Source: Terriglobales bacterium
Lineage (GTDB): Bacteria > Acidobacteriota > Terriglobia > Terriglobales > Acidobacteriaceae
Direction: 5' to 3'
Length of the DNA: 42,749 nucleotides
NCBI GenBank assembly: GCA_035454605.1
Contig: DATIGQ010000061.1
Coordinates: forward strand, 1-42,749
This document shows, in pieces, positions 1 to 42,749 of the stretch (its first letter is position 1; each line of letters starts with the position of its first letter). The notes below the pieces were generated by a model that did not search any database, was not told the DNA's origin, and saw nothing but the letters and a program-made list of their open reading frames with translations. The position numbers and the translations under genes were made by a program.

Positions 1-2
1 AT

Positions 3-179
3 CCCACCAAGACAAAGAAGGTGAAGACCAAGTGGGATGCCGGGGATGAGTACAGGAATTGTCCCTTTCCATTGACCATCACGGTCACACTCCAGAACGA
101 CCAGGGGTCGACCCTTCCGACGGGGACCTACACTGTGAATCTCGACAAAGGAGACAAGGTAGAGTTCAATTGGCCATGA
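3..179 (+). CDS. Hypothetical protein, 3' end only (5' truncated)
   Basis: An open frame enters from the left edge and stops with TGA at 177-179, giving the last 58 residues. The tail is polar, starts lysine-rich and then alternates Thr/Val/Thr in a beta-strand-like pattern, ending in FNWP. I do not recognise a family. The frame is open throughout and compatible with the C-terminus of a beta-rich, perhaps exported, protein, but this stretch is short and the gene start lies outside the window. No terminator hairpin is obvious in the 80 bases before the next gene. Confidence 0.4.
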   Translation, partial: PTKTKKVKTKWDAGDEYRNCPFPLTITVTLQNDQGSTLPTGTYTVNLDKGDKVEFNWP

Positions 180-259
180 GCCACTCGACCGCAGGTGTGA
201 CTAGGCGACGGTGGCATTAGGAATGCGGCGCCACTTCGGCGCGGCCTGTCACAGTTCCC

Positions 260-1369
260 ATGCGCCGCCTCTACCGCCGCTGGATGCATGACTGGGAGAC
301 CCGCCTCACCACGCGGGACACCAATCGTGTCGTCCGTCCATTTGAACTCGGTCTAGAGTGGACGCGCGGGTGGCCGCTCGCTAACGGCCACCCGCACGCT
401 AGCAATATCGACCAAGAAGAGCTTCTGCGCGAACTCAACCGGCGGATTGTTGCCCAGAGTGCCGCCTTCTTCTCCTACCGCACTCCCGCCGACTTTCGCC
501 TGGAGCGCCGCATCCCGGAACAACATCCTACGGGCAACGGACAGCGCCGCAACGGCCCAGCAGCAAGAAAGGAAGCCATCTTCCTCCGCTTCACGTCGCC
601 CGTATCCACACCCCATCCGGAAAACACCCTGGCCTGCGCGCGCTGGTTCCCGGCCCGCGGCCGCCGGGCCGTCGTGGTCCTGCCGCAATGGAACTCGGAT
701 GCGGAAGGGCACAACGGACTCTGCCGCATCCTGAATTTTGCCGGGGTGGCTGCGTTACGGCTCAGCCTGCCGTATCACGACGTCCGCAAGCCGCCCGAGA
801 CCGAGCGCGCCGACTACGCCGTCAGCTCCAACGTGGCTCGCACCATCGATGCGGCCCGCCAGGCCGTCATCGACCTCCGCTGCTGCCTCGACTGGCTCGA
901 ACAGCAGGGCTACGACCGGCTCGGCGTGGTCGGCACCAGCCTGGGTTCCTGCTACGCTTTCCTGGCCACGGCGCACGAGCCCCGCCTGCGCGTCAATGTC
1001 TTCAACCACGCCTCGCTGCATTTTGCCGACGTCATCTGGAGCGGCCAGTCCACCCGTCACATTCGCGCCGCCATCCCCGCCGATGTCACCTTGGAACGCC
1101 TGCGCGGCCTGTGGTCTGCCATCAGCCCCAGTTCCTACTTTGAGAAGTTCGCGGAGCAGCCGCCCAAGCGCTCGCTCATCGTCTATGCCACCCACGACCT
1201 CACTTTCCTGCCCGAGGTCTCCCAAGCCATCATCGCCGAGTTCCGCCGCCGCAGCCTCGATCTCACCGTTCGTGTCCTTCCCTGCGGCCACTACACCACC
1301 GGCGAGGTCCCCTACAAGTACCTCGACGCGTACTACATCGCGTCGTTTCTGGAGCATGCTTTCGGCTGA
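260..1369 (+). CDS. Alpha/beta hydrolase family protein
   Basis: A 369-residue alpha/beta-hydrolase-fold protein. A nucleophile elbow GTSLGS places the catalytic Ser at about residue 227. A late strand ending in YATHD offers the acid (Asp ~313), and CGHYTTGE offers the catalytic His (~344), so the triad appears complete and correctly ordered. The first ~120 residues are Arg-rich and lie ahead of the hydrolase core. There is no signal peptide, so it is probably cytosolic. The substrate cannot be told; esterase, dienelactone-hydrolase-like or acyl-transfer activity are all possible. It is convergent with the enoyl-CoA hydratase gene and shares a hairpin-containing gap with it. Confidence 0.75.
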   Translation: MRRLYRRWMHDWETRLTTRDTNRVVRPFELGLEWTRGWPLANGHPHASNIDQEELLRELNRRIVAQSAAFFSYRTPADFRLERRIPEQHPTGNGQRRNGPAARKEAIFLRFTSPVSTPHPENTLACARWFPARGRRAVVVLPQWNSDAEGHNGLCRILNFAGVAALRLSLPYHDVRKPPETERADYAVSSNVARTIDAARQAVIDLRCCLDWLEQQGYDRLGVVGTSLGSCYAFLATAHEPRLRVNVFNHASLHFADVIWSGQSTRHIRAAIPADVTLERLRGLWSAISPSSYFEKFAEQPPKRSLIVYATHDLTFLPEVSQAIIAEFRRRSLDLTVRVLPCGHYTTGEVPYKYLDAYYIASFLEHAFG

Positions 1370-1379
1370 AGAAAGGAAA

Positions 1380-1409
1380 AGGCGCGCTCATCGCGCGCCT
1401 CCGGATAAC
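1380..1409 (-). terminator. Intrinsic terminator of the enoyl-CoA hydratase gene
   Basis: A perfect 8-bp inverted repeat AGGCGCGC / GCGCGCCT (1380-1387 and 1393-1400) has a 5-base loop. Read on the minus strand it is followed by TTTTCCTTTC (complement of 1370-1379), a U-rich tract. The plus strand has no T-run after it. It therefore mainly serves the minus-strand gene ending at 1430, though the hairpin may also act on the convergent hydrolase. Confidence 0.65.
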
Positions 1410-1433
1410 TGAGAACCGAGAACTGGGAACTAC
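1407..1433. repeat. Imperfect word repeat around AACTGAGAAC / GAACTGGGAAC
   Basis: The gap between the hairpin and the hydratase stop codon is built of variants of the word (g)aact-g-gaac repeated about three times. Similar scrambled-word stretches occur at 2833-2890, 4253-4285 and 42364-42400, each with a different word. Confidence 0.5.
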
Positions 1434-2221
1434 TTGTTCTTCCAAACCGGCTTTCTCTTTTCCACCACCGCCCGCAGGCCTTCCTGCACGTCCTCCAGCG
1501 CCATCAACTGGTTGAGGTAGATGTCGTGCGATTTCTTCATGGCTTCAGCCAGCGGCAGGCCCATGGCGCTGCCGATCACCTTCTTGGTCATCTCCAGCAC
1601 CGGGCCGGAGAACTCGCCGATTCGCGCCAGCACCTCATTCATGACTTTCTCCAGCTCCGCTTCCGGTACAACCTTGTTCACGAACCCGATGCGCAGCGCG
1701 TCTTCCGCAGTCATCCGCTCGCCGGTCAGGATCAACTCGTACGTCTTCTTGGGACCGATGAGCTGCGGCAGCATGACCGCGGCAAAAGGCGGGAAGATGC
1801 CCAGCTTTACTTCTGGCTGCGCGAACGACGCCTTCGGTGTGGCGATCACCATGTCCCCGAAGGCCACCAGCTCCGAGCCCGCGCCGATGGCCGGGCCGTT
1901 CACCACTACGATGAGCGGCTTCGAGATCTCGCCGATGGCCGTGAACACGCGGTTGAACGCGTCCAGCGTCTGGAACACGCGGTCGGGCTTGGAGTCTTCC
2001 AGCCCGATGCCCGCCGAAAACAGCTTCTGCGACGACGTCAGCAGGATGGCCTTGACGTCGCTGCGTCCGTTCAGACTTTCGATCGCCTCGGCCGCCTCCG
2101 TCATCAACGGCACCGTCAGGACGTTGTGCGGTGGATTATGGAGTGTCAGTCGCGCCACGTAGCTCGACGTGTCGAACTGGATGTACTTGTAGCCCTGCGC
2201 GGCCGGAGTCGCGGCAGCCAT
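1430..2221 (-). CDS. Enoyl-CoA hydratase/isomerase (crotonase) family protein
   Basis: A 263-residue crotonase-fold enzyme. The oxyanion-hole segment FSAGIGLED (around residues 68-76) and the NGPAIGAGSELV block are typical. Both glutamates used by true enoyl-CoA hydratases appear present (Glu117 in GSELV and Glu137 in QPEVKLG), so hydration of a 2-enoyl-CoA is plausible rather than only isomerase activity. The following GIFPPFAAVMLP segment recalls cyclohexadienoyl-CoA hydratase-like members, but I would not assign that substrate. Its ATG at 2221 is preceded by GAGG and by a good sigma-70 promoter. It is monocistronic, divergent from rpiB. Confidence 0.82.
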   Translation of the reverse strand: MAAATPAAQGYKYIQFDTSSYVARLTLHNPPHNVLTVPLMTEAAEAIESLNGRSDVKAILLTSSQKLFSAGIGLEDSKPDRVFQTLDAFNRVFTAIGEISKPLIVVVNGPAIGAGSELVAFGDMVIATPKASFAQPEVKLGIFPPFAAVMLPQLIGPKKTYELILTGERMTAEDALRIGFVNKVVPEAELEKVMNEVLARIGEFSGPVLEMTKKVIGSAMGLPLAEAMKKSHDIYLNQLMALEDVQEGLRAVVEKRKPVWKNK

Positions 2222-2253
2222 GGTGCACCTCGCCCGGAAAGTTCCGGAGCGTG

Positions 2254-2282
2254 ATTATCGTGCGAAACTCCGCGCCGGGCAA
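2254..2282 (-). promoter_or_regulatory. Sigma-70-type promoter of the enoyl-CoA hydratase gene
   Basis: On the minus strand TTGCCC (complement of 2277-2282) and GATAAT (complement of 2254-2259) are separated by exactly 17 bases. This gives a start near 2247, about 25 bases before the ATG, with GAGG as ribosome binding site. Confidence 0.6.
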
Positions 2283-2315
2283 GCTCTCCAGTATCGGCAA
2301 CGCCGCCCGGCACGG

Positions 2316-2321
2316 TAGAAT
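2316..2321 (+). promoter_or_regulatory. -10 element placing rpiB start at +1 (leaderless)
   Basis: TAGAAT ends 6 bases before the ATG of rpiB, so transcription would begin at or beside the start codon. No Shine-Dalgarno sequence lies between. The same spacing occurs before the thioesterase gene at the right end of the window. Confidence 0.5.
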
Positions 2322-2327
2322 CACAGC

Positions 2328-2789
2328 ATGAGGATCGCCGTCGGTGCCGACCATGCGGGCTACGAGCTCAAGGAGGAGATCCGCAAGCTGCTGGCCGGTC
2401 GCGGCTTCGAGGTCCACGACCAGGGCACGAACTCCGCCGATTCCGTCGACTATCCCGACTATGCCCGCAAGGTAGCCGAGGAAGTCGCCGCCCACCGCGC
2501 CGATCTCGGAATCCTGGTGTGCGGTAGCGGCATCGGCATGGCCATGGCTGCCAACAAGGTGCCGAGCGTGCGCGCCGCGCACGTCACCTCGGAGTACGAG
2601 GCGCAGGTCAGCCGCGAACATAACGACGCCAATGTGCTCGCGCTTGGCGCGCGCACGCTCGACCCGTCCACGGCCTTGAAGCTGGTGGAGAAGTGGCTGG
2701 CCACGCCCTTTGCCGGCGGCCGCCACCAGCGCCGCGTGGAAAAGATCGCTCAGATCGAGAAGGAAGAACTGCTGGCGGAAAAGAAGTGA
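2328..2789 (+). CDS. rpiB: Ribose-5-phosphate isomerase B
   Basis: A 153-residue RpiB/LacAB-family sugar-phosphate isomerase interconverting ribose 5-phosphate and ribulose 5-phosphate in the non-oxidative pentose phosphate pathway. The N-terminal GADHAGYELK motif, the VCGSGIGMAMAANK loop with the catalytic Cys at residue 65, and REHNDANVLALGAR for phosphate binding are all intact. Length is normal. It is cytosolic. The start codon lies directly after a TAGAAT -10 box, suggesting a leaderless transcript. The next gene, glyA, follows about 100 bases later in the same direction, so co-transcription is possible. Confidence 0.95.
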   Translation: MRIAVGADHAGYELKEEIRKLLAGRGFEVHDQGTNSADSVDYPDYARKVAEEVAAHRADLGILVCGSGIGMAMAANKVPSVRAAHVTSEYEAQVSREHNDANVLALGARTLDPSTALKLVEKWLATPFAGGRHQRRVEKIAQIEKEELLAEKK

Positions 2790-2832
2790 TTCTGGTTTGG
2801 TTTAGGCATCCGCACCGTGCGATCTTCAACTT

Positions 2833-2890
2833 CCAGCTAGAAGCTAGGAGCTAGTAGCTAAGAGCCAACCGCCAAGAGCCAAGAGCGCCT
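2833..2890. repeat. Imperfect tandem words AGCTAGAAGCTAGGAGCTAG / AGAGCCAA
   Basis: Between rpiB and glyA the sequence is made almost entirely of near-repeats of (a)gcta(g/a)(a/g) that grade into ccaagagccaagagcg. It reads as a low-complexity word array rather than a promoter or coding DNA, and a ribosome binding site for glyA is not evident in it. Confidence 0.55.
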
Positions 2891-2892
2891 TC

Positions 2893-4185
2893 ATGAACTC
2901 CGACTGGATGTCCCGCCCCCTCTCACAGACCGACCCGGAAACCGCCGCTGCCATCGACGCCGAAGCGCGGCGCCAGCACGAAGGTTTGGAACTTATCGCC
3001 TCGGAGAACTTCGTCAGCGAGGCCGTGCTGGAGGCCATGGGTTCGGTGTTCACCAACAAATATGCCGAGGGCTACCCCGGCCGGCGCTACTACGGCGGCT
3101 GTGAGTTCACGGACGTCGTCGAAAACCTCGCCCGGGACCGTGCCAAGCAGCTCTTCGGCGCCGAGCACGCCAACGTCCAGCCGCATGCCGGTTCCCAGGC
3201 CAACATGGCCGCTTACGCTGCGGTGCTGCAGCCCGGCGACACCATTCTCGGCCTGAATCTGGCGCACGGCGGCCACCTCACGCACGGGCACCATCTGAAC
3301 TTCTCCGGCAAGACCTATCGCATCGTCCCTTACGGTGTCACGCGCGAGACGGAAACCATCGACTACGACGAACTCGAGAAGCTCGCACTGCAGGAGAAAC
3401 CCAAGCTGATCATCGGCGGCGGCAGCGCGTACCCGCGCATCATCGACTTCGCGCGCATGCGCCAGATTGCGGACAAGGCAGGCGCTCTCTACCTGGTAGA
3501 CATGGCGCACTTCGCCGGACTGGTTGCCGGAGGCGTGCATCCTTCGCCGGTCCCGCACGCTCAGATCGTCACCTCCACCACTCACAAGACGCTGCGCGGC
3601 CCACGCTCCGGCATGATTCTTTCCAAAGCGGAGTTCGCCGCCGCCATCGACAAGACCGTGTTCCCCGGCATGCAGGGTGGCCCGCTGGTTCACATCATGG
3701 CGGCCAAGGCAGTCTGTTTCCAGGAAGCCATGCAGCCCGGCTTCCGCGACTACGCGCGCCAGATTGTTTCCAACGCCAAGGTGGTGGCGGAGACGCTCTC
3801 CACCGAAGGCTTCCGCGTCATCTCCGGAGGAACGGACACGCACCTCATGCTGGTGGACGTTTTCTCCCGGGGCATGCTGGGTAGTGAAGCGGAAAAGGCG
3901 TTGGGCGAAGCCGGCATTACGGTGAACAAGAACGCCATACCCTTCGATACCAATCCGCCGCTCAAGCCCAGCGGCATTCGCATCGGCACACCGGCAGTGA
4001 CTACGCGCGGCATGAAGGAAGGGGAAATGCGCCAGATCGGCCGCTGGATCGCCCAGTCGCTCGATAACCGCTCCGATGCCGCCGTGCTGGCCAAAGTGCG
4101 CCGCCAGGTGCTGGAACTCTGCGAAGCCTTCCCGCTCTACGCCGAACGTCGCGCCCGCGCCGCCCAACCCGCGCCAGCTCCCTGA
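2893..4185 (+). CDS. glyA: Serine hydroxymethyltransferase
   Basis: A 430-residue PLP enzyme converting serine plus tetrahydrofolate to glycine plus 5,10-methylene-tetrahydrofolate, the main one-carbon source. The N-terminal [11 protein letters not shown] block, the [14 protein letters not shown] segment, the [13 protein letters not shown] strand and the [13 protein letters not shown] site with the Schiff-base Lys at about residue 232 are all present. Length is usual for GlyA. The C-terminal ten or so residues are Ala/Pro-rich. It is cytosolic. It follows rpiB and precedes the glycosyltransferase in the same direction, with repeat-filled gaps on both sides. Confidence 0.96.
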
Positions 4186-4200
4186 CTCCGCTTTGGGGAT

Positions 4201-4285
4201 TGTCATCTCGAGCGCAGCGAGGGATCTGCCTTTCTTCCCCTCCCTCCGCGCTACACTGGCAACTGGCAACCGGCCACGGCAACTG
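4201..4285. repeat. Intergenic repeat element plus AACTGGCA word array
   Basis: The glyA-glycosyltransferase gap contains a 30-base motif of the tgtcatc-tcgagcgcagcgagggatctgcc type (4201-4230). From memory this type recurs between genes in many bacterial genomes, especially Acidobacteriota. It is followed by the word array aactggcaactggcaaccggccacggcaactg (about 4253-4285). No promoter is clear. Confidence 0.5.
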
Positions 4286-4289
4286 AATC

Positions 4290-5435
4290 TTGAAGATCGC
4301 TTTCGACATCCGCCGCCTGCGCAGTTTCGGCATCGGCACCTACATCCGCAATGTGGTTCAGACGCTGGCTCGCCTGGACCAGCGCAACCAGTACGTCCTC
4401 ATCGGCCGTCCCCAGGGCTTTGAGGAGATCGGTCCGCTTCCTGCAAATTTCCTGACCGAGGCATTACCGCCCGAGCAATCGGCGCGCAATTATTTCGAGT
4501 TCCAGGAGGTGGTGCGCCTCTATGGGTGCGAGCTGGTGCATGTGCCGCATCTGTTCTGGCGCCCCCGCTCCATTCCTTGTCCTTACATCGTCACGGTGCA
4601 CGACCTCTTCACCTACATGAGTCGCCGTCCCGACCGCTCTGCGCTGCAGCGTTTCCTGCGCACCTATCTCACACGCCGCGTGCTCCGTCACGCCGACCGC
4701 ATCGTGGCTGTCTCCGATTTCACTCGCCACGACATCATGCGCCTGTTCGGCATCCCGGAGGAGAAGATCGAGGTGCTCTACAACGCCATCGATGGCCGCT
4801 TCCGCCTGGGGCACGCCACCGGCGCCGAACGGCAGGTCATTGCCGAGCGTTATCAGGTGCACTACCCGTTCCTGCTTTATGCCGGCAACATCAAGCCGCA
4901 CAAGAACATCGTGCGTCTCATCGAGGCCTTTTCTGCCCTCAAGACTGAGCTCAAGAAGGATGGCAAGCTTCCCGACCTCAAGCTCATCATCATCGGCGAC
5001 GATTTGTCCCAGCACCCCGACCTGCGCCGCACTGTCATCCGCAGCGGCGTGCAGCACGACGTGCGCTTCTTGGGCTTCGTACCTATCGAAGTGCTGCGCA
5101 CCTTCTACGATGCCGCCAAGGTCTTCGTCTTTCCGTCGCTCTATGAAGGCTTTGGCCTGCCGCCGCTGGAGGCCATGGCCCACGGTACGCCGGTGGTCAC
5201 TTCGAACGTGTCTTCACTGCCGGAAGTCGTGGGCAATGCCGCCGTGCTCGTCAATCCGGAAAACGTCTTCGAGATCATGCGCGCCTTGCATCGCGCCCTC
5301 GTGGACCAGCCCCTGCGTGAGCGCCTGAAGCAACGCGGCTACGAACAGATTCAACGCTTTTCCTGGGAGACTTCGGTGGCGCGTTTGATTGAGATCTACG
5401 AGGAAGTGAATGCTCGACGTGCCCGCGCCGCCTAG
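4290..5435 (+). CDS. Family 4 glycosyltransferase
   Basis: A 381-residue GT-B fold glycosyltransferase. The N-terminal acceptor domain begins MKIAFDIRRL with a G-I-G-T-Y loop. The C-terminal Rossmann domain holds LLYAGNIKPHKNI (~190-205) and the nucleotide-sugar-binding block SLYEGFGLPPLEAMAHGTP with the family 4 E-x7-E pair. It ends in a helical cap. It probably transfers a sugar from an NDP- or GDP-sugar to a cell-surface glycan or lipid; the acceptor is unknown. The start is TTG at 4290, chosen because translation from it gives the canonical first strand and no ATG lies nearby. No other glycan genes flank it. Confidence 0.85.
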   Translation: MKIAFDIRRLRSFGIGTYIRNVVQTLARLDQRNQYVLIGRPQGFEEIGPLPANFLTEALPPEQSARNYFEFQEVVRLYGCELVHVPHLFWRPRSIPCPYIVTVHDLFTYMSRRPDRSALQRFLRTYLTRRVLRHADRIVAVSDFTRHDIMRLFGIPEEKIEVLYNAIDGRFRLGHATGAERQVIAERYQVHYPFLLYAGNIKPHKNIVRLIEAFSALKTELKKDGKLPDLKLIIIGDDLSQHPDLRRTVIRSGVQHDVRFLGFVPIEVLRTFYDAAKVFVFPSLYEGFGLPPLEAMAHGTPVVTSNVSSLPEVVGNAAVLVNPENVFEIMRALHRALVDQPLRERLKQRGYEQIQRFSWETSVARLIEIYEEVNARRARAA

Positions 5436-5525
5436 AATCCGAAGCTGAGGCGTTTGCGCGACGTCTGAGCCGCGCGCCGAAATCCTGAGCGCACGTTGCG
5501 AAAGACCCAGCCGCAGAAACTTGAA

Positions 5526-5558
5526 GCCCTCCTTCCCGCTCATCGCGGAAAGGAGGGC
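5526..5558 (-). terminator. Terminator-like hairpin downstream of rnpB
   Basis: GCCCTCCTT (5526-5534) pairs with AAGGAGGGC (5550-5558). After one C-A mismatch the stem continues with four more pairs closing a 5-base loop. On the minus strand the stem is followed by TTCAAGTTTC, a modest U-rich stretch. It lies just beyond the rnpB 3' end. Confidence 0.6.
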
Positions 5559-5564
5559 GCAGTA

Positions 5565-5966
5565 GCAACGGGCCTGTAAGCCGAATTCTGTCCGCTGGCC
5601 GTAGCCGGCGGGACGGTCATTCCTCTGGGCCGGACATTGCTGTCCGGCTCTAGCGACCTACCCGGGAGTTCTGGCGCGCCGAGCCGGCACGTGCCCGCGG
5701 CGTAAGCCGCGAAACTCCTCCCCTATTTGGTCTTGCTCCGTGTGGGGTTTGCCCTGCCCCGTGCATTGCTGCCCGGGCGGTGCGCTCTTACCGCACCTTT
5801 TCACCCTTACCCGCCGAAGCGGGCGGTATGTTTTCTGTGGCACTTTCCGTCGGACGGGTTTGAACCCGGCCTCCCGGACGTTATCCGGCACACTGCTCTT
5901 CGGAGTTCGGACTTTCCTCCCCGGCGCAGCTTGCGCCGCGCCGAAGCGACCGTCCGGCCCGTTTGC
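5565..5966 (-). ncRNA. rnpB: RNase P RNA (bacterial type A-like)
   Basis: The minus strand carries the catalytic RNA of RNase P, which trims 5' leaders from pre-tRNAs. The conserved GAGGAAAGTCCGAACTCC block lies near 5' (complement of about 5905-5928), and the universal 3' segment ACAGAATTCGGCTTACAGGCCC lies at the other end. The ends were set by helix P1: GCAAACGGGCC (complement of 5956-5966) pairs with GGCCCGTTGC (complement of 5565-5574), allowing one bulged A. That gives about 402 nt, a normal size. A -10 box precedes it and a hairpin follows it. Open frames crossing this region on either strand are not genes. Confidence 0.95.
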
Positions 5967-5976
5967 CTACACTTTC

Positions 5977-5982
5977 ATTATA
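5977..5982 (-). promoter_or_regulatory. -10 box (TATAAT) of rnpB
   Basis: The complement reads TATAAT with its last base about 10 bases before the inferred 5' end of the RNA. The -35 position 17 bases upstream (GATGAA) is weak. Confidence 0.65.
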
Positions 5983-6069
5983 CGGCCATTTCGCGGCGCT
6001 TCATCCCGGCAAAAAACCAGGCCTTGGAACGCTGTTTGCTACACTTCCGTAGCTACATTTGTAATCCCC

Positions 6070-7299
<1,230 letters not shown>

Positions 7300-7307
7300 G
7301 GAGACGA

Positions 7308-8570
7308 ATGTTCCAACGGTCCGAATTCGCAGAAAACGCAGGCATGGCGCTGGAGACTTTGCGCAAGAACAAGGTCCGCTCCGGCCTCGCGGTGCTCGGC
7401 ATCGCCATCGGCATCATGCTGGTGATCGCCGTTTCCTCGGTAGTGAACGCGCTCAACTCCAACGTCAGCGGCATGATTGCCGAGATGGGCTCCAACATTG
7501 TCATGGCCTTCCATCTCGATGTCTTCACCTTCGGCCGGGCGCCCGAAGGCTGGCGAACGCGCAAGCCACTCTCGCTCGAGGATGCGGAGGCCATGAAAAA
7601 CCTGCCCCACGTCAAGTACGTTACCGCCGGCGTGCGCAAGTTCCTCCCCGAGTTCGGCGTCGGTTCCTACGTAGTGAAGTACGGGGACCGCCGCGCCAAG
7701 AACGTCATCCTCGAGGGCGACACGCCCTCGGTGAAGGAAGTCTTTGACCTCAACATGCAGGAGGGCCGCTGGTTCAGCGAGTTCGATGAGGAGAATCACT
7801 CGCCCGTCATCGTGCTCGGCTCCGAGACCGCCAAGACCCTGTTCGACACCCGTGCTGCTCTCGGCCGCGAGATCAACATTGAAGGACAGATGTTCCAGGT
7901 AGTCGGAGTGGCCGCGCCCCGCAAGACCGTGCTAGGTTCGGGTTCCAATCCGGAAGACAACATCGTCTTCTTCCCGCTTTCCACCTTCCGAAAACTGCAC
8001 CCCGAGCTGAAGGATCACTGGATCAGCGTCAAGGCCACTTCGCGAGAGGACATCCCCAAGGCCAAGGACGAGATGCGCGACCTCCTGCGCCGCCGCCGTC
8101 ATCTGCGCCCCAACGAGCCCGACAACTTCGCCGTCTTCACCCAGGATTCCATCACCCAGGTCTGGGATCAGATCACCGGCGGCCTTTTCATCTTCCTGTT
8201 CGCCGTGGGCAGCGTGGCTCTGATCGTGGGCGGTGTCGGCGTCATGACCATCATGTTGGTCTCGGTGACCGAGCGCACCCGCGAGATCGGCGTACGCAAG
8301 GCCATCGGCGCCCGCAAGGCGGACATCCTCCTGCAGTTCAGCACCGAAGCCATCCTGCTCTCCGGGGTGGGAGGCGTCTTGGGGATCCTGGGCGGCGCTA
8401 TCATCACCTACGGCGTGCGTTTCCTCTGGGAGTCGCTGCCGGCTCAGATGTCCCTGTTCTGGATCATGGCTGCCTTGCTGCTGGCTGGAGGGTTCGGCCT
8501 GGTCTTCGGCATCTATCCTGCCTGGAAGGCCGCCAACCTCGACCCCATCGAAGCCCTGCGCTACGAGTAA
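7308..8570 (+). CDS. ABC transporter permease, MacB/FtsX type (second of pair)
   Basis: A 420-residue MacB-like permease with the same layout as its upstream neighbour: N-terminal membrane helix ([16 protein letters not shown]), large periplasmic domain, three C-terminal helices, the [19 protein letters not shown] coupling segment and [17 protein letters not shown] at the end. AAGGAG sits seven bases ahead of the ATG. The two subunits are similar but clearly diverged, so they most likely form a heterodimer that recruits an ATPase encoded elsewhere. It is convergent with the site-2 protease gene. Confidence 0.88.
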
Positions 8571-8592
8571 GCGATGTGGCGACGGTGCTGTC

Positions 8593-8614
8593 CTGCGCCC
8601 TGTGGTCGGCGCAG
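8593..8614. terminator. Hairpin between convergent permease and protease genes
   Basis: CTGCGCC (8593-8599) and GGCGCAG (8608-8614) form a perfect 7-bp stem with an 8-base loop in the short convergent gap. There is no T-tract on either side, so termination is only inferred. Confidence 0.35.
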
Positions 8615-8621
8615 ACGCGGG

Positions 8622-9752
8622 TTACATCCGCAGTTCCGCCCTCGCCTGCAGCAGTTGCAGCAGCTCGCTGCGGGAAAAGATTCCCATGAGTTTTCCGTCC
8701 GAGACCACCGGCAACTGGTTGACGTCCTCCCGGCGCATGAATTCCAGCGCGTCCGCAGCCGGGGTTTGGGGAGAAACCACGCGCAGCTGGCTCATGGGTC
8801 GCATCGCATCCCGCACCGTGGTTTGTGTCCAGAGCTCACGCTCCACCCGCCGCACTTCATTGGCTGTGATCAAACCGGACATCTGTCCCTGCTCCTCGAC
8901 CACGAAGCATCTCCGTCCGCTCCGCAGAAGATAGTCATCCACGAAGCTCTGCAGGCTGGTTGCTCCGGAGACGGTCAAGCAGTCCCGCGACATGACGTCG
9001 CCCACGCGCACTCCTCGGATCAAGGCCATGGTTTCGCGCTCCGCCAGGCTGGCCGTGGCTGCGTCCAGGAGGAACCAGCCGACGAACGCCATCCACAGCG
9101 CGCCGAATCCCGAACCGGCAAAAAAACGCAGAAGCCCCATGACGATGAACGCCAAAGCAACTGCCTGGCCGGCGCGAGCCGCGGCTCGTGTGGCCCGGTC
9201 GGCATTTCCCATTCCCCACCAAAGAAGAGCGCGCAGCACTCGTCCGCCGTCCAGCGGGAACCCGGGAATCATGTTGAACGCTGCCAGCGCCAGGTTGATG
9301 TACCCCAGCCACACCAGCACCGCAATGGGCGGTGAGGCCAGGCTGCCGCCCGGTGTCCACCCCAGCAGCCGGCTCAGTCCCAGGCACAGGCTTCCGATCA
9401 GGATGCTGGTGATTGGCCCGGCGATCCCCACCCAAAACTCGGTCTTGGCGTCGGTGGCGTCTTTGTCGATGCGCGCCACACCTCCCAGCGCAAACAGTGT
9501 CACCGACCGTACCGGCAGGCCGCGCGCCATCGCCACCACCGAGTGTCCCAGTTCATGGGTCACGATGGCGGCAAAGAACAGCAGCGCCGTGGTGATGGCG
9601 GACAGCCACACCGTGCTCGGACTCCAGGCCGGATTCTGTGTACGGAAATAGTTGGCCAGCGAGAACGTGATCAGCAGCGCGATGATCACCCAGCTGTAGT
9701 GCAGCCCGATCTCAATGCCGCGCACGCGCCCCAATTTGATTTGTGCTTCCAT
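8622..9752 (-). CDS. Site-2 protease family (M50) membrane metalloprotease with two CBS domains
   Basis: A 376-residue intramembrane zinc protease of the SpoIVFB/Rv2869-like branch. Early helices lead to the HELGHS zinc motif (His66, Glu67, His70). The third ligand Asp lies in the [12 protein letters not shown] motif near residue 169. Further helices follow, then two cytosolic CBS domains (about 250-305 and 310-370, with [12 protein letters not shown] and [14 protein letters not shown]). CBS pairs usually bind adenosyl nucleotides and may gate the protease by energy state. The substrate is unknown; family members cleave anti-sigma factors or other membrane regulators. It is divergent from the kinase gene. 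Confidence 0.9.
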
Positions 9753-9847
9753 CCGGGCCTTCGCCTGTCCGCTTCATATTAATGCTGCCAAGGCCGATGC
9801 TGCTTGTTCGGCTCCGATTGCGCAAGCAGCCCCGTCATTGCCTCTGT

Positions 9848-9853
9848 TATACT
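9848..9853 (+). promoter_or_regulatory. Possible -10 box upstream of the kinase gene
   Basis: TATACT occurs 72 bases before the kinase start in the gap from the protease gene; no convincing -35 at 17 bases. The 173-base divergent gap 9753-9925 otherwise shows nothing I can name. Confidence 0.3.
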
Positions 9854-9925
9854 GCCGCTCGGTTTCCCATCAGGATTCTGGTGTGCCGTGTGCTTTTGCC
9901 GCGGCCCAGATTGGCCCTGCCAACC

Positions 9926-11341
9926 ATGATTGGTACGCAGTTCGGTAACTATCGCATCGAGCAGAAGTTAGGCGCCGGCGGGATGGGTGTCGTGTACAAG
10001 GCCTTCGACACCGAGCTCGACCGCCCGGTCGCCATCAAGACCCTCCTGGCCACCGACAGCGCCGATCCCGGTTCTCTGGCTCGCTTCCTGCGCGAGGCCA
10101 AGGCTGCCTCCCGCCTGCAGCACTCTTCCATCGTCACCATCCATCACTTCGGCGTGGAGGGGGATACCCGCTACATCGTGATGGAGTTCGTGGAAGGGAA
10201 GACGCTCAAGAAGATCCTCAGCGGTAAGCCCATCCCCATCGACCAGTTTTTCGATGTCGGCATCCAGACCATGGATGGCATCGCCCTGGCCCATGAGAAG
10301 GGCGTCATTCATCGTGACCTCAAGGCCGAGAACATCATGGTCACCACTCGCGGCCAGGTGAAGATCCTGGACTTCGGTCTGGCCAAGATGCGTGAGGCCG
10401 AATCGGCGAATCCGGATGACGTTACGGTGTACAAGACCCAGGCGGGCTTGGTCATCGGCACCGTCAGCCACATGTCGCCCGAGCAGGCCATGGGCAAGGA
10501 AGTGGATGTGCGCTCCGACATCTTTTCCATGGGCGTGGTCTTTTACGAGATGGCTACCGGCGCCATGCCCTTCGATGCTCCCACGCCCCAGGCTACGCTG
10601 GCCCGTGTGCTCGATTCCGAGCCCACCCCGGTCTATCGCCTGAACCCGGACGTTCCGCCCGAACTCGAGCGCCTCATCCACCAGTGCCTGAACAAGAACC
10701 GCGACTTCCGTCCCGAGGCCAGTGAGGTGCTCTCCCGACTGAAGGCGATTCAGGCTGCCTGGATGGGCGGAGAGCAGATCATGCCCACGGCCATCGTGGG
10801 AACGAATCCGGCATATGCCGGGGCTGGAGGCTACGACGCCGCCACCGGTTTGGGCAGTGGCGACATCCGCCCGCCCTCGGGCGCCCGTGCCACCGGTTAC
10901 GCTACCCGCCCGGCCTCTTCCGGGGCGATGACGTGGGGTGCCCCGGCCGAAGCGGCTCCTCCGGACCCCAAAGCCAAGGCCATGTACAAGGCGGTAAGGG
11001 CGACGCGCATTTTCCTTTCGCTGGCCTTGCTCAGCCTGCCTCTGGCCTACCTGCTTTACTTCGTGGTCGGCGGCGGCATCATCCGCCAGCAGGCCATCGA
11101 AGGTACGTTCCTGATGACCTTCATGCGGGCCGTTGTCGTTCCCGTTATGCAACTGGTGGACCGCGTCTTTACGGTCCGCCTGGTTTCCGGCGGATGGAAC
11201 TTCATGCTGCTGATTCTGGGCGTGGGCGCTTTCATTCTGCGCTTCCTGCTGCTCATGCCCTTTGAGAGCGTGGAGCACAAGCTCCGCCTGCGCGTCGAGG
11301 GTTCGGGACCCCGTCGCGTCTCCCGTTTGGAGCGCATGTAG
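9926..11341 (+). CDS. Membrane-anchored serine/threonine protein kinase
   Basis: A 471-residue Hanks-type kinase (PknB-like catalytic domain, residues ~9-275). The glycine loop GAGGMG (16-21), VAIK lysine (38), HRDLKAEN with catalytic Asp131, DFG Asp149 and a SPE motif at 184-186 are intact, so it should be active. A Gly/Ala/Pro linker (~285-350) leads to two hydrophobic helices (~362-384 and ~424-446) and a basic tail. There is no PASTA or other sensor domain, and the C-terminal pair resembles a membrane anchor with little outside. The start at 9926 is chosen because the kinase domain begins ten residues later (FGNYRIEQKLG); an upstream extension looks non-coding. glgB follows 47 bases downstream. 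Confidence 0.9.
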   Translation: MIGTQFGNYRIEQKLGAGGMGVVYKAFDTELDRPVAIKTLLATDSADPGSLARFLREAKAASRLQHSSIVTIHHFGVEGDTRYIVMEFVEGKTLKKILSGKPIPIDQFFDVGIQTMDGIALAHEKGVIHRDLKAENIMVTTRGQVKILDFGLAKMREAESANPDDVTVYKTQAGLVIGTVSHMSPEQAMGKEVDVRSDIFSMGVVFYEMATGAMPFDAPTPQATLARVLDSEPTPVYRLNPDVPPELERLIHQCLNKNRDFRPEASEVLSRLKAIQAAWMGGEQIMPTAIVGTNPAYAGAGGYDAATGLGSGDIRPPSGARATGYATRPASSGAMTWGAPAEAAPPDPKAKAMYKAVRATRIFLSLALLSLPLAYLLYFVVGGGIIRQQAIEGTFLMTFMRAVVVPVMQLVDRVFTVRLVSGGWNFMLLILGVGAFILRFLLLMPFESVEHKLRLRVEGSGPRRVSRLERM

Positions 11342-11388
11342 CCCTGCCGTGGTTGCGCCGCGGTCCCTGTGCCTGTTACAAGTCGTAA

Positions 11389-13335
11389 GTGCCCAGCGGC
11401 CGGACCAATACGCCCGTAGAGTCCGCCATCCGCCATGACGTCTCCGGCCTGACCGCTGACGACCTCTACCTGTTTAACGAGGGCACACACCACCGCCTCT
11501 ACGAAAAGCTCGGCTCCCACGTACGCATGGTGGATGGGGTCGCGGGGGTCGGCTTCGGCGTCTGGGCACCCAATGCCGAGCAGGTCTTTGTCGCCGGCGA
11601 CTTCAACGGCTGGAACCGCTCTTCACATCCTCTGCACTCGCGTGGCCAGTCCGGCATCTGGGAGTGCTTTGTTCCTGGCCTGAGCCGGGGCGAGAAGTAC
11701 AAGTTCCACATCGTCTCTCGCCATCACGGCTACCGCGTGGACAAGGCGGACCCCTTCGCCCTTCACCACGAAACGCCTCCCAAGACGGCTTCCATCGTTT
11801 GGGACCTCGACTACCAATGGAACGACCGCGAATGGATGGAGCAACGCCGCGCCTGCAACTCCCTCCAGGCGCCTTTGGCCACCTACGAGGTGCACCTCGG
11901 TTCCTGGATGCGCGTGCCCGCAGAGGGCAATCGCTGGCTCAGCTACCGTGAGCTGGCACCTCGCCTCGCCGATTACGTCCTGGCCATGGGCTTCACGCAC
12001 GTCGAGTTCCTTCCCGTCATGGAGCATCCGTTCTACGGATCCTGGGGCTACCAGGTGACCGGCTACTTCGCGCCTACCAGCCGCTACGGCACACCCCAGG
12101 ACTTCATGTACCTCGTTGACCATCTGCACCAGCGCGGCATCGGGGTCATCCTCGACTGGGTGCCTTCTCACTTCCCGAGCGATGAGCACGGCCTCGCCTA
12201 CTTTGACGGCACCCATCTTTTTGAGCACGCCGATCCGCGCCAGGGCTACCATCCCGACTGGTCCAGCTACATCTTCAATTACGAGCGCCACGAGGTTCGC
12301 AGCTTCCTGATGAGCTCCGGCTTCCTCTGGCTGGACCGCTACCACATCGACGGCCTGCGCGTGGACGCGGTCGCCTCCATGCTCTATCTGGACTACTCGC
12401 GCAAGCATGGCGAATGGGTGCCCAACATTTTCGGCGGGCGCGAGAACCTCGGCGCCCTTCTCTTCCTCCGTCGCTTCAACGAAGACGTGTACCGCGAGCA
12501 TCCCGACGTCCAGGTCATCGCGGAAGAATCCACCGCTTGGCCCATGGTTTCGCGGCCCACGTACGTCGGCGGCCTGGGCTTCGGATTGAAATGGGACATG
12601 GGCTGGATGCATGACACGCTGCGCTACCTCAGTCACGATCCCGTCCACCGCAAGTATCACCATAACGATCTGACCTTCCGCATGCTGTACGCTTTCACCG
12701 AGAACTTCGTTCTGCCGCTTTCGCATGACGAGGTCGTCCACGGCAAGTCCTCGCTTCTGGGCCGCATGGCCGGCGACGACTGGCAGCGCTTCGCCAATCT
12801 CCGCCTGCTGTTTGCCTACATGTACGCCCAGCCCGGCAAGAAGCTGCTATTCATGGGCGGCGAGTTCGCGCAGTGGGACGAGTGGAATCACGACCGCAGC
12901 CTCGACTGGCATTTGGCCCAGTACGACCGTCACCGGGGCGTGCAGCGGCTGGTCGCCGACCTCAACCGCCTCTATCGCGAGTACCCAGCCTTGCACGAAC
13001 TGGACTGCGATCCCTGGGGCTTCGAGTGGGTCGACGCCAGCGACTCGGATCAGTCCATCGTCACCCTTGTACGCCGGGCGCGCTCCACCGGACGGCTCGT
13101 TCTGGTGGCGTGCAACTTCACACCCGTACCCCGCGGCAGCTACCGCATCGGCGTGCCTCACGCGGGCCTTTGGCAGGAGGTCCTGAACACCGATTCCGCC
13201 CATTACGGCGGCAGCGGCTGGGGCAACTACGGCGGCGTGACCGCGGAACTCATCCCTTGGCATGGCCGTCCCTTCTCCGTCGGTCTCAACCTGCCCCCGC
13301 TCGGTGCCGTCTTCCTGGCGAGCGAGGGCGAGTAA
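11389..13335 (+). CDS. glgB: 1,4-alpha-glucan (glycogen) branching enzyme
   Basis: A 648-residue GH13 branching enzyme that cuts alpha-1,4 glucan and reattaches it by alpha-1,6 bonds. A CBM48 domain (~45-130, with [10 protein letters not shown]) precedes the TIM barrel. The four GH13 regions are seen: [22 protein letters not shown] (nucleophile Asp326), VIAEEST (acid Glu379) and [12 protein letters not shown] (Asp447). A beta-sandwich ends the protein. It lacks the extra N-terminal module of E. coli GlgB, as many bacterial forms do. GTG at 11389 is the likely start. No glgC, glgA or glgP is adjacent, so its link with the upstream kinase is only positional. Confidence 0.95.
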
Positions 13336-13457
13336 CGCCGGCGTCTTCGGGTCCCTCTTGACTTGCTGGGAAGGATGCTCGCCGCATGGCGCGCAGGCAT
13401 CCTGCCCGCGCTCAAAAATCCGGAAGAAACGCCCCCACTCTCACGTCTAATGGGCGT
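13336..13457. other. glgB-sigma gap with short palindrome
   Basis: The gap includes a perfect GCAGG-CAT-CCTGC palindrome (13393-13405) inside gcgcaggcatcctgcccgcgc, which looks like a dispersed intergenic element. An ATG at 13386 preceded by GGAAGGA could extend the sigma-factor frame by 24 residues through this palindrome. Confidence 0.35.
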
Positions 13458-14039
13458 GTGAAAACCGGGACTCTCGGCGCTCAGCAGGTGGACGTCGAAC
13501 TCCTCCGCGCCTGCCAGGGCGGGGACCGGCAAGCCTTTCGTGTGCTCTTCGAGGTCTACCGTGACCGTGTGTACTCCATCGCGCTGCATTTCTCTGGCAA
13601 CAGCGCCGTGGCCGCCGACGTCACCCAGGAGGTCTTCGTCAAGCTCTTCCATGCCATCCGCCAGTTCCGTTTCGGCTCCGACTTCGGCACCTGGCTCTAC
13701 CGCTTGGTGGCCAACGCCTGCATGGACGAGCACCGTCGCCGACGTCGCTGGTTGCCTTTGCGGGACGTCTTCATGAGCCCGTCCGATTCCCAGGAGAAGA
13801 CGGCGATTCGCGCGGAAGTCTCCGCGGCGGTGGAGGCCGCCGTCGCTCATCTCGCCCCTCGCTTGCGCCTGCTTATCTTGCTCCGCTATGTCGAAGGCCT
13901 CTCCTATGACCAGATTGCGGACGCCCTCGGCTGCTCCAAGGGCACCGTCGCATCTCGCTTGAACCGCGCCCACAAGCTCCTGGCCCGCAGGCTCTCGCAC
14001 TTGCGTAGTGAATTTCCTGCGGAGGGCAGCAATGTTTGA
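13458..14039 (+). CDS. RNA polymerase ECF-type sigma factor
   Basis: A 193-residue sigma-70 family group IV factor. Region 2 spans about residues 20-90 (DVTQEVFVKLFHAI for core binding and -10 recognition, then FGTWLYRLVANACMDEHRR). Region 4 spans about 125-180, with the helix-turn-helix YDQIADALGCSKGTVASRL that reads -35. There is no extra C-terminal domain. GTG at 13458 is preferred because sigma homology begins soon after and the upstream extension from ATG 13386 runs through a palindromic intergenic element; that ATG does have a better ribosome binding site, so it remains possible. The stop overlaps the anti-sigma start by 8 bases, implying translational coupling. Confidence 0.9.
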   Translation: MKTGTLGAQQVDVELLRACQGGDRQAFRVLFEVYRDRVYSIALHFSGNSAVAADVTQEVFVKLFHAIRQFRFGSDFGTWLYRLVANACMDEHRRRRRWLPLRDVFMSPSDSQEKTAIRAEVSAAVEAAVAHLAPRLRLLILLRYVEGLSYDQIADALGCSKGTVASRLNRAHKLLARRLSHLRSEFPAEGSNV

Positions 14040-14925
14040 TCGCCACGTTTCGCGTCTGCTCTCCGCCTACTGCCACGGCGAAATTTCTCCCCGGGATGCA
14101 GAACGCGTTCGTCGGCACCTTGCGGCATGTGAACGCTGCCGACAGGAACTGGAACAGGTTCGCCTCGGAGTCTTGCTCGCCCGGCAACTTCCGCTGGCCG
14201 CCGCGCCGGCTGAGCTCTGGGAGCGGGTCGAGCGCCGCCTGGATGTTCCAGCTTCGATTTCCCGTATCCCGCGACTGACGTTTCGGCCGTTTCCGCTCGC
14301 TGCCACCGCCGCGGTGTTCGTCCTCGCTTCGCTTGCCGTTCTCTGGTACTACCGCCTGCGGGATCCGCTGCAGGTCACCATCGCGTCTGCGCCTCTCACC
14401 ACGCTGGAGTCGGCCGCGCTCTCCCAGCATCGGGCCCTGGTTTCCGGCGAAGAAAGTCTGGACTACTTCGCCCACGACCCGCTCGACCTGCGGCAGTGGG
14501 TGGAGCGAAACACCCAGCTTCATGCCAGCCTGGCGCTCACGCGCCCGGTGGCGGAGGCCGCGCACTATCGCCCGGTGGGAGCGCGCCGCATCGTCGTCGG
14601 CGGCGTCGAAGTAGCCGTGCTCGCTTACCGCGTGGACGAGCATCACGTCACGGTGCTCACCGCGCGCCTTCAGGACCTCGGCGACGCGCCGCACCCCGGA
14701 ATCTTCTCTAAGGACATCGCCTTCCGTTCCCTGGCCCCCGGCGATCTCAAGATGCTCACTTGGGGCACCGCCGGCCAGGCCTACGTGATGGTGTCCGACC
14801 TGCCCGGATTCGGCCAGCGAAGCTGCTTCATCTGCCATACCGACGAACAGCGCCGCGACCTCATCCAGCGCGCGCAGCCCAGGCCGGCCCGCACCCACTG
14901 GTGGAATTACGGAGTAAGCCAGTGA
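14032..14925 (+). CDS. Zinc-finger anti-sigma factor with extracytoplasmic CXXCH motif
   Basis: A 297-residue single-pass protein. The N-terminal cytosolic part has the ZAS/zf-HC2 signature H-x3-C-x2-C (His29, Cys33, Cys36), used by anti-sigma factors to hold an ECF sigma. One membrane helix (~88-107, AATAAVFVLASLAVLWYY) follows, then a ~190-residue outer domain. Near its end is CFICH (265-269), a classical covalent haem c attachment motif, right after GQRS. This suggests a haem-based redox or gas sensor that releases the sigma factor. GGAGGG lies ahead of the ATG at 14032; the frame could extend to a GTG at 14008, but the ATG is better placed. Haem attachment is inference; CXXCH could also be a metal or disulfide site. 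Confidence 0.8.
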   Translation: MFDRHVSRLLSAYCHGEISPRDAERVRRHLAACERCRQELEQVRLGVLLARQLPLAAAPAELWERVERRLDVPASISRIPRLTFRPFPLAATAAVFVLASLAVLWYYRLRDPLQVTIASAPLTTLESAALSQHRALVSGEESLDYFAHDPLDLRQWVERNTQLHASLALTRPVAEAAHYRPVGARRIVVGGVEVAVLAYRVDEHHVTVLTARLQDLGDAPHPGIFSKDIAFRSLAPGDLKMLTWGTAGQAYVMVSDLPGFGQRSCFICHTDEQRRDLIQRAQPRPARTHWWNYGVSQ

Positions 14926-15018
14926 TTCGCATCCGACGCGCTGGTTCCGTGGCGCTCATCACCAGCTTCATGAAGGATCAAACCACCAACGATTCTCACC
15001 CCTGACCGGAGACTACGC

Positions 15019-16356
15019 ATGCGTAAACAAGTCGTGCCAGTTCTAGTCGTCGCCCTTGCCTGTGCCATTACCGCGTTCGCCGCCGAAGCCGACGTCAAGA
15101 TCGGTGGCCTCCAACGCCACGCCTGGTTCGGCGCTGCCGTAGATCCGCCGGACAAAAGGGCCGGTGCGCCTGTAGGTCGCGTCGATGAAGGCACCGTCGC
15201 TGCCCAGGCCGGCCTGCGCCGTGGCGATGTCATCCTGCGCGTCAACGGCACTTTGCTGGACAGCCCGCTGGCCTACGACCGGGCGTTCGTCGCCTTGCGC
15301 GGCGGTGACACGGCGCGTCTCGAAGTCCTGCGCGACGGCCAGACCTTCGAGCGCACCGTCACACTCCCGCCCATGCCCCTGCAGACCTTCCCCGGCATTG
15401 ATGTCACCTACGATTCGGTGCTTTCAGAGAACGGCCTCCGCTTCCGCACCATCATCACCAAGCCGAAGAACGTCACCGGCCGCCTGCCCGGTCTCTTCCT
15501 CGCCGGCTGGCTCAGTTGTGACTCGGTGGAGGTTCCTGTCGGTCCCAAGGGCGGCATCGAGAAGCTTCTCGACATTCTCATCACGCAGTCCGGCTTTGTT
15601 GTGATGCGCATGGACAAACCGGGCATGGGCGACAGCGAGGGTCACTGCAGCCAGGCTGACTTTCAGACGGAGCTGGCCGGCTACCGCGCCGCCATGCGCA
15701 CCTTCAAGGCCCTCGACTACGTGGACCCCGAGCGCATTTACATCTTCGGCGACAGCAACGGCGCCGCGTACGCTCCCCTCATCGGCAACCATGCCGGTGT
15801 GCGCGGCTACGTCGTTTCCGGAGGATGGGCCAAGACCTGGCTGGAGCACATGCTCGAACTCGAGCGCCGCCGCCTCGCCCTGATGGGCCAAAGCCCCGGC
15901 GACATCACCGAAAAGCTCCGTGGCTATTCCGAGTTCTACAGTGCCTACTACAACCAGAAGCTCACGCCGGCAGAAGTCATCCACCGCAAGCCCCATCTCG
16001 CGGGCCTCTGGTATGACGCTCCTGAGCACCAGTACGGTCGCGCTGCCGCGTTCTACCACCAGCTTCAGGACCTCAACATCGCCGGCGAGTGGTCAAAGGT
16101 CAGCGTACCTACGCTCTCCATCTACGGGGAATACGACTGGTTCATGAGCGCCGACGACCACCAGGCCTTCGCCGCCCTGGTGAACAAGAATCGTCCCGGA
16201 GCCGGCCGCTACGTCATGCTTCCCAAGACGAACCACAGCTTCAACGTCTACGAGAGCCAGGAGAAGGTGTTCCGCGGCGAGGGTGGCAAGTTCAGCGAGA
16301 CCGTTGGTCCGCTCATCCTCGAGTGGCTGCGCGAGCAGAACTCGGCAGGGAATTAG
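15019..16356 (+). CDS. Secreted PDZ-domain alpha/beta hydrolase
   Basis: A 445-residue exported protein. A signal peptide (MRKQ...LACAITAFAAEA, cut near residue 22) is followed by a PDZ domain (~45-115, with VGRVDEGTVAAQAGLRRGD and VILRVNG). A serine hydrolase domain (~140-440) follows. The nucleophile elbow is GDSNG (Ser ~244), the acid lies in YGEYDW and the His in KTNHSF. The arrangement fits a periplasmic esterase or peptidase steered by its PDZ domain. Substrate unknown. GGAG precedes the ATG. It follows the sigma/anti-sigma pair by 93 bases in the same direction and might be part of its regulon, but no shared promoter was identified. Confidence 0.85.
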   Translation: MRKQVVPVLVVALACAITAFAAEADVKIGGLQRHAWFGAAVDPPDKRAGAPVGRVDEGTVAAQAGLRRGDVILRVNGTLLDSPLAYDRAFVALRGGDTARLEVLRDGQTFERTVTLPPMPLQTFPGIDVTYDSVLSENGLRFRTIITKPKNVTGRLPGLFLAGWLSCDSVEVPVGPKGGIEKLLDILITQSGFVVMRMDKPGMGDSEGHCSQADFQTELAGYRAAMRTFKALDYVDPERIYIFGDSNGAAYAPLIGNHAGVRGYVVSGGWAKTWLEHMLELERRRLALMGQSPGDITEKLRGYSEFYSAYYNQKLTPAEVIHRKPHLAGLWYDAPEHQYGRAAAFYHQLQDLNIAGEWSKVSVPTLSIYGEYDWFMSADDHQAFAALVNKNRPGAGRYVMLPKTNHSFNVYESQEKVFRGEGGKFSETVGPLILEWLREQNSAGN

Positions 16357-16556
16357 CTCCTGTTTCTCGGCAGGGGCCCTTTCACGTAAAATTTACATCC
16401 CTGCAAACGCGCTGTAACGCTCCGCAGCCACACTGAACTCCGGGCAAATGCGCGGTCGTCCCATTTGGGGGGACGCTAACCAGCGAACCGGGACGGCCGC
16501 CACTCGCCCTGATTTCATCGGCGTCATTGCGGAAAGGGCGCGTCCGAAGCGCCCTC
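16357..16556. other. 200-base convergent gap with two hairpins
   Basis: No gene is seen. CGTCCC (16457-16462) pairs with GGGACG (16470-16475), and AGGGCGC (16535-16541) with GCGCCCT (16549-16555), the latter next to the dinB-family stop. The gap is otherwise featureless. Confidence 0.4.
16535..16555 (-). terminator. Hairpin just after the DinB-family gene
   Basis: A perfect 7-bp stem AGGGCGC/GCGCCCT with a 7-base loop directly follows the minus-strand stop codon. On that strand it is followed by TTTCC, a short T-run. Confidence 0.5.
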
Positions 16557-17096
16557 CTACTTCTTGGGTTGCGCCGTCGGCGGCAGCACCCCGTTCAGCC
16601 GCAGGTACATCGCCGCCATGCCGTAGTGGTCAGCCCAGTTCGTTGCTGCCCCGATCACCGCCGCTGCCCGCGGCCGCTGCTGCTGGCCAAAGGCCACAGA
16701 GTCCCCCAGCTTGGAATCGTCCATCTTCTCGAGCGCCGTTCCGCAGTACGCGAACGATGCCTTCATCTCCTCCACCAGTTTCTCTTTCGCATCGGTGTCT
16801 TTTGTCTTCAGTTCCGGCTGCGCTTCGCCCGCGATCTTGGAGCAGAAAAAATAGTTGGCTTCAGCCGTATGCACCGCCAGGTGCGCAAAGGTCATCTGGT
16901 CTGCCGTGGGTTTGAAGCTGTACTTGTCCGCCGGCATCGCCTCCGCCGCGGCCACGATGTTCTTGGTGTTGCGTTCCAGCAGCGCCTTGACGGTCGAGGT
17001 CACCGGTCCCGGCTCGGATTTCTTGTCGTCCGCCGCGAGACTTGCGCCAACCAGCGCCATAGCGAGAACTATCAGCACTGCAGATCGTTTGGTCAT
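16557..17096 (-). CDS. Exported DinB-family protein
   Basis: A 179-residue protein of the DinB/YfiT-like putative metalloenzyme superfamily, a four-helix bundle that binds a divalent metal through three histidines. A signal peptide (KRSAVLIVLAMALVGASLA) is followed by AMPADKYSFKPTADQMTFAHLAVHTAE, the usual first half of secreted DinB proteins. A later WADHYGMAAMYLRLNG supplies the remaining metal-site histidine. Metal ligands would be the two His in FAHLAVH and the one in ADHYG. Function is unknown; some relatives transfer thiols such as mycothiol or bacillithiol. The ATG at 17096 has AAGGAG eight bases upstream, so the ten-residue longer frame is rejected. Confidence 0.85.
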   Translation of the reverse strand: MTKRSAVLIVLAMALVGASLAADDKKSEPGPVTSTVKALLERNTKNIVAAAEAMPADKYSFKPTADQMTFAHLAVHTAEANYFFCSKIAGEAQPELKTKDTDAKEKLVEEMKASFAYCGTALEKMDDSKLGDSVAFGQQQRPRAAAVIGAATNWADHYGMAAMYLRLNGVLPPTAQPKK

Positions 17097-17228
17097 GGAT
17101 GCTCTCCTTGGGAGCGCCCCTAGCATAATCTCGCCGCTCGTTACCGCAAAGCCCGCGCCGCTTCCACTTTTTGCGATAATGAATAGGTTTGGCTTCCGGC
17201 GGCGCGCGGTTTTGGGTGCTAGACTTTG

Positions 17229-17239
17229 GAAACGGTTTC
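17229..17239. promoter_or_regulatory. Palindrome GAAAC-G-GTTTC upstream of aceE
   Basis: A perfect 5+1+5 palindrome lies 34 bases before the aceE start codon, just after a TAGACT that could serve as a -10. It is a candidate operator for control of the pyruvate dehydrogenase operon; the regulator is unknown. Confidence 0.35.
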
Positions 17240-17272
17240 TTTCTGCGGCTCGGATTCTTGGGGTGAGCGACG

Positions 17273-19945
17273 ATGTCGGAAAAATCTTCCAACCAGATGA
17301 CTGAGCTCGATGCGGTTGAGCTTCGCGAGTGGCTCGACTCCCTCGACTACATTCTTCAGAACGGCAACCCCGAGCGCGCCGGCCGCTTGCTCCAGCATCT
17401 CCGGGCCCACACCGAGGAACGTGGCATCAAGCTCCCTTTCACCGCCACCACTCCCTACTGCAACACCATCCCGGTGGGAAAGCAGCCGCCCTTCCCCGGC
17501 TCGCAGGAGGTCGAACGCCGCATCAAGAGCCTGGTCCGCTGGAACGCACTGGCCATGGTCGTGCGCGCCAACCGCCTCGAGGAGGGTATAGGAGGCCACA
17601 TCTCTACCTACGCCTCCGCCGCCACGCTCTACGAGGTAGGCTTCAACCATTTCTTCCGCGCCGGTACGGCCGACCATGACGGCGACGTCATCTACTTCCA
17701 GGGCCACGCTGCCCCCGGTATCTACGCCCGCGCCTTCCTCGAGGGACGCCTCCCGGTCCAGCGCCTGGAGAACTTCCGGCGCGAGCTCAAGCCCGGCGGC
17801 GGCCTCTCTTCTTATCCGCATCCCTGGCTAATGCCGGACTTCTGGCAGTTTCCCACCGTTTCCATGGGGCTCGGCCCCATCATGGCTATCTACCATGCCC
17901 GCTTCATCCGCTATCTCGAGGATCGCGGACTGAAGAAGCCTTCCGACTCCAAGGTATGGGCCTTCCTGGGCGATGGCGAAACCGATGAGCCGGAATCGCT
18001 CGGCGCCATCACCCTGGCCTCGCGCGAGAAGCTCGATAACCTCATCTTCGTGGTCAACTGCAACCTCCAGCGCCTCGACGGTCCCGTGCGCGGCAACGGC
18101 AAGATCATCCAGGAGCTCGAGGCCGCCTTCCGCGGCGCCGGCTGGAACGTCATCAAGGTCATCTGGGGCAGTGAGTGGGACCCACTGCTCGCCCGCGACC
18201 ACGACGGCCTGCTCCTCCGTCGCATGGAAGAAACCGTGGACGGCCAGTACCAGAAGTACGCCGTCGAGACTGGCGCCTACGTGCGCGAGCACTTCTGGGG
18301 CGCGGATCCGCGCCTGCTGGAAATGGTTAGCAATATCTCCGACGAGGGGCTTAAGCGTCTCAAGCTCGGCGGCCACGACCCCATCAAGGTCCACGCCGCG
18401 TACAAGGCGGCCTTCGAGCACCAGGGATCTCCCACCGTCATCCTCGCCAAGACCATTAAGGGATACGGCCTTGGCGAAGCTGGAGAAGGCAAGAACATCA
18501 CCCACCAGCAGAAGAAGCTGAATGAGGACGAGCTCCGCGCCTTCCGTGCCCGCTTCGGCGTTCCTGTCTCTGACGAGGATATCGCTGGCGCTCCCTTCTA
18601 CCGGCCCGACGACGACGCTCCGGAGATGAAATACATGCAGGCGCGCCGCCAGGAACTGGGTGGCCCTGTGCCCGCGCGCGCCATGCTGGCCCAGCCGATC
18701 AAGCCCGTCTCGGAAGAACTATTCGAGGAGTTCCATGCCGGCACCGAGGACCGTAAGGTCGCCACCACCATGGTCTTCGTGCGCCTGCTCTCCAAGCTCC
18801 TGCGTGATCCTCAGATTGGCGACCTTATCGTGCCCATCATCCCCGATGAAGCGCGCACCTTCGGCATGGAAGCGCTCTTCCGCCAGGTCGGCATCTACTC
18901 CCACGTCGGCCAGCTCTATGAGCCCGTGGATATGGATACGCTGCTCTACTACAAGGAGGCCATCGACGGCCAGATCCTGGAGGAAGGCATCACGGAAGCC
19001 GGCTCCGTGTCTTCATTCATCGCCGCTGGTACGGCGTACGCCAACCACGGTATTAACACCATCCCCTTCTTCATTTACTACTCGATGTTTGGCTTCCAGC
19101 GCATCGGCGATCTCATCTGGGCGGCTGCGGATTCCCGCTGCCGCGGCTTCCTGCTCGGGGGCACGGCCGGCCGCACCACCCTCGCCGGCGAAGGACTCCA
19201 GCATCAGGATGGCCACAGCCACTTGCTCGCCTACCCGGTGCCCAACTGTCGCTGCTACGACCCGGCCTTCGCCTACGAGCTGGCCGTCATCATCCAGGAC
19301 GGGATCCGCCGCATGTACGTCGAAGGTGAGAGCGTTTTCTACTACCTCACCGTGATGAACGAGCCCTACGCCATGCCACCCATGCCCAAGGGAGTGCAGC
19401 AGGGCATCCTGCGCGGCATGTATCGCTTCCGCGCTGCAGGGAAGAAGCACAAGCTGCGCGCGCAGTTGTTTGGCTCTGGCGCCATCCTGCCCCAGGTCAT
19501 CAAGGCGCAGGAGTTGCTCGAAAAGTACGACGTTGCCGCCGACGTCTGGAGCATCACCAGCTACAAGGAGCTCTACCGCGACGGAAACGCCGCCGAGCGC
19601 TGGAACATGCTGCATCCCAAGTCGAAGCCGCGTCGGGCCTACGTGACCGAGTGTCTCGAGGACGCCCCCGGTGTCTTCGTCTGCGCCTCCGATTACGTCA
19701 AGGCCCTGCCCAACTCCATCGCCCGTTGGTTCCCGCGGCCCATCGTCGCCCTGGGCACAGACGGCTTCGGACGCAGCGAGAGCCGTGCCGGCCTGCGCGA
19801 CTTCTTTGAAGTGGACGCTCGCTTCGTCACCCTGGCCGCGCTCAGTGCCCTGGCGCGCGAAGGCCAGCTCAAGCCCGAGGTCGTGCAGAAAGCCATCCGC
19901 GACCTGGAAATCGATGCGGACAAACTCGACCCCGCGGTCTCTTAG
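17273..19945 (+). CDS. aceE: Pyruvate dehydrogenase E1 component, homodimeric type
   Basis: An 890-residue thiamine-diphosphate enzyme that decarboxylates pyruvate and passes the acetyl group to lipoyl-E2. It is the single-chain alpha2 type, about the length of E. coli AceE (887). The N-terminal half has GHISTYASAATLYEVGFNHF and the ThDP/Mg site GDGETDEPES (a GDG-x-x-D variant of the usual GDG...N motif). The middle domain has GTAGRTTLAGEGLQHQDGHS, and the C-terminal domain is intact. It is cytosolic. aceF follows 17 bases later and lpdA after that, so the three form one operon supplying acetyl-CoA. Confidence 0.97.
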   Translation: MSEKSSNQMTELDAVELREWLDSLDYILQNGNPERAGRLLQHLRAHTEERGIKLPFTATTPYCNTIPVGKQPPFPGSQEVERRIKSLVRWNALAMVVRANRLEEGIGGHISTYASAATLYEVGFNHFFRAGTADHDGDVIYFQGHAAPGIYARAFLEGRLPVQRLENFRRELKPGGGLSSYPHPWLMPDFWQFPTVSMGLGPIMAIYHARFIRYLEDRGLKKPSDSKVWAFLGDGETDEPESLGAITLASREKLDNLIFVVNCNLQRLDGPVRGNGKIIQELEAAFRGAGWNVIKVIWGSEWDPLLARDHDGLLLRRMEETVDGQYQKYAVETGAYVREHFWGADPRLLEMVSNISDEGLKRLKLGGHDPIKVHAAYKAAFEHQGSPTVILAKTIKGYGLGEAGEGKNITHQQKKLNEDELRAFRARFGVPVSDEDIAGAPFYRPDDDAPEMKYMQARRQELGGPVPARAMLAQPIKPVSEELFEEFHAGTEDRKVATTMVFVRLLSKLLRDPQIGDLIVPIIPDEARTFGMEALFRQVGIYSHVGQLYEPVDMDTLLYYKEAIDGQILEEGITEAGSVSSFIAAGTAYANHGINTIPFFIYYSMFGFQRIGDLIWAAADSRCRGFLLGGTAGRTTLAGEGLQHQDGHSHLLAYPVPNCRCYDPAFAYELAVIIQDGIRRMYVEGESVFYYLTVMNEPYAMPPMPKGVQQGILRGMYRFRAAGKKHKLRAQLFGSGAILPQVIKAQELLEKYDVAADVWSITSYKELYRDGNAAERWNMLHPKSKPRRAYVTECLEDAPGVFVCASDYVKALPNSIARWFPRPIVALGTDGFGRSESRAGLRDFFEVDARFVTLAALSALAREGQLKPEVVQKAIRDLEIDADKLDPAVS

Positions 19946-19962
19946 AGGAAGGAACCTTTTCG

Positions 19963-21321
19963 TTGGCCACTGAATTCCGGATTCCCGAGCTGGGCGAGAA
20001 CGTCACCTCCGGTGATCTGGTCAAGATTCTGGTCGCCGAAGGCGACAGCATCGCAAAAGACCAGCCGGTGGTCGAACTCGAGACCGACAAGGCCATCGTC
20101 GAAGTACCCTCTTCCGTCGCCGGCACCGTATCCAAGATCCACGTCAAGGCCGGCCAGAAGGTAAAGGTCGGTGATCTCATCCTCACTGTCGAAGACGGCG
20201 CTGCCGCCCGGCCAGCTAAGGCAGAAAAGAAAGAGGAAAAGAAGAAGGCAGCTGCCGAAAAACCCCCGGAGAAGAAATCTGCGAAAGAGGAAAGGCAAGA
20301 GTCCCAAGCCTCCGCGGTCGTCGCTCCGCCGCCCCCTGCTGCGGCGGTCAGCGCGCCCCAACCGGCGCCGGCCACCGAGGCTGCACCGACGCGTGCGGCT
20401 CCCGCTGCGCCGCGCGCGCAGGCCCCAGCCTCACCCGCCATCCGTCGCTTCGCCCGCGAGTTGGGCATCGATATCAATGAAGTCCGCGGCGGCGGCCCCG
20501 GCGGACGCATCACCGAGAGCGACGTCAAGGCCTACGTCAAGCAGATCACTACCGGCGCGCGCGTCGCGCCCTCAGCCGCGGCTGTTCCCGCCGAACCGCT
20601 TCCCGATTTTTCCAAGTGGGGCGCCATCGACCGCCAGCCCATGCGGGCCATCCGCCGCGCCACGGCGCGCCACCTCAGCTACGCCTGGTCGACCATCCCG
20701 CACGTCACCCAGCAGGACAAGGCCGACATCACTTCGCTCGAGCAGCTTCGGGAAAAGTTCGGTAAGCGCGCGGAGGAGGCCGGAGGCAAGCTCACCGTCA
20801 CCGCCATCGCGGTCAAGATCATCGCTTCCGCGCTCAAGCACTTTCCGCAGTTTGCCGCGTCCATCGACATGGCGCGTGAAGAGGTCATTCACAAGAAGTA
20901 TTGCCACATCGGGATCGCTGTGGATACCGAGCGCGGCCTGCTGGTTCCGGTCATCCGCGACGCCGACCAGAAGAATCTCATCCAGCTCTCGGTCGAACTC
21001 TCCCAGCTCGCCGAGAAGGCCCGCACCGGCAAGCTCACACCGGCGGAGATGGAAGGTGGCGTGTTCAGCATCACCAACCTGGGTGGCATCGGCGGCACAT
21101 CGTTCTCGCCCATCGTCAACGCGCCCGAAGTTGCCATCCTGGGCCTTTCCCGCGGACGCCAGGAGCCGGTCTTTGTCAGCGGCATCTTTCAGCCACGCCT
21201 CATGCTCCCGCTCTCGCTCTCCTACGACCACCGCCTCATCGACGGCGCCGACGCCGCCCGCTTCCTGCGCTGGGTCGCCGACGCCTTCGAGCAACCCTTC
21301 CTGCTCCCGCTCGAGGGGTGA
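19963..21321 (+). CDS. aceF: Dihydrolipoamide acetyltransferase (PDH E2)
   Basis: A 452-residue E2 core subunit. It has one lipoyl domain (1-80, lipoylated Lys43 in ETDKAIVEV), then an Ala/Pro/Lys/Glu-rich linker (~85-155). A peripheral-subunit-binding domain follows (~157-193, SPAIRRFARELGID ... GGRITESDVKAYV), then a second short linker and the catalytic domain (~225-452). The active-site DHRLIDG motif and its His are intact near the C-terminus. Only one lipoyl domain is present, against three in E. coli. The start is TTG at 19963, preceded by AGAGGAAGGA. It sits between aceE and lpdA. Confidence 0.96.
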   Translation: MATEFRIPELGENVTSGDLVKILVAEGDSIAKDQPVVELETDKAIVEVPSSVAGTVSKIHVKAGQKVKVGDLILTVEDGAAARPAKAEKKEEKKKAAAEKPPEKKSAKEERQESQASAVVAPPPPAAAVSAPQPAPATEAAPTRAAPAAPRAQAPASPAIRRFARELGIDINEVRGGGPGGRITESDVKAYVKQITTGARVAPSAAAVPAEPLPDFSKWGAIDRQPMRAIRRATARHLSYAWSTIPHVTQQDKADITSLEQLREKFGKRAEEAGGKLTVTAIAVKIIASALKHFPQFAASIDMAREEVIHKKYCHIGIAVDTERGLLVPVIRDADQKNLIQLSVELSQLAEKARTGKLTPAEMEGGVFSITNLGGIGGTSFSPIVNAPEVAILGLSRGRQEPVFVSGIFQPRLMLPLSLSYDHRLIDGADAARFLRWVADAFEQPFLLPLEG

Positions 21322-21330
21322 TGCCTTTCC

Positions 21331-22746
21331 ATGCCTGACACCACCCATCTCGCTGTTATCGGCGCCGGCCCCGGCGGATACGCCGCCGCCTTCCTGGCTG
21401 CCGACCTGGGCCTCGACGTCACCCTCATCGACGCCGAGCTCAACCCGGGCGGCGTCTGTCTCTATCGCGGATGCATCCCCTCCAAGGCTCTTCTGCACGT
21501 CGCCAAGGTCATCGACGAAGCTGCGCGCGCGTCTGCCTGGGGTGTCACTTACCCCGAGCCCAAGCTCGATCTGGCGAAACTTCGCGGCTGGAAGGACGGC
21601 GTTGTTTCTAAGCTGACGGGCAACCTCGGCATCCTGGCGCGCACGCGCAAGGTGAAATACATCCAGGGTCGCGCCTCCTTCACCGACTCCAGCACGCTCA
21701 CCATCACGCAAGAAGGGAGCAAGGGCGCTCAGACGCTCAAGTTCCAGAACGCCATCATCGCCACCGGCTCGCGACCTGCTTCCGTTCCCGGACTTTCCAT
21801 CGACAGCCCGCGTGTCCTCGACTCAACTTCCGCCCTCGAACTCAAGGAGGTTCCCAAAACGCTGCTGGTCATCGGCGGCGGTTACATCGGCCTCGAGCTG
21901 GGTACGGTCTACGCCACACTCGGCTCCAAGGTCACCGTGGTGGAGATGCTCGAGGGCCTACTGCCCGGCGCCGATCGCGACCTCGTCAAGCCGCTCCATC
22001 AGCGTCTGGAAAAGCTGTTTGCTGCTATCAAGCTCAAGACCAAGGTCGCCTCCATGCAGGAAGGGAAGGACGGCCTGCGCGTGAAGTTCGAGGGCGACGA
22101 CGCATCCGAGCAGACCTTTGAGCAGGTTTTGGTTTCCGTCGGCCGCAAGCCCAACCCAGTCCCGGGCATCGAGAACACCAAAGTCAAGGTAGACGCGAGG
22201 GGCTTTATTCAGGTGGACGTGCAGCGCCGCACCACCGACCCCGCCATTTTCGCCATCGGCGATGTCGCCGGCGAGCCCATGTTGGCACACAAGGCTTCCC
22301 ATGAAGGACGCGTCGCCGTCGAAGCTATCGCCGGTCACAAAGTCGCCTTCGAGCCCAGTGCGATCCCCGCCGTCGTGTTCACCGATCCCGAGATCGCCTG
22401 GTGCGGGCTCACGGAAACGCAAGCGGAGAAGGAAGGGAAGAAGGTGGAGGTCGTGCGTTTTCCCTGGGCTGCATCGGGCCGCGCGATGACGCTCGACCGC
22501 TCCGACGGCGTCACCAAGCTCGTGCTCGAACCCGAGACGCAGCGCGTCTTGGGTGTTGGCATCGCCGGCCCCGGTGCCGGCGAGTTGATCGCCGAGGGCG
22601 TACTGGCGGTGGAGATGGCTGCCCTCGCCACCGACCTCAAGCTCAGCATCCATCCCCATCCCACGCTCTCGGAGACGGTCATGGAAGCCGCCGAAGTCTT
22701 CTTCGGCCAGGCCACGCACCTCTACCGCCCCAAGAAGAAATCCTGA
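21331..22746 (+). CDS. lpdA: Dihydrolipoyl dehydrogenase (E3)
   Basis: A 471-residue FAD disulfide oxidoreductase that reoxidises dihydrolipoyl-E2 with NAD+. The FAD-binding GAGPGG motif (11-16), the redox pair in GGVCLYRGCIPSK (Cys43 and Cys48), the NAD-binding GGGYIGLELG, the second FAD site TTDPAIFAIGDV and the C-terminal HPHPTLSE with the catalytic His-Glu pair are all present. Cytosolic. It is the last gene of the PDH operon; the 9-base gap to aceF suggests tight coupling. It may also serve other 2-oxoacid complexes. Confidence 0.97.
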   Translation: MPDTTHLAVIGAGPGGYAAAFLAADLGLDVTLIDAELNPGGVCLYRGCIPSKALLHVAKVIDEAARASAWGVTYPEPKLDLAKLRGWKDGVVSKLTGNLGILARTRKVKYIQGRASFTDSSTLTITQEGSKGAQTLKFQNAIIATGSRPASVPGLSIDSPRVLDSTSALELKEVPKTLLVIGGGYIGLELGTVYATLGSKVTVVEMLEGLLPGADRDLVKPLHQRLEKLFAAIKLKTKVASMQEGKDGLRVKFEGDDASEQTFEQVLVSVGRKPNPVPGIENTKVKVDARGFIQVDVQRRTTDPAIFAIGDVAGEPMLAHKASHEGRVAVEAIAGHKVAFEPSAIPAVVFTDPEIAWCGLTETQAEKEGKKVEVVRFPWAASGRAMTLDRSDGVTKLVLEPETQRVLGVGIAGPGAGELIAEGVLAVEMAALATDLKLSIHPHPTLSETVMEAAEVFFGQATHLYRPKKKS

Positions 22747-22787
22747 CCCACGATTTGGGAGCAAGCCTTTTGCCACGGGTGCGGCGC

Positions 22788-22803
22788 TGTTCCATGTAGA
22801 ACA
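22788..22803. promoter_or_regulatory. Inverted repeat TGTTC-N6-GAACA upstream of the Crp/Fnr gene
   Basis: A perfect 5-bp inverted repeat with 6-base spacer lies about 60 bases before a likely start of transcription. It has operator geometry (10-11 bp between half-site centres), but its half-sites are not the GTGA type found elsewhere in this island. Confidence 0.35.
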
Positions 22804-22841
22804 TTGCATGCCGCCTTTCCCATTCGGCAACACGGCGGTGT

Positions 22842-22847
22842 TAGAAT
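22842..22847 (+). promoter_or_regulatory. Likely -10 box (TAGAAT) of the Crp/Fnr gene
   Basis: TAGAAT predicts transcription from about 22854, which excludes the ATG at 22808 and supports the GTG at 22865 (GAGG five bases upstream) or the one at 22859. Confidence 0.45.
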
Positions 22848-22864
22848 CGCATTGCGAGGTGGTC

Positions 22865-23587
22865 GTGGCGCGCGCCCCATTCGGCCTGGAAATCGCGGAC
22901 AACTGCCTGAACTGCTCCCTTCGTTCAGACACCTTCTTCTGCAGCCTGCCCAAGGACGCACTGCAGAACTTCCAGACCATTGCCTCACCGGCAGCCTTTC
23001 CGTCCGACGCCGTGCTCTTCGTCGAGGGTCAGCAGCCGCGCGGCATCTACGTCCTCTGTTCGGGCAAGGTGAAGCTGTCTATGGGTTCCGCCGAAGGCAA
23101 AGTGCTGATCCTGCGCATCGCTGAAGCCGGCGAAGTGCTGGGCATCAGCGCGACCGTTTCCGGCCGTCCCTACGACTTGACGGCAGAAACACTGGAGCCG
23201 ACGCAGGCCAACTTCGTGCGGCGCGACGACTTCCTGCGCTTCCTGCAGAAACACTCCACCGCTTGCTTCCGCGCCGCGCAGCAGCTGAGCGACAAATACG
23301 ATGTGGCCTGCCGCGAAATCCGTTCGCTCGGTCTGTCTCATTCCGCAGCAGAGAAGCTGGCTATGTTCCTGTTGCAGCTGGCCGCCCGCGACGTCGCCCG
23401 CGGTGGCAAGGGCAACCGCATCCGCGTGACCCTCACCCACGAGGAAATCGCGCAGATGATCGGCACCTCGCGCGAAACCGTCACCCGCCTGCTCACCGAG
23501 CTCCGCAGGAAGCAGTTCATCGGCTGGAAGGGTTCCATCCTCGAGATCCGCAACAAGACTGCGCTCCAGGCCCTGGTGGGTTCCTAG
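22865..23587 (+). CDS. Crp/Fnr-family transcriptional regulator with N-terminal Cys cluster
   Basis: About 240 residues. An N-terminal cysteine group C-x2-C-x8-C (Cys14, 17, 26, starting NCLNC) precedes the cyclic-nucleotide-type beta-barrel (~30-125). A dimer helix and a winged helix-turn-helix (~193-212) follow. The layout recalls FNR, whose N-terminal cysteines hold an oxygen-sensitive 4Fe-4S cluster; Cys65, 134 or 149 could be a fourth ligand. The recognition helix reads GTSRETVTRLL: the R-E-x3-R triad is that of E. coli CRP (TGTGA half-sites), not FNR. Matching GTGA-N6-TCAC palindromes lie upstream of several genes to the right. The start is uncertain (22808, 22859 or 22865). Confidence 0.88.
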   Translation: MARAPFGLEIADNCLNCSLRSDTFFCSLPKDALQNFQTIASPAAFPSDAVLFVEGQQPRGIYVLCSGKVKLSMGSAEGKVLILRIAEAGEVLGISATVSGRPYDLTAETLEPTQANFVRRDDFLRFLQKHSTACFRAAQQLSDKYDVACREIRSLGLSHSAAEKLAMFLLQLAARDVARGGKGNRIRVTLTHEEIAQMIGTSRETVTRLLTELRRKQFIGWKGSILEIRNKTALQALVGS

Positions 23588-23609
23588 CTTTTCTCTGTCA
23601 CTTGCATTC

Positions 23610-23623
23610 GTGACCGTGGTCAC
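23610..23623. promoter_or_regulatory. CRP-type palindrome GTGACCGTGGTCAC
   Basis: GTGA-N6-TCAC centred at 23616.5, in the gap between the two Crp-like genes. A weak CAAGAT at 23647-23652 lies about 30 bases from the centre, near class II spacing. It would activate the HTH-less paralogue, with transcription starting nearly at its ATG. Confidence 0.55.
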
Positions 23624-23660
23624 AGTCTTGGACTGTCGTTTGCCTCCAAGATGCGCTCCA

Positions 23661-24167
23661 ATGCCGGCCCCGTCCAAGAGCGCGCGCCAACCCTGCTCAA
23701 CCGTCGGATGCGATTTGTGTCCGGAGCAGGACTTCCACGATGCCTTTCACGAAGACTGGGCGAAGTTCGAGCGGCGCTTCGCCGAACGAGCCTATGCCGA
23801 GGGGGAACTGCTGTTCCGCGAGGGCCGCAACGCGCGCGGCATTTATGTCCTGCGCGCGGGTGAGGCGGAATTGGTCGTGCACCCATCGGGTGGCAAGCGC
23901 ATCGTGGTTTGCAAGGCCGGACCGGGCACCCTGCTGGGCCTGAGCGCCGCCATCAGTGGCGCTGCGGCCGAACTCAGCGCGGAACTGACCCGGCCGAGCC
24001 GTGCCCGCTACATTCCGCGCCCCCAGTTCCTGCGCTTCCTGAAGCAGCACACCGCCGCCTGGCTGCCCATCCTCCACCGGCTGAGCCACGAAGTGGAGCA
24101 GGCGCACCAACGCGTGCATGCCATCCGCGAAAGCCAGCCGCGCCGGCGCCGCGCCTCTGCCGACTGA
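23661..24167 (+). CDS. Crp-like sensor domain protein lacking a DNA-binding domain
   Basis: A 168-residue protein with the same N-terminal design as its upstream neighbour: a cysteine group (Cys12, 17, 20, including GCDLC), a cNMP-type barrel with GRNARGIYVLRAGEAEL (neighbour: QQPRGIYVLCSGKVKL), and a dimer helix. It ends with a basic tail (RRRR) exactly where the helix-turn-helix should begin. The stop is followed within 7 bases by the convergent stress gene, so no HTH remnant exists. It may heterodimerise with the full regulator and act as a modulator, or be a decayed duplicate. ATG 23661 is preferred because the longer GTG start at 23610 would lie inside an operator. Confidence 0.75.
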   Translation: MPAPSKSARQPCSTVGCDLCPEQDFHDAFHEDWAKFERRFAERAYAEGELLFREGRNARGIYVLRAGEAELVVHPSGGKRIVVCKAGPGTLLGLSAAISGAAAELSAELTRPSRARYIPRPQFLRFLKQHTAAWLPILHRLSHEVEQAHQRVHAIRESQPRRRRASAD

Positions 24168-24173
24168 TTCCCC

Positions 24174-25064
24174 CTACGTTTCGCCCCGAACCGTGAGCAC
24201 CGGGCAGTGTGCCTCGCAGGCCATGGTGTAGGCGGTGCTGGCTGGCAGATGGGCAGAGAAGGCCGCCACCGGTTTGACGCCCATCACGATCAGGTCGGCG
24301 GCGCAGTCCGTGGCCACGCGCAGGATCCAATGCCGCACCTCGCCCATGCGCACCAGAAACTCCGGCTCGCACCACAGTTCGGCCTCGGGTGGAACCAGCT
24401 TGTGCAGGCGCCGCACCGCGTCGGTGCGGATGTCCAGTTTCTGCTCCAGCTTGGCGCCGGGGTGCTCTTCCGCCACGTGCAGCAGCGTGATGCCTGCCTG
24501 GTTCTCCTGTGCCAGGGAGACAGCGTACGGCGCCGCCGCTCGCGAGGGCTCGCCGAAATCCGTGGGAAACAGGATGTGATGGAAGCCGATTTCCTCGGGC
24601 GGGCGGCGTGCGGCGTGCGGTCCCACGGTCAGCACCGGGCAAGGCGCCATGCGGAAGATTTCTTCCGAGGCCGAGCCCAGTACCATCTTGCCCAGGCCCT
24701 TCTTGCCGCGCGTGCCGGTGACCACCAGGTCGATCTCCTGGCGGCGGATCATGTCGCCCAGCGCGTCCCAGATCTCTCCCCGCCCGAACAGGCCCTGGTG
24801 GGCGATGTTTTCAAGCGCAGGTGATGCCAGCAGCTCTTCCATGGCCTTTTCTGCAAACTGATCCTGGGTTTGCCCGGCGGCCGCTCGTGCCGGCGGCGGC
24901 GGATAGATTTCCGGCAGCAACACGTGCGCCACGTAGAGCGTGGACTGGTAACGGCGCGCGATGGCCGCGGCGTACACCAGCGCCGTCTGGGCCGGAGCGG
25001 AGAAGTCGGTTGCCACCAGGATGTTTGCCAGCGAGATGCGCGTCTTTGCATCGAGCACTTTCAT
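24174..25064 (-). CDS. Tandem-domain universal stress protein
   Basis: A 296-residue protein with two UspA domains (~15-150 and ~155-296). The first starts ILVATDFSAPAQTAL and has the ATP-binding pattern G-x2-G-x9-G-S (TGTRGKKGLGKMVLGS). The second has a degenerate loop (MGVKPVAAFSA), so probably only one site binds ATP. The double arrangement is typical of redox- and hypoxia-linked stress proteins. The ATG at 25064 is preceded by GGGAAGG. It lies 23 bases downstream of the nitroreductase-like gene, clearly in one operon, and is convergent with the HTH-less regulator. Confidence 0.9.
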   Translation of the reverse strand: MKVLDAKTRISLANILVATDFSAPAQTALVYAAAIARRYQSTLYVAHVLLPEIYPPPPARAAAGQTQDQFAEKAMEELLASPALENIAHQGLFGRGEIWDALGDMIRRQEIDLVVTGTRGKKGLGKMVLGSASEEIFRMAPCPVLTVGPHAARRPPEEIGFHHILFPTDFGEPSRAAAPYAVSLAQENQAGITLLHVAEEHPGAKLEQKLDIRTDAVRRLHKLVPPEAELWCEPEFLVRMGEVRHWILRVATDCAADLIVMGVKPVAAFSAHLPASTAYTMACEAHCPVLTVRGET

Positions 25065-25087
25065 TTCACACCTTCCCCGGCCCGAAG

Positions 25088-26155
25088 TCAGGGAACCGGG
25101 ACCTCGGGCATCAGCACTTCTTCCACCGGGCGGCGAGGCTCGGGCCGCACGTCCCGCCCGTAGCCCAGGCGCATGAGCATCTGCGGATAACCGTATCCGT
25201 CGCACAGGTCGCACAACTTGCTTCGCAGGTCCGGCAACTCGACGGGCTGGTTGAGGAACGACGCCCAAATCTCATGGGCGCGCGCCATCAGCAGCACACG
25301 GGCCAGAGCCTGTCCGGCTGCCAGCCAGTCGTAAGGCCAGTCGCCGTCGGTCCCCAGCACCGCCAGGGCCGGCGATCCCGCCGCGATCCTGCGGTCGGAG
25401 GCGGCGGTCTGCCCACCCAGGTCGAACGTGCGGATGAAGAACGGACCGCCCCGCGACATCAAGTCGCCGTGCCCGAACCCATAGCCGCGCATGCCGTCAC
25501 AACTGGAGCTGGCGTTGGGATGCATCCATGACGCCAACTCGCGCCGGAAGCGCCGGTCGGCCCACTCGACACGGTCGCCTTCCGCCACCAGGTCCGCCAC
25601 CCGGTTGCGCTCGTCCTCGCTCTGCAGGATGTGCAGCCAGGCGCCTTCGGCGCGCGCTTCCACTCGCAACTGGAAGAGCACGCCTTGGTCCACAGGCCGC
25701 GGCTCGAAGGCCAGTCGGTTGGTCCTCCGCCGCGGGATGGCGTGGAATATTTCTTCTTCCTCTATGGTTGGCGGATGCATGCGGCCCAGCCGGACGCGGG
25801 CCAGCAGGTCGGGATCGGATGTGTCCGGAAAGAGCGCGACCTCTCCGGCATGGCCGAAGTGGCGGATGGCGATACGCAGGTGGAGCAGCGCCGCGCCACA
25901 GCTCATGATGAGCTGGCGATCATCCGGGTCCACCACCGGCAGGCCGCGGCTGCGGTCGGCATAGAGTTCCACGGCGTCGTCGCGGATGCGGAACAGCCAG
26001 GGCTGGGTGTTATGGCTGGAGGGGGCCAGCACGGCATAGCGCAGCAGGAAGCGCAGCTTGTCGGCGGCGCGCCCTTCCACCGGATAGTCACCCTCGGAAA
26101 TCTGCCAGGCCTCCAGGGGTGCGGGCGGCAGGATGGTCTGGACGGCGGCGGACAT
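25088..26155 (-). CDS. Acg-like nitroreductase-fold protein
   Basis: A 355-residue flavin-fold protein of the large nitroreductase-like group that includes mycobacterial Acg (Rv2032). An early LAPSSHNTQPWLF motif, a central AIPRRRTNR segment and the late AGQALARVLLMARAHEIWAS helix are characteristic of this group. Acg itself binds FMN yet seems not to be a classical nitroreductase, so FMN storage or a specialised redox role are alternatives. The ATG has GAGGAGG ahead (complement of 26161-26167). A CRP-type palindrome lies upstream at the class II distance, and the stress-protein gene follows in the same operon. Cytosolic. Confidence 0.85.
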   Translation of the reverse strand: MSAAVQTILPPAPLEAWQISEGDYPVEGRAADKLRFLLRYAVLAPSSHNTQPWLFRIRDDAVELYADRSRGLPVVDPDDRQLIMSCGAALLHLRIAIRHFGHAGEVALFPDTSDPDLLARVRLGRMHPPTIEEEEIFHAIPRRRTNRLAFEPRPVDQGVLFQLRVEARAEGAWLHILQSEDERNRVADLVAEGDRVEWADRRFRRELASWMHPNASSSCDGMRGYGFGHGDLMSRGGPFFIRTFDLGGQTAASDRRIAAGSPALAVLGTDGDWPYDWLAAGQALARVLLMARAHEIWASFLNQPVELPDLRSKLCDLCDGYGYPQMLMRLGYGRDVRPEPRRPVEEVLMPEVPVP

Positions 26156-26216
26156 AAGGCACCTCCTCGCACACGACGTCCTGATTTGAGCCTAGAACCG
26201 TGCCGCGCCAGCGGCA

Positions 26217-26230
26217 GTGACTGCCATCAC
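26217..26230. promoter_or_regulatory. CRP-type palindrome GTGACTGCCATCAC
   Basis: GTGA-N6-TCAC centred at 26223.5 in the divergent gap. On the minus strand a weak TAGGCT (complement of 26189-26194) begins 29.5 bases from the centre, as in class II CRP promoters, predicting a start near 26182 for the nitroreductase-stress operon. No such box is evident toward the transporter gene. Confidence 0.6.
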
Positions 26231-26332
26231 AAGCGCGCGTGAGACAGGACACCGTTCGCCAGTCGGTCCGGCGGCGACGATATCCGCGCCAGCCGTTACC
26301 ATGGAGCGGCCATTCCTGTTTCGGAGGCGCGC

Positions 26333-26884
26333 GTGAGCATCAAGGACGATCCACCAACCTCGCTTGGTTTCTGGCCCTCGTGGGCGCATCACATCGGCGA
26401 TCTGGTTTTCGGCGCCAACGACGGCATTGTGACCACCTTCGCCGTGGTCAGCGGCGTCACCGGGGCGGCGCTGAACCCTGCCATCGCCGTGGTGCTCGGC
26501 TTCGCCAACCTGCTCGCCGACGGCTTCTCCATGGCCGCCGGCGCCTACCTGGGACAGCGTTCCGAGCAGGACTACCGCGTGAGCGTGGACGGCCACATCC
26601 ACGAAGGCCGCATCCACGCGGTGGGGCACGGCGCCGCCATCTTTGTAGCTTTTCTGGGCGCCGGCTGCGTGCCCCTTCTGCCTTTGCTGATCACTCGCGA
26701 GCACGCCTTCGCCATCTCCTGTGCGGCCACGGCGGTAACGCTGTTCATCGTCGGCAGCCTGCGCACCGTGATCACCCGCGGACGCTGGCTGGCCAACGGC
26801 CTGGAGATGTTGCTGGTGGGATCGGCCGCCGCCGCCGTTTCCTACGCCGTTGGACATCTGCTGGGAAGTATGGCAAGAGGATGA
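26333..26884 (+). CDS. Short VIT1/CCC1-family Fe/Mn transporter-like protein
   Basis: A 183-residue membrane protein. The family hallmark [20 protein letters not shown] occurs in the first helix, then [23 protein letters not shown], and three further helices to a short tail. Plant and yeast members (VIT1/CCC1) move Fe2+ or Mn2+ out of the cytosol. The cytosolic Glu-rich metal-binding insert between helices 2 and 3 is shortened here to about 15-20 residues, making the protein smaller than usual. GTG at 26333 has GGAGG five bases upstream. Export of ferrous iron would fit an iron-redox setting but is inference. Confidence 0.8.
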
Positions 26885-26907
26885 AGAGCCGCCTCCATCG
26901 CCGGCGC

Positions 26908-26913
26908 TATACT
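26908..26913 (+). promoter_or_regulatory. -10 box (TATACT) of the acyl-CoA synthetase/GNAT gene
   Basis: TATACT lies 33 bases before the ATG at 26946, predicting a short leader containing GGGAG. The -35 region is weak. Confidence 0.4.
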
Positions 26914-26945
26914 CGCTGCGCATCCTCCCGCCGGGAGCCAGCCCG

Positions 26946-29687
26946 ATGAAGCCTGCGCCCGCACCGCTTTCCGATCCCGCGTATGACGTGCTGCGTGCCG
27001 AGCACCAGCCGCTGGACGCCTTCTTCGCGCCCCGCTCGGTAGCGGTGATTGGCGCGACCGAGCGCCCCGGCAGCGTGGGCCGCAGCATCCTCTGGAACCT
27101 GCTCAGCAGCCCCTTCGGCGGCACGGTATTTCCCGTGAATCCGGCGCGCCCAAGTGTGCTCGGCATCAAGGCCTATCCCGCCGTCGGGGCGGTGCCGGAG
27201 AAAGTGGACCTGGCCGTGGTGGTGACGCCCGCCGCGACCGTACCCGCTGTCATCGGCGATTGCGTAGACGCAGGCGTGCGCGCCGCCATCATCATCTCCG
27301 CCGGCTTCAAGGAAGTGGGTGAGCAGGGCGCGGAACTGGAACGCCGCGTACTGGACCAAGCCCGGCGTGGGCGCTTGCGCATCATCGGTCCCAACTGCCT
27401 CGGCCTGATGAGCCCCTTCACCGGACTGAACGCCACCTTCGCGCACGACATGGCGCGCCCCGGCAAAGTGGCCTTCGTCAGCCAGAGCGGTGCGCTATGC
27501 ACCGCCATCCTCGACTGGAGCCTGAAAGAGATGGTGGGCTTCAGCGCTTTCGTCTCCGTGGGCTCGATGCTGGATGTGGGCTGGGGCGACCTCATTTACT
27601 ACCTCGGCGACGATACCCGCACCGAGAGCATCGTGCTCTACATGGAATCCATCGGGGATGCGGGCGCCTTCCTCTCCGCTGCGCGCGAAGTCGCGCTCTC
27701 CAAGCCCATCATCGTCATCAAGGCGGGACGCACGGAACAGGCGGCGCGTGCCGCCGCTTCCCACACCGGCGCGCTCACCGGCAGCGACGAAGTTCTGGAC
27801 GCTGCCTTCCGCCGCTCTGGCGTGTTGCGCGTGCGCAATATTGCCGACCTTTTCTACATGGCGGAAGTGCTCTCCAAGCAGCCGCGTCCTCGCGGGCCGC
27901 GCCTGGCCATCGTGTCGAACGCCGGCGGTCCGGCGGTGCTGGCCACCGACGCCCTCATTGCCGGTGGCGGAGAGCTGGCGCCTCTCGCGCCCGAAACCCT
28001 CAAGGCGATGGACGAATTCCTGCCGCCGCACTGGAGCCACAACAATCCCATCGACATCCTGGGCGATGCCGACGCGCAGCGCTACGCGCGTGCGCTCGAG
28101 GTCGCTTCCCGTGATCCCAACACCGACGGCATGCTGGTAGTGATGGCTCCGCAGGCCATGACCGATCCCACCGGCGTGGCCGAACTCCTGAAGCCGTTGG
28201 CCTCTTCCACCGGCAAGCCCGTCCTGGCCAGTTGGATGGGCGGCGCTGAGGTTTCGGGCGGTGAAGCCATCCTCAACCGTTCCGGCATCCCCACCTTTCC
28301 GTATCCGGACACAGCGGCGCGCGCCTTCAATTACATGTGGCGCTACAGCTATAACCTGCGCGGGCTGTACGAAACGCCGGTGCTGCGCGCCGAGTCGGGC
28401 TCGGAACCCGACCGCGCTCGTGCCGCGGAGATGGTTGCGGCCGCGCGCCGCGCCGGGCGCACGCTGCTGACCGAGTTCGAGTCCAAGCAGGTCCTGGCCG
28501 CCTACGGTATTCCTACGGTCGAAACGCGCGTGGCACGTTCGCCGCAAGAAGCGCGGGAGCTGGCCGAATCACTGGGATATCCCGTCGTGGTCAAGCTGCA
28601 CTCAGAGACCGTTACGCACAAGACGGACGTGGACGGAGTCAAGCTCAACCTGGGCGACGGCGACGCCGTCGAGCGCGCCTGGCGCGAGATCGAGTCTGCG
28701 GTACGCAAGAAGGCGGGCGAAGGACATTTCCTGGGCGTTACCGTGCAGCCCATGGTACGCACCGACGGCTACGAGCTGATCCTGGGCTCCAGCCTGGATC
28801 CGCAGTTCGGTCCGGTCCTGCTGTTCGGCGCCGGAGGTCAACTGGTGGAAGTGTTCCGCGACCGCGCTCTCGCTCTTCCGCCCCTCAACACCACGCTCGC
28901 GCTGCGCATGATGGAGCAAACCAAGATCTTCGCCGCGCTCAAGGGAGTCCGCGGGCGTGCCGCGGTGGACCTCGATGCCCTCGAGCAGTTGCTGGTGCGC
29001 TTCGGGCAGTTGGTCGTCGAGCAGGCGGCCATCTGCGAGATTGACATCAACCCGCTGCTGGCCTCGCCCGAGCGCCTGCTGGCTCTGGACGCGCGCGTCG
29101 TGGTGCATCCCCGCGAAGTAAGCGATGAGCGCCTGCCGCGGCCTGCCATCCGTCCCTACCCGTCGCAGTATGTGGCACCGTGGCGGATGGGCGACGGCAC
29201 GGAAATCGTCATTCGCCCCATCCGCCCGGAGGATGAGCCCTTGATGGTCTGGTTCCACCAGACGCTCTCCGAACGCAGCGTCTACCTGCGCTACTTCCAG
29301 CAATTGCAACTGGCGCAGAGGGTCTCGCACGAACGCCTGACCCGCATCTGCTTCGTGGATTACGACCGCGAGATGGCGCTGGTAGCGGAAAAACAGGACG
29401 GTCACAACGGCCAGCCGGAAATCATCGCCGTGGGCCGCCTCAGCAAACTTCATCTCGCCGAGGAAGGCGAGGTTGCGTTCCTGGTCAGCGACCAGTACCA
29501 GCACCACGGTGTGGGCACCGAACTGCTGCAGCGCCTCATCCAGGTGGGCCGGGACGAAAAGTTGCGCCGCATCCTGGCCTACATGCTGCCCGAGAACCGC
29601 GCCATGCAGCGCGTCTGCGAGAAGCTCGGCTTCCGCTTGCGGCCTGTGCCCGACGAACCCCTCATCGTGGGCGAACTCGACCTCTGA
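26946..29687 (+). CDS. NDP-forming acyl-CoA synthetase fused to GNAT acetyltransferase (PatZ-like)
   Basis: A 913-residue multidomain cytosolic protein. It has a CoA-binding Rossmann domain (~20-145, [17 protein letters not shown]), a succinyl-CoA-ligase-like domain (~160-470), an ATP-grasp domain (~490-715) and a C-terminal GNAT domain (~745-913) with the acetyl-CoA loop QHHGVG. It has the architecture of E. coli PatZ/YfiQ, which acetylates acetyl-CoA synthetase and other proteins. The ASHTGALTG motif retains the His (~273) that is phosphorylated in active ADP-forming acetyl-CoA synthetases, so it might also make ATP from acyl-CoA. The upstream ATG frame in the previous gene is rejected. Confidence 0.88.
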
Positions 29688-29720
29688 CCGCGACTTGCGT
29701 GCGGTTTATCACCTCTTCCG

Positions 29721-29734
29721 GTGACGCTTATCAC
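29721..29734. promoter_or_regulatory. CRP-type palindrome GTGACGCTTATCAC
   Basis: GTGA-N6-TCAC centred at 29727.5. TAGTCT at 29757-29762 begins 29.5 bases downstream, giving a predicted start near 29769 for the cysteine-rich protein and receiver genes. Spacing matches a class II CRP site; the hexamer is weak. Confidence 0.6.
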
Positions 29735-29787
29735 AGCCTTGCCATACACCCCGCAGTAGTCTCGTTTCAGGGGCGGGAGGCTCGCCT

Positions 29788-30459
29788 GTGATTTCGCAGT
29801 GTGCCAATCCGGGTTGTTCCGCTCCCTTCCGCTATCTGCGCGAAGGGAAGCTGTTTCAGCTCTACACCGATCCCGAGCCTGGAACCGGAGAACGCACCGA
29901 GACCTCCCGCCGCATTGAGTACTACTGGTTGTGCGGCCGCTGTGCCGCCACCATCACTCTGTTGTTCGAACACAAGGATGGCGCCGTCAGGGTGCACTTG
30001 AAGCACCACGGTGAGAGTGGAGGATTTATGCCGACGAACGAAGTCCAGACCATCAGGGCCAGGGAGATTCCGCTGAACAAGGACGACCGCGACCTGCTCG
30101 AACTGCTCAAGTTCGAGCTGGACTTCCTGGAAGCGGGCGGCTACGGCCGCTCCGTGCACACGCCGCAAGTGCCCACCCGTCCCTTCCAGGACTCCATCAC
30201 CTGCATCAACTACGGCGACCCGCAGCGCTCGCGTCCCTGCGAAGAGTGCCTGCTCATGCAGTTCGTGCCGGAGTCGCGCCAGCACGAGAATGTCCCCTGC
30301 CATCACATCCCCCTGACCGAAAAAGGGGAGACCGTGGAAACGCTGGAGGCGTGCGGTAACCAGGCCGTGTTGGAAGAGGCCATGATCCACTGGCTGCGCG
30401 CCGCCATTCGCCGCCTGGAGCAGGATCGCGCCCTGGCCCAGGCCGCCAAGGGTGTGTGA
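29788..30459 (+). CDS. Conserved-looking cysteine-rich protein of unknown function
   Basis: A 223-residue soluble protein I do not recognise. Two cysteine pairs at the N-terminus (CANPGC near residues 5-10 and CGRC near 50) look like a four-Cys zinc site around a short beta region. A second group (CEEC, then a later PCHH) sits near 150-175, so two metal sites are possible. The C-terminus is a charged helix (HWLRAAIRRLEQDR). No signal peptide or membrane helix is seen. GTG at 29788 has GGGAGG ahead, after a CRP-type site. The receiver gene follows 7 bases later, so the pair may be one signalling unit. Confidence 0.7.
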   Translation: MISQCANPGCSAPFRYLREGKLFQLYTDPEPGTGERTETSRRIEYYWLCGRCAATITLLFEHKDGAVRVHLKHHGESGGFMPTNEVQTIRAREIPLNKDDRDLLELLKFELDFLEAGGYGRSVHTPQVPTRPFQDSITCINYGDPQRSRPCEECLLMQFVPESRQHENVPCHHIPLTEKGETVETLEACGNQAVLEEAMIHWLRAAIRRLEQDRALAQAAKGV

Positions 30460-30466
30460 GGAGGAG

Positions 30467-30910
30467 ATGGGCAAACGCATCTTGATCGTCGATAACGACG
30501 AGACCGTGCTTTGTGCGCTCGAGTGCCTGCTGGGCACCATGGGCTACGAGACCGAAACCGCCTGGAGCGGAGCACAGGCTCTGGAACTGCGGCGCGCGCA
30601 GCCCTTCGACCTGGTCTTGCTCGACGACCAGCTCTCGGATGCGGACGCGGTCGAGATGCTGCAGCAACTCGCCGCTTTCCGTCCTCTCCCTCCTGTAGTC
30701 GTAACCCAGAACATTCCGTACTCGCAGCGGAAGGCGCAGCGTTTCCTGGGCCTGGGCGCCTCGGCGGTGGTGGCTAAGTGTGATCTGGAGGAGATTGCGG
30801 AAGTCGTTGCCACTTTTGCGCCGCGGCCCCTTCCCGAAATTCCCGCCACCGAGCGCGACGATCCGTTGGCCGTCAGCGGGCCTCGCATCGTCTCCCGCCG
30901 CAGTTCTTGA
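30467..30910 (+). CDS. Stand-alone response regulator receiver domain protein
   Basis: A 147-residue protein that is essentially one CheY-like receiver. It has the acidic pair in VDNDE, the phospho-acceptor Asp in FDLVLLDDQ (~50), the switch Thr in VVTQN and a Lys in AVVAKC (where K-P is usual). The last 30 residues form a Pro/Arg-rich tail without an output domain. It probably works by protein-protein contact; no histidine kinase gene is in the window. ATG 30467 sits directly after AGGAGG. It is co-directional with, and almost touching, the cysteine-rich gene. Confidence 0.85.
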   Translation: MGKRILIVDNDETVLCALECLLGTMGYETETAWSGAQALELRRAQPFDLVLLDDQLSDADAVEMLQQLAAFRPLPPVVVTQNIPYSQRKAQRFLGLGASAVVAKCDLEEIAEVVATFAPRPLPEIPATERDDPLAVSGPRIVSRRSS

Positions 30911-31236
30911 ACGTTCACTTGCGCATTCCTCTCTTCAATCGGGTTTACAGTCCGGCTTTTTCGTTTTGGGATAGGGAACTGAGCAGGCGGTCACGGCCGG
31001 GCGATGGCCGCAGTCCCCTTGAATCTGGCCCCGAGCTGGGTTATGAAAGGACCGATTCTCACTAGGGTCCCCACCGAGCGCCAACCTCTCCTGGACGCTA
31101 AGGGCACCGATTGCAGGTAGAGGGACATCCAGGCGCAGGTGTGACCGCCATCACAGACCGGTTTTGGGTGCTCTTGCGATAAAAGTGTCCAGTTGTGTTT
31201 GCACTTATGCCGGCAAAAAAGGAAGGGGGACACCGC
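30911..31236. other. 326-base gap upstream of the decahaem cytochrome
   Basis: No gene is apparent. It contains a T-rich stretch (about 30956-30968) after the receiver gene, an unexplained 150-base middle, and the CRP-type site plus -10 described separately. A long open frame on the minus strand across this gap is an antisense shadow of the cytochrome gene. Confidence 0.4.
31140..31155. promoter_or_regulatory. CRP-consensus site TGTGACCGCCATCACA upstream of the MtrA-like gene
   Basis: A perfect TGTGA-N6-TCACA palindrome centred at 31147.5, identical in its fixed bases to the E. coli CRP consensus. GATAAA at 31178-31183 lies 30.5 bases downstream, predicting a start near 31190 and a ~47-base leader. 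Confidence 0.7.
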
Positions 31237-32193
31237 ATGCGCCCTTCGCAGGCCGTAAGAATCACACTTCTCAGCAGCATTCTCCTCTGTCTTCTGGCTT
31301 GGCCGAATTCTCCTCCCGCATCGCCCGCGCTGATTCCGGTTGCGTTGGCGGCCGAGGTTCCGCATCCGCCGCAAGGCAAGGCGGAGGATTACGTCGGGGC
31401 AGAAACCTGCCAGACCTGCCACGAGGACAAGTTCAAGCACTTTGAGACCACCGCCCACTTCCGCACCACGCTCGACAAAAAGAAGGGGCCGGAGTACCAG
31501 GGCTGCGAAGCCTGCCACGGCCCGGGTCGTGAGCACGTTGAAGGAGGCGGCGACGTCTCGAAGATTTTCAGCTTCAAGGGCAAGTCGGCGGAAGAAATCT
31601 CCAAGCGCTGTCTGGATTGCCACCAGTATGGCGAGGAGCACAGCAACTTCGCGCGCTCCGTTCACCTGGAGAACAATGTGAGCTGCATCGACTGCCACTC
31701 GCCGCATTCCGCCAAGGCCAAGGTGGCGCTGCTCAAGGTCGACCAGCCCAACCTCTGCTACACCTGCCACCTGGATGTGAAGCCCGAGTTCTCCAAACCC
31801 TTCCACCACCGCGTGAACGAGAAGCTGGTGAAGTGTACGGATTGTCATAATCAGCACGGTGGGTTCCTGACCCGTCAGCTTCGTTCCACCACGGCCCAGG
31901 ACTGGGTCTGCTTCAAGTGCCACACGGAAAAAGCCGGTCCCTTCGTGTTCGAGCACGCTCCCATCAAGACTGAAGGCTGCCTCGCCTGCCACACGCCACA
32001 CGGTTCCACTAACCCTCGGCTGCTCAAGCGCAGCCAGGTGAATCTGCTCTGTTTGGAGTGCCACACCTTTACCGTGGACTCGGATATTCCTGTTACCCCG
32101 AGTTTCCACAACCAGACTGCGAAGTACCAGGCATGCACCCTGTGCCATCAGGCCATTCACGGCTCCAACTTTAGTGAAGTCTTCTTCAAGTAG
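31237..32193 (+). CDS. Periplasmic decahaem cytochrome c, MtrA/DmsE/PioA-like
   Basis: A 318-residue exported cytochrome. A signal peptide (VRITLLSSILLCLLAW) is followed by ten CXXCH motifs: CQTCH, CEACH, CLDCH, CIDCH, CYTCH, CTDCH, CFKCH, CLACH, CLECH, CTLCH. Haem number and size match MtrA (about 330 residues), the cytochrome that threads an outer-membrane barrel to carry electrons between periplasm and cell surface. Additional His in the CHxxH style (CHSPH, CHTPH, CHQAIH) supply distal ligands. The ATG at 31237 with GGAAGGGGG ahead is chosen over an earlier GTG. The barrel gene follows 7 bases later. Confidence 0.9.
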   Translation: MRPSQAVRITLLSSILLCLLAWPNSPPASPALIPVALAAEVPHPPQGKAEDYVGAETCQTCHEDKFKHFETTAHFRTTLDKKKGPEYQGCEACHGPGREHVEGGGDVSKIFSFKGKSAEEISKRCLDCHQYGEEHSNFARSVHLENNVSCIDCHSPHSAKAKVALLKVDQPNLCYTCHLDVKPEFSKPFHHRVNEKLVKCTDCHNQHGGFLTRQLRSTTAQDWVCFKCHTEKAGPFVFEHAPIKTEGCLACHTPHGSTNPRLLKRSQVNLLCLECHTFTVDSDIPVTPSFHNQTAKYQACTLCHQAIHGSNFSEVFFK

Positions 32194-32200
32194 GTGACCA

Positions 32201-34810
32201 ATGAAGACCATGTGCCATGATTTCGAGAATCCGATTCCAGGTGCTCGCGGTCTTCTGGCCGGGGGCGCGAGGCTGTTCCTCGCCGTGTGTCTGGTCAGTG
32301 CCGCCGGTCTGGCGGTTGCTCAGGACCAGCCGGACGAAGGCATCAATTCTGGCAATTACAACATCCACCAATCCATCGAGTTCGGCGGGCGCATCACCGA
32401 CTACTCCGGGAACGGGTCGTTGTGGAACACCTTCGTCAACCTGTACGACGGTCCCCGTCTGCTCGAGCACACTCTCCAGATGCGCTCCCTGAATCATCAG
32501 GGCACGCTGTTCGACGACCTCTACGTCTCCAGCTTCGGCTACGGCGGCGACCCCAACAACGTCACCCGCCTTAAGGTGACCAAGAACAAGTGGTATAACT
32601 TCACCGCTAGCTTCCGCAGGGATCGCAATTTCTGGGACTACAACCTGCTGGCCAACCCGCTGAATCCCGACACCTCGGTGCCGGCCGTGCCCATCGACTT
32701 CAGCCCCCACCGCTTCGAAGTGGTGCGCCGGATCAGCGACTTCGATCTCATCCTGCGCCCGCAAGACCGCTTCCGCATCCGCCTGGGATATGGCCAGAAC
32801 GTGAGTGAAGGGCCCTCCTTCTCCAGTTTCCATGAGGGCACCGACGTGCTCGTGTTCCAGGACTGGAGGCAGATTCTGCATTCCTACCGCATCGGATTCG
32901 ACTTCAAGTTTCTGCCCCGCACCAACATCAGCTACGACCAGTTCTTTAACTATCAGAAGGGAGACAACAGCTACACCGACGGGGTCTTGCGCGATCCGAG
33001 ATTGCCGTACTTCGCGCAGTGCCCCGGTGCAGGCTGCATCATCCGGCTTCCCGATGGGACCACCACGACGGTGGATCAGGTGGACCTGGGTTTGATTCTT
33101 GATACGGCTGCCAACTCGCCCTGCGCCACTCCCATCAACGACTTCACCACCACGCCGCAGACAGCGAACCCCACCTGCAACGGATATCTGCTCTACAACC
33201 GCTACGCCAAGGTGCGGTCGAACTTTCCCACCGAGCAGCTGAGTTTCCAGAGCAGCTACTTCAAGAACGTGGATTTTTCCGGCCGCTTCGTCTATAGCGG
33301 TGGCGACACCGACGTGCCCATCTACACCGAGCAGTATGCGGGACTGGTCACTCGCACGCGCCAGCGCTCGTTCACCTTCGGTCCCAGCCACGAACTGGGC
33401 GACATGATCGGCTTCCCCGATCCCATCGGTGCACACCGCATCTCGGTGAGTGCGGATTTCGGTGTTACCATCCGCTTCACCGACAAGTTCCGCATCGTGG
33501 ATAACTTCCGCTGGTCCGACTTCCGCATCCCGGGCATTGCTGCGCTGGAGGAGAATTCGCTGTTCGGCACCAACATGACCGTAGCGCCGAACGTGTTCAG
33601 CACGGCCACCTGTCCGGCCCCGTTTACGGCGGCGACCTGCCCCTCACACAGCAGCAGCTCCCCGGCGGACATCGCGCACGAGGGCTTCGTGAGCTTCCTG
33701 GGTCAGGACACCAAGATCAACACCATTCAGCTCGAGTACGATTTCACCCGCCGGGTAGGGGCGCGCCTGGGTTACCGCTTCCGCGATCGGGTCATCCGTC
33801 ATGGCCATTTCGTGTTTGAGGACTTGACGTTTTTCCCGGCCACCGCGCAGCGCGGTGCTTGCAACGCCACTAATCTCGCCAATGGCAGTGCGGTACTCGA
33901 TCCCGTGACCGGCATTTGCCAGGCGGAGGTGGAAGAAGGCTCGGGCATCTTCGAAGGCGAGCCGCAGCTCGAATTCAACGAGCACTCCGGATTGTTCGGG
34001 CTCTGGGCACGCCCCAACGATCAGTGGCGTTTTAGCTTTGACGTGGAAATGATGTCGGCCGACAACGTGTTCACCCGCATCATGCCGCGTAACCGGCAGC
34101 AGTACAAGTTCCGCACCACCTACAAGCCCCAGGATTGGATCTCTCTCGGCTTCAACTTCAACATCCTGGAACAGCGCAACAACGTTCCCGACGTTCAGAA
34201 CCGGCAGCACTATCGCTACTACGGCTTCTTCGCCGCCTTTATCAAGGACAACTGGGGACTGGACCTCGGCTACAACTTCACCGACATCTTCTCCACCACC
34301 AACATCTGCTATGTCTATCCGGTTGCTCTGGGTACTGCCAATAGTCTTTCCCTCTCGCCCGAGTGCGCCATTGCCGCCGGCGTTACCTCGCCTCCCAGCC
34401 CGACCGGCAACTACTTCTTTGACGACGTTTCCACCTACAACAACGACATCCACTATGGCTCGATTAACTTCTTCTTCAAGCCGGTACCGCGCGTGAGGGC
34501 CGGAGTCGGCTACACGCTCACCAGCAGCGCCGGCTCGACGCTCATCCTCAACCCTGTTTCGCCGCAGGGGCCCCTGGGCATCAACTACCATCTACCGTCG
34601 GCCGACCTGTCGGTGGAGCTCACCAAGCGTTGGATGGCGAAAGGCGTCTGGAACTATTACGGCTACAACGAGAAGTCCGATGCCGGCTTCACGCTGCCAG
34701 GCGGATGCTTCGGCTTGACAGCGCCGAGTATCAACACCCCGAACGGCATCTGCACCGGGCGCGACGTGCGCGGCAACGTGGTTACGCTCTCGTTGCGCTA
34801 TGCGTTCTGA
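32201..34810 (+). CDS. Outer-membrane beta-barrel of MtrB/PioB type
   Basis: An 869-residue protein with an N-terminal signal (ARLFLAVCLVSAAGLAVAQ; n-region unusually long, ~24 residues). Long alternating strands rich in aromatic residues and Asn/Asp turns run to the end, closing with LSLRYAF, the aromatic C-terminal signal for barrel insertion. Seven bases after a decahaem cytochrome gene, this is the layout of mtrAB/pioAB/mtoAB, where the barrel sheathes the cytochrome. It is larger than MtrB and lacks an early CXXC. About a dozen Cys are scattered in probable loops (e.g. CPGAGC, TCPAPFTAATC), unusual for a barrel and perhaps disulfide-linked. No surface MtrC-like cytochrome follows. Confidence 0.85.
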   Translation: MKTMCHDFENPIPGARGLLAGGARLFLAVCLVSAAGLAVAQDQPDEGINSGNYNIHQSIEFGGRITDYSGNGSLWNTFVNLYDGPRLLEHTLQMRSLNHQGTLFDDLYVSSFGYGGDPNNVTRLKVTKNKWYNFTASFRRDRNFWDYNLLANPLNPDTSVPAVPIDFSPHRFEVVRRISDFDLILRPQDRFRIRLGYGQNVSEGPSFSSFHEGTDVLVFQDWRQILHSYRIGFDFKFLPRTNISYDQFFNYQKGDNSYTDGVLRDPRLPYFAQCPGAGCIIRLPDGTTTTVDQVDLGLILDTAANSPCATPINDFTTTPQTANPTCNGYLLYNRYAKVRSNFPTEQLSFQSSYFKNVDFSGRFVYSGGDTDVPIYTEQYAGLVTRTRQRSFTFGPSHELGDMIGFPDPIGAHRISVSADFGVTIRFTDKFRIVDNFRWSDFRIPGIAALEENSLFGTNMTVAPNVFSTATCPAPFTAATCPSHSSSSPADIAHEGFVSFLGQDTKINTIQLEYDFTRRVGARLGYRFRDRVIRHGHFVFEDLTFFPATAQRGACNATNLANGSAVLDPVTGICQAEVEEGSGIFEGEPQLEFNEHSGLFGLWARPNDQWRFSFDVEMMSADNVFTRIMPRNRQQYKFRTTYKPQDWISLGFNFNILEQRNNVPDVQNRQHYRYYGFFAAFIKDNWGLDLGYNFTDIFSTTNICYVYPVALGTANSLSLSPECAIAAGVTSPPSPTGNYFFDDVSTYNNDIHYGSINFFFKPVPRVRAGVGYTLTSSAGSTLILNPVSPQGPLGINYHLPSADLSVELTKRWMAKGVWNYYGYNEKSDAGFTLPGGCFGLTAPSINTPNGICTGRDVRGNVVTLSLRYAF

Positions 34811-34823
34811 AACGGTTGAAATC

Positions 34824-34871
34824 AAAGGCCCGCGGGTGTGTGACGTTGCTCACAGCGGGCCTTTGGCTTTT
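34824..34871 (+). terminator. Terminator hairpin overlapping a CRP-type operator
   Basis: AAAGGCCCGC (34824-34833) and GCGGGCCTTT (34855-34864) form a perfect 10-bp stem followed by GGCTTTT, an intrinsic terminator after the barrel gene. The loop region holds the CRP palindrome, whose half-sites can themselves pair and extend the structure. Confidence 0.65.
34839..34854. promoter_or_regulatory. CRP-consensus site TGTGACGTTGCTCACA
   Basis: A perfect TGTGA-N6-TCACA palindrome centred at 34846.5 inside the terminator hairpin. GAACAT at 34876-34881 starts 29.5 bases downstream, so a class II promoter could begin near 34888 for the small cytochrome gene at 34908. Confidence 0.65.
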
Positions 34872-34907
34872 CTGGGAACATCAGAGTGGGAGTGGCAAGG
34901 AGGTTTT

Positions 34908-35225
34908 ATGCGGAAGATGGCAGTCATTCTGGCGCTGACAGTCGCGGTATTGATGTTGGCTCCGGCGGCTCTTGCGGACGACGCCGCAGCTCTGTACAAG
35001 TCCAAGTGTGCGAGTTGTCACGGTGCTGACGGCAAGGCCAGCGCCATCGGCAAGAAGATGGGCGCCAAGGACCTGCAAGACCCGGAGCTCAAAAAGGCCA
35101 CCGAGGCCGAGTGGATTGACATCACCACCAAGGGCAAGGCGAAGATGCCCGCGTACGACAAGAAGCTGACGGCCGACCAGATCAAGGCGTTGGTCGCCTA
35201 CATGAAAGAGCTGTCGAAAAAGTAA
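34908..35225 (+). CDS. Small periplasmic monohaem cytochrome c (copy 1)
   Basis: A 105-residue class I cytochrome c. A signal peptide (MAVILALTVAVLMLAPAALA) is followed by DDAAALYKSKCASCHGADG with one CXXCH, a lysine-rich middle, and KMPAY carrying the likely axial Met. The C-terminal helix is LTADQIKALVAYMKEL. It is a soluble electron shuttle, likely between inner-membrane quinol-oxidising complexes and the outer-membrane conduit. AGGAGG precedes the ATG at 34908. It closely resembles the next gene, indicating tandem duplication. Confidence 0.93.
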   Translation: MRKMAVILALTVAVLMLAPAALADDAAALYKSKCASCHGADGKASAIGKKMGAKDLQDPELKKATEAEWIDITTKGKAKMPAYDKKLTADQIKALVAYMKELSKK

Positions 35226-35250
35226 CCTTGCGGTACGATAACAATACAGC

Positions 35251-35280
35251 CCCCGTCCCCGCGTGGGACGGGGTTGATTT
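35251..35280 (+). terminator. Hairpin between the two small cytochrome genes
   Basis: CCCCGTCCC (35251-35259) and GGGACGGGG (35265-35273) form a perfect 9-bp stem with a 5-base loop, followed by TTGATTT. It may terminate or attenuate transcription between the first cytochrome and the downstream bc-type operon, or protect the upstream mRNA. Confidence 0.55.
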
Positions 35281-35293
35281 GAGGAGGATCTTG

Positions 35294-35611
35294 ATGAGCC
35301 GGGCCATGATGGTTGTCGTTCTGACGGTATCGCTGCTGTTCCTCACCGCCGGAGCTGCGGCGGATGATGCGGCCGCGCTGTACAAGTCCAAGTGCGTGAG
35401 CTGCCACGCCGCCGATGGCAGCGGCTCGCCCATTGGCAAGAAAATGGGGGCGCGTGATTTTCACGATCCCGAGATCGTCAAGCTCACGGACCAGCAGCTT
35501 ACCGACGCGATCAGCAAGGGCAAGAACAAGATGCCCGCCTACAACGGCAAGCTGACCGCCGACCAGATCAAGGGATTGGTCGCCCATATTCGCGACCTCC
35601 AGAAGAAGTAA
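35294..35611 (+). CDS. Small periplasmic monohaem cytochrome c (copy 2)
   Basis: A 105-residue paralogue of the upstream cytochrome. It has a signal peptide, then DDAAALYKSKCVSCHAADG, GKKMGARDFHDPE, KMPAYNGKLTADQIKGLV. It shares identical blocks with copy 1 around the haem motif, axial Met and last helix, yet the middle helix differs. ATG 35294 has GAGGAGG ahead; the frame upstream passes through the hairpin and is rejected. It lies 32 bases before the Rieske gene and probably is the first gene of the bc-type operon, as periplasmic acceptor or shuttle. Confidence 0.92.
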   Translation: MSRAMMVVVLTVSLLFLTAGAAADDAAALYKSKCVSCHAADGSGSPIGKKMGARDFHDPEIVKLTDQQLTDAISKGKNKMPAYNGKLTADQIKGLVAHIRDLQKK

Positions 35612-35643
35612 CCTCCCCAAGGTCTGGAACGGTAACTGAGCTT

Positions 35644-36114
35644 ATGAACCCTCCGGGGGCCGACATCTCGCAGCCGCCACTGCCGCTCCGGCGGCGACTG
35701 GTGGAACTGCTGCTGGGCGGTGGGTTGTTGGCCTCCGCGGCTTCCTTTCTTTATCCCGTTTTGCGCTACATCGTCCCGCCGCCTTCGGCCGATCTCGGTG
35801 CCGACACCGTGGTGGCGGGCAAGGTGGGCGATCTGAAGCCCAACTCCGGCATGATCTTCCGTTTTGGCAGCCGGCCTGGGATCCTGATCTTCACCGCCGA
35901 CCGCGAATACCGCGCTCTCTCCGCCACCTGCACCCACCTGGACTGCACCGTGCAGTACCGCGACGACCTGCACAACATCTGGTGCGCCTGCCACAACGGA
36001 ATGTACGACCTGAGCGGCCGCAACGTTTCCGGACCACCGCCTCGGCCGCTGGAAGCCTACGAGGTTCACGTGCAGGGCGATGAGATCATCGTCAGCCGGC
36101 GCCAGAAGGCTTGA
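35644..36114 (+). CDS. Rieske 2Fe-2S protein of a cytochrome bc/b6f-type complex
   Basis: A 156-residue protein. An N-terminal anchor (residues ~15-45) includes an RRR pair before the helix ([15 protein letters not shown]), consistent with Tat export. The Rieske domain follows, with CTHLDC and CACHNG providing two Cys and two His for the 2Fe-2S cluster. The remaining Cys in the two motifs can form the disulfide typical of bc/b6f Rieske proteins. It takes one electron from quinol at the outer site and hands it to a c-type haem. The cytochrome b gene starts 1 base after its stop. Confidence 0.93.
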
Positions 36115-36115
36115 C

Positions 36116-37261
36116 ATGAAGAATCTCGTCACCCGTGCATACGAATGGCTGGATGAGCGGCTGGACCTCCAAGACCTCATGGCGCCCTTGCGCCACAAGA
36201 CCGTCCCGGTCCACTACTACTCCTATTGGTACTACTTGGGTGGGATCACTCTCTTCCTTTTTCTGGTGCAGGTTTTCACCGGCATCCTGTTGTTGCTGTA
36301 CTACCGACCCAGCGCCAACGAAGCCTTCGAAAGCGTGCAGTTCATCATGACCCGGGTGCAGTTCGGATGGCTCATCCGCTCCATCCACTCTTGGGCCGCC
36401 AACCTGATGATCTTTTTTGCCTTCGCTCACATGTTCAGCGTGCTGTTCCTGCGCTCTTACCGCAAGCCGCGTGAACTTACTTGGGTGAGCGGCATGGTGC
36501 TGCTGGTCTTGGCGATGGGCTTTGGCTTCAGCGGATACCTGTTGCCCTGGAACACTCTGGCGTTCTTCGCCACCAAGGTCGGCACCGACATCGTCCGCCA
36601 GGTTCCTGTGGTAGGCCACTGGCTCATGGTCTTCCTGCGCGGCGGCGAGGATGTCACCGGTGCCACCCTCAGCCGCTTCTTCGGCCTCCACGTGGCCGTG
36701 CTTCCCGGCATCACCACGCTGCTGTTGGCGATTCACCTTGCGCTCATTCAGCGTCAGGGAATCAGCGTGCCCGGCGGCATGGAGGGGGCCATGCACGCCC
36801 TGAAGTATCTGCGGAAGCATGACCCGGCAGCGGCGGAGCTGTGGTTGAAGCAGGCAGGAGCGCAGGCGGAACGCCGCGAGATGCCTTTCTTCCCCAACTT
36901 CTTCCTGCGGGAGCTGATGGCCTGGTACGTGGCCTTGGGAGTATTGGGCGCGCTGGCTGCGTTGGCTCCCTGGGAGCTCGGCACCAAGGCCGACGCCTTC
37001 GCCCCTGCGCCCGCGGGCATTCGCCCAGAGTGGTACTTCCTGTGGATGTTCCAGACTCTCAAGCTCATTCCCGCCAAGCTCGGTCCGCTCGATGGCGAGA
37101 TGGTCGGCGTGCTGGCCTTCAGCGTGGCTGGAGGCCTCTGGCTCCTGCTCCCGTTTTTCGACCGTGGTGAGGGCCGTGGCTCCCGCTGGATTCTGGGCGC
37201 CGGCATCTTTGCCTTGGTCTACATGACCGCCATGAGCGTGTACGGCTACCTGGCTAGCTGA
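36116..37261 (+). CDS. Cytochrome b (b6-type core fused to subunit IV-like part)
   Basis: A 381-residue membrane protein, the quinol-oxidising core of a bc complex. Haem-ligand histidines are His91/His105 and His192/His207. The second pair is separated by 14 residues, the b6-type spacing (13 in mitochondrial-type cytochrome b). A loop rich in charged residues (~235-270) leads to a C-terminal part with the Qo-site PEWY motif and three helices, corresponding to b6f subunit IV but on the same chain. ATG 36116 follows the Rieske stop by one base; its own TGA overlaps the next ATG. No cytochrome c1 or f gene is present; a 9-haem cytochrome takes that place. Confidence 0.93.
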
Positions 37262-38538
37262 TGCGACGCACCGACCAACTCGCTATCTTTGCGCTTCTGC
37301 TGTCTGTCTTTTGCCTGCCGGGCGGCGCTCCCCCGGCTCGGGCCCAGCAGGCCGACACCTGTCTCGATTGTCACGCTGAGTTCCCGGAACCCATCGGCGT
37401 CGCGCGGGAGAAGTTCGACGTAGATATCCATGCTCAGAAGGGCCTCACCTGCGCCAGTTGCCACGGCGGCGATCCCTCCAAGACCACCCCCGAGGAAGCC
37501 ATGAGCCCGGCCGCCGGCTTCCGCGGACACGTGGACCGCAAGCAGGTGCCGGAGCTGTGCGCGCGCTGCCACTCCGACGGCGCCTACATGCGCCAGTACA
37601 ACCCGTCCTTGCGCACCGACCAGCTCAGCCAGTACCGCACCAGCGTGCACGGCAAGCTGCTGGCCAAGGGAGACGACAAGGTCGCGGTCTGCACCGATTG
37701 CCACAGCGTCCACGGCATCCGCCCTGGATCGGACCCGCGCTCCAGCATCCACCCGCTCAACATCGCGGAGACCTGCTCCCGCTGCCATGCCGACGCCGCT
37801 TACATGCAGGCCTACAAGATTCCCACCGACCAGTACGCTTCCTACAAGGAGAGCGTGCACCACCGGGCGCTGGTGGAGCGCGGTGACCTGAGCGCGCCCA
37901 CCTGCACCACTTGCCACGGCAACCACGGCGCTGCGCCGCCGGGTGTAGCTTCGGTGGAGTTCGTATGTTCAAACTGCCACGTCTTCCAGGCCCAGCTCTT
38001 CGATTCCAGCCCGCATAAGTCCGCCTTTGCGGCTGCCGGAGTCCCGGCTTGCATCACCTGCCACAGCAATCACCGGGTCGTGGCGCCGGGTGATGCCATG
38101 CTGGGCGCGGGGCCGCAATCGGCCTGCACGCAGTGTCACGTCGAAGGCGATGGCGGGTATACGGCGGCCGTCACCTTTCAGCGCCGCCTGGGCGATTTGC
38201 AGAATGCCATCCTGCGCTCCGATGAGGTTCTGGAACGCGCCGAACGGTTCGGCATGGAAGTGAGCGAAGCCAGGCTGGAACAGGGGCAGGCGCGTGACGC
38301 CCTCACCAAAGCGCGGGTCACCATTCATAGCTTTCAACTCGCGCGCGTGGAAGAAGACCTCAGCGCCGGTCTCAAGATTGCGGAGAAGACCCACCAAGAC
38401 GGCCTGCGCGCTCTCCAGGAGCACGACTTCCGTCGCAAGGGCCTTGGGGTCTCTCTTCTAGCCATCCTGGTCGTGCTGGTCGCCTTGCGCCTCTACATTC
38501 GCCAGATCGAGTCCGGCCCGGGGAAGGGATCTGCCTGA
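37261..38538 (+). CDS. Membrane-anchored 9-haem cytochrome c
   Basis: A 425-residue protein. A signal peptide ([17 protein letters not shown]) precedes nine CXXCH motifs: CLDCH, CASCH, CARCH, CTDCH, CSRCH, CTTCH, CSNCH, CITCH, CTQCH (residues ~37-300). A helical stretch (~305-395) with long amphipathic helices and a C-terminal membrane helix (LGVSLLAILVVLVALRLYI) follow. Recurrent SVHG/SVHH segments ahead of haem motifs are typical of octahaem/NrfB-like multihaem modules. Position after Rieske and cytochrome b, with 1-base overlaps on both sides, suggests it is the electron-accepting subunit that replaces cytochrome c1/f. Confidence 0.88.
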   Translation: MRRTDQLAIFALLLSVFCLPGGAPPARAQQADTCLDCHAEFPEPIGVAREKFDVDIHAQKGLTCASCHGGDPSKTTPEEAMSPAAGFRGHVDRKQVPELCARCHSDGAYMRQYNPSLRTDQLSQYRTSVHGKLLAKGDDKVAVCTDCHSVHGIRPGSDPRSSIHPLNIAETCSRCHADAAYMQAYKIPTDQYASYKESVHHRALVERGDLSAPTCTTCHGNHGAAPPGVASVEFVCSNCHVFQAQLFDSSPHKSAFAAAGVPACITCHSNHRVVAPGDAMLGAGPQSACTQCHVEGDGGYTAAVTFQRRLGDLQNAILRSDEVLERAERFGMEVSEARLEQGQARDALTKARVTIHSFQLARVEEDLSAGLKIAEKTHQDGLRALQEHDFRRKGLGVSLLAILVVLVALRLYIRQIESGPGKGSA

Positions 38539-40538
38539 TGTTCCGCGGCCCGGCAGCCCTGAGTCTCCTGCTGCCGACCGCGATTGTGCTGGCGCTCACG
38601 GTGCCCGCTCCCGCCCAGACGTCCAAGGGGCTCGACTGCCTGGAATGCCATTCGGACGCGAGCATGGAAAAGCACGTGGACGCCAAGGTCTTCCAGGAAT
38701 CCGTCCACGGCATCCTCTCCTGCGCCGACTGCCACACGGACATCACAGCGTTTCCCCACGAGCCTGCGCCTGCCAAGGTCGACTGTGGCACCTGCCACGC
38801 CGACGCCAGGCAGGCCTTCGAGACCGGCATCCACGCCCGGGCCGCGAAGACCGGCAACGGCAAGACGCCCACCTGCACGGCCTGTCACGGCGACCCGCAC
38901 GCCATCAAGCCCTCGACCAATCCACTATCGCCCACTGCGCACGCCAACGTCCCGCAGACCTGTGGCAAGTGCCACAGCGATCGTTTCGTCGTGGAAAGCG
39001 GCGGCATCAGCACCCGCCCGTTCTTCTCCTATCAGGAGAGCGTCCACGGACGCGCCATCGCCGCCGGCAGGGAGAAGGCCGCGGTGTGCACGGATTGCCA
39101 CCGCGCTCACGACATCCTCACCGCCGCCGACCCCAAGTCTCCCATTTTCAAGTTCAACGTCCCGCAGACCTGCGGGCAGTGCCACCAGGATGTCTCCCAC
39201 GAGTTCATGGCCAGCATTCATGGCCGGGCCATCCAGCGCGGCAATTCGCAGGCGCCGGTGTGCACTGACTGCCACGGCATCCACCTCATCAAGGCGCACA
39301 TCGACCCCACTTCCTCGGTCGCATCCCAGGCTCTGGCGCGGACTACGTGCGCCAAGTGCCATGAGGGCATGCGCCTCTCCGAGGAGTTTGGCGTTCCCGG
39401 CCACCGCGCCACCAGCTATCTCGACAGCTACCACGGCCTGGCTTCCCAGCTCGGTTCCGGCGTGGTGGCCAACTGCGCCAGTTGCCACGGGGTGCACAAC
39501 ATCCTGCCTTCTTCCGACCCGCGCTCTACCATCTCGAAAGAGAATCTGGTCAAGACCTGCGGCCAGTGCCACCCCGGCGCCAGTCAGAACTTCGCGGCCG
39601 GCAAGGTGCATCTGGATGTCCCCGTCTCGCGCGACATGGGCAGCCTGGGCACGCTCTGGGTGCGGCGCTTTTACATCGTGCTCATCGCCTTTACCTTGGG
39701 CGGGATGATTGTGCACAACGCCGTTCTCTGGCGCCGCCAGGCGCTGGTCCGGCGTGACCGGCGCCCGCGCCCCATCGTGCGCATGGACCGCAATCAGCGT
39801 ATCCAGCACTGGCTGCTGCTTACCAGCTTCTTTGTCCTGGCCGCCACCGGCTTCGCGCTGAAGTATCCGGACTCCTGGCTGGCTTGGCTGCTGGGCTCGA
39901 ATGAGACGGTTCGCCGCCTCGGCCATCGCGTCGCCGCGGTGGTGATGTTGCTGCTCGGCGCCTACCACGTCGGCTACATGCTGTTGACCCGCCAGGGCCG
40001 TCAGGGTTTGCGGGACTTCGCCCCGCGCGGCAAGGACGTCGCAGACCTCATCGCCAACCTGCGCTACCACCTGGGCCGTTCTTCCGCGAAGCCCCGCTTT
40101 GGCCGCTTCGGATACGCGGAGAAAGCTGAGTATCTGGCCGTGGTTTGGGGCACGGTTCTCATGGGCCTCACCGGCCTGATGATGTGGTTCGAGGTCGAGG
40201 TCGTCCGCCTGGTGCCGCGCTGGTCGGTGGACATCGCCACCGCCATCCACTTCTATGAAGCCATCCTGGCCGTCTCCGCGATTTTCATTTGGCACTTCTA
40301 CCAGGTGATCTTCGATCCCAGTGTCTATCCCATCAATTGGGCATTTTGGGACGGTCGCGTCTCCGAGGACCACTACCGCGAGCATCATGCGCAGGCCTAC
40401 GAGCAGATGCTGGAGCAGCCCGGAACCGATCCCGTCGCGGCGCCTGTGGAACCGTCGCAAGTCCCGCCGGCTGCGAAGCCCGAGGAGAAGCCAGCCGCTC
40501 CGCCTTCTGACGACAAGCCGGCACCGGACTCGTCTTGA
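38538..40538 (+). CDS. 11-haem cytochrome c fused to b-type membrane domain (CbcL-like)
   Basis: A 666-residue fusion. After a signal peptide there are eleven CXXCH motifs: CLECH, CADCH, CGTCH, CTACH, CGKCH, CTDCH, CGQCH, CTDCH, CAKCH, CASCH, CGQCH (to ~355). About five membrane helices follow (~370-610) with His in IVHNAV, IQHWLL, LGHRVA, AYHVGY, AIHFYE and IWHFYQ, as in HydC/FdnI di-haem cytochrome b subunits. A Pro/Ala-rich tail ends it. The same fusion is the hallmark of Geobacter CbcL, a menaquinol dehydrogenase needed for electron export at low potential, though CbcL has fewer c haems. It would oxidise quinol and release electrons to the periplasm. It overlaps the previous gene by one base. 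Confidence 0.87.
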   Translation: MFRGPAALSLLLPTAIVLALTVPAPAQTSKGLDCLECHSDASMEKHVDAKVFQESVHGILSCADCHTDITAFPHEPAPAKVDCGTCHADARQAFETGIHARAAKTGNGKTPTCTACHGDPHAIKPSTNPLSPTAHANVPQTCGKCHSDRFVVESGGISTRPFFSYQESVHGRAIAAGREKAAVCTDCHRAHDILTAADPKSPIFKFNVPQTCGQCHQDVSHEFMASIHGRAIQRGNSQAPVCTDCHGIHLIKAHIDPTSSVASQALARTTCAKCHEGMRLSEEFGVPGHRATSYLDSYHGLASQLGSGVVANCASCHGVHNILPSSDPRSTISKENLVKTCGQCHPGASQNFAAGKVHLDVPVSRDMGSLGTLWVRRFYIVLIAFTLGGMIVHNAVLWRRQALVRRDRRPRPIVRMDRNQRIQHWLLLTSFFVLAATGFALKYPDSWLAWLLGSNETVRRLGHRVAAVVMLLLGAYHVGYMLLTRQGRQGLRDFAPRGKDVADLIANLRYHLGRSSAKPRFGRFGYAEKAEYLAVVWGTVLMGLTGLMMWFEVEVVRLVPRWSVDIATAIHFYEAILAVSAIFIWHFYQVIFDPSVYPINWAFWDGRVSEDHYREHHAQAYEQMLEQPGTDPVAAPVEPSQVPPAAKPEEKPAAPPSDDKPAPDSS

Positions 40539-40569
40539 GTTTCCTGCTGCGCCCGTCGCCCCGACTGTG

Positions 40570-40575
40570 AATAAT
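40570..40575 (+). promoter_or_regulatory. Possible internal -10 box (AATAAT) before the NapC/NirT-family gene
   Basis: AATAAT in the 59-base gap before ATG 40598 matches five of six -10 bases and would start transcription near 40582. No clear -35. It could give the ImcH-like gene a separate promoter. Confidence 0.35.
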
Positions 40576-40597
40576 AGTGGCTCGTCGAGATCATCGT

Positions 40598-42136
40598 ATG
40601 CCTGAAGAAACCAAACCGACCTCCGCTGAACCTGCTGTTCCCCCGCGACCGCCGGGGTTGTTCCGCAACATCCTGAGCTGGATTGGCGCGGGGATTGCCC
40701 TCATCAGCCTGACCAACATCCTGTTTGTCCTGATGCTGGAGCTGTTCGGCGTCACGACCAATCCTTACGTCGGCATCCTCGCCTACATGGTGTTGCCCGC
40801 TTTCCTCGGTCTGGGCCTGGTGCTCATCCCCATCGGCATGCTGTTGGAGCGCCGCCGGCGGCGCCGGCATGCCGAAGCCGCGATTCCGGCTTATCCCCGC
40901 ATCGATCTCAACCTCACACACCATCGCCACGCCTTTGCCTTCTTCCTGGTTTCCATGCTGGTGTTCTTGTCGCTGAGCGCGTTGGGCAGCTATCGCGCCT
41001 ACGAGTACACCGAGACCACCGAATTCTGCGGGCAGCTCTGCCACTCGGTGATGCATCCCGAGTTCATCGCCTACCAGGCTTCGCCGCATGCCCGCGTGCG
41101 TTGCGTGGACTGCCACGTGGGGCCCGGCGCCACCTTCTACGTCAAGTCCAAGCTCTCCGGCGCCTATCAGATCTACGCCGTGACGTTTCACAAGTACCCC
41201 AAGCCCATTCCCACCCCGGTAGCCAATCTTCGTCCTGCGCAGGAGACCTGCGAGCAGTGTCACTGGCCGGAGCGCTTTTACGGCGCCCAGCTCAAGGTGA
41301 TTACCCACTACGGCTCGGACGAGAGCAACACCCCGCGCCAGATCCGCCTGCTCATCAAGACCGGCGGCGGCAGCCCGACCACCGGTCTCACCGCCGGGAT
41401 CCACTGGCACATGAACATCGCCAACGAGGTCACCTACATCGCCACCGACCCGCAGCGCCAGCAGATTCCGTGGGTGCGCATCAAGGACCAGCAGGGACGC
41501 GTCACCGAGTATCTGACGGAGGGCTCCGACCTCACGCCCGAGCAGATCAAAGCCGCTCCCAAGCGCCGCATGGACTGCATGGACTGCCACAACCGGCCGT
41601 CGCACATCTACTACCCGCCCGAGCGCTCCGTGGACGATTACCTGTTCGCGGGCAAGATCGACGCCACGCTCCCCTTTATCCGCCAGCAGGCGATCGAAGT
41701 GCTCAGCCAGAAGTACGACACCAGCGAGGGCGCGCGTGAAGCCATCGCCACCACCCTGGACCGCTTCTACCTCACCAAGTACCCGGACCTCTACAAGACG
41801 CGCCGGCCCGCCGTGCACCAGGCCATCGCCGGAGTGCAGCAGATCTACGCTTCCACCATCTTTCCGGAGATGAAAGTGGACTGGCGCGTCCACCCCGATA
41901 ACATCGGCCACTTCTTCTATCCCGGCTGTTTCCGCTGCCACGACGGCCAGCACAAGAGCGTTGAGGGCAACGTGATCCGCAAGGACTGCGACATCTGCCA
42001 CGTCGTCCTGGGGCAGGAGGAAGGCGGCGCGCCACTCACCACCGTCACCGGTAACCAGTTCCAGCACCCGGTGGACCTCGGTGATATCACCGCCGTCAAC
42101 TGCGTCGACTGCCACACCGGCGGCGGCGGGCCGTAG
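40598..42136 (+). CDS. 7-haem NapC/NirT-family quinol dehydrogenase (ImcH-like)
   Basis: A 512-residue inner-membrane protein. Three N-terminal membrane helices (~22-48, 53-78, 105-125) are followed by a periplasmic part with seven haem sites. The first is CGQLCH, a C-x3-CH form followed by SVMHPEF with a possible Met ligand. Then come CVDCH, CEQCH, CMDCH, CFRCH, CDICH and CVDCH. Helix count, haem count and length match Geobacter ImcH, which passes quinol electrons to periplasmic cytochromes at higher acceptor potentials. An in-frame GTG exists at 40577; ATG 40598 is preferred since the -10-like box overlaps the longer start. It follows the CbcL-like gene by 59 bases. Confidence 0.88.
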   Translation: MPEETKPTSAEPAVPPRPPGLFRNILSWIGAGIALISLTNILFVLMLELFGVTTNPYVGILAYMVLPAFLGLGLVLIPIGMLLERRRRRRHAEAAIPAYPRIDLNLTHHRHAFAFFLVSMLVFLSLSALGSYRAYEYTETTEFCGQLCHSVMHPEFIAYQASPHARVRCVDCHVGPGATFYVKSKLSGAYQIYAVTFHKYPKPIPTPVANLRPAQETCEQCHWPERFYGAQLKVITHYGSDESNTPRQIRLLIKTGGGSPTTGLTAGIHWHMNIANEVTYIATDPQRQQIPWVRIKDQQGRVTEYLTEGSDLTPEQIKAAPKRRMDCMDCHNRPSHIYYPPERSVDDYLFAGKIDATLPFIRQQAIEVLSQKYDTSEGAREAIATTLDRFYLTKYPDLYKTRRPAVHQAIAGVQQIYASTIFPEMKVDWRVHPDNIGHFFYPGCFRCHDGQHKSVEGNVIRKDCDICHVVLGQEEGGAPLTTVTGNQFQHPVDLGDITAVNCVDCHTGGGGP

Positions 42137-42204
42137 CCTTGGGTGGCGGGCCGTGCGTGCGAACCCAGACCTCACTCCGCGCAGCGGAACAGGTTGCTCC
42201 CTCA

Positions 42205-42284
42205 GCCCCGCAGGGGCACAAGAGAATGTAGCCCACGGCGCAAGCTGTGGGTCAGAGAGGGAACAACCCCAGCCCCAGAGGGGC
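42205..42284. repeat. Cluster of short palindromes (REP-like)
   Basis: Two GCCCC-N3-GGGGC hairpins (42205-42217 and 42272-42284) flank a longer 9-bp stem (42231-42239 with 42244-42252, two G-T pairs) closed by a GCAA tetraloop. The arrangement looks like a dispersed structured intergenic repeat rather than a single terminator. Confidence 0.5.
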
Positions 42285-42363
42285 GATAGAACGGCTACGA
42301 CACGGCCACGTAGGGCCGACGCAATAATCGTCTCCTGGAACGGTGGCGTCGTGCGGTGCTTTT

Positions 42364-42400
42364 CAATGATTCAATGACTGAATGATTCAATGAATCAATC
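42364..42400. repeat. TCAATGA word array
   Basis: Five imperfect copies of (t)caatgat/actgaatga in 37 bases, on the pattern caatgattcaatgactgaatg. The word differs from those in the other repeat-filled gaps. Confidence 0.55.
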
Positions 42401-42407
42401 CACCCTT

Positions 42408-42413
42408 TACAAT
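42408..42413 (+). promoter_or_regulatory. -10 box (TACAAT) placing the thioesterase start at +1
   Basis: TACAAT ends six bases before ATG 42420, the same distance as at rpiB, so this transcript is probably leaderless too. Confidence 0.45.
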
Positions 42414-42419
42414 CGCCCC

Positions 42420-42749
42420 ATGGAGAAAAGCCTGCAGGAGACGTACTCGCCCCGCGGCATCTGCTTCGGCTGTGGTCCGGCCAACGAAAAAGGACTGCGC
42501 ATTCGCAGCTTCGTCGGGGAGAAAACCGGCGAGGTCGTCGCCGAGTGGACGCCTGAGCCGCATCACCAGGCGTTTCCCGGCATGCTCAACGGTGGCATCA
42601 TCGGGTCGCTGCTCGACTGCCACTCCAACTGGACCGCTGCCTGGTACCTGATGCGGCAAGCGGGCGCCTCCAGTCCTCCATGCACCGTCACCGCCGACTA
42701 CGCCATCCGCCTGCTGCGCCCCACGCCCGTCGATGGTCCGGTGTGCCTG
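42420..42749 (+). CDS. PaaI-family hotdog thioesterase, 3' truncated
   Basis: The first 110 residues of a hotdog-fold protein, running off the right edge. It opens with YSPRGICFGCGPANEKGLRI, a Cys-x2-Cys start common in PaaI-like acyl-CoA thioesterases. PHHQAFPGMLNGGIIGSLLDCH follows, the central helix with its catalytic-site Gly-Gly and acidic residue, then a strand TADYAIRLLRPTPVDGPV. The substrate would be an acyl-CoA, otherwise unknown. ATG 42420 follows a -10 box with no room for a ribosome binding site. Confidence 0.8.
   Translation, partial: MEKSLQETYSPRGICFGCGPANEKGLRIRSFVGEKTGEVVAEWTPEPHHQAFPGMLNGGIIGSLLDCHSNWTAAWYLMRQAGASSPPCTVTADYAIRLLRPTPVDGPVCL

Follow-up and report, generated by a model that had tools for sequence, protein, structure and literature searches.

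The gene pair at positions 31237-34810 (forward strand) of a contig from a Terriglobales bacterium of the Acidobacteriota raises the question of whether its products form a route for electrons across the outer membrane and, if so, in which direction the electrons run. The window, by which we mean the whole stretch of DNA analysed, comprises 42,749 nucleotides (contig DATIGQ010000061.1, assembly GCA_035454605.1). An earlier note, made from the sequence alone, had read the pair as an MtrAB/PioAB-like conduit. This reading was supported by comparisons of fold and of profiles, not by plain sequence models of the barrel, and we conclude that the region very probably encodes an MtrAB-like outer-membrane electron conduit.

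The decahaem cytochrome

The first gene (31237-32193, forward strand) encodes a periplasmic ten-haem c-type cytochrome of 318 aa, bearing out its earlier description as a ten-CXXCH protein of MtrA size. Residue shuffles of this protein (20,000 trials) gave a mean of 0.10 CXXCH motifs and a maximum of 3. The profile search that had been proposed against MtrA/DmsE was passed with TIGR03508 (DmsE/MtrA) at 269.9 bits (cut-off 192.2), with model positions 1-257 of 258 aligned, and the MtrA chain 6r2q_A matched by sequence with an E-value of 1.5e-38. All ten CXXCH motifs and ten candidate distal (non-motif) histidines were conserved across 42 cytochrome homologues, H291 being nearly invariant, and about nine of ten conserved histidines aligned with histidines of MtrA 6r2q_A. 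Membership of the MtrA/DmsE family is confirmed at the level of sequence. The haem-free AF2 model of the cytochrome, of moderate quality (pLDDT 70.7), had 6r2q_A as a weak match (Z 7.6; 162 residues at an rmsd of 4.5), level with OcwA. The best 80 relatives of the cytochrome appear to be acidobacterial, with 2 records titled otherwise, in support of an origin of the DNA from Acidobacteriota.

The barrel protein and its relation to MtrB

The stop codon of the cytochrome gene ends at 32193 and the ATG of the second gene (32201-34810, forward strand) lies at 32201, leaving a gap of 7 bases. Its product of 869 aa has a hydrophobic stretch near the N-terminus (residues 22-40) and ends in ...LSLRYAF, so that the length, spacing and aromatic C-terminal end given in the earlier note all stand. 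The search proposed for this protein against MtrB/PioB models came back negative: PF11854 gave no hit to the protein and none in the genome search, and TIGR03509, which scored above cut-off in 6 other acidobacterial genomes as a positive control, found neither the barrel nor any other protein of this genome. Weak PF11854 matches occurred in 2 of 49 barrel relatives, one of which is the other barrel that this genome encodes (20.4 bits, cut-off 23). Apart from BBP2 and a weak tail match to the GSU2204 family, scans with Pfam, NCBIfam and PHROG returned nothing, and a PDB search using the barrel profile gave no relevant match.

This lack of a model match, together with a weak TonB-type profile similarity in the last third of the protein, would suit a reading in which a common porin or a TonB-type receptor stands, by chance, next to a cytochrome that carries electrons freely in the periplasm. 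The predicted fold argues against it. The AF2 model of the barrel (pLDDT 82.6, pTM 0.79) has 26 strands, counted on the model, with tight even-to-odd turns (2-9 aa) and long odd-to-even loops, the long loops being placed at the surface. Its best fold match in the PDB by VIA-align was MtrB (6r2q_B; Z 25.1, rmsd 3.9 Å, 586 of 649 residues), which Foldseek also ranked first (E 4.1e-15), whereas TonB receptors, next after MtrB, reached a Z of at most 18.5 at about 7 Å. When the barrel family profile was aligned with that of PF11854-positive acidobacterial barrels by hhalign, a probability of 99.0 and an E-value of 2.4e-18 were obtained over 625 columns, giving a full-length match to recognised MtrB-type barrels; among the controls, TonB gave 3.2e-6 over 252 columns and the reversed sequence 3%. 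TonB receptor identity for the barrel was rejected in view of the margin of MtrB in fold (Z 25.1 vs 18.5) and by the TonB profile control. Since the 26-strand fold, MtrB as the best solved match and the profile alignment along the length agree despite the failed models, the protein is predicted to work like MtrB as a distant homologue, belonging to a sister family rather than being a member as the models define it.

Conservation of the pair

Of 61 related genomes, 29 contained a barrel homologue, and each of the 30 loci that were read (one partial) had a 9-10-haem cytochrome ORF directly upstream of it, which argues that the pairing is not due to chance. In the reverse direction, where loci were collected by means of the cytochrome, 78 of the 80 named loci from Acidobacteriota contained a homologous barrel, nearly always immediately downstream. 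Adjacency of the two genes was kept in nearly all of 110 related loci, and with the fold and profile results it makes the combination of an unrelated receptor and a free carrier very improbable.

Cytochromes paired with the present barrel type fell on one side of a branch with full support (100/96), and MtrA and the cytochromes paired with PF11854-type barrels on the other. In a class-wide sample of 299 genomes, the present barrel family was found in 194, while PF11854 scored above cut-off in 30; some genomes of the class encode both barrel types. The same genome also holds a second decahaem-barrel pair, on contig C203, beside a molybdopterin/4Fe-4S/NrfD module.

As a whole, the locus is best explained, and we think with good confidence, by an MtrAB-like conduit that carries electrons between periplasm and surface. 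We infer that the ten-haem cytochrome threads the 26-strand barrel.

Genes downstream of the pair

The genes that follow on the same strand encode further redox proteins. Between them and the pair, at 34822-34866 (forward strand), lies a strong RNA hairpin followed by a U-rich stretch, with an MFE of -30.5 kcal/mol (z -3.67) and no shuffle equally stable. It is a candidate terminator of the mtrAB-like pair, although a terminator pattern scan did not return it, and because of it co-transcription of the pair with the downstream genes is not assured. Two small monohaem cytochromes c follow (34908-35225, PF13442 1.1e-16, and 35228-35611, likely start near 35294, PF13442 2.8e-14; both forward strand). 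The former is a candidate periplasmic shuttle, and a relative of it was found in 37 of 80 related loci.

Next on the forward strand are a Rieske iron-sulphur protein (35644-36114, PF00355 8.5e-11), a cytochrome b of bc/b6f type (36116-37261, PF00033 1.5e-53 and PF00032 1.1e-10), which scored 216 bits on the ExtP model with a cut-off of 290, and a nine-haem cytochrome (37261-38538, 9 CXXCH) with a C-terminal membrane helix (hydrophobic 395-413). In 7 related loci the nine-haem gene is retained beside the genes for the other two proteins, and its product is a probable third subunit of the Rieske/cytochrome b complex.

The gene at 38538-40538 (forward strand) encodes a CbcL/MtrH/MtoC-like protein with 11 CXXCH motifs (PF14522 1.7e-19) followed by a cytochrome b561-type membrane domain (PF01292 4.9e-16, at 416-593); the formate dehydrogenase gamma model gave 60.7 bits, under its cut-off of 115.85. 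This agrees with the published CbcL/MtrH/MtoC layout of an N-terminal multihaem part (3-23 motifs) and a HydC/FdnI-like b-type membrane part (PMC6295460). The last gene of the set (40577-42136, forward strand) encodes an ImcH-like quinol dehydrogenase with seven haem motifs, the first being CX3CH, helices at 36-54, 72-90 and 119-137, and a NapC/NirT segment (PF03264 at 121-207), fitting the description of ImcH by three N-terminal helices, 6-10 haem motifs and a NapC/NirT-like segment from helix 3 (PMC6295460).

Neighbours were counted over 80 loci under strict coverage rules, so that CXXCH similarity to the decahaem protein alone was excluded. Quinone modules adjoined the cytochrome-barrel pair in 29 of these loci and the bc module in 7; ImcH-like relatives, which carry 6-8 haems or fewer where the copy is cut, were present in 25. 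The full downstream set stood beside the pair in few relatives.

Direction of electron flow

The earlier note had rightly left the direction open as undecided by sequence; the neighbouring genes now lean outward. The monohaem cytochromes, the Rieske/cytochrome b proteins with their nine-haem subunit, and the CbcL-like and ImcH-like proteins form a candidate quinol-to-surface route. Along it, menaquinol would pass electrons to the ImcH-like, CbcL-like or multihaem-bc complex, from which they may reach the ten-haem cytochrome by way of the nine-haem protein, a monohaem cytochrome c or both, and then an outside acceptor such as Fe(III) in soluble or chelated form, humic quinones or a partner able to take up electrons. 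The observation that no MtrC-like cytochrome is encoded in the window was correct and holds genome-wide, as TIGR03507 and PF22113, used for MtrC/OmcA-type surface decahaem proteins, gave nothing above cut-off in a genome that is 98% complete. Lipobox-bearing multihaem ORFs near the pair amounted to three pattern matches in 80 loci, none MtrC-sized. Since no surface cytochrome of this type was found, the last haem, being exposed, probably hands over electrons itself or through some other partner. Reduction of soluble Fe(III) chelates is retained by MtrAB when MtrC is absent (PMC7198977).

The same conduit might instead run inward, in PioAB/MtoAB-type oxidation of Fe(II) (or with a cathode or partner as donor), with the monohaem cytochromes delivering electrons to haem-copper oxidases and, by an uphill path via the bc complex, to quinone. 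The mtr clusters of Fe(II) oxidisers sometimes lack MtrC (PMC4245776), CbcL/MtoC homologues are found in Fe(II) oxidisers (PMC6295460), and small cytochromes c directly follow the pair here. The genome also holds three haem-copper oxidases above cut-off, which makes an aerobic Fe(II) oxidiser possible as well. Against this stands the ImcH-like gene, present downstream and in the related clusters counted above, as ImcH homologues are reported only from Fe(III) reducers (PMC6295460). We regard inward flow as possible but rather doubtful, and outward flow as the somewhat favoured main direction.

It is unlikely that the pair serves an extracellular oxidoreductase in the way that DmsEF of Shewanella does for DmsAB, the catalytic partner here being encoded at another locus. 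The cytochrome does fall in the DmsE subfamily model, and the second pair of this genome adjoins a module of the molybdopterin kind; the gene list of the window, however, shows no molybdopterin enzyme around the present pair, and its quinone and bc module neighbours better fit a general conduit.

Implications

In soils and peat, where Acidobacteriota are abundant, it is uncertain what part they play in the cycling of iron and humics. We see an even balance of chances that the phylum owns a large MtrC-less branch of conduits, with a barrel family unseen by current MtrB models and tools, present in about two thirds of the genomes of the class and wired to ImcH-, CbcL- and bc-type quinone modules. 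If so, exchange of electrons at the surface would be widespread in a phylum that ranks among the most abundant in soil. Given the class-wide counts for the two barrel types, surveys that rely on MtrB models would record too few such conduits; according to the FeGenie paper, TIGR03509 was the publicly available model for mtrB (PMC7005843). The question is testable, because the cultured Silvibacterium bohemicum S15 and Acidobacterium sp. S8 hold a compact four-gene version of the cluster (cytochrome, barrel, cytochrome c and ImcH-like protein). With its large surface loops and its natural lack of MtrC, such a conduit would also offer a contrast to that of Shewanella.

Comparison with known systems

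The closest known counterpart is the MtrAB core of Shewanella MtrCAB (PDB 6R2Q; PMC7198977), which likewise joins a ten-haem periplasmic cytochrome to a 26-strand barrel and was the best match to the cytochrome by sequence and to the barrel by fold. Unlike Shewanella MtrB, the present barrel of 869 aa falls below PF11854 and TIGR03509 and is about 12% identical to it in the structural alignment; unlike in MtrCAB, no MtrC was found and the nearby quinone modules are other than CymA. A decahaem cytochrome and a barrel without MtrC are shared with PioAB of Rhodopseudomonas and MtoAB of Sideroxydans, whereas here no PioC-type HiPIP was seen and ImcH-like, CbcL-like and multihaem-bc genes follow the pair.

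Acidobacterial MtrAB is already known; what appears to be new is a barrel clade that had been overlooked, together with its wide occurrence and the quinone modules linked to it. The 'Group 5' MtrCAB of Acidobacteriia (Bryobacterales and others), from the same phylum, also combines a decahaem cytochrome with a barrel; that group was selected for mtrC, and in it mtrB is followed by a tetrahaem cytochrome, with no quinone oxidoreductase of the inner membrane in the vicinity (PMC8805035). The present cluster differs in having no mtrC and in having inner-membrane quinone oxidoreductase genes. Gene order is identical in PF11854-type decahaem-barrel pairs of the same class (for example in genomes G001, G124 and G074), but their cytochromes lie across the fully supported branch. 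The downstream modules resemble the ImcH, CbcL and bc-type (Cbc/Ext) modules of Geobacter in domain layout and in the numbers of haems and helices, as compared by published descriptions. The conduits characterised in Geobacter belong to the Pcc type, which has been described as having no relationship to Mtr (PMC4245776).

A decahaem cytochrome of the MtrA type

The protein encoded at 31237-32193 (+) is 318 residues long and has ten CXXCH motifs, as first noted; residue-shuffled versions of it contained at most three (20,000 trials). The earlier note placed it with MtrA, and a profile check against DmsE/MtrA agreed (TIGR03508, 269.9 bits, cut-off 192.2). The closest solved relative was MtrA of the Shewanella Mtr complex (6r2q_A, E 1.5e-38), a chain that the PDB sequence library wrongly names 'Cystathionine beta-synthase', so that automatic annotation relying on it would be misled. 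Across 42 acidobacterial homologues the ten motifs and nine more histidines were invariant and a tenth non-motif histidine, H291, was almost so, which fits ten bis-histidine haems. A haem-free AlphaFold2 model was only moderate and added little.

A barrel homologous to MtrB outside the model-defined family

The barrel ORF (32201-34810, +) starts 7 bases past the cytochrome gene, and its 869 residues have an N-terminal hydrophobic stretch and the C-terminal end LSLRYAF. Its proposed membership of the MtrB/PioB family stood in part: sequence scans with PF11854 and TIGR03509 gave no match, whereas fold and profile comparisons led to MtrB. Since TIGR03509 was above cut-off in six other acidobacterial genomes, the miss is not due to a dead model. 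The AlphaFold2 model (71 homologues; pLDDT 82.6, pTM 0.79) has 26 strands by manual count, with the short segment 388-395 assigned to a loop. Even-to-odd turns span 2-9 residues, and odd-to-even loops reach 67 residues, total 311; the loops are net acidic. Published MtrB likewise has 26 strands, tight turns on the periplasmic side and an acidic outer face (PMC7198977).

MtrB (6r2q_B) was the top solved match of the model (Foldseek E 4.1e-15), aligning in VIA-align with Z 25.1 at 3.9 A over 586/649 residues, whereas TonB receptors gave Z of at most 18.5 and about 6-7 A over ~440 residues. In profile comparison the barrel family matched 13 PF11854-positive acidobacterial barrels across 625 columns (E 2.4e-18); a TonB-receptor control reached 252 columns (E 3.2e-6) and a reversed-sequence control gave no match. 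Because fold and profile match the MtrB type and the sequence models miss it, the barrel is an MtrB homologue outside the MtrB family as those models define it. Cysteines in the family mostly occur in even numbers, those of the window's barrel lie within long surface loops, and Cys308 and Cys326 (33122-33178) were both present in 38 of 71 family proteins and one alone in 2, which suggests that disulphides staple the loops.

Pairing and distribution

The barrel was present in 29 of 61 related genomes, and a 9-10-haem cytochrome ORF lay immediately upstream in all 30 loci read (one ORF partial). A cytochrome-based search gave at least 517 relatives; of the best 80, which were retained and are acidobacterial by all signs, 78 had a homologous barrel in their loci, immediately downstream in nearly all. 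One such pair, of acidobacterial type, is in a record titled Bordetella parapertussis (L096), a name that looks wrong.

In one sample of the class, 299 genomes, TIGR03508 was above cut-off in 191 and PF11854 in 30, while the window's barrel profile matched in 194, the last count using E <= 1e-3 rather than a curated cut-off. Several genomes carry both barrel types, and one of the window's genus (G001) has the PF11854 type and lacks the window's. In a cytochrome tree of 116 rows, the 99 partners of window-type barrels fell on one side of a branch (support 100/96), with MtrA on the other among PF11854-paired cytochromes. Some of the 99 came from the cytochrome-similarity search, which biases toward separation; the 30 barrel-fetched and 15 PF11854-fetched cytochromes separated likewise.

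A second pair was found in the same genome (locus L037, contig G000:C203), with a decahaem gene cut by the contig end (19184-19999, -) and a 710-aa barrel (17045-19177, -) scoring 20.4 bits with PF11854, slightly below cut-off. Beside it (11919-16871, +) are genes for a molybdopterin oxidoreductase, for 4Fe-4S and NrfD proteins and for proteins that each contain several class I haem domains, an arrangement recalling DmsEF-AB.

Genomic context

The genes after the pair, on the same strand, encode two monohaem cytochromes c, then Rieske and cytochrome b proteins, a protein with nine haems and a C-terminal helix, a CbcL-like protein with 11 haems and a b-type membrane part (38538-40538) and an ImcH-like protein with seven haems and three N-terminal helices (40577-42136). 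A strong hairpin occurs 3' of the barrel gene and a second one between the small cytochrome genes, so a single transcript is not to be assumed. Of the 80 related loci, 37 have a small cytochrome c close to the pair, 25 have an ImcH-like gene there and 7 have the Rieske/cytochrome b/nine-haem set. Locus L041 has almost the complete set in a different order, and in Silvibacterium bohemicum S15 and Acidobacterium sp. S8 the decahaem, barrel, monohaem cytochrome and a six-haem ImcH-like gene are consecutive.

Upstream, 22808-24167 encodes a CRP/FNR-type regulator with an N-terminal CXXC and a cNMP-binding protein that lacks a DNA-binding domain; in 24 of the 80 loci the flanks contain CRP-type relatives, in many cases only 1-2 kb away from the pair. 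A VIT1-family transporter gene of iron/manganese type (26333-26884) lies ~4.4 kb upstream, followed by an NDP-forming-type acyl-CoA synthetase fused with a GNAT acetyltransferase domain (26940-29687) and a 223-aa protein without a Pfam match (29788-30459), a 52% identical relative of which immediately precedes the decahaem gene in locus L042.

Predicted function and comparison with known systems

The best reading of the pair is a predicted trans-outer-membrane electron conduit fed by the quinone pool. The absence of MtrC from the window was borne out and extends to the whole genome, where MtrC-type proteins were not found above cut-off, so either the last haem or some other partner may form the surface end; Shewanella MtrAB lacking MtrC still handles soluble Fe(III) chelates (PMC7198977). 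Electrons may run inward through the conduit, as PioAB and MtoAB likewise do without MtrC and three haem-copper oxidases were above cut-off in the genome, but ImcH homologues are reported from Fe(III) reducers only, and outward flow is therefore favoured.

Acidobacterial decahaem cytochromes, with a likely role in iron reduction, were proposed from peat metagenomes in 2013 (PMC3669403). Other reports cover MtrB-type complexes in Holophaga (PMC7399161), MtrCAB complexes of 'Group 5' from Acidobacteriia (PMC8805035) and homologues of PioA and PioB from Acidobacteria (PMC10654088). In the open-access papers searched we found no report of a barrel clade escaping both MtrB models, with which the PioB homologues of PMC10654088 may overlap, of its occurrence across roughly two thirds of the class, or of its linkage to genes of the ImcH, CbcL and bc types. 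Group 5 MtrCAB is said to be without a nearby quinone oxidoreductase, whereas the window's cluster has genes of all three types.
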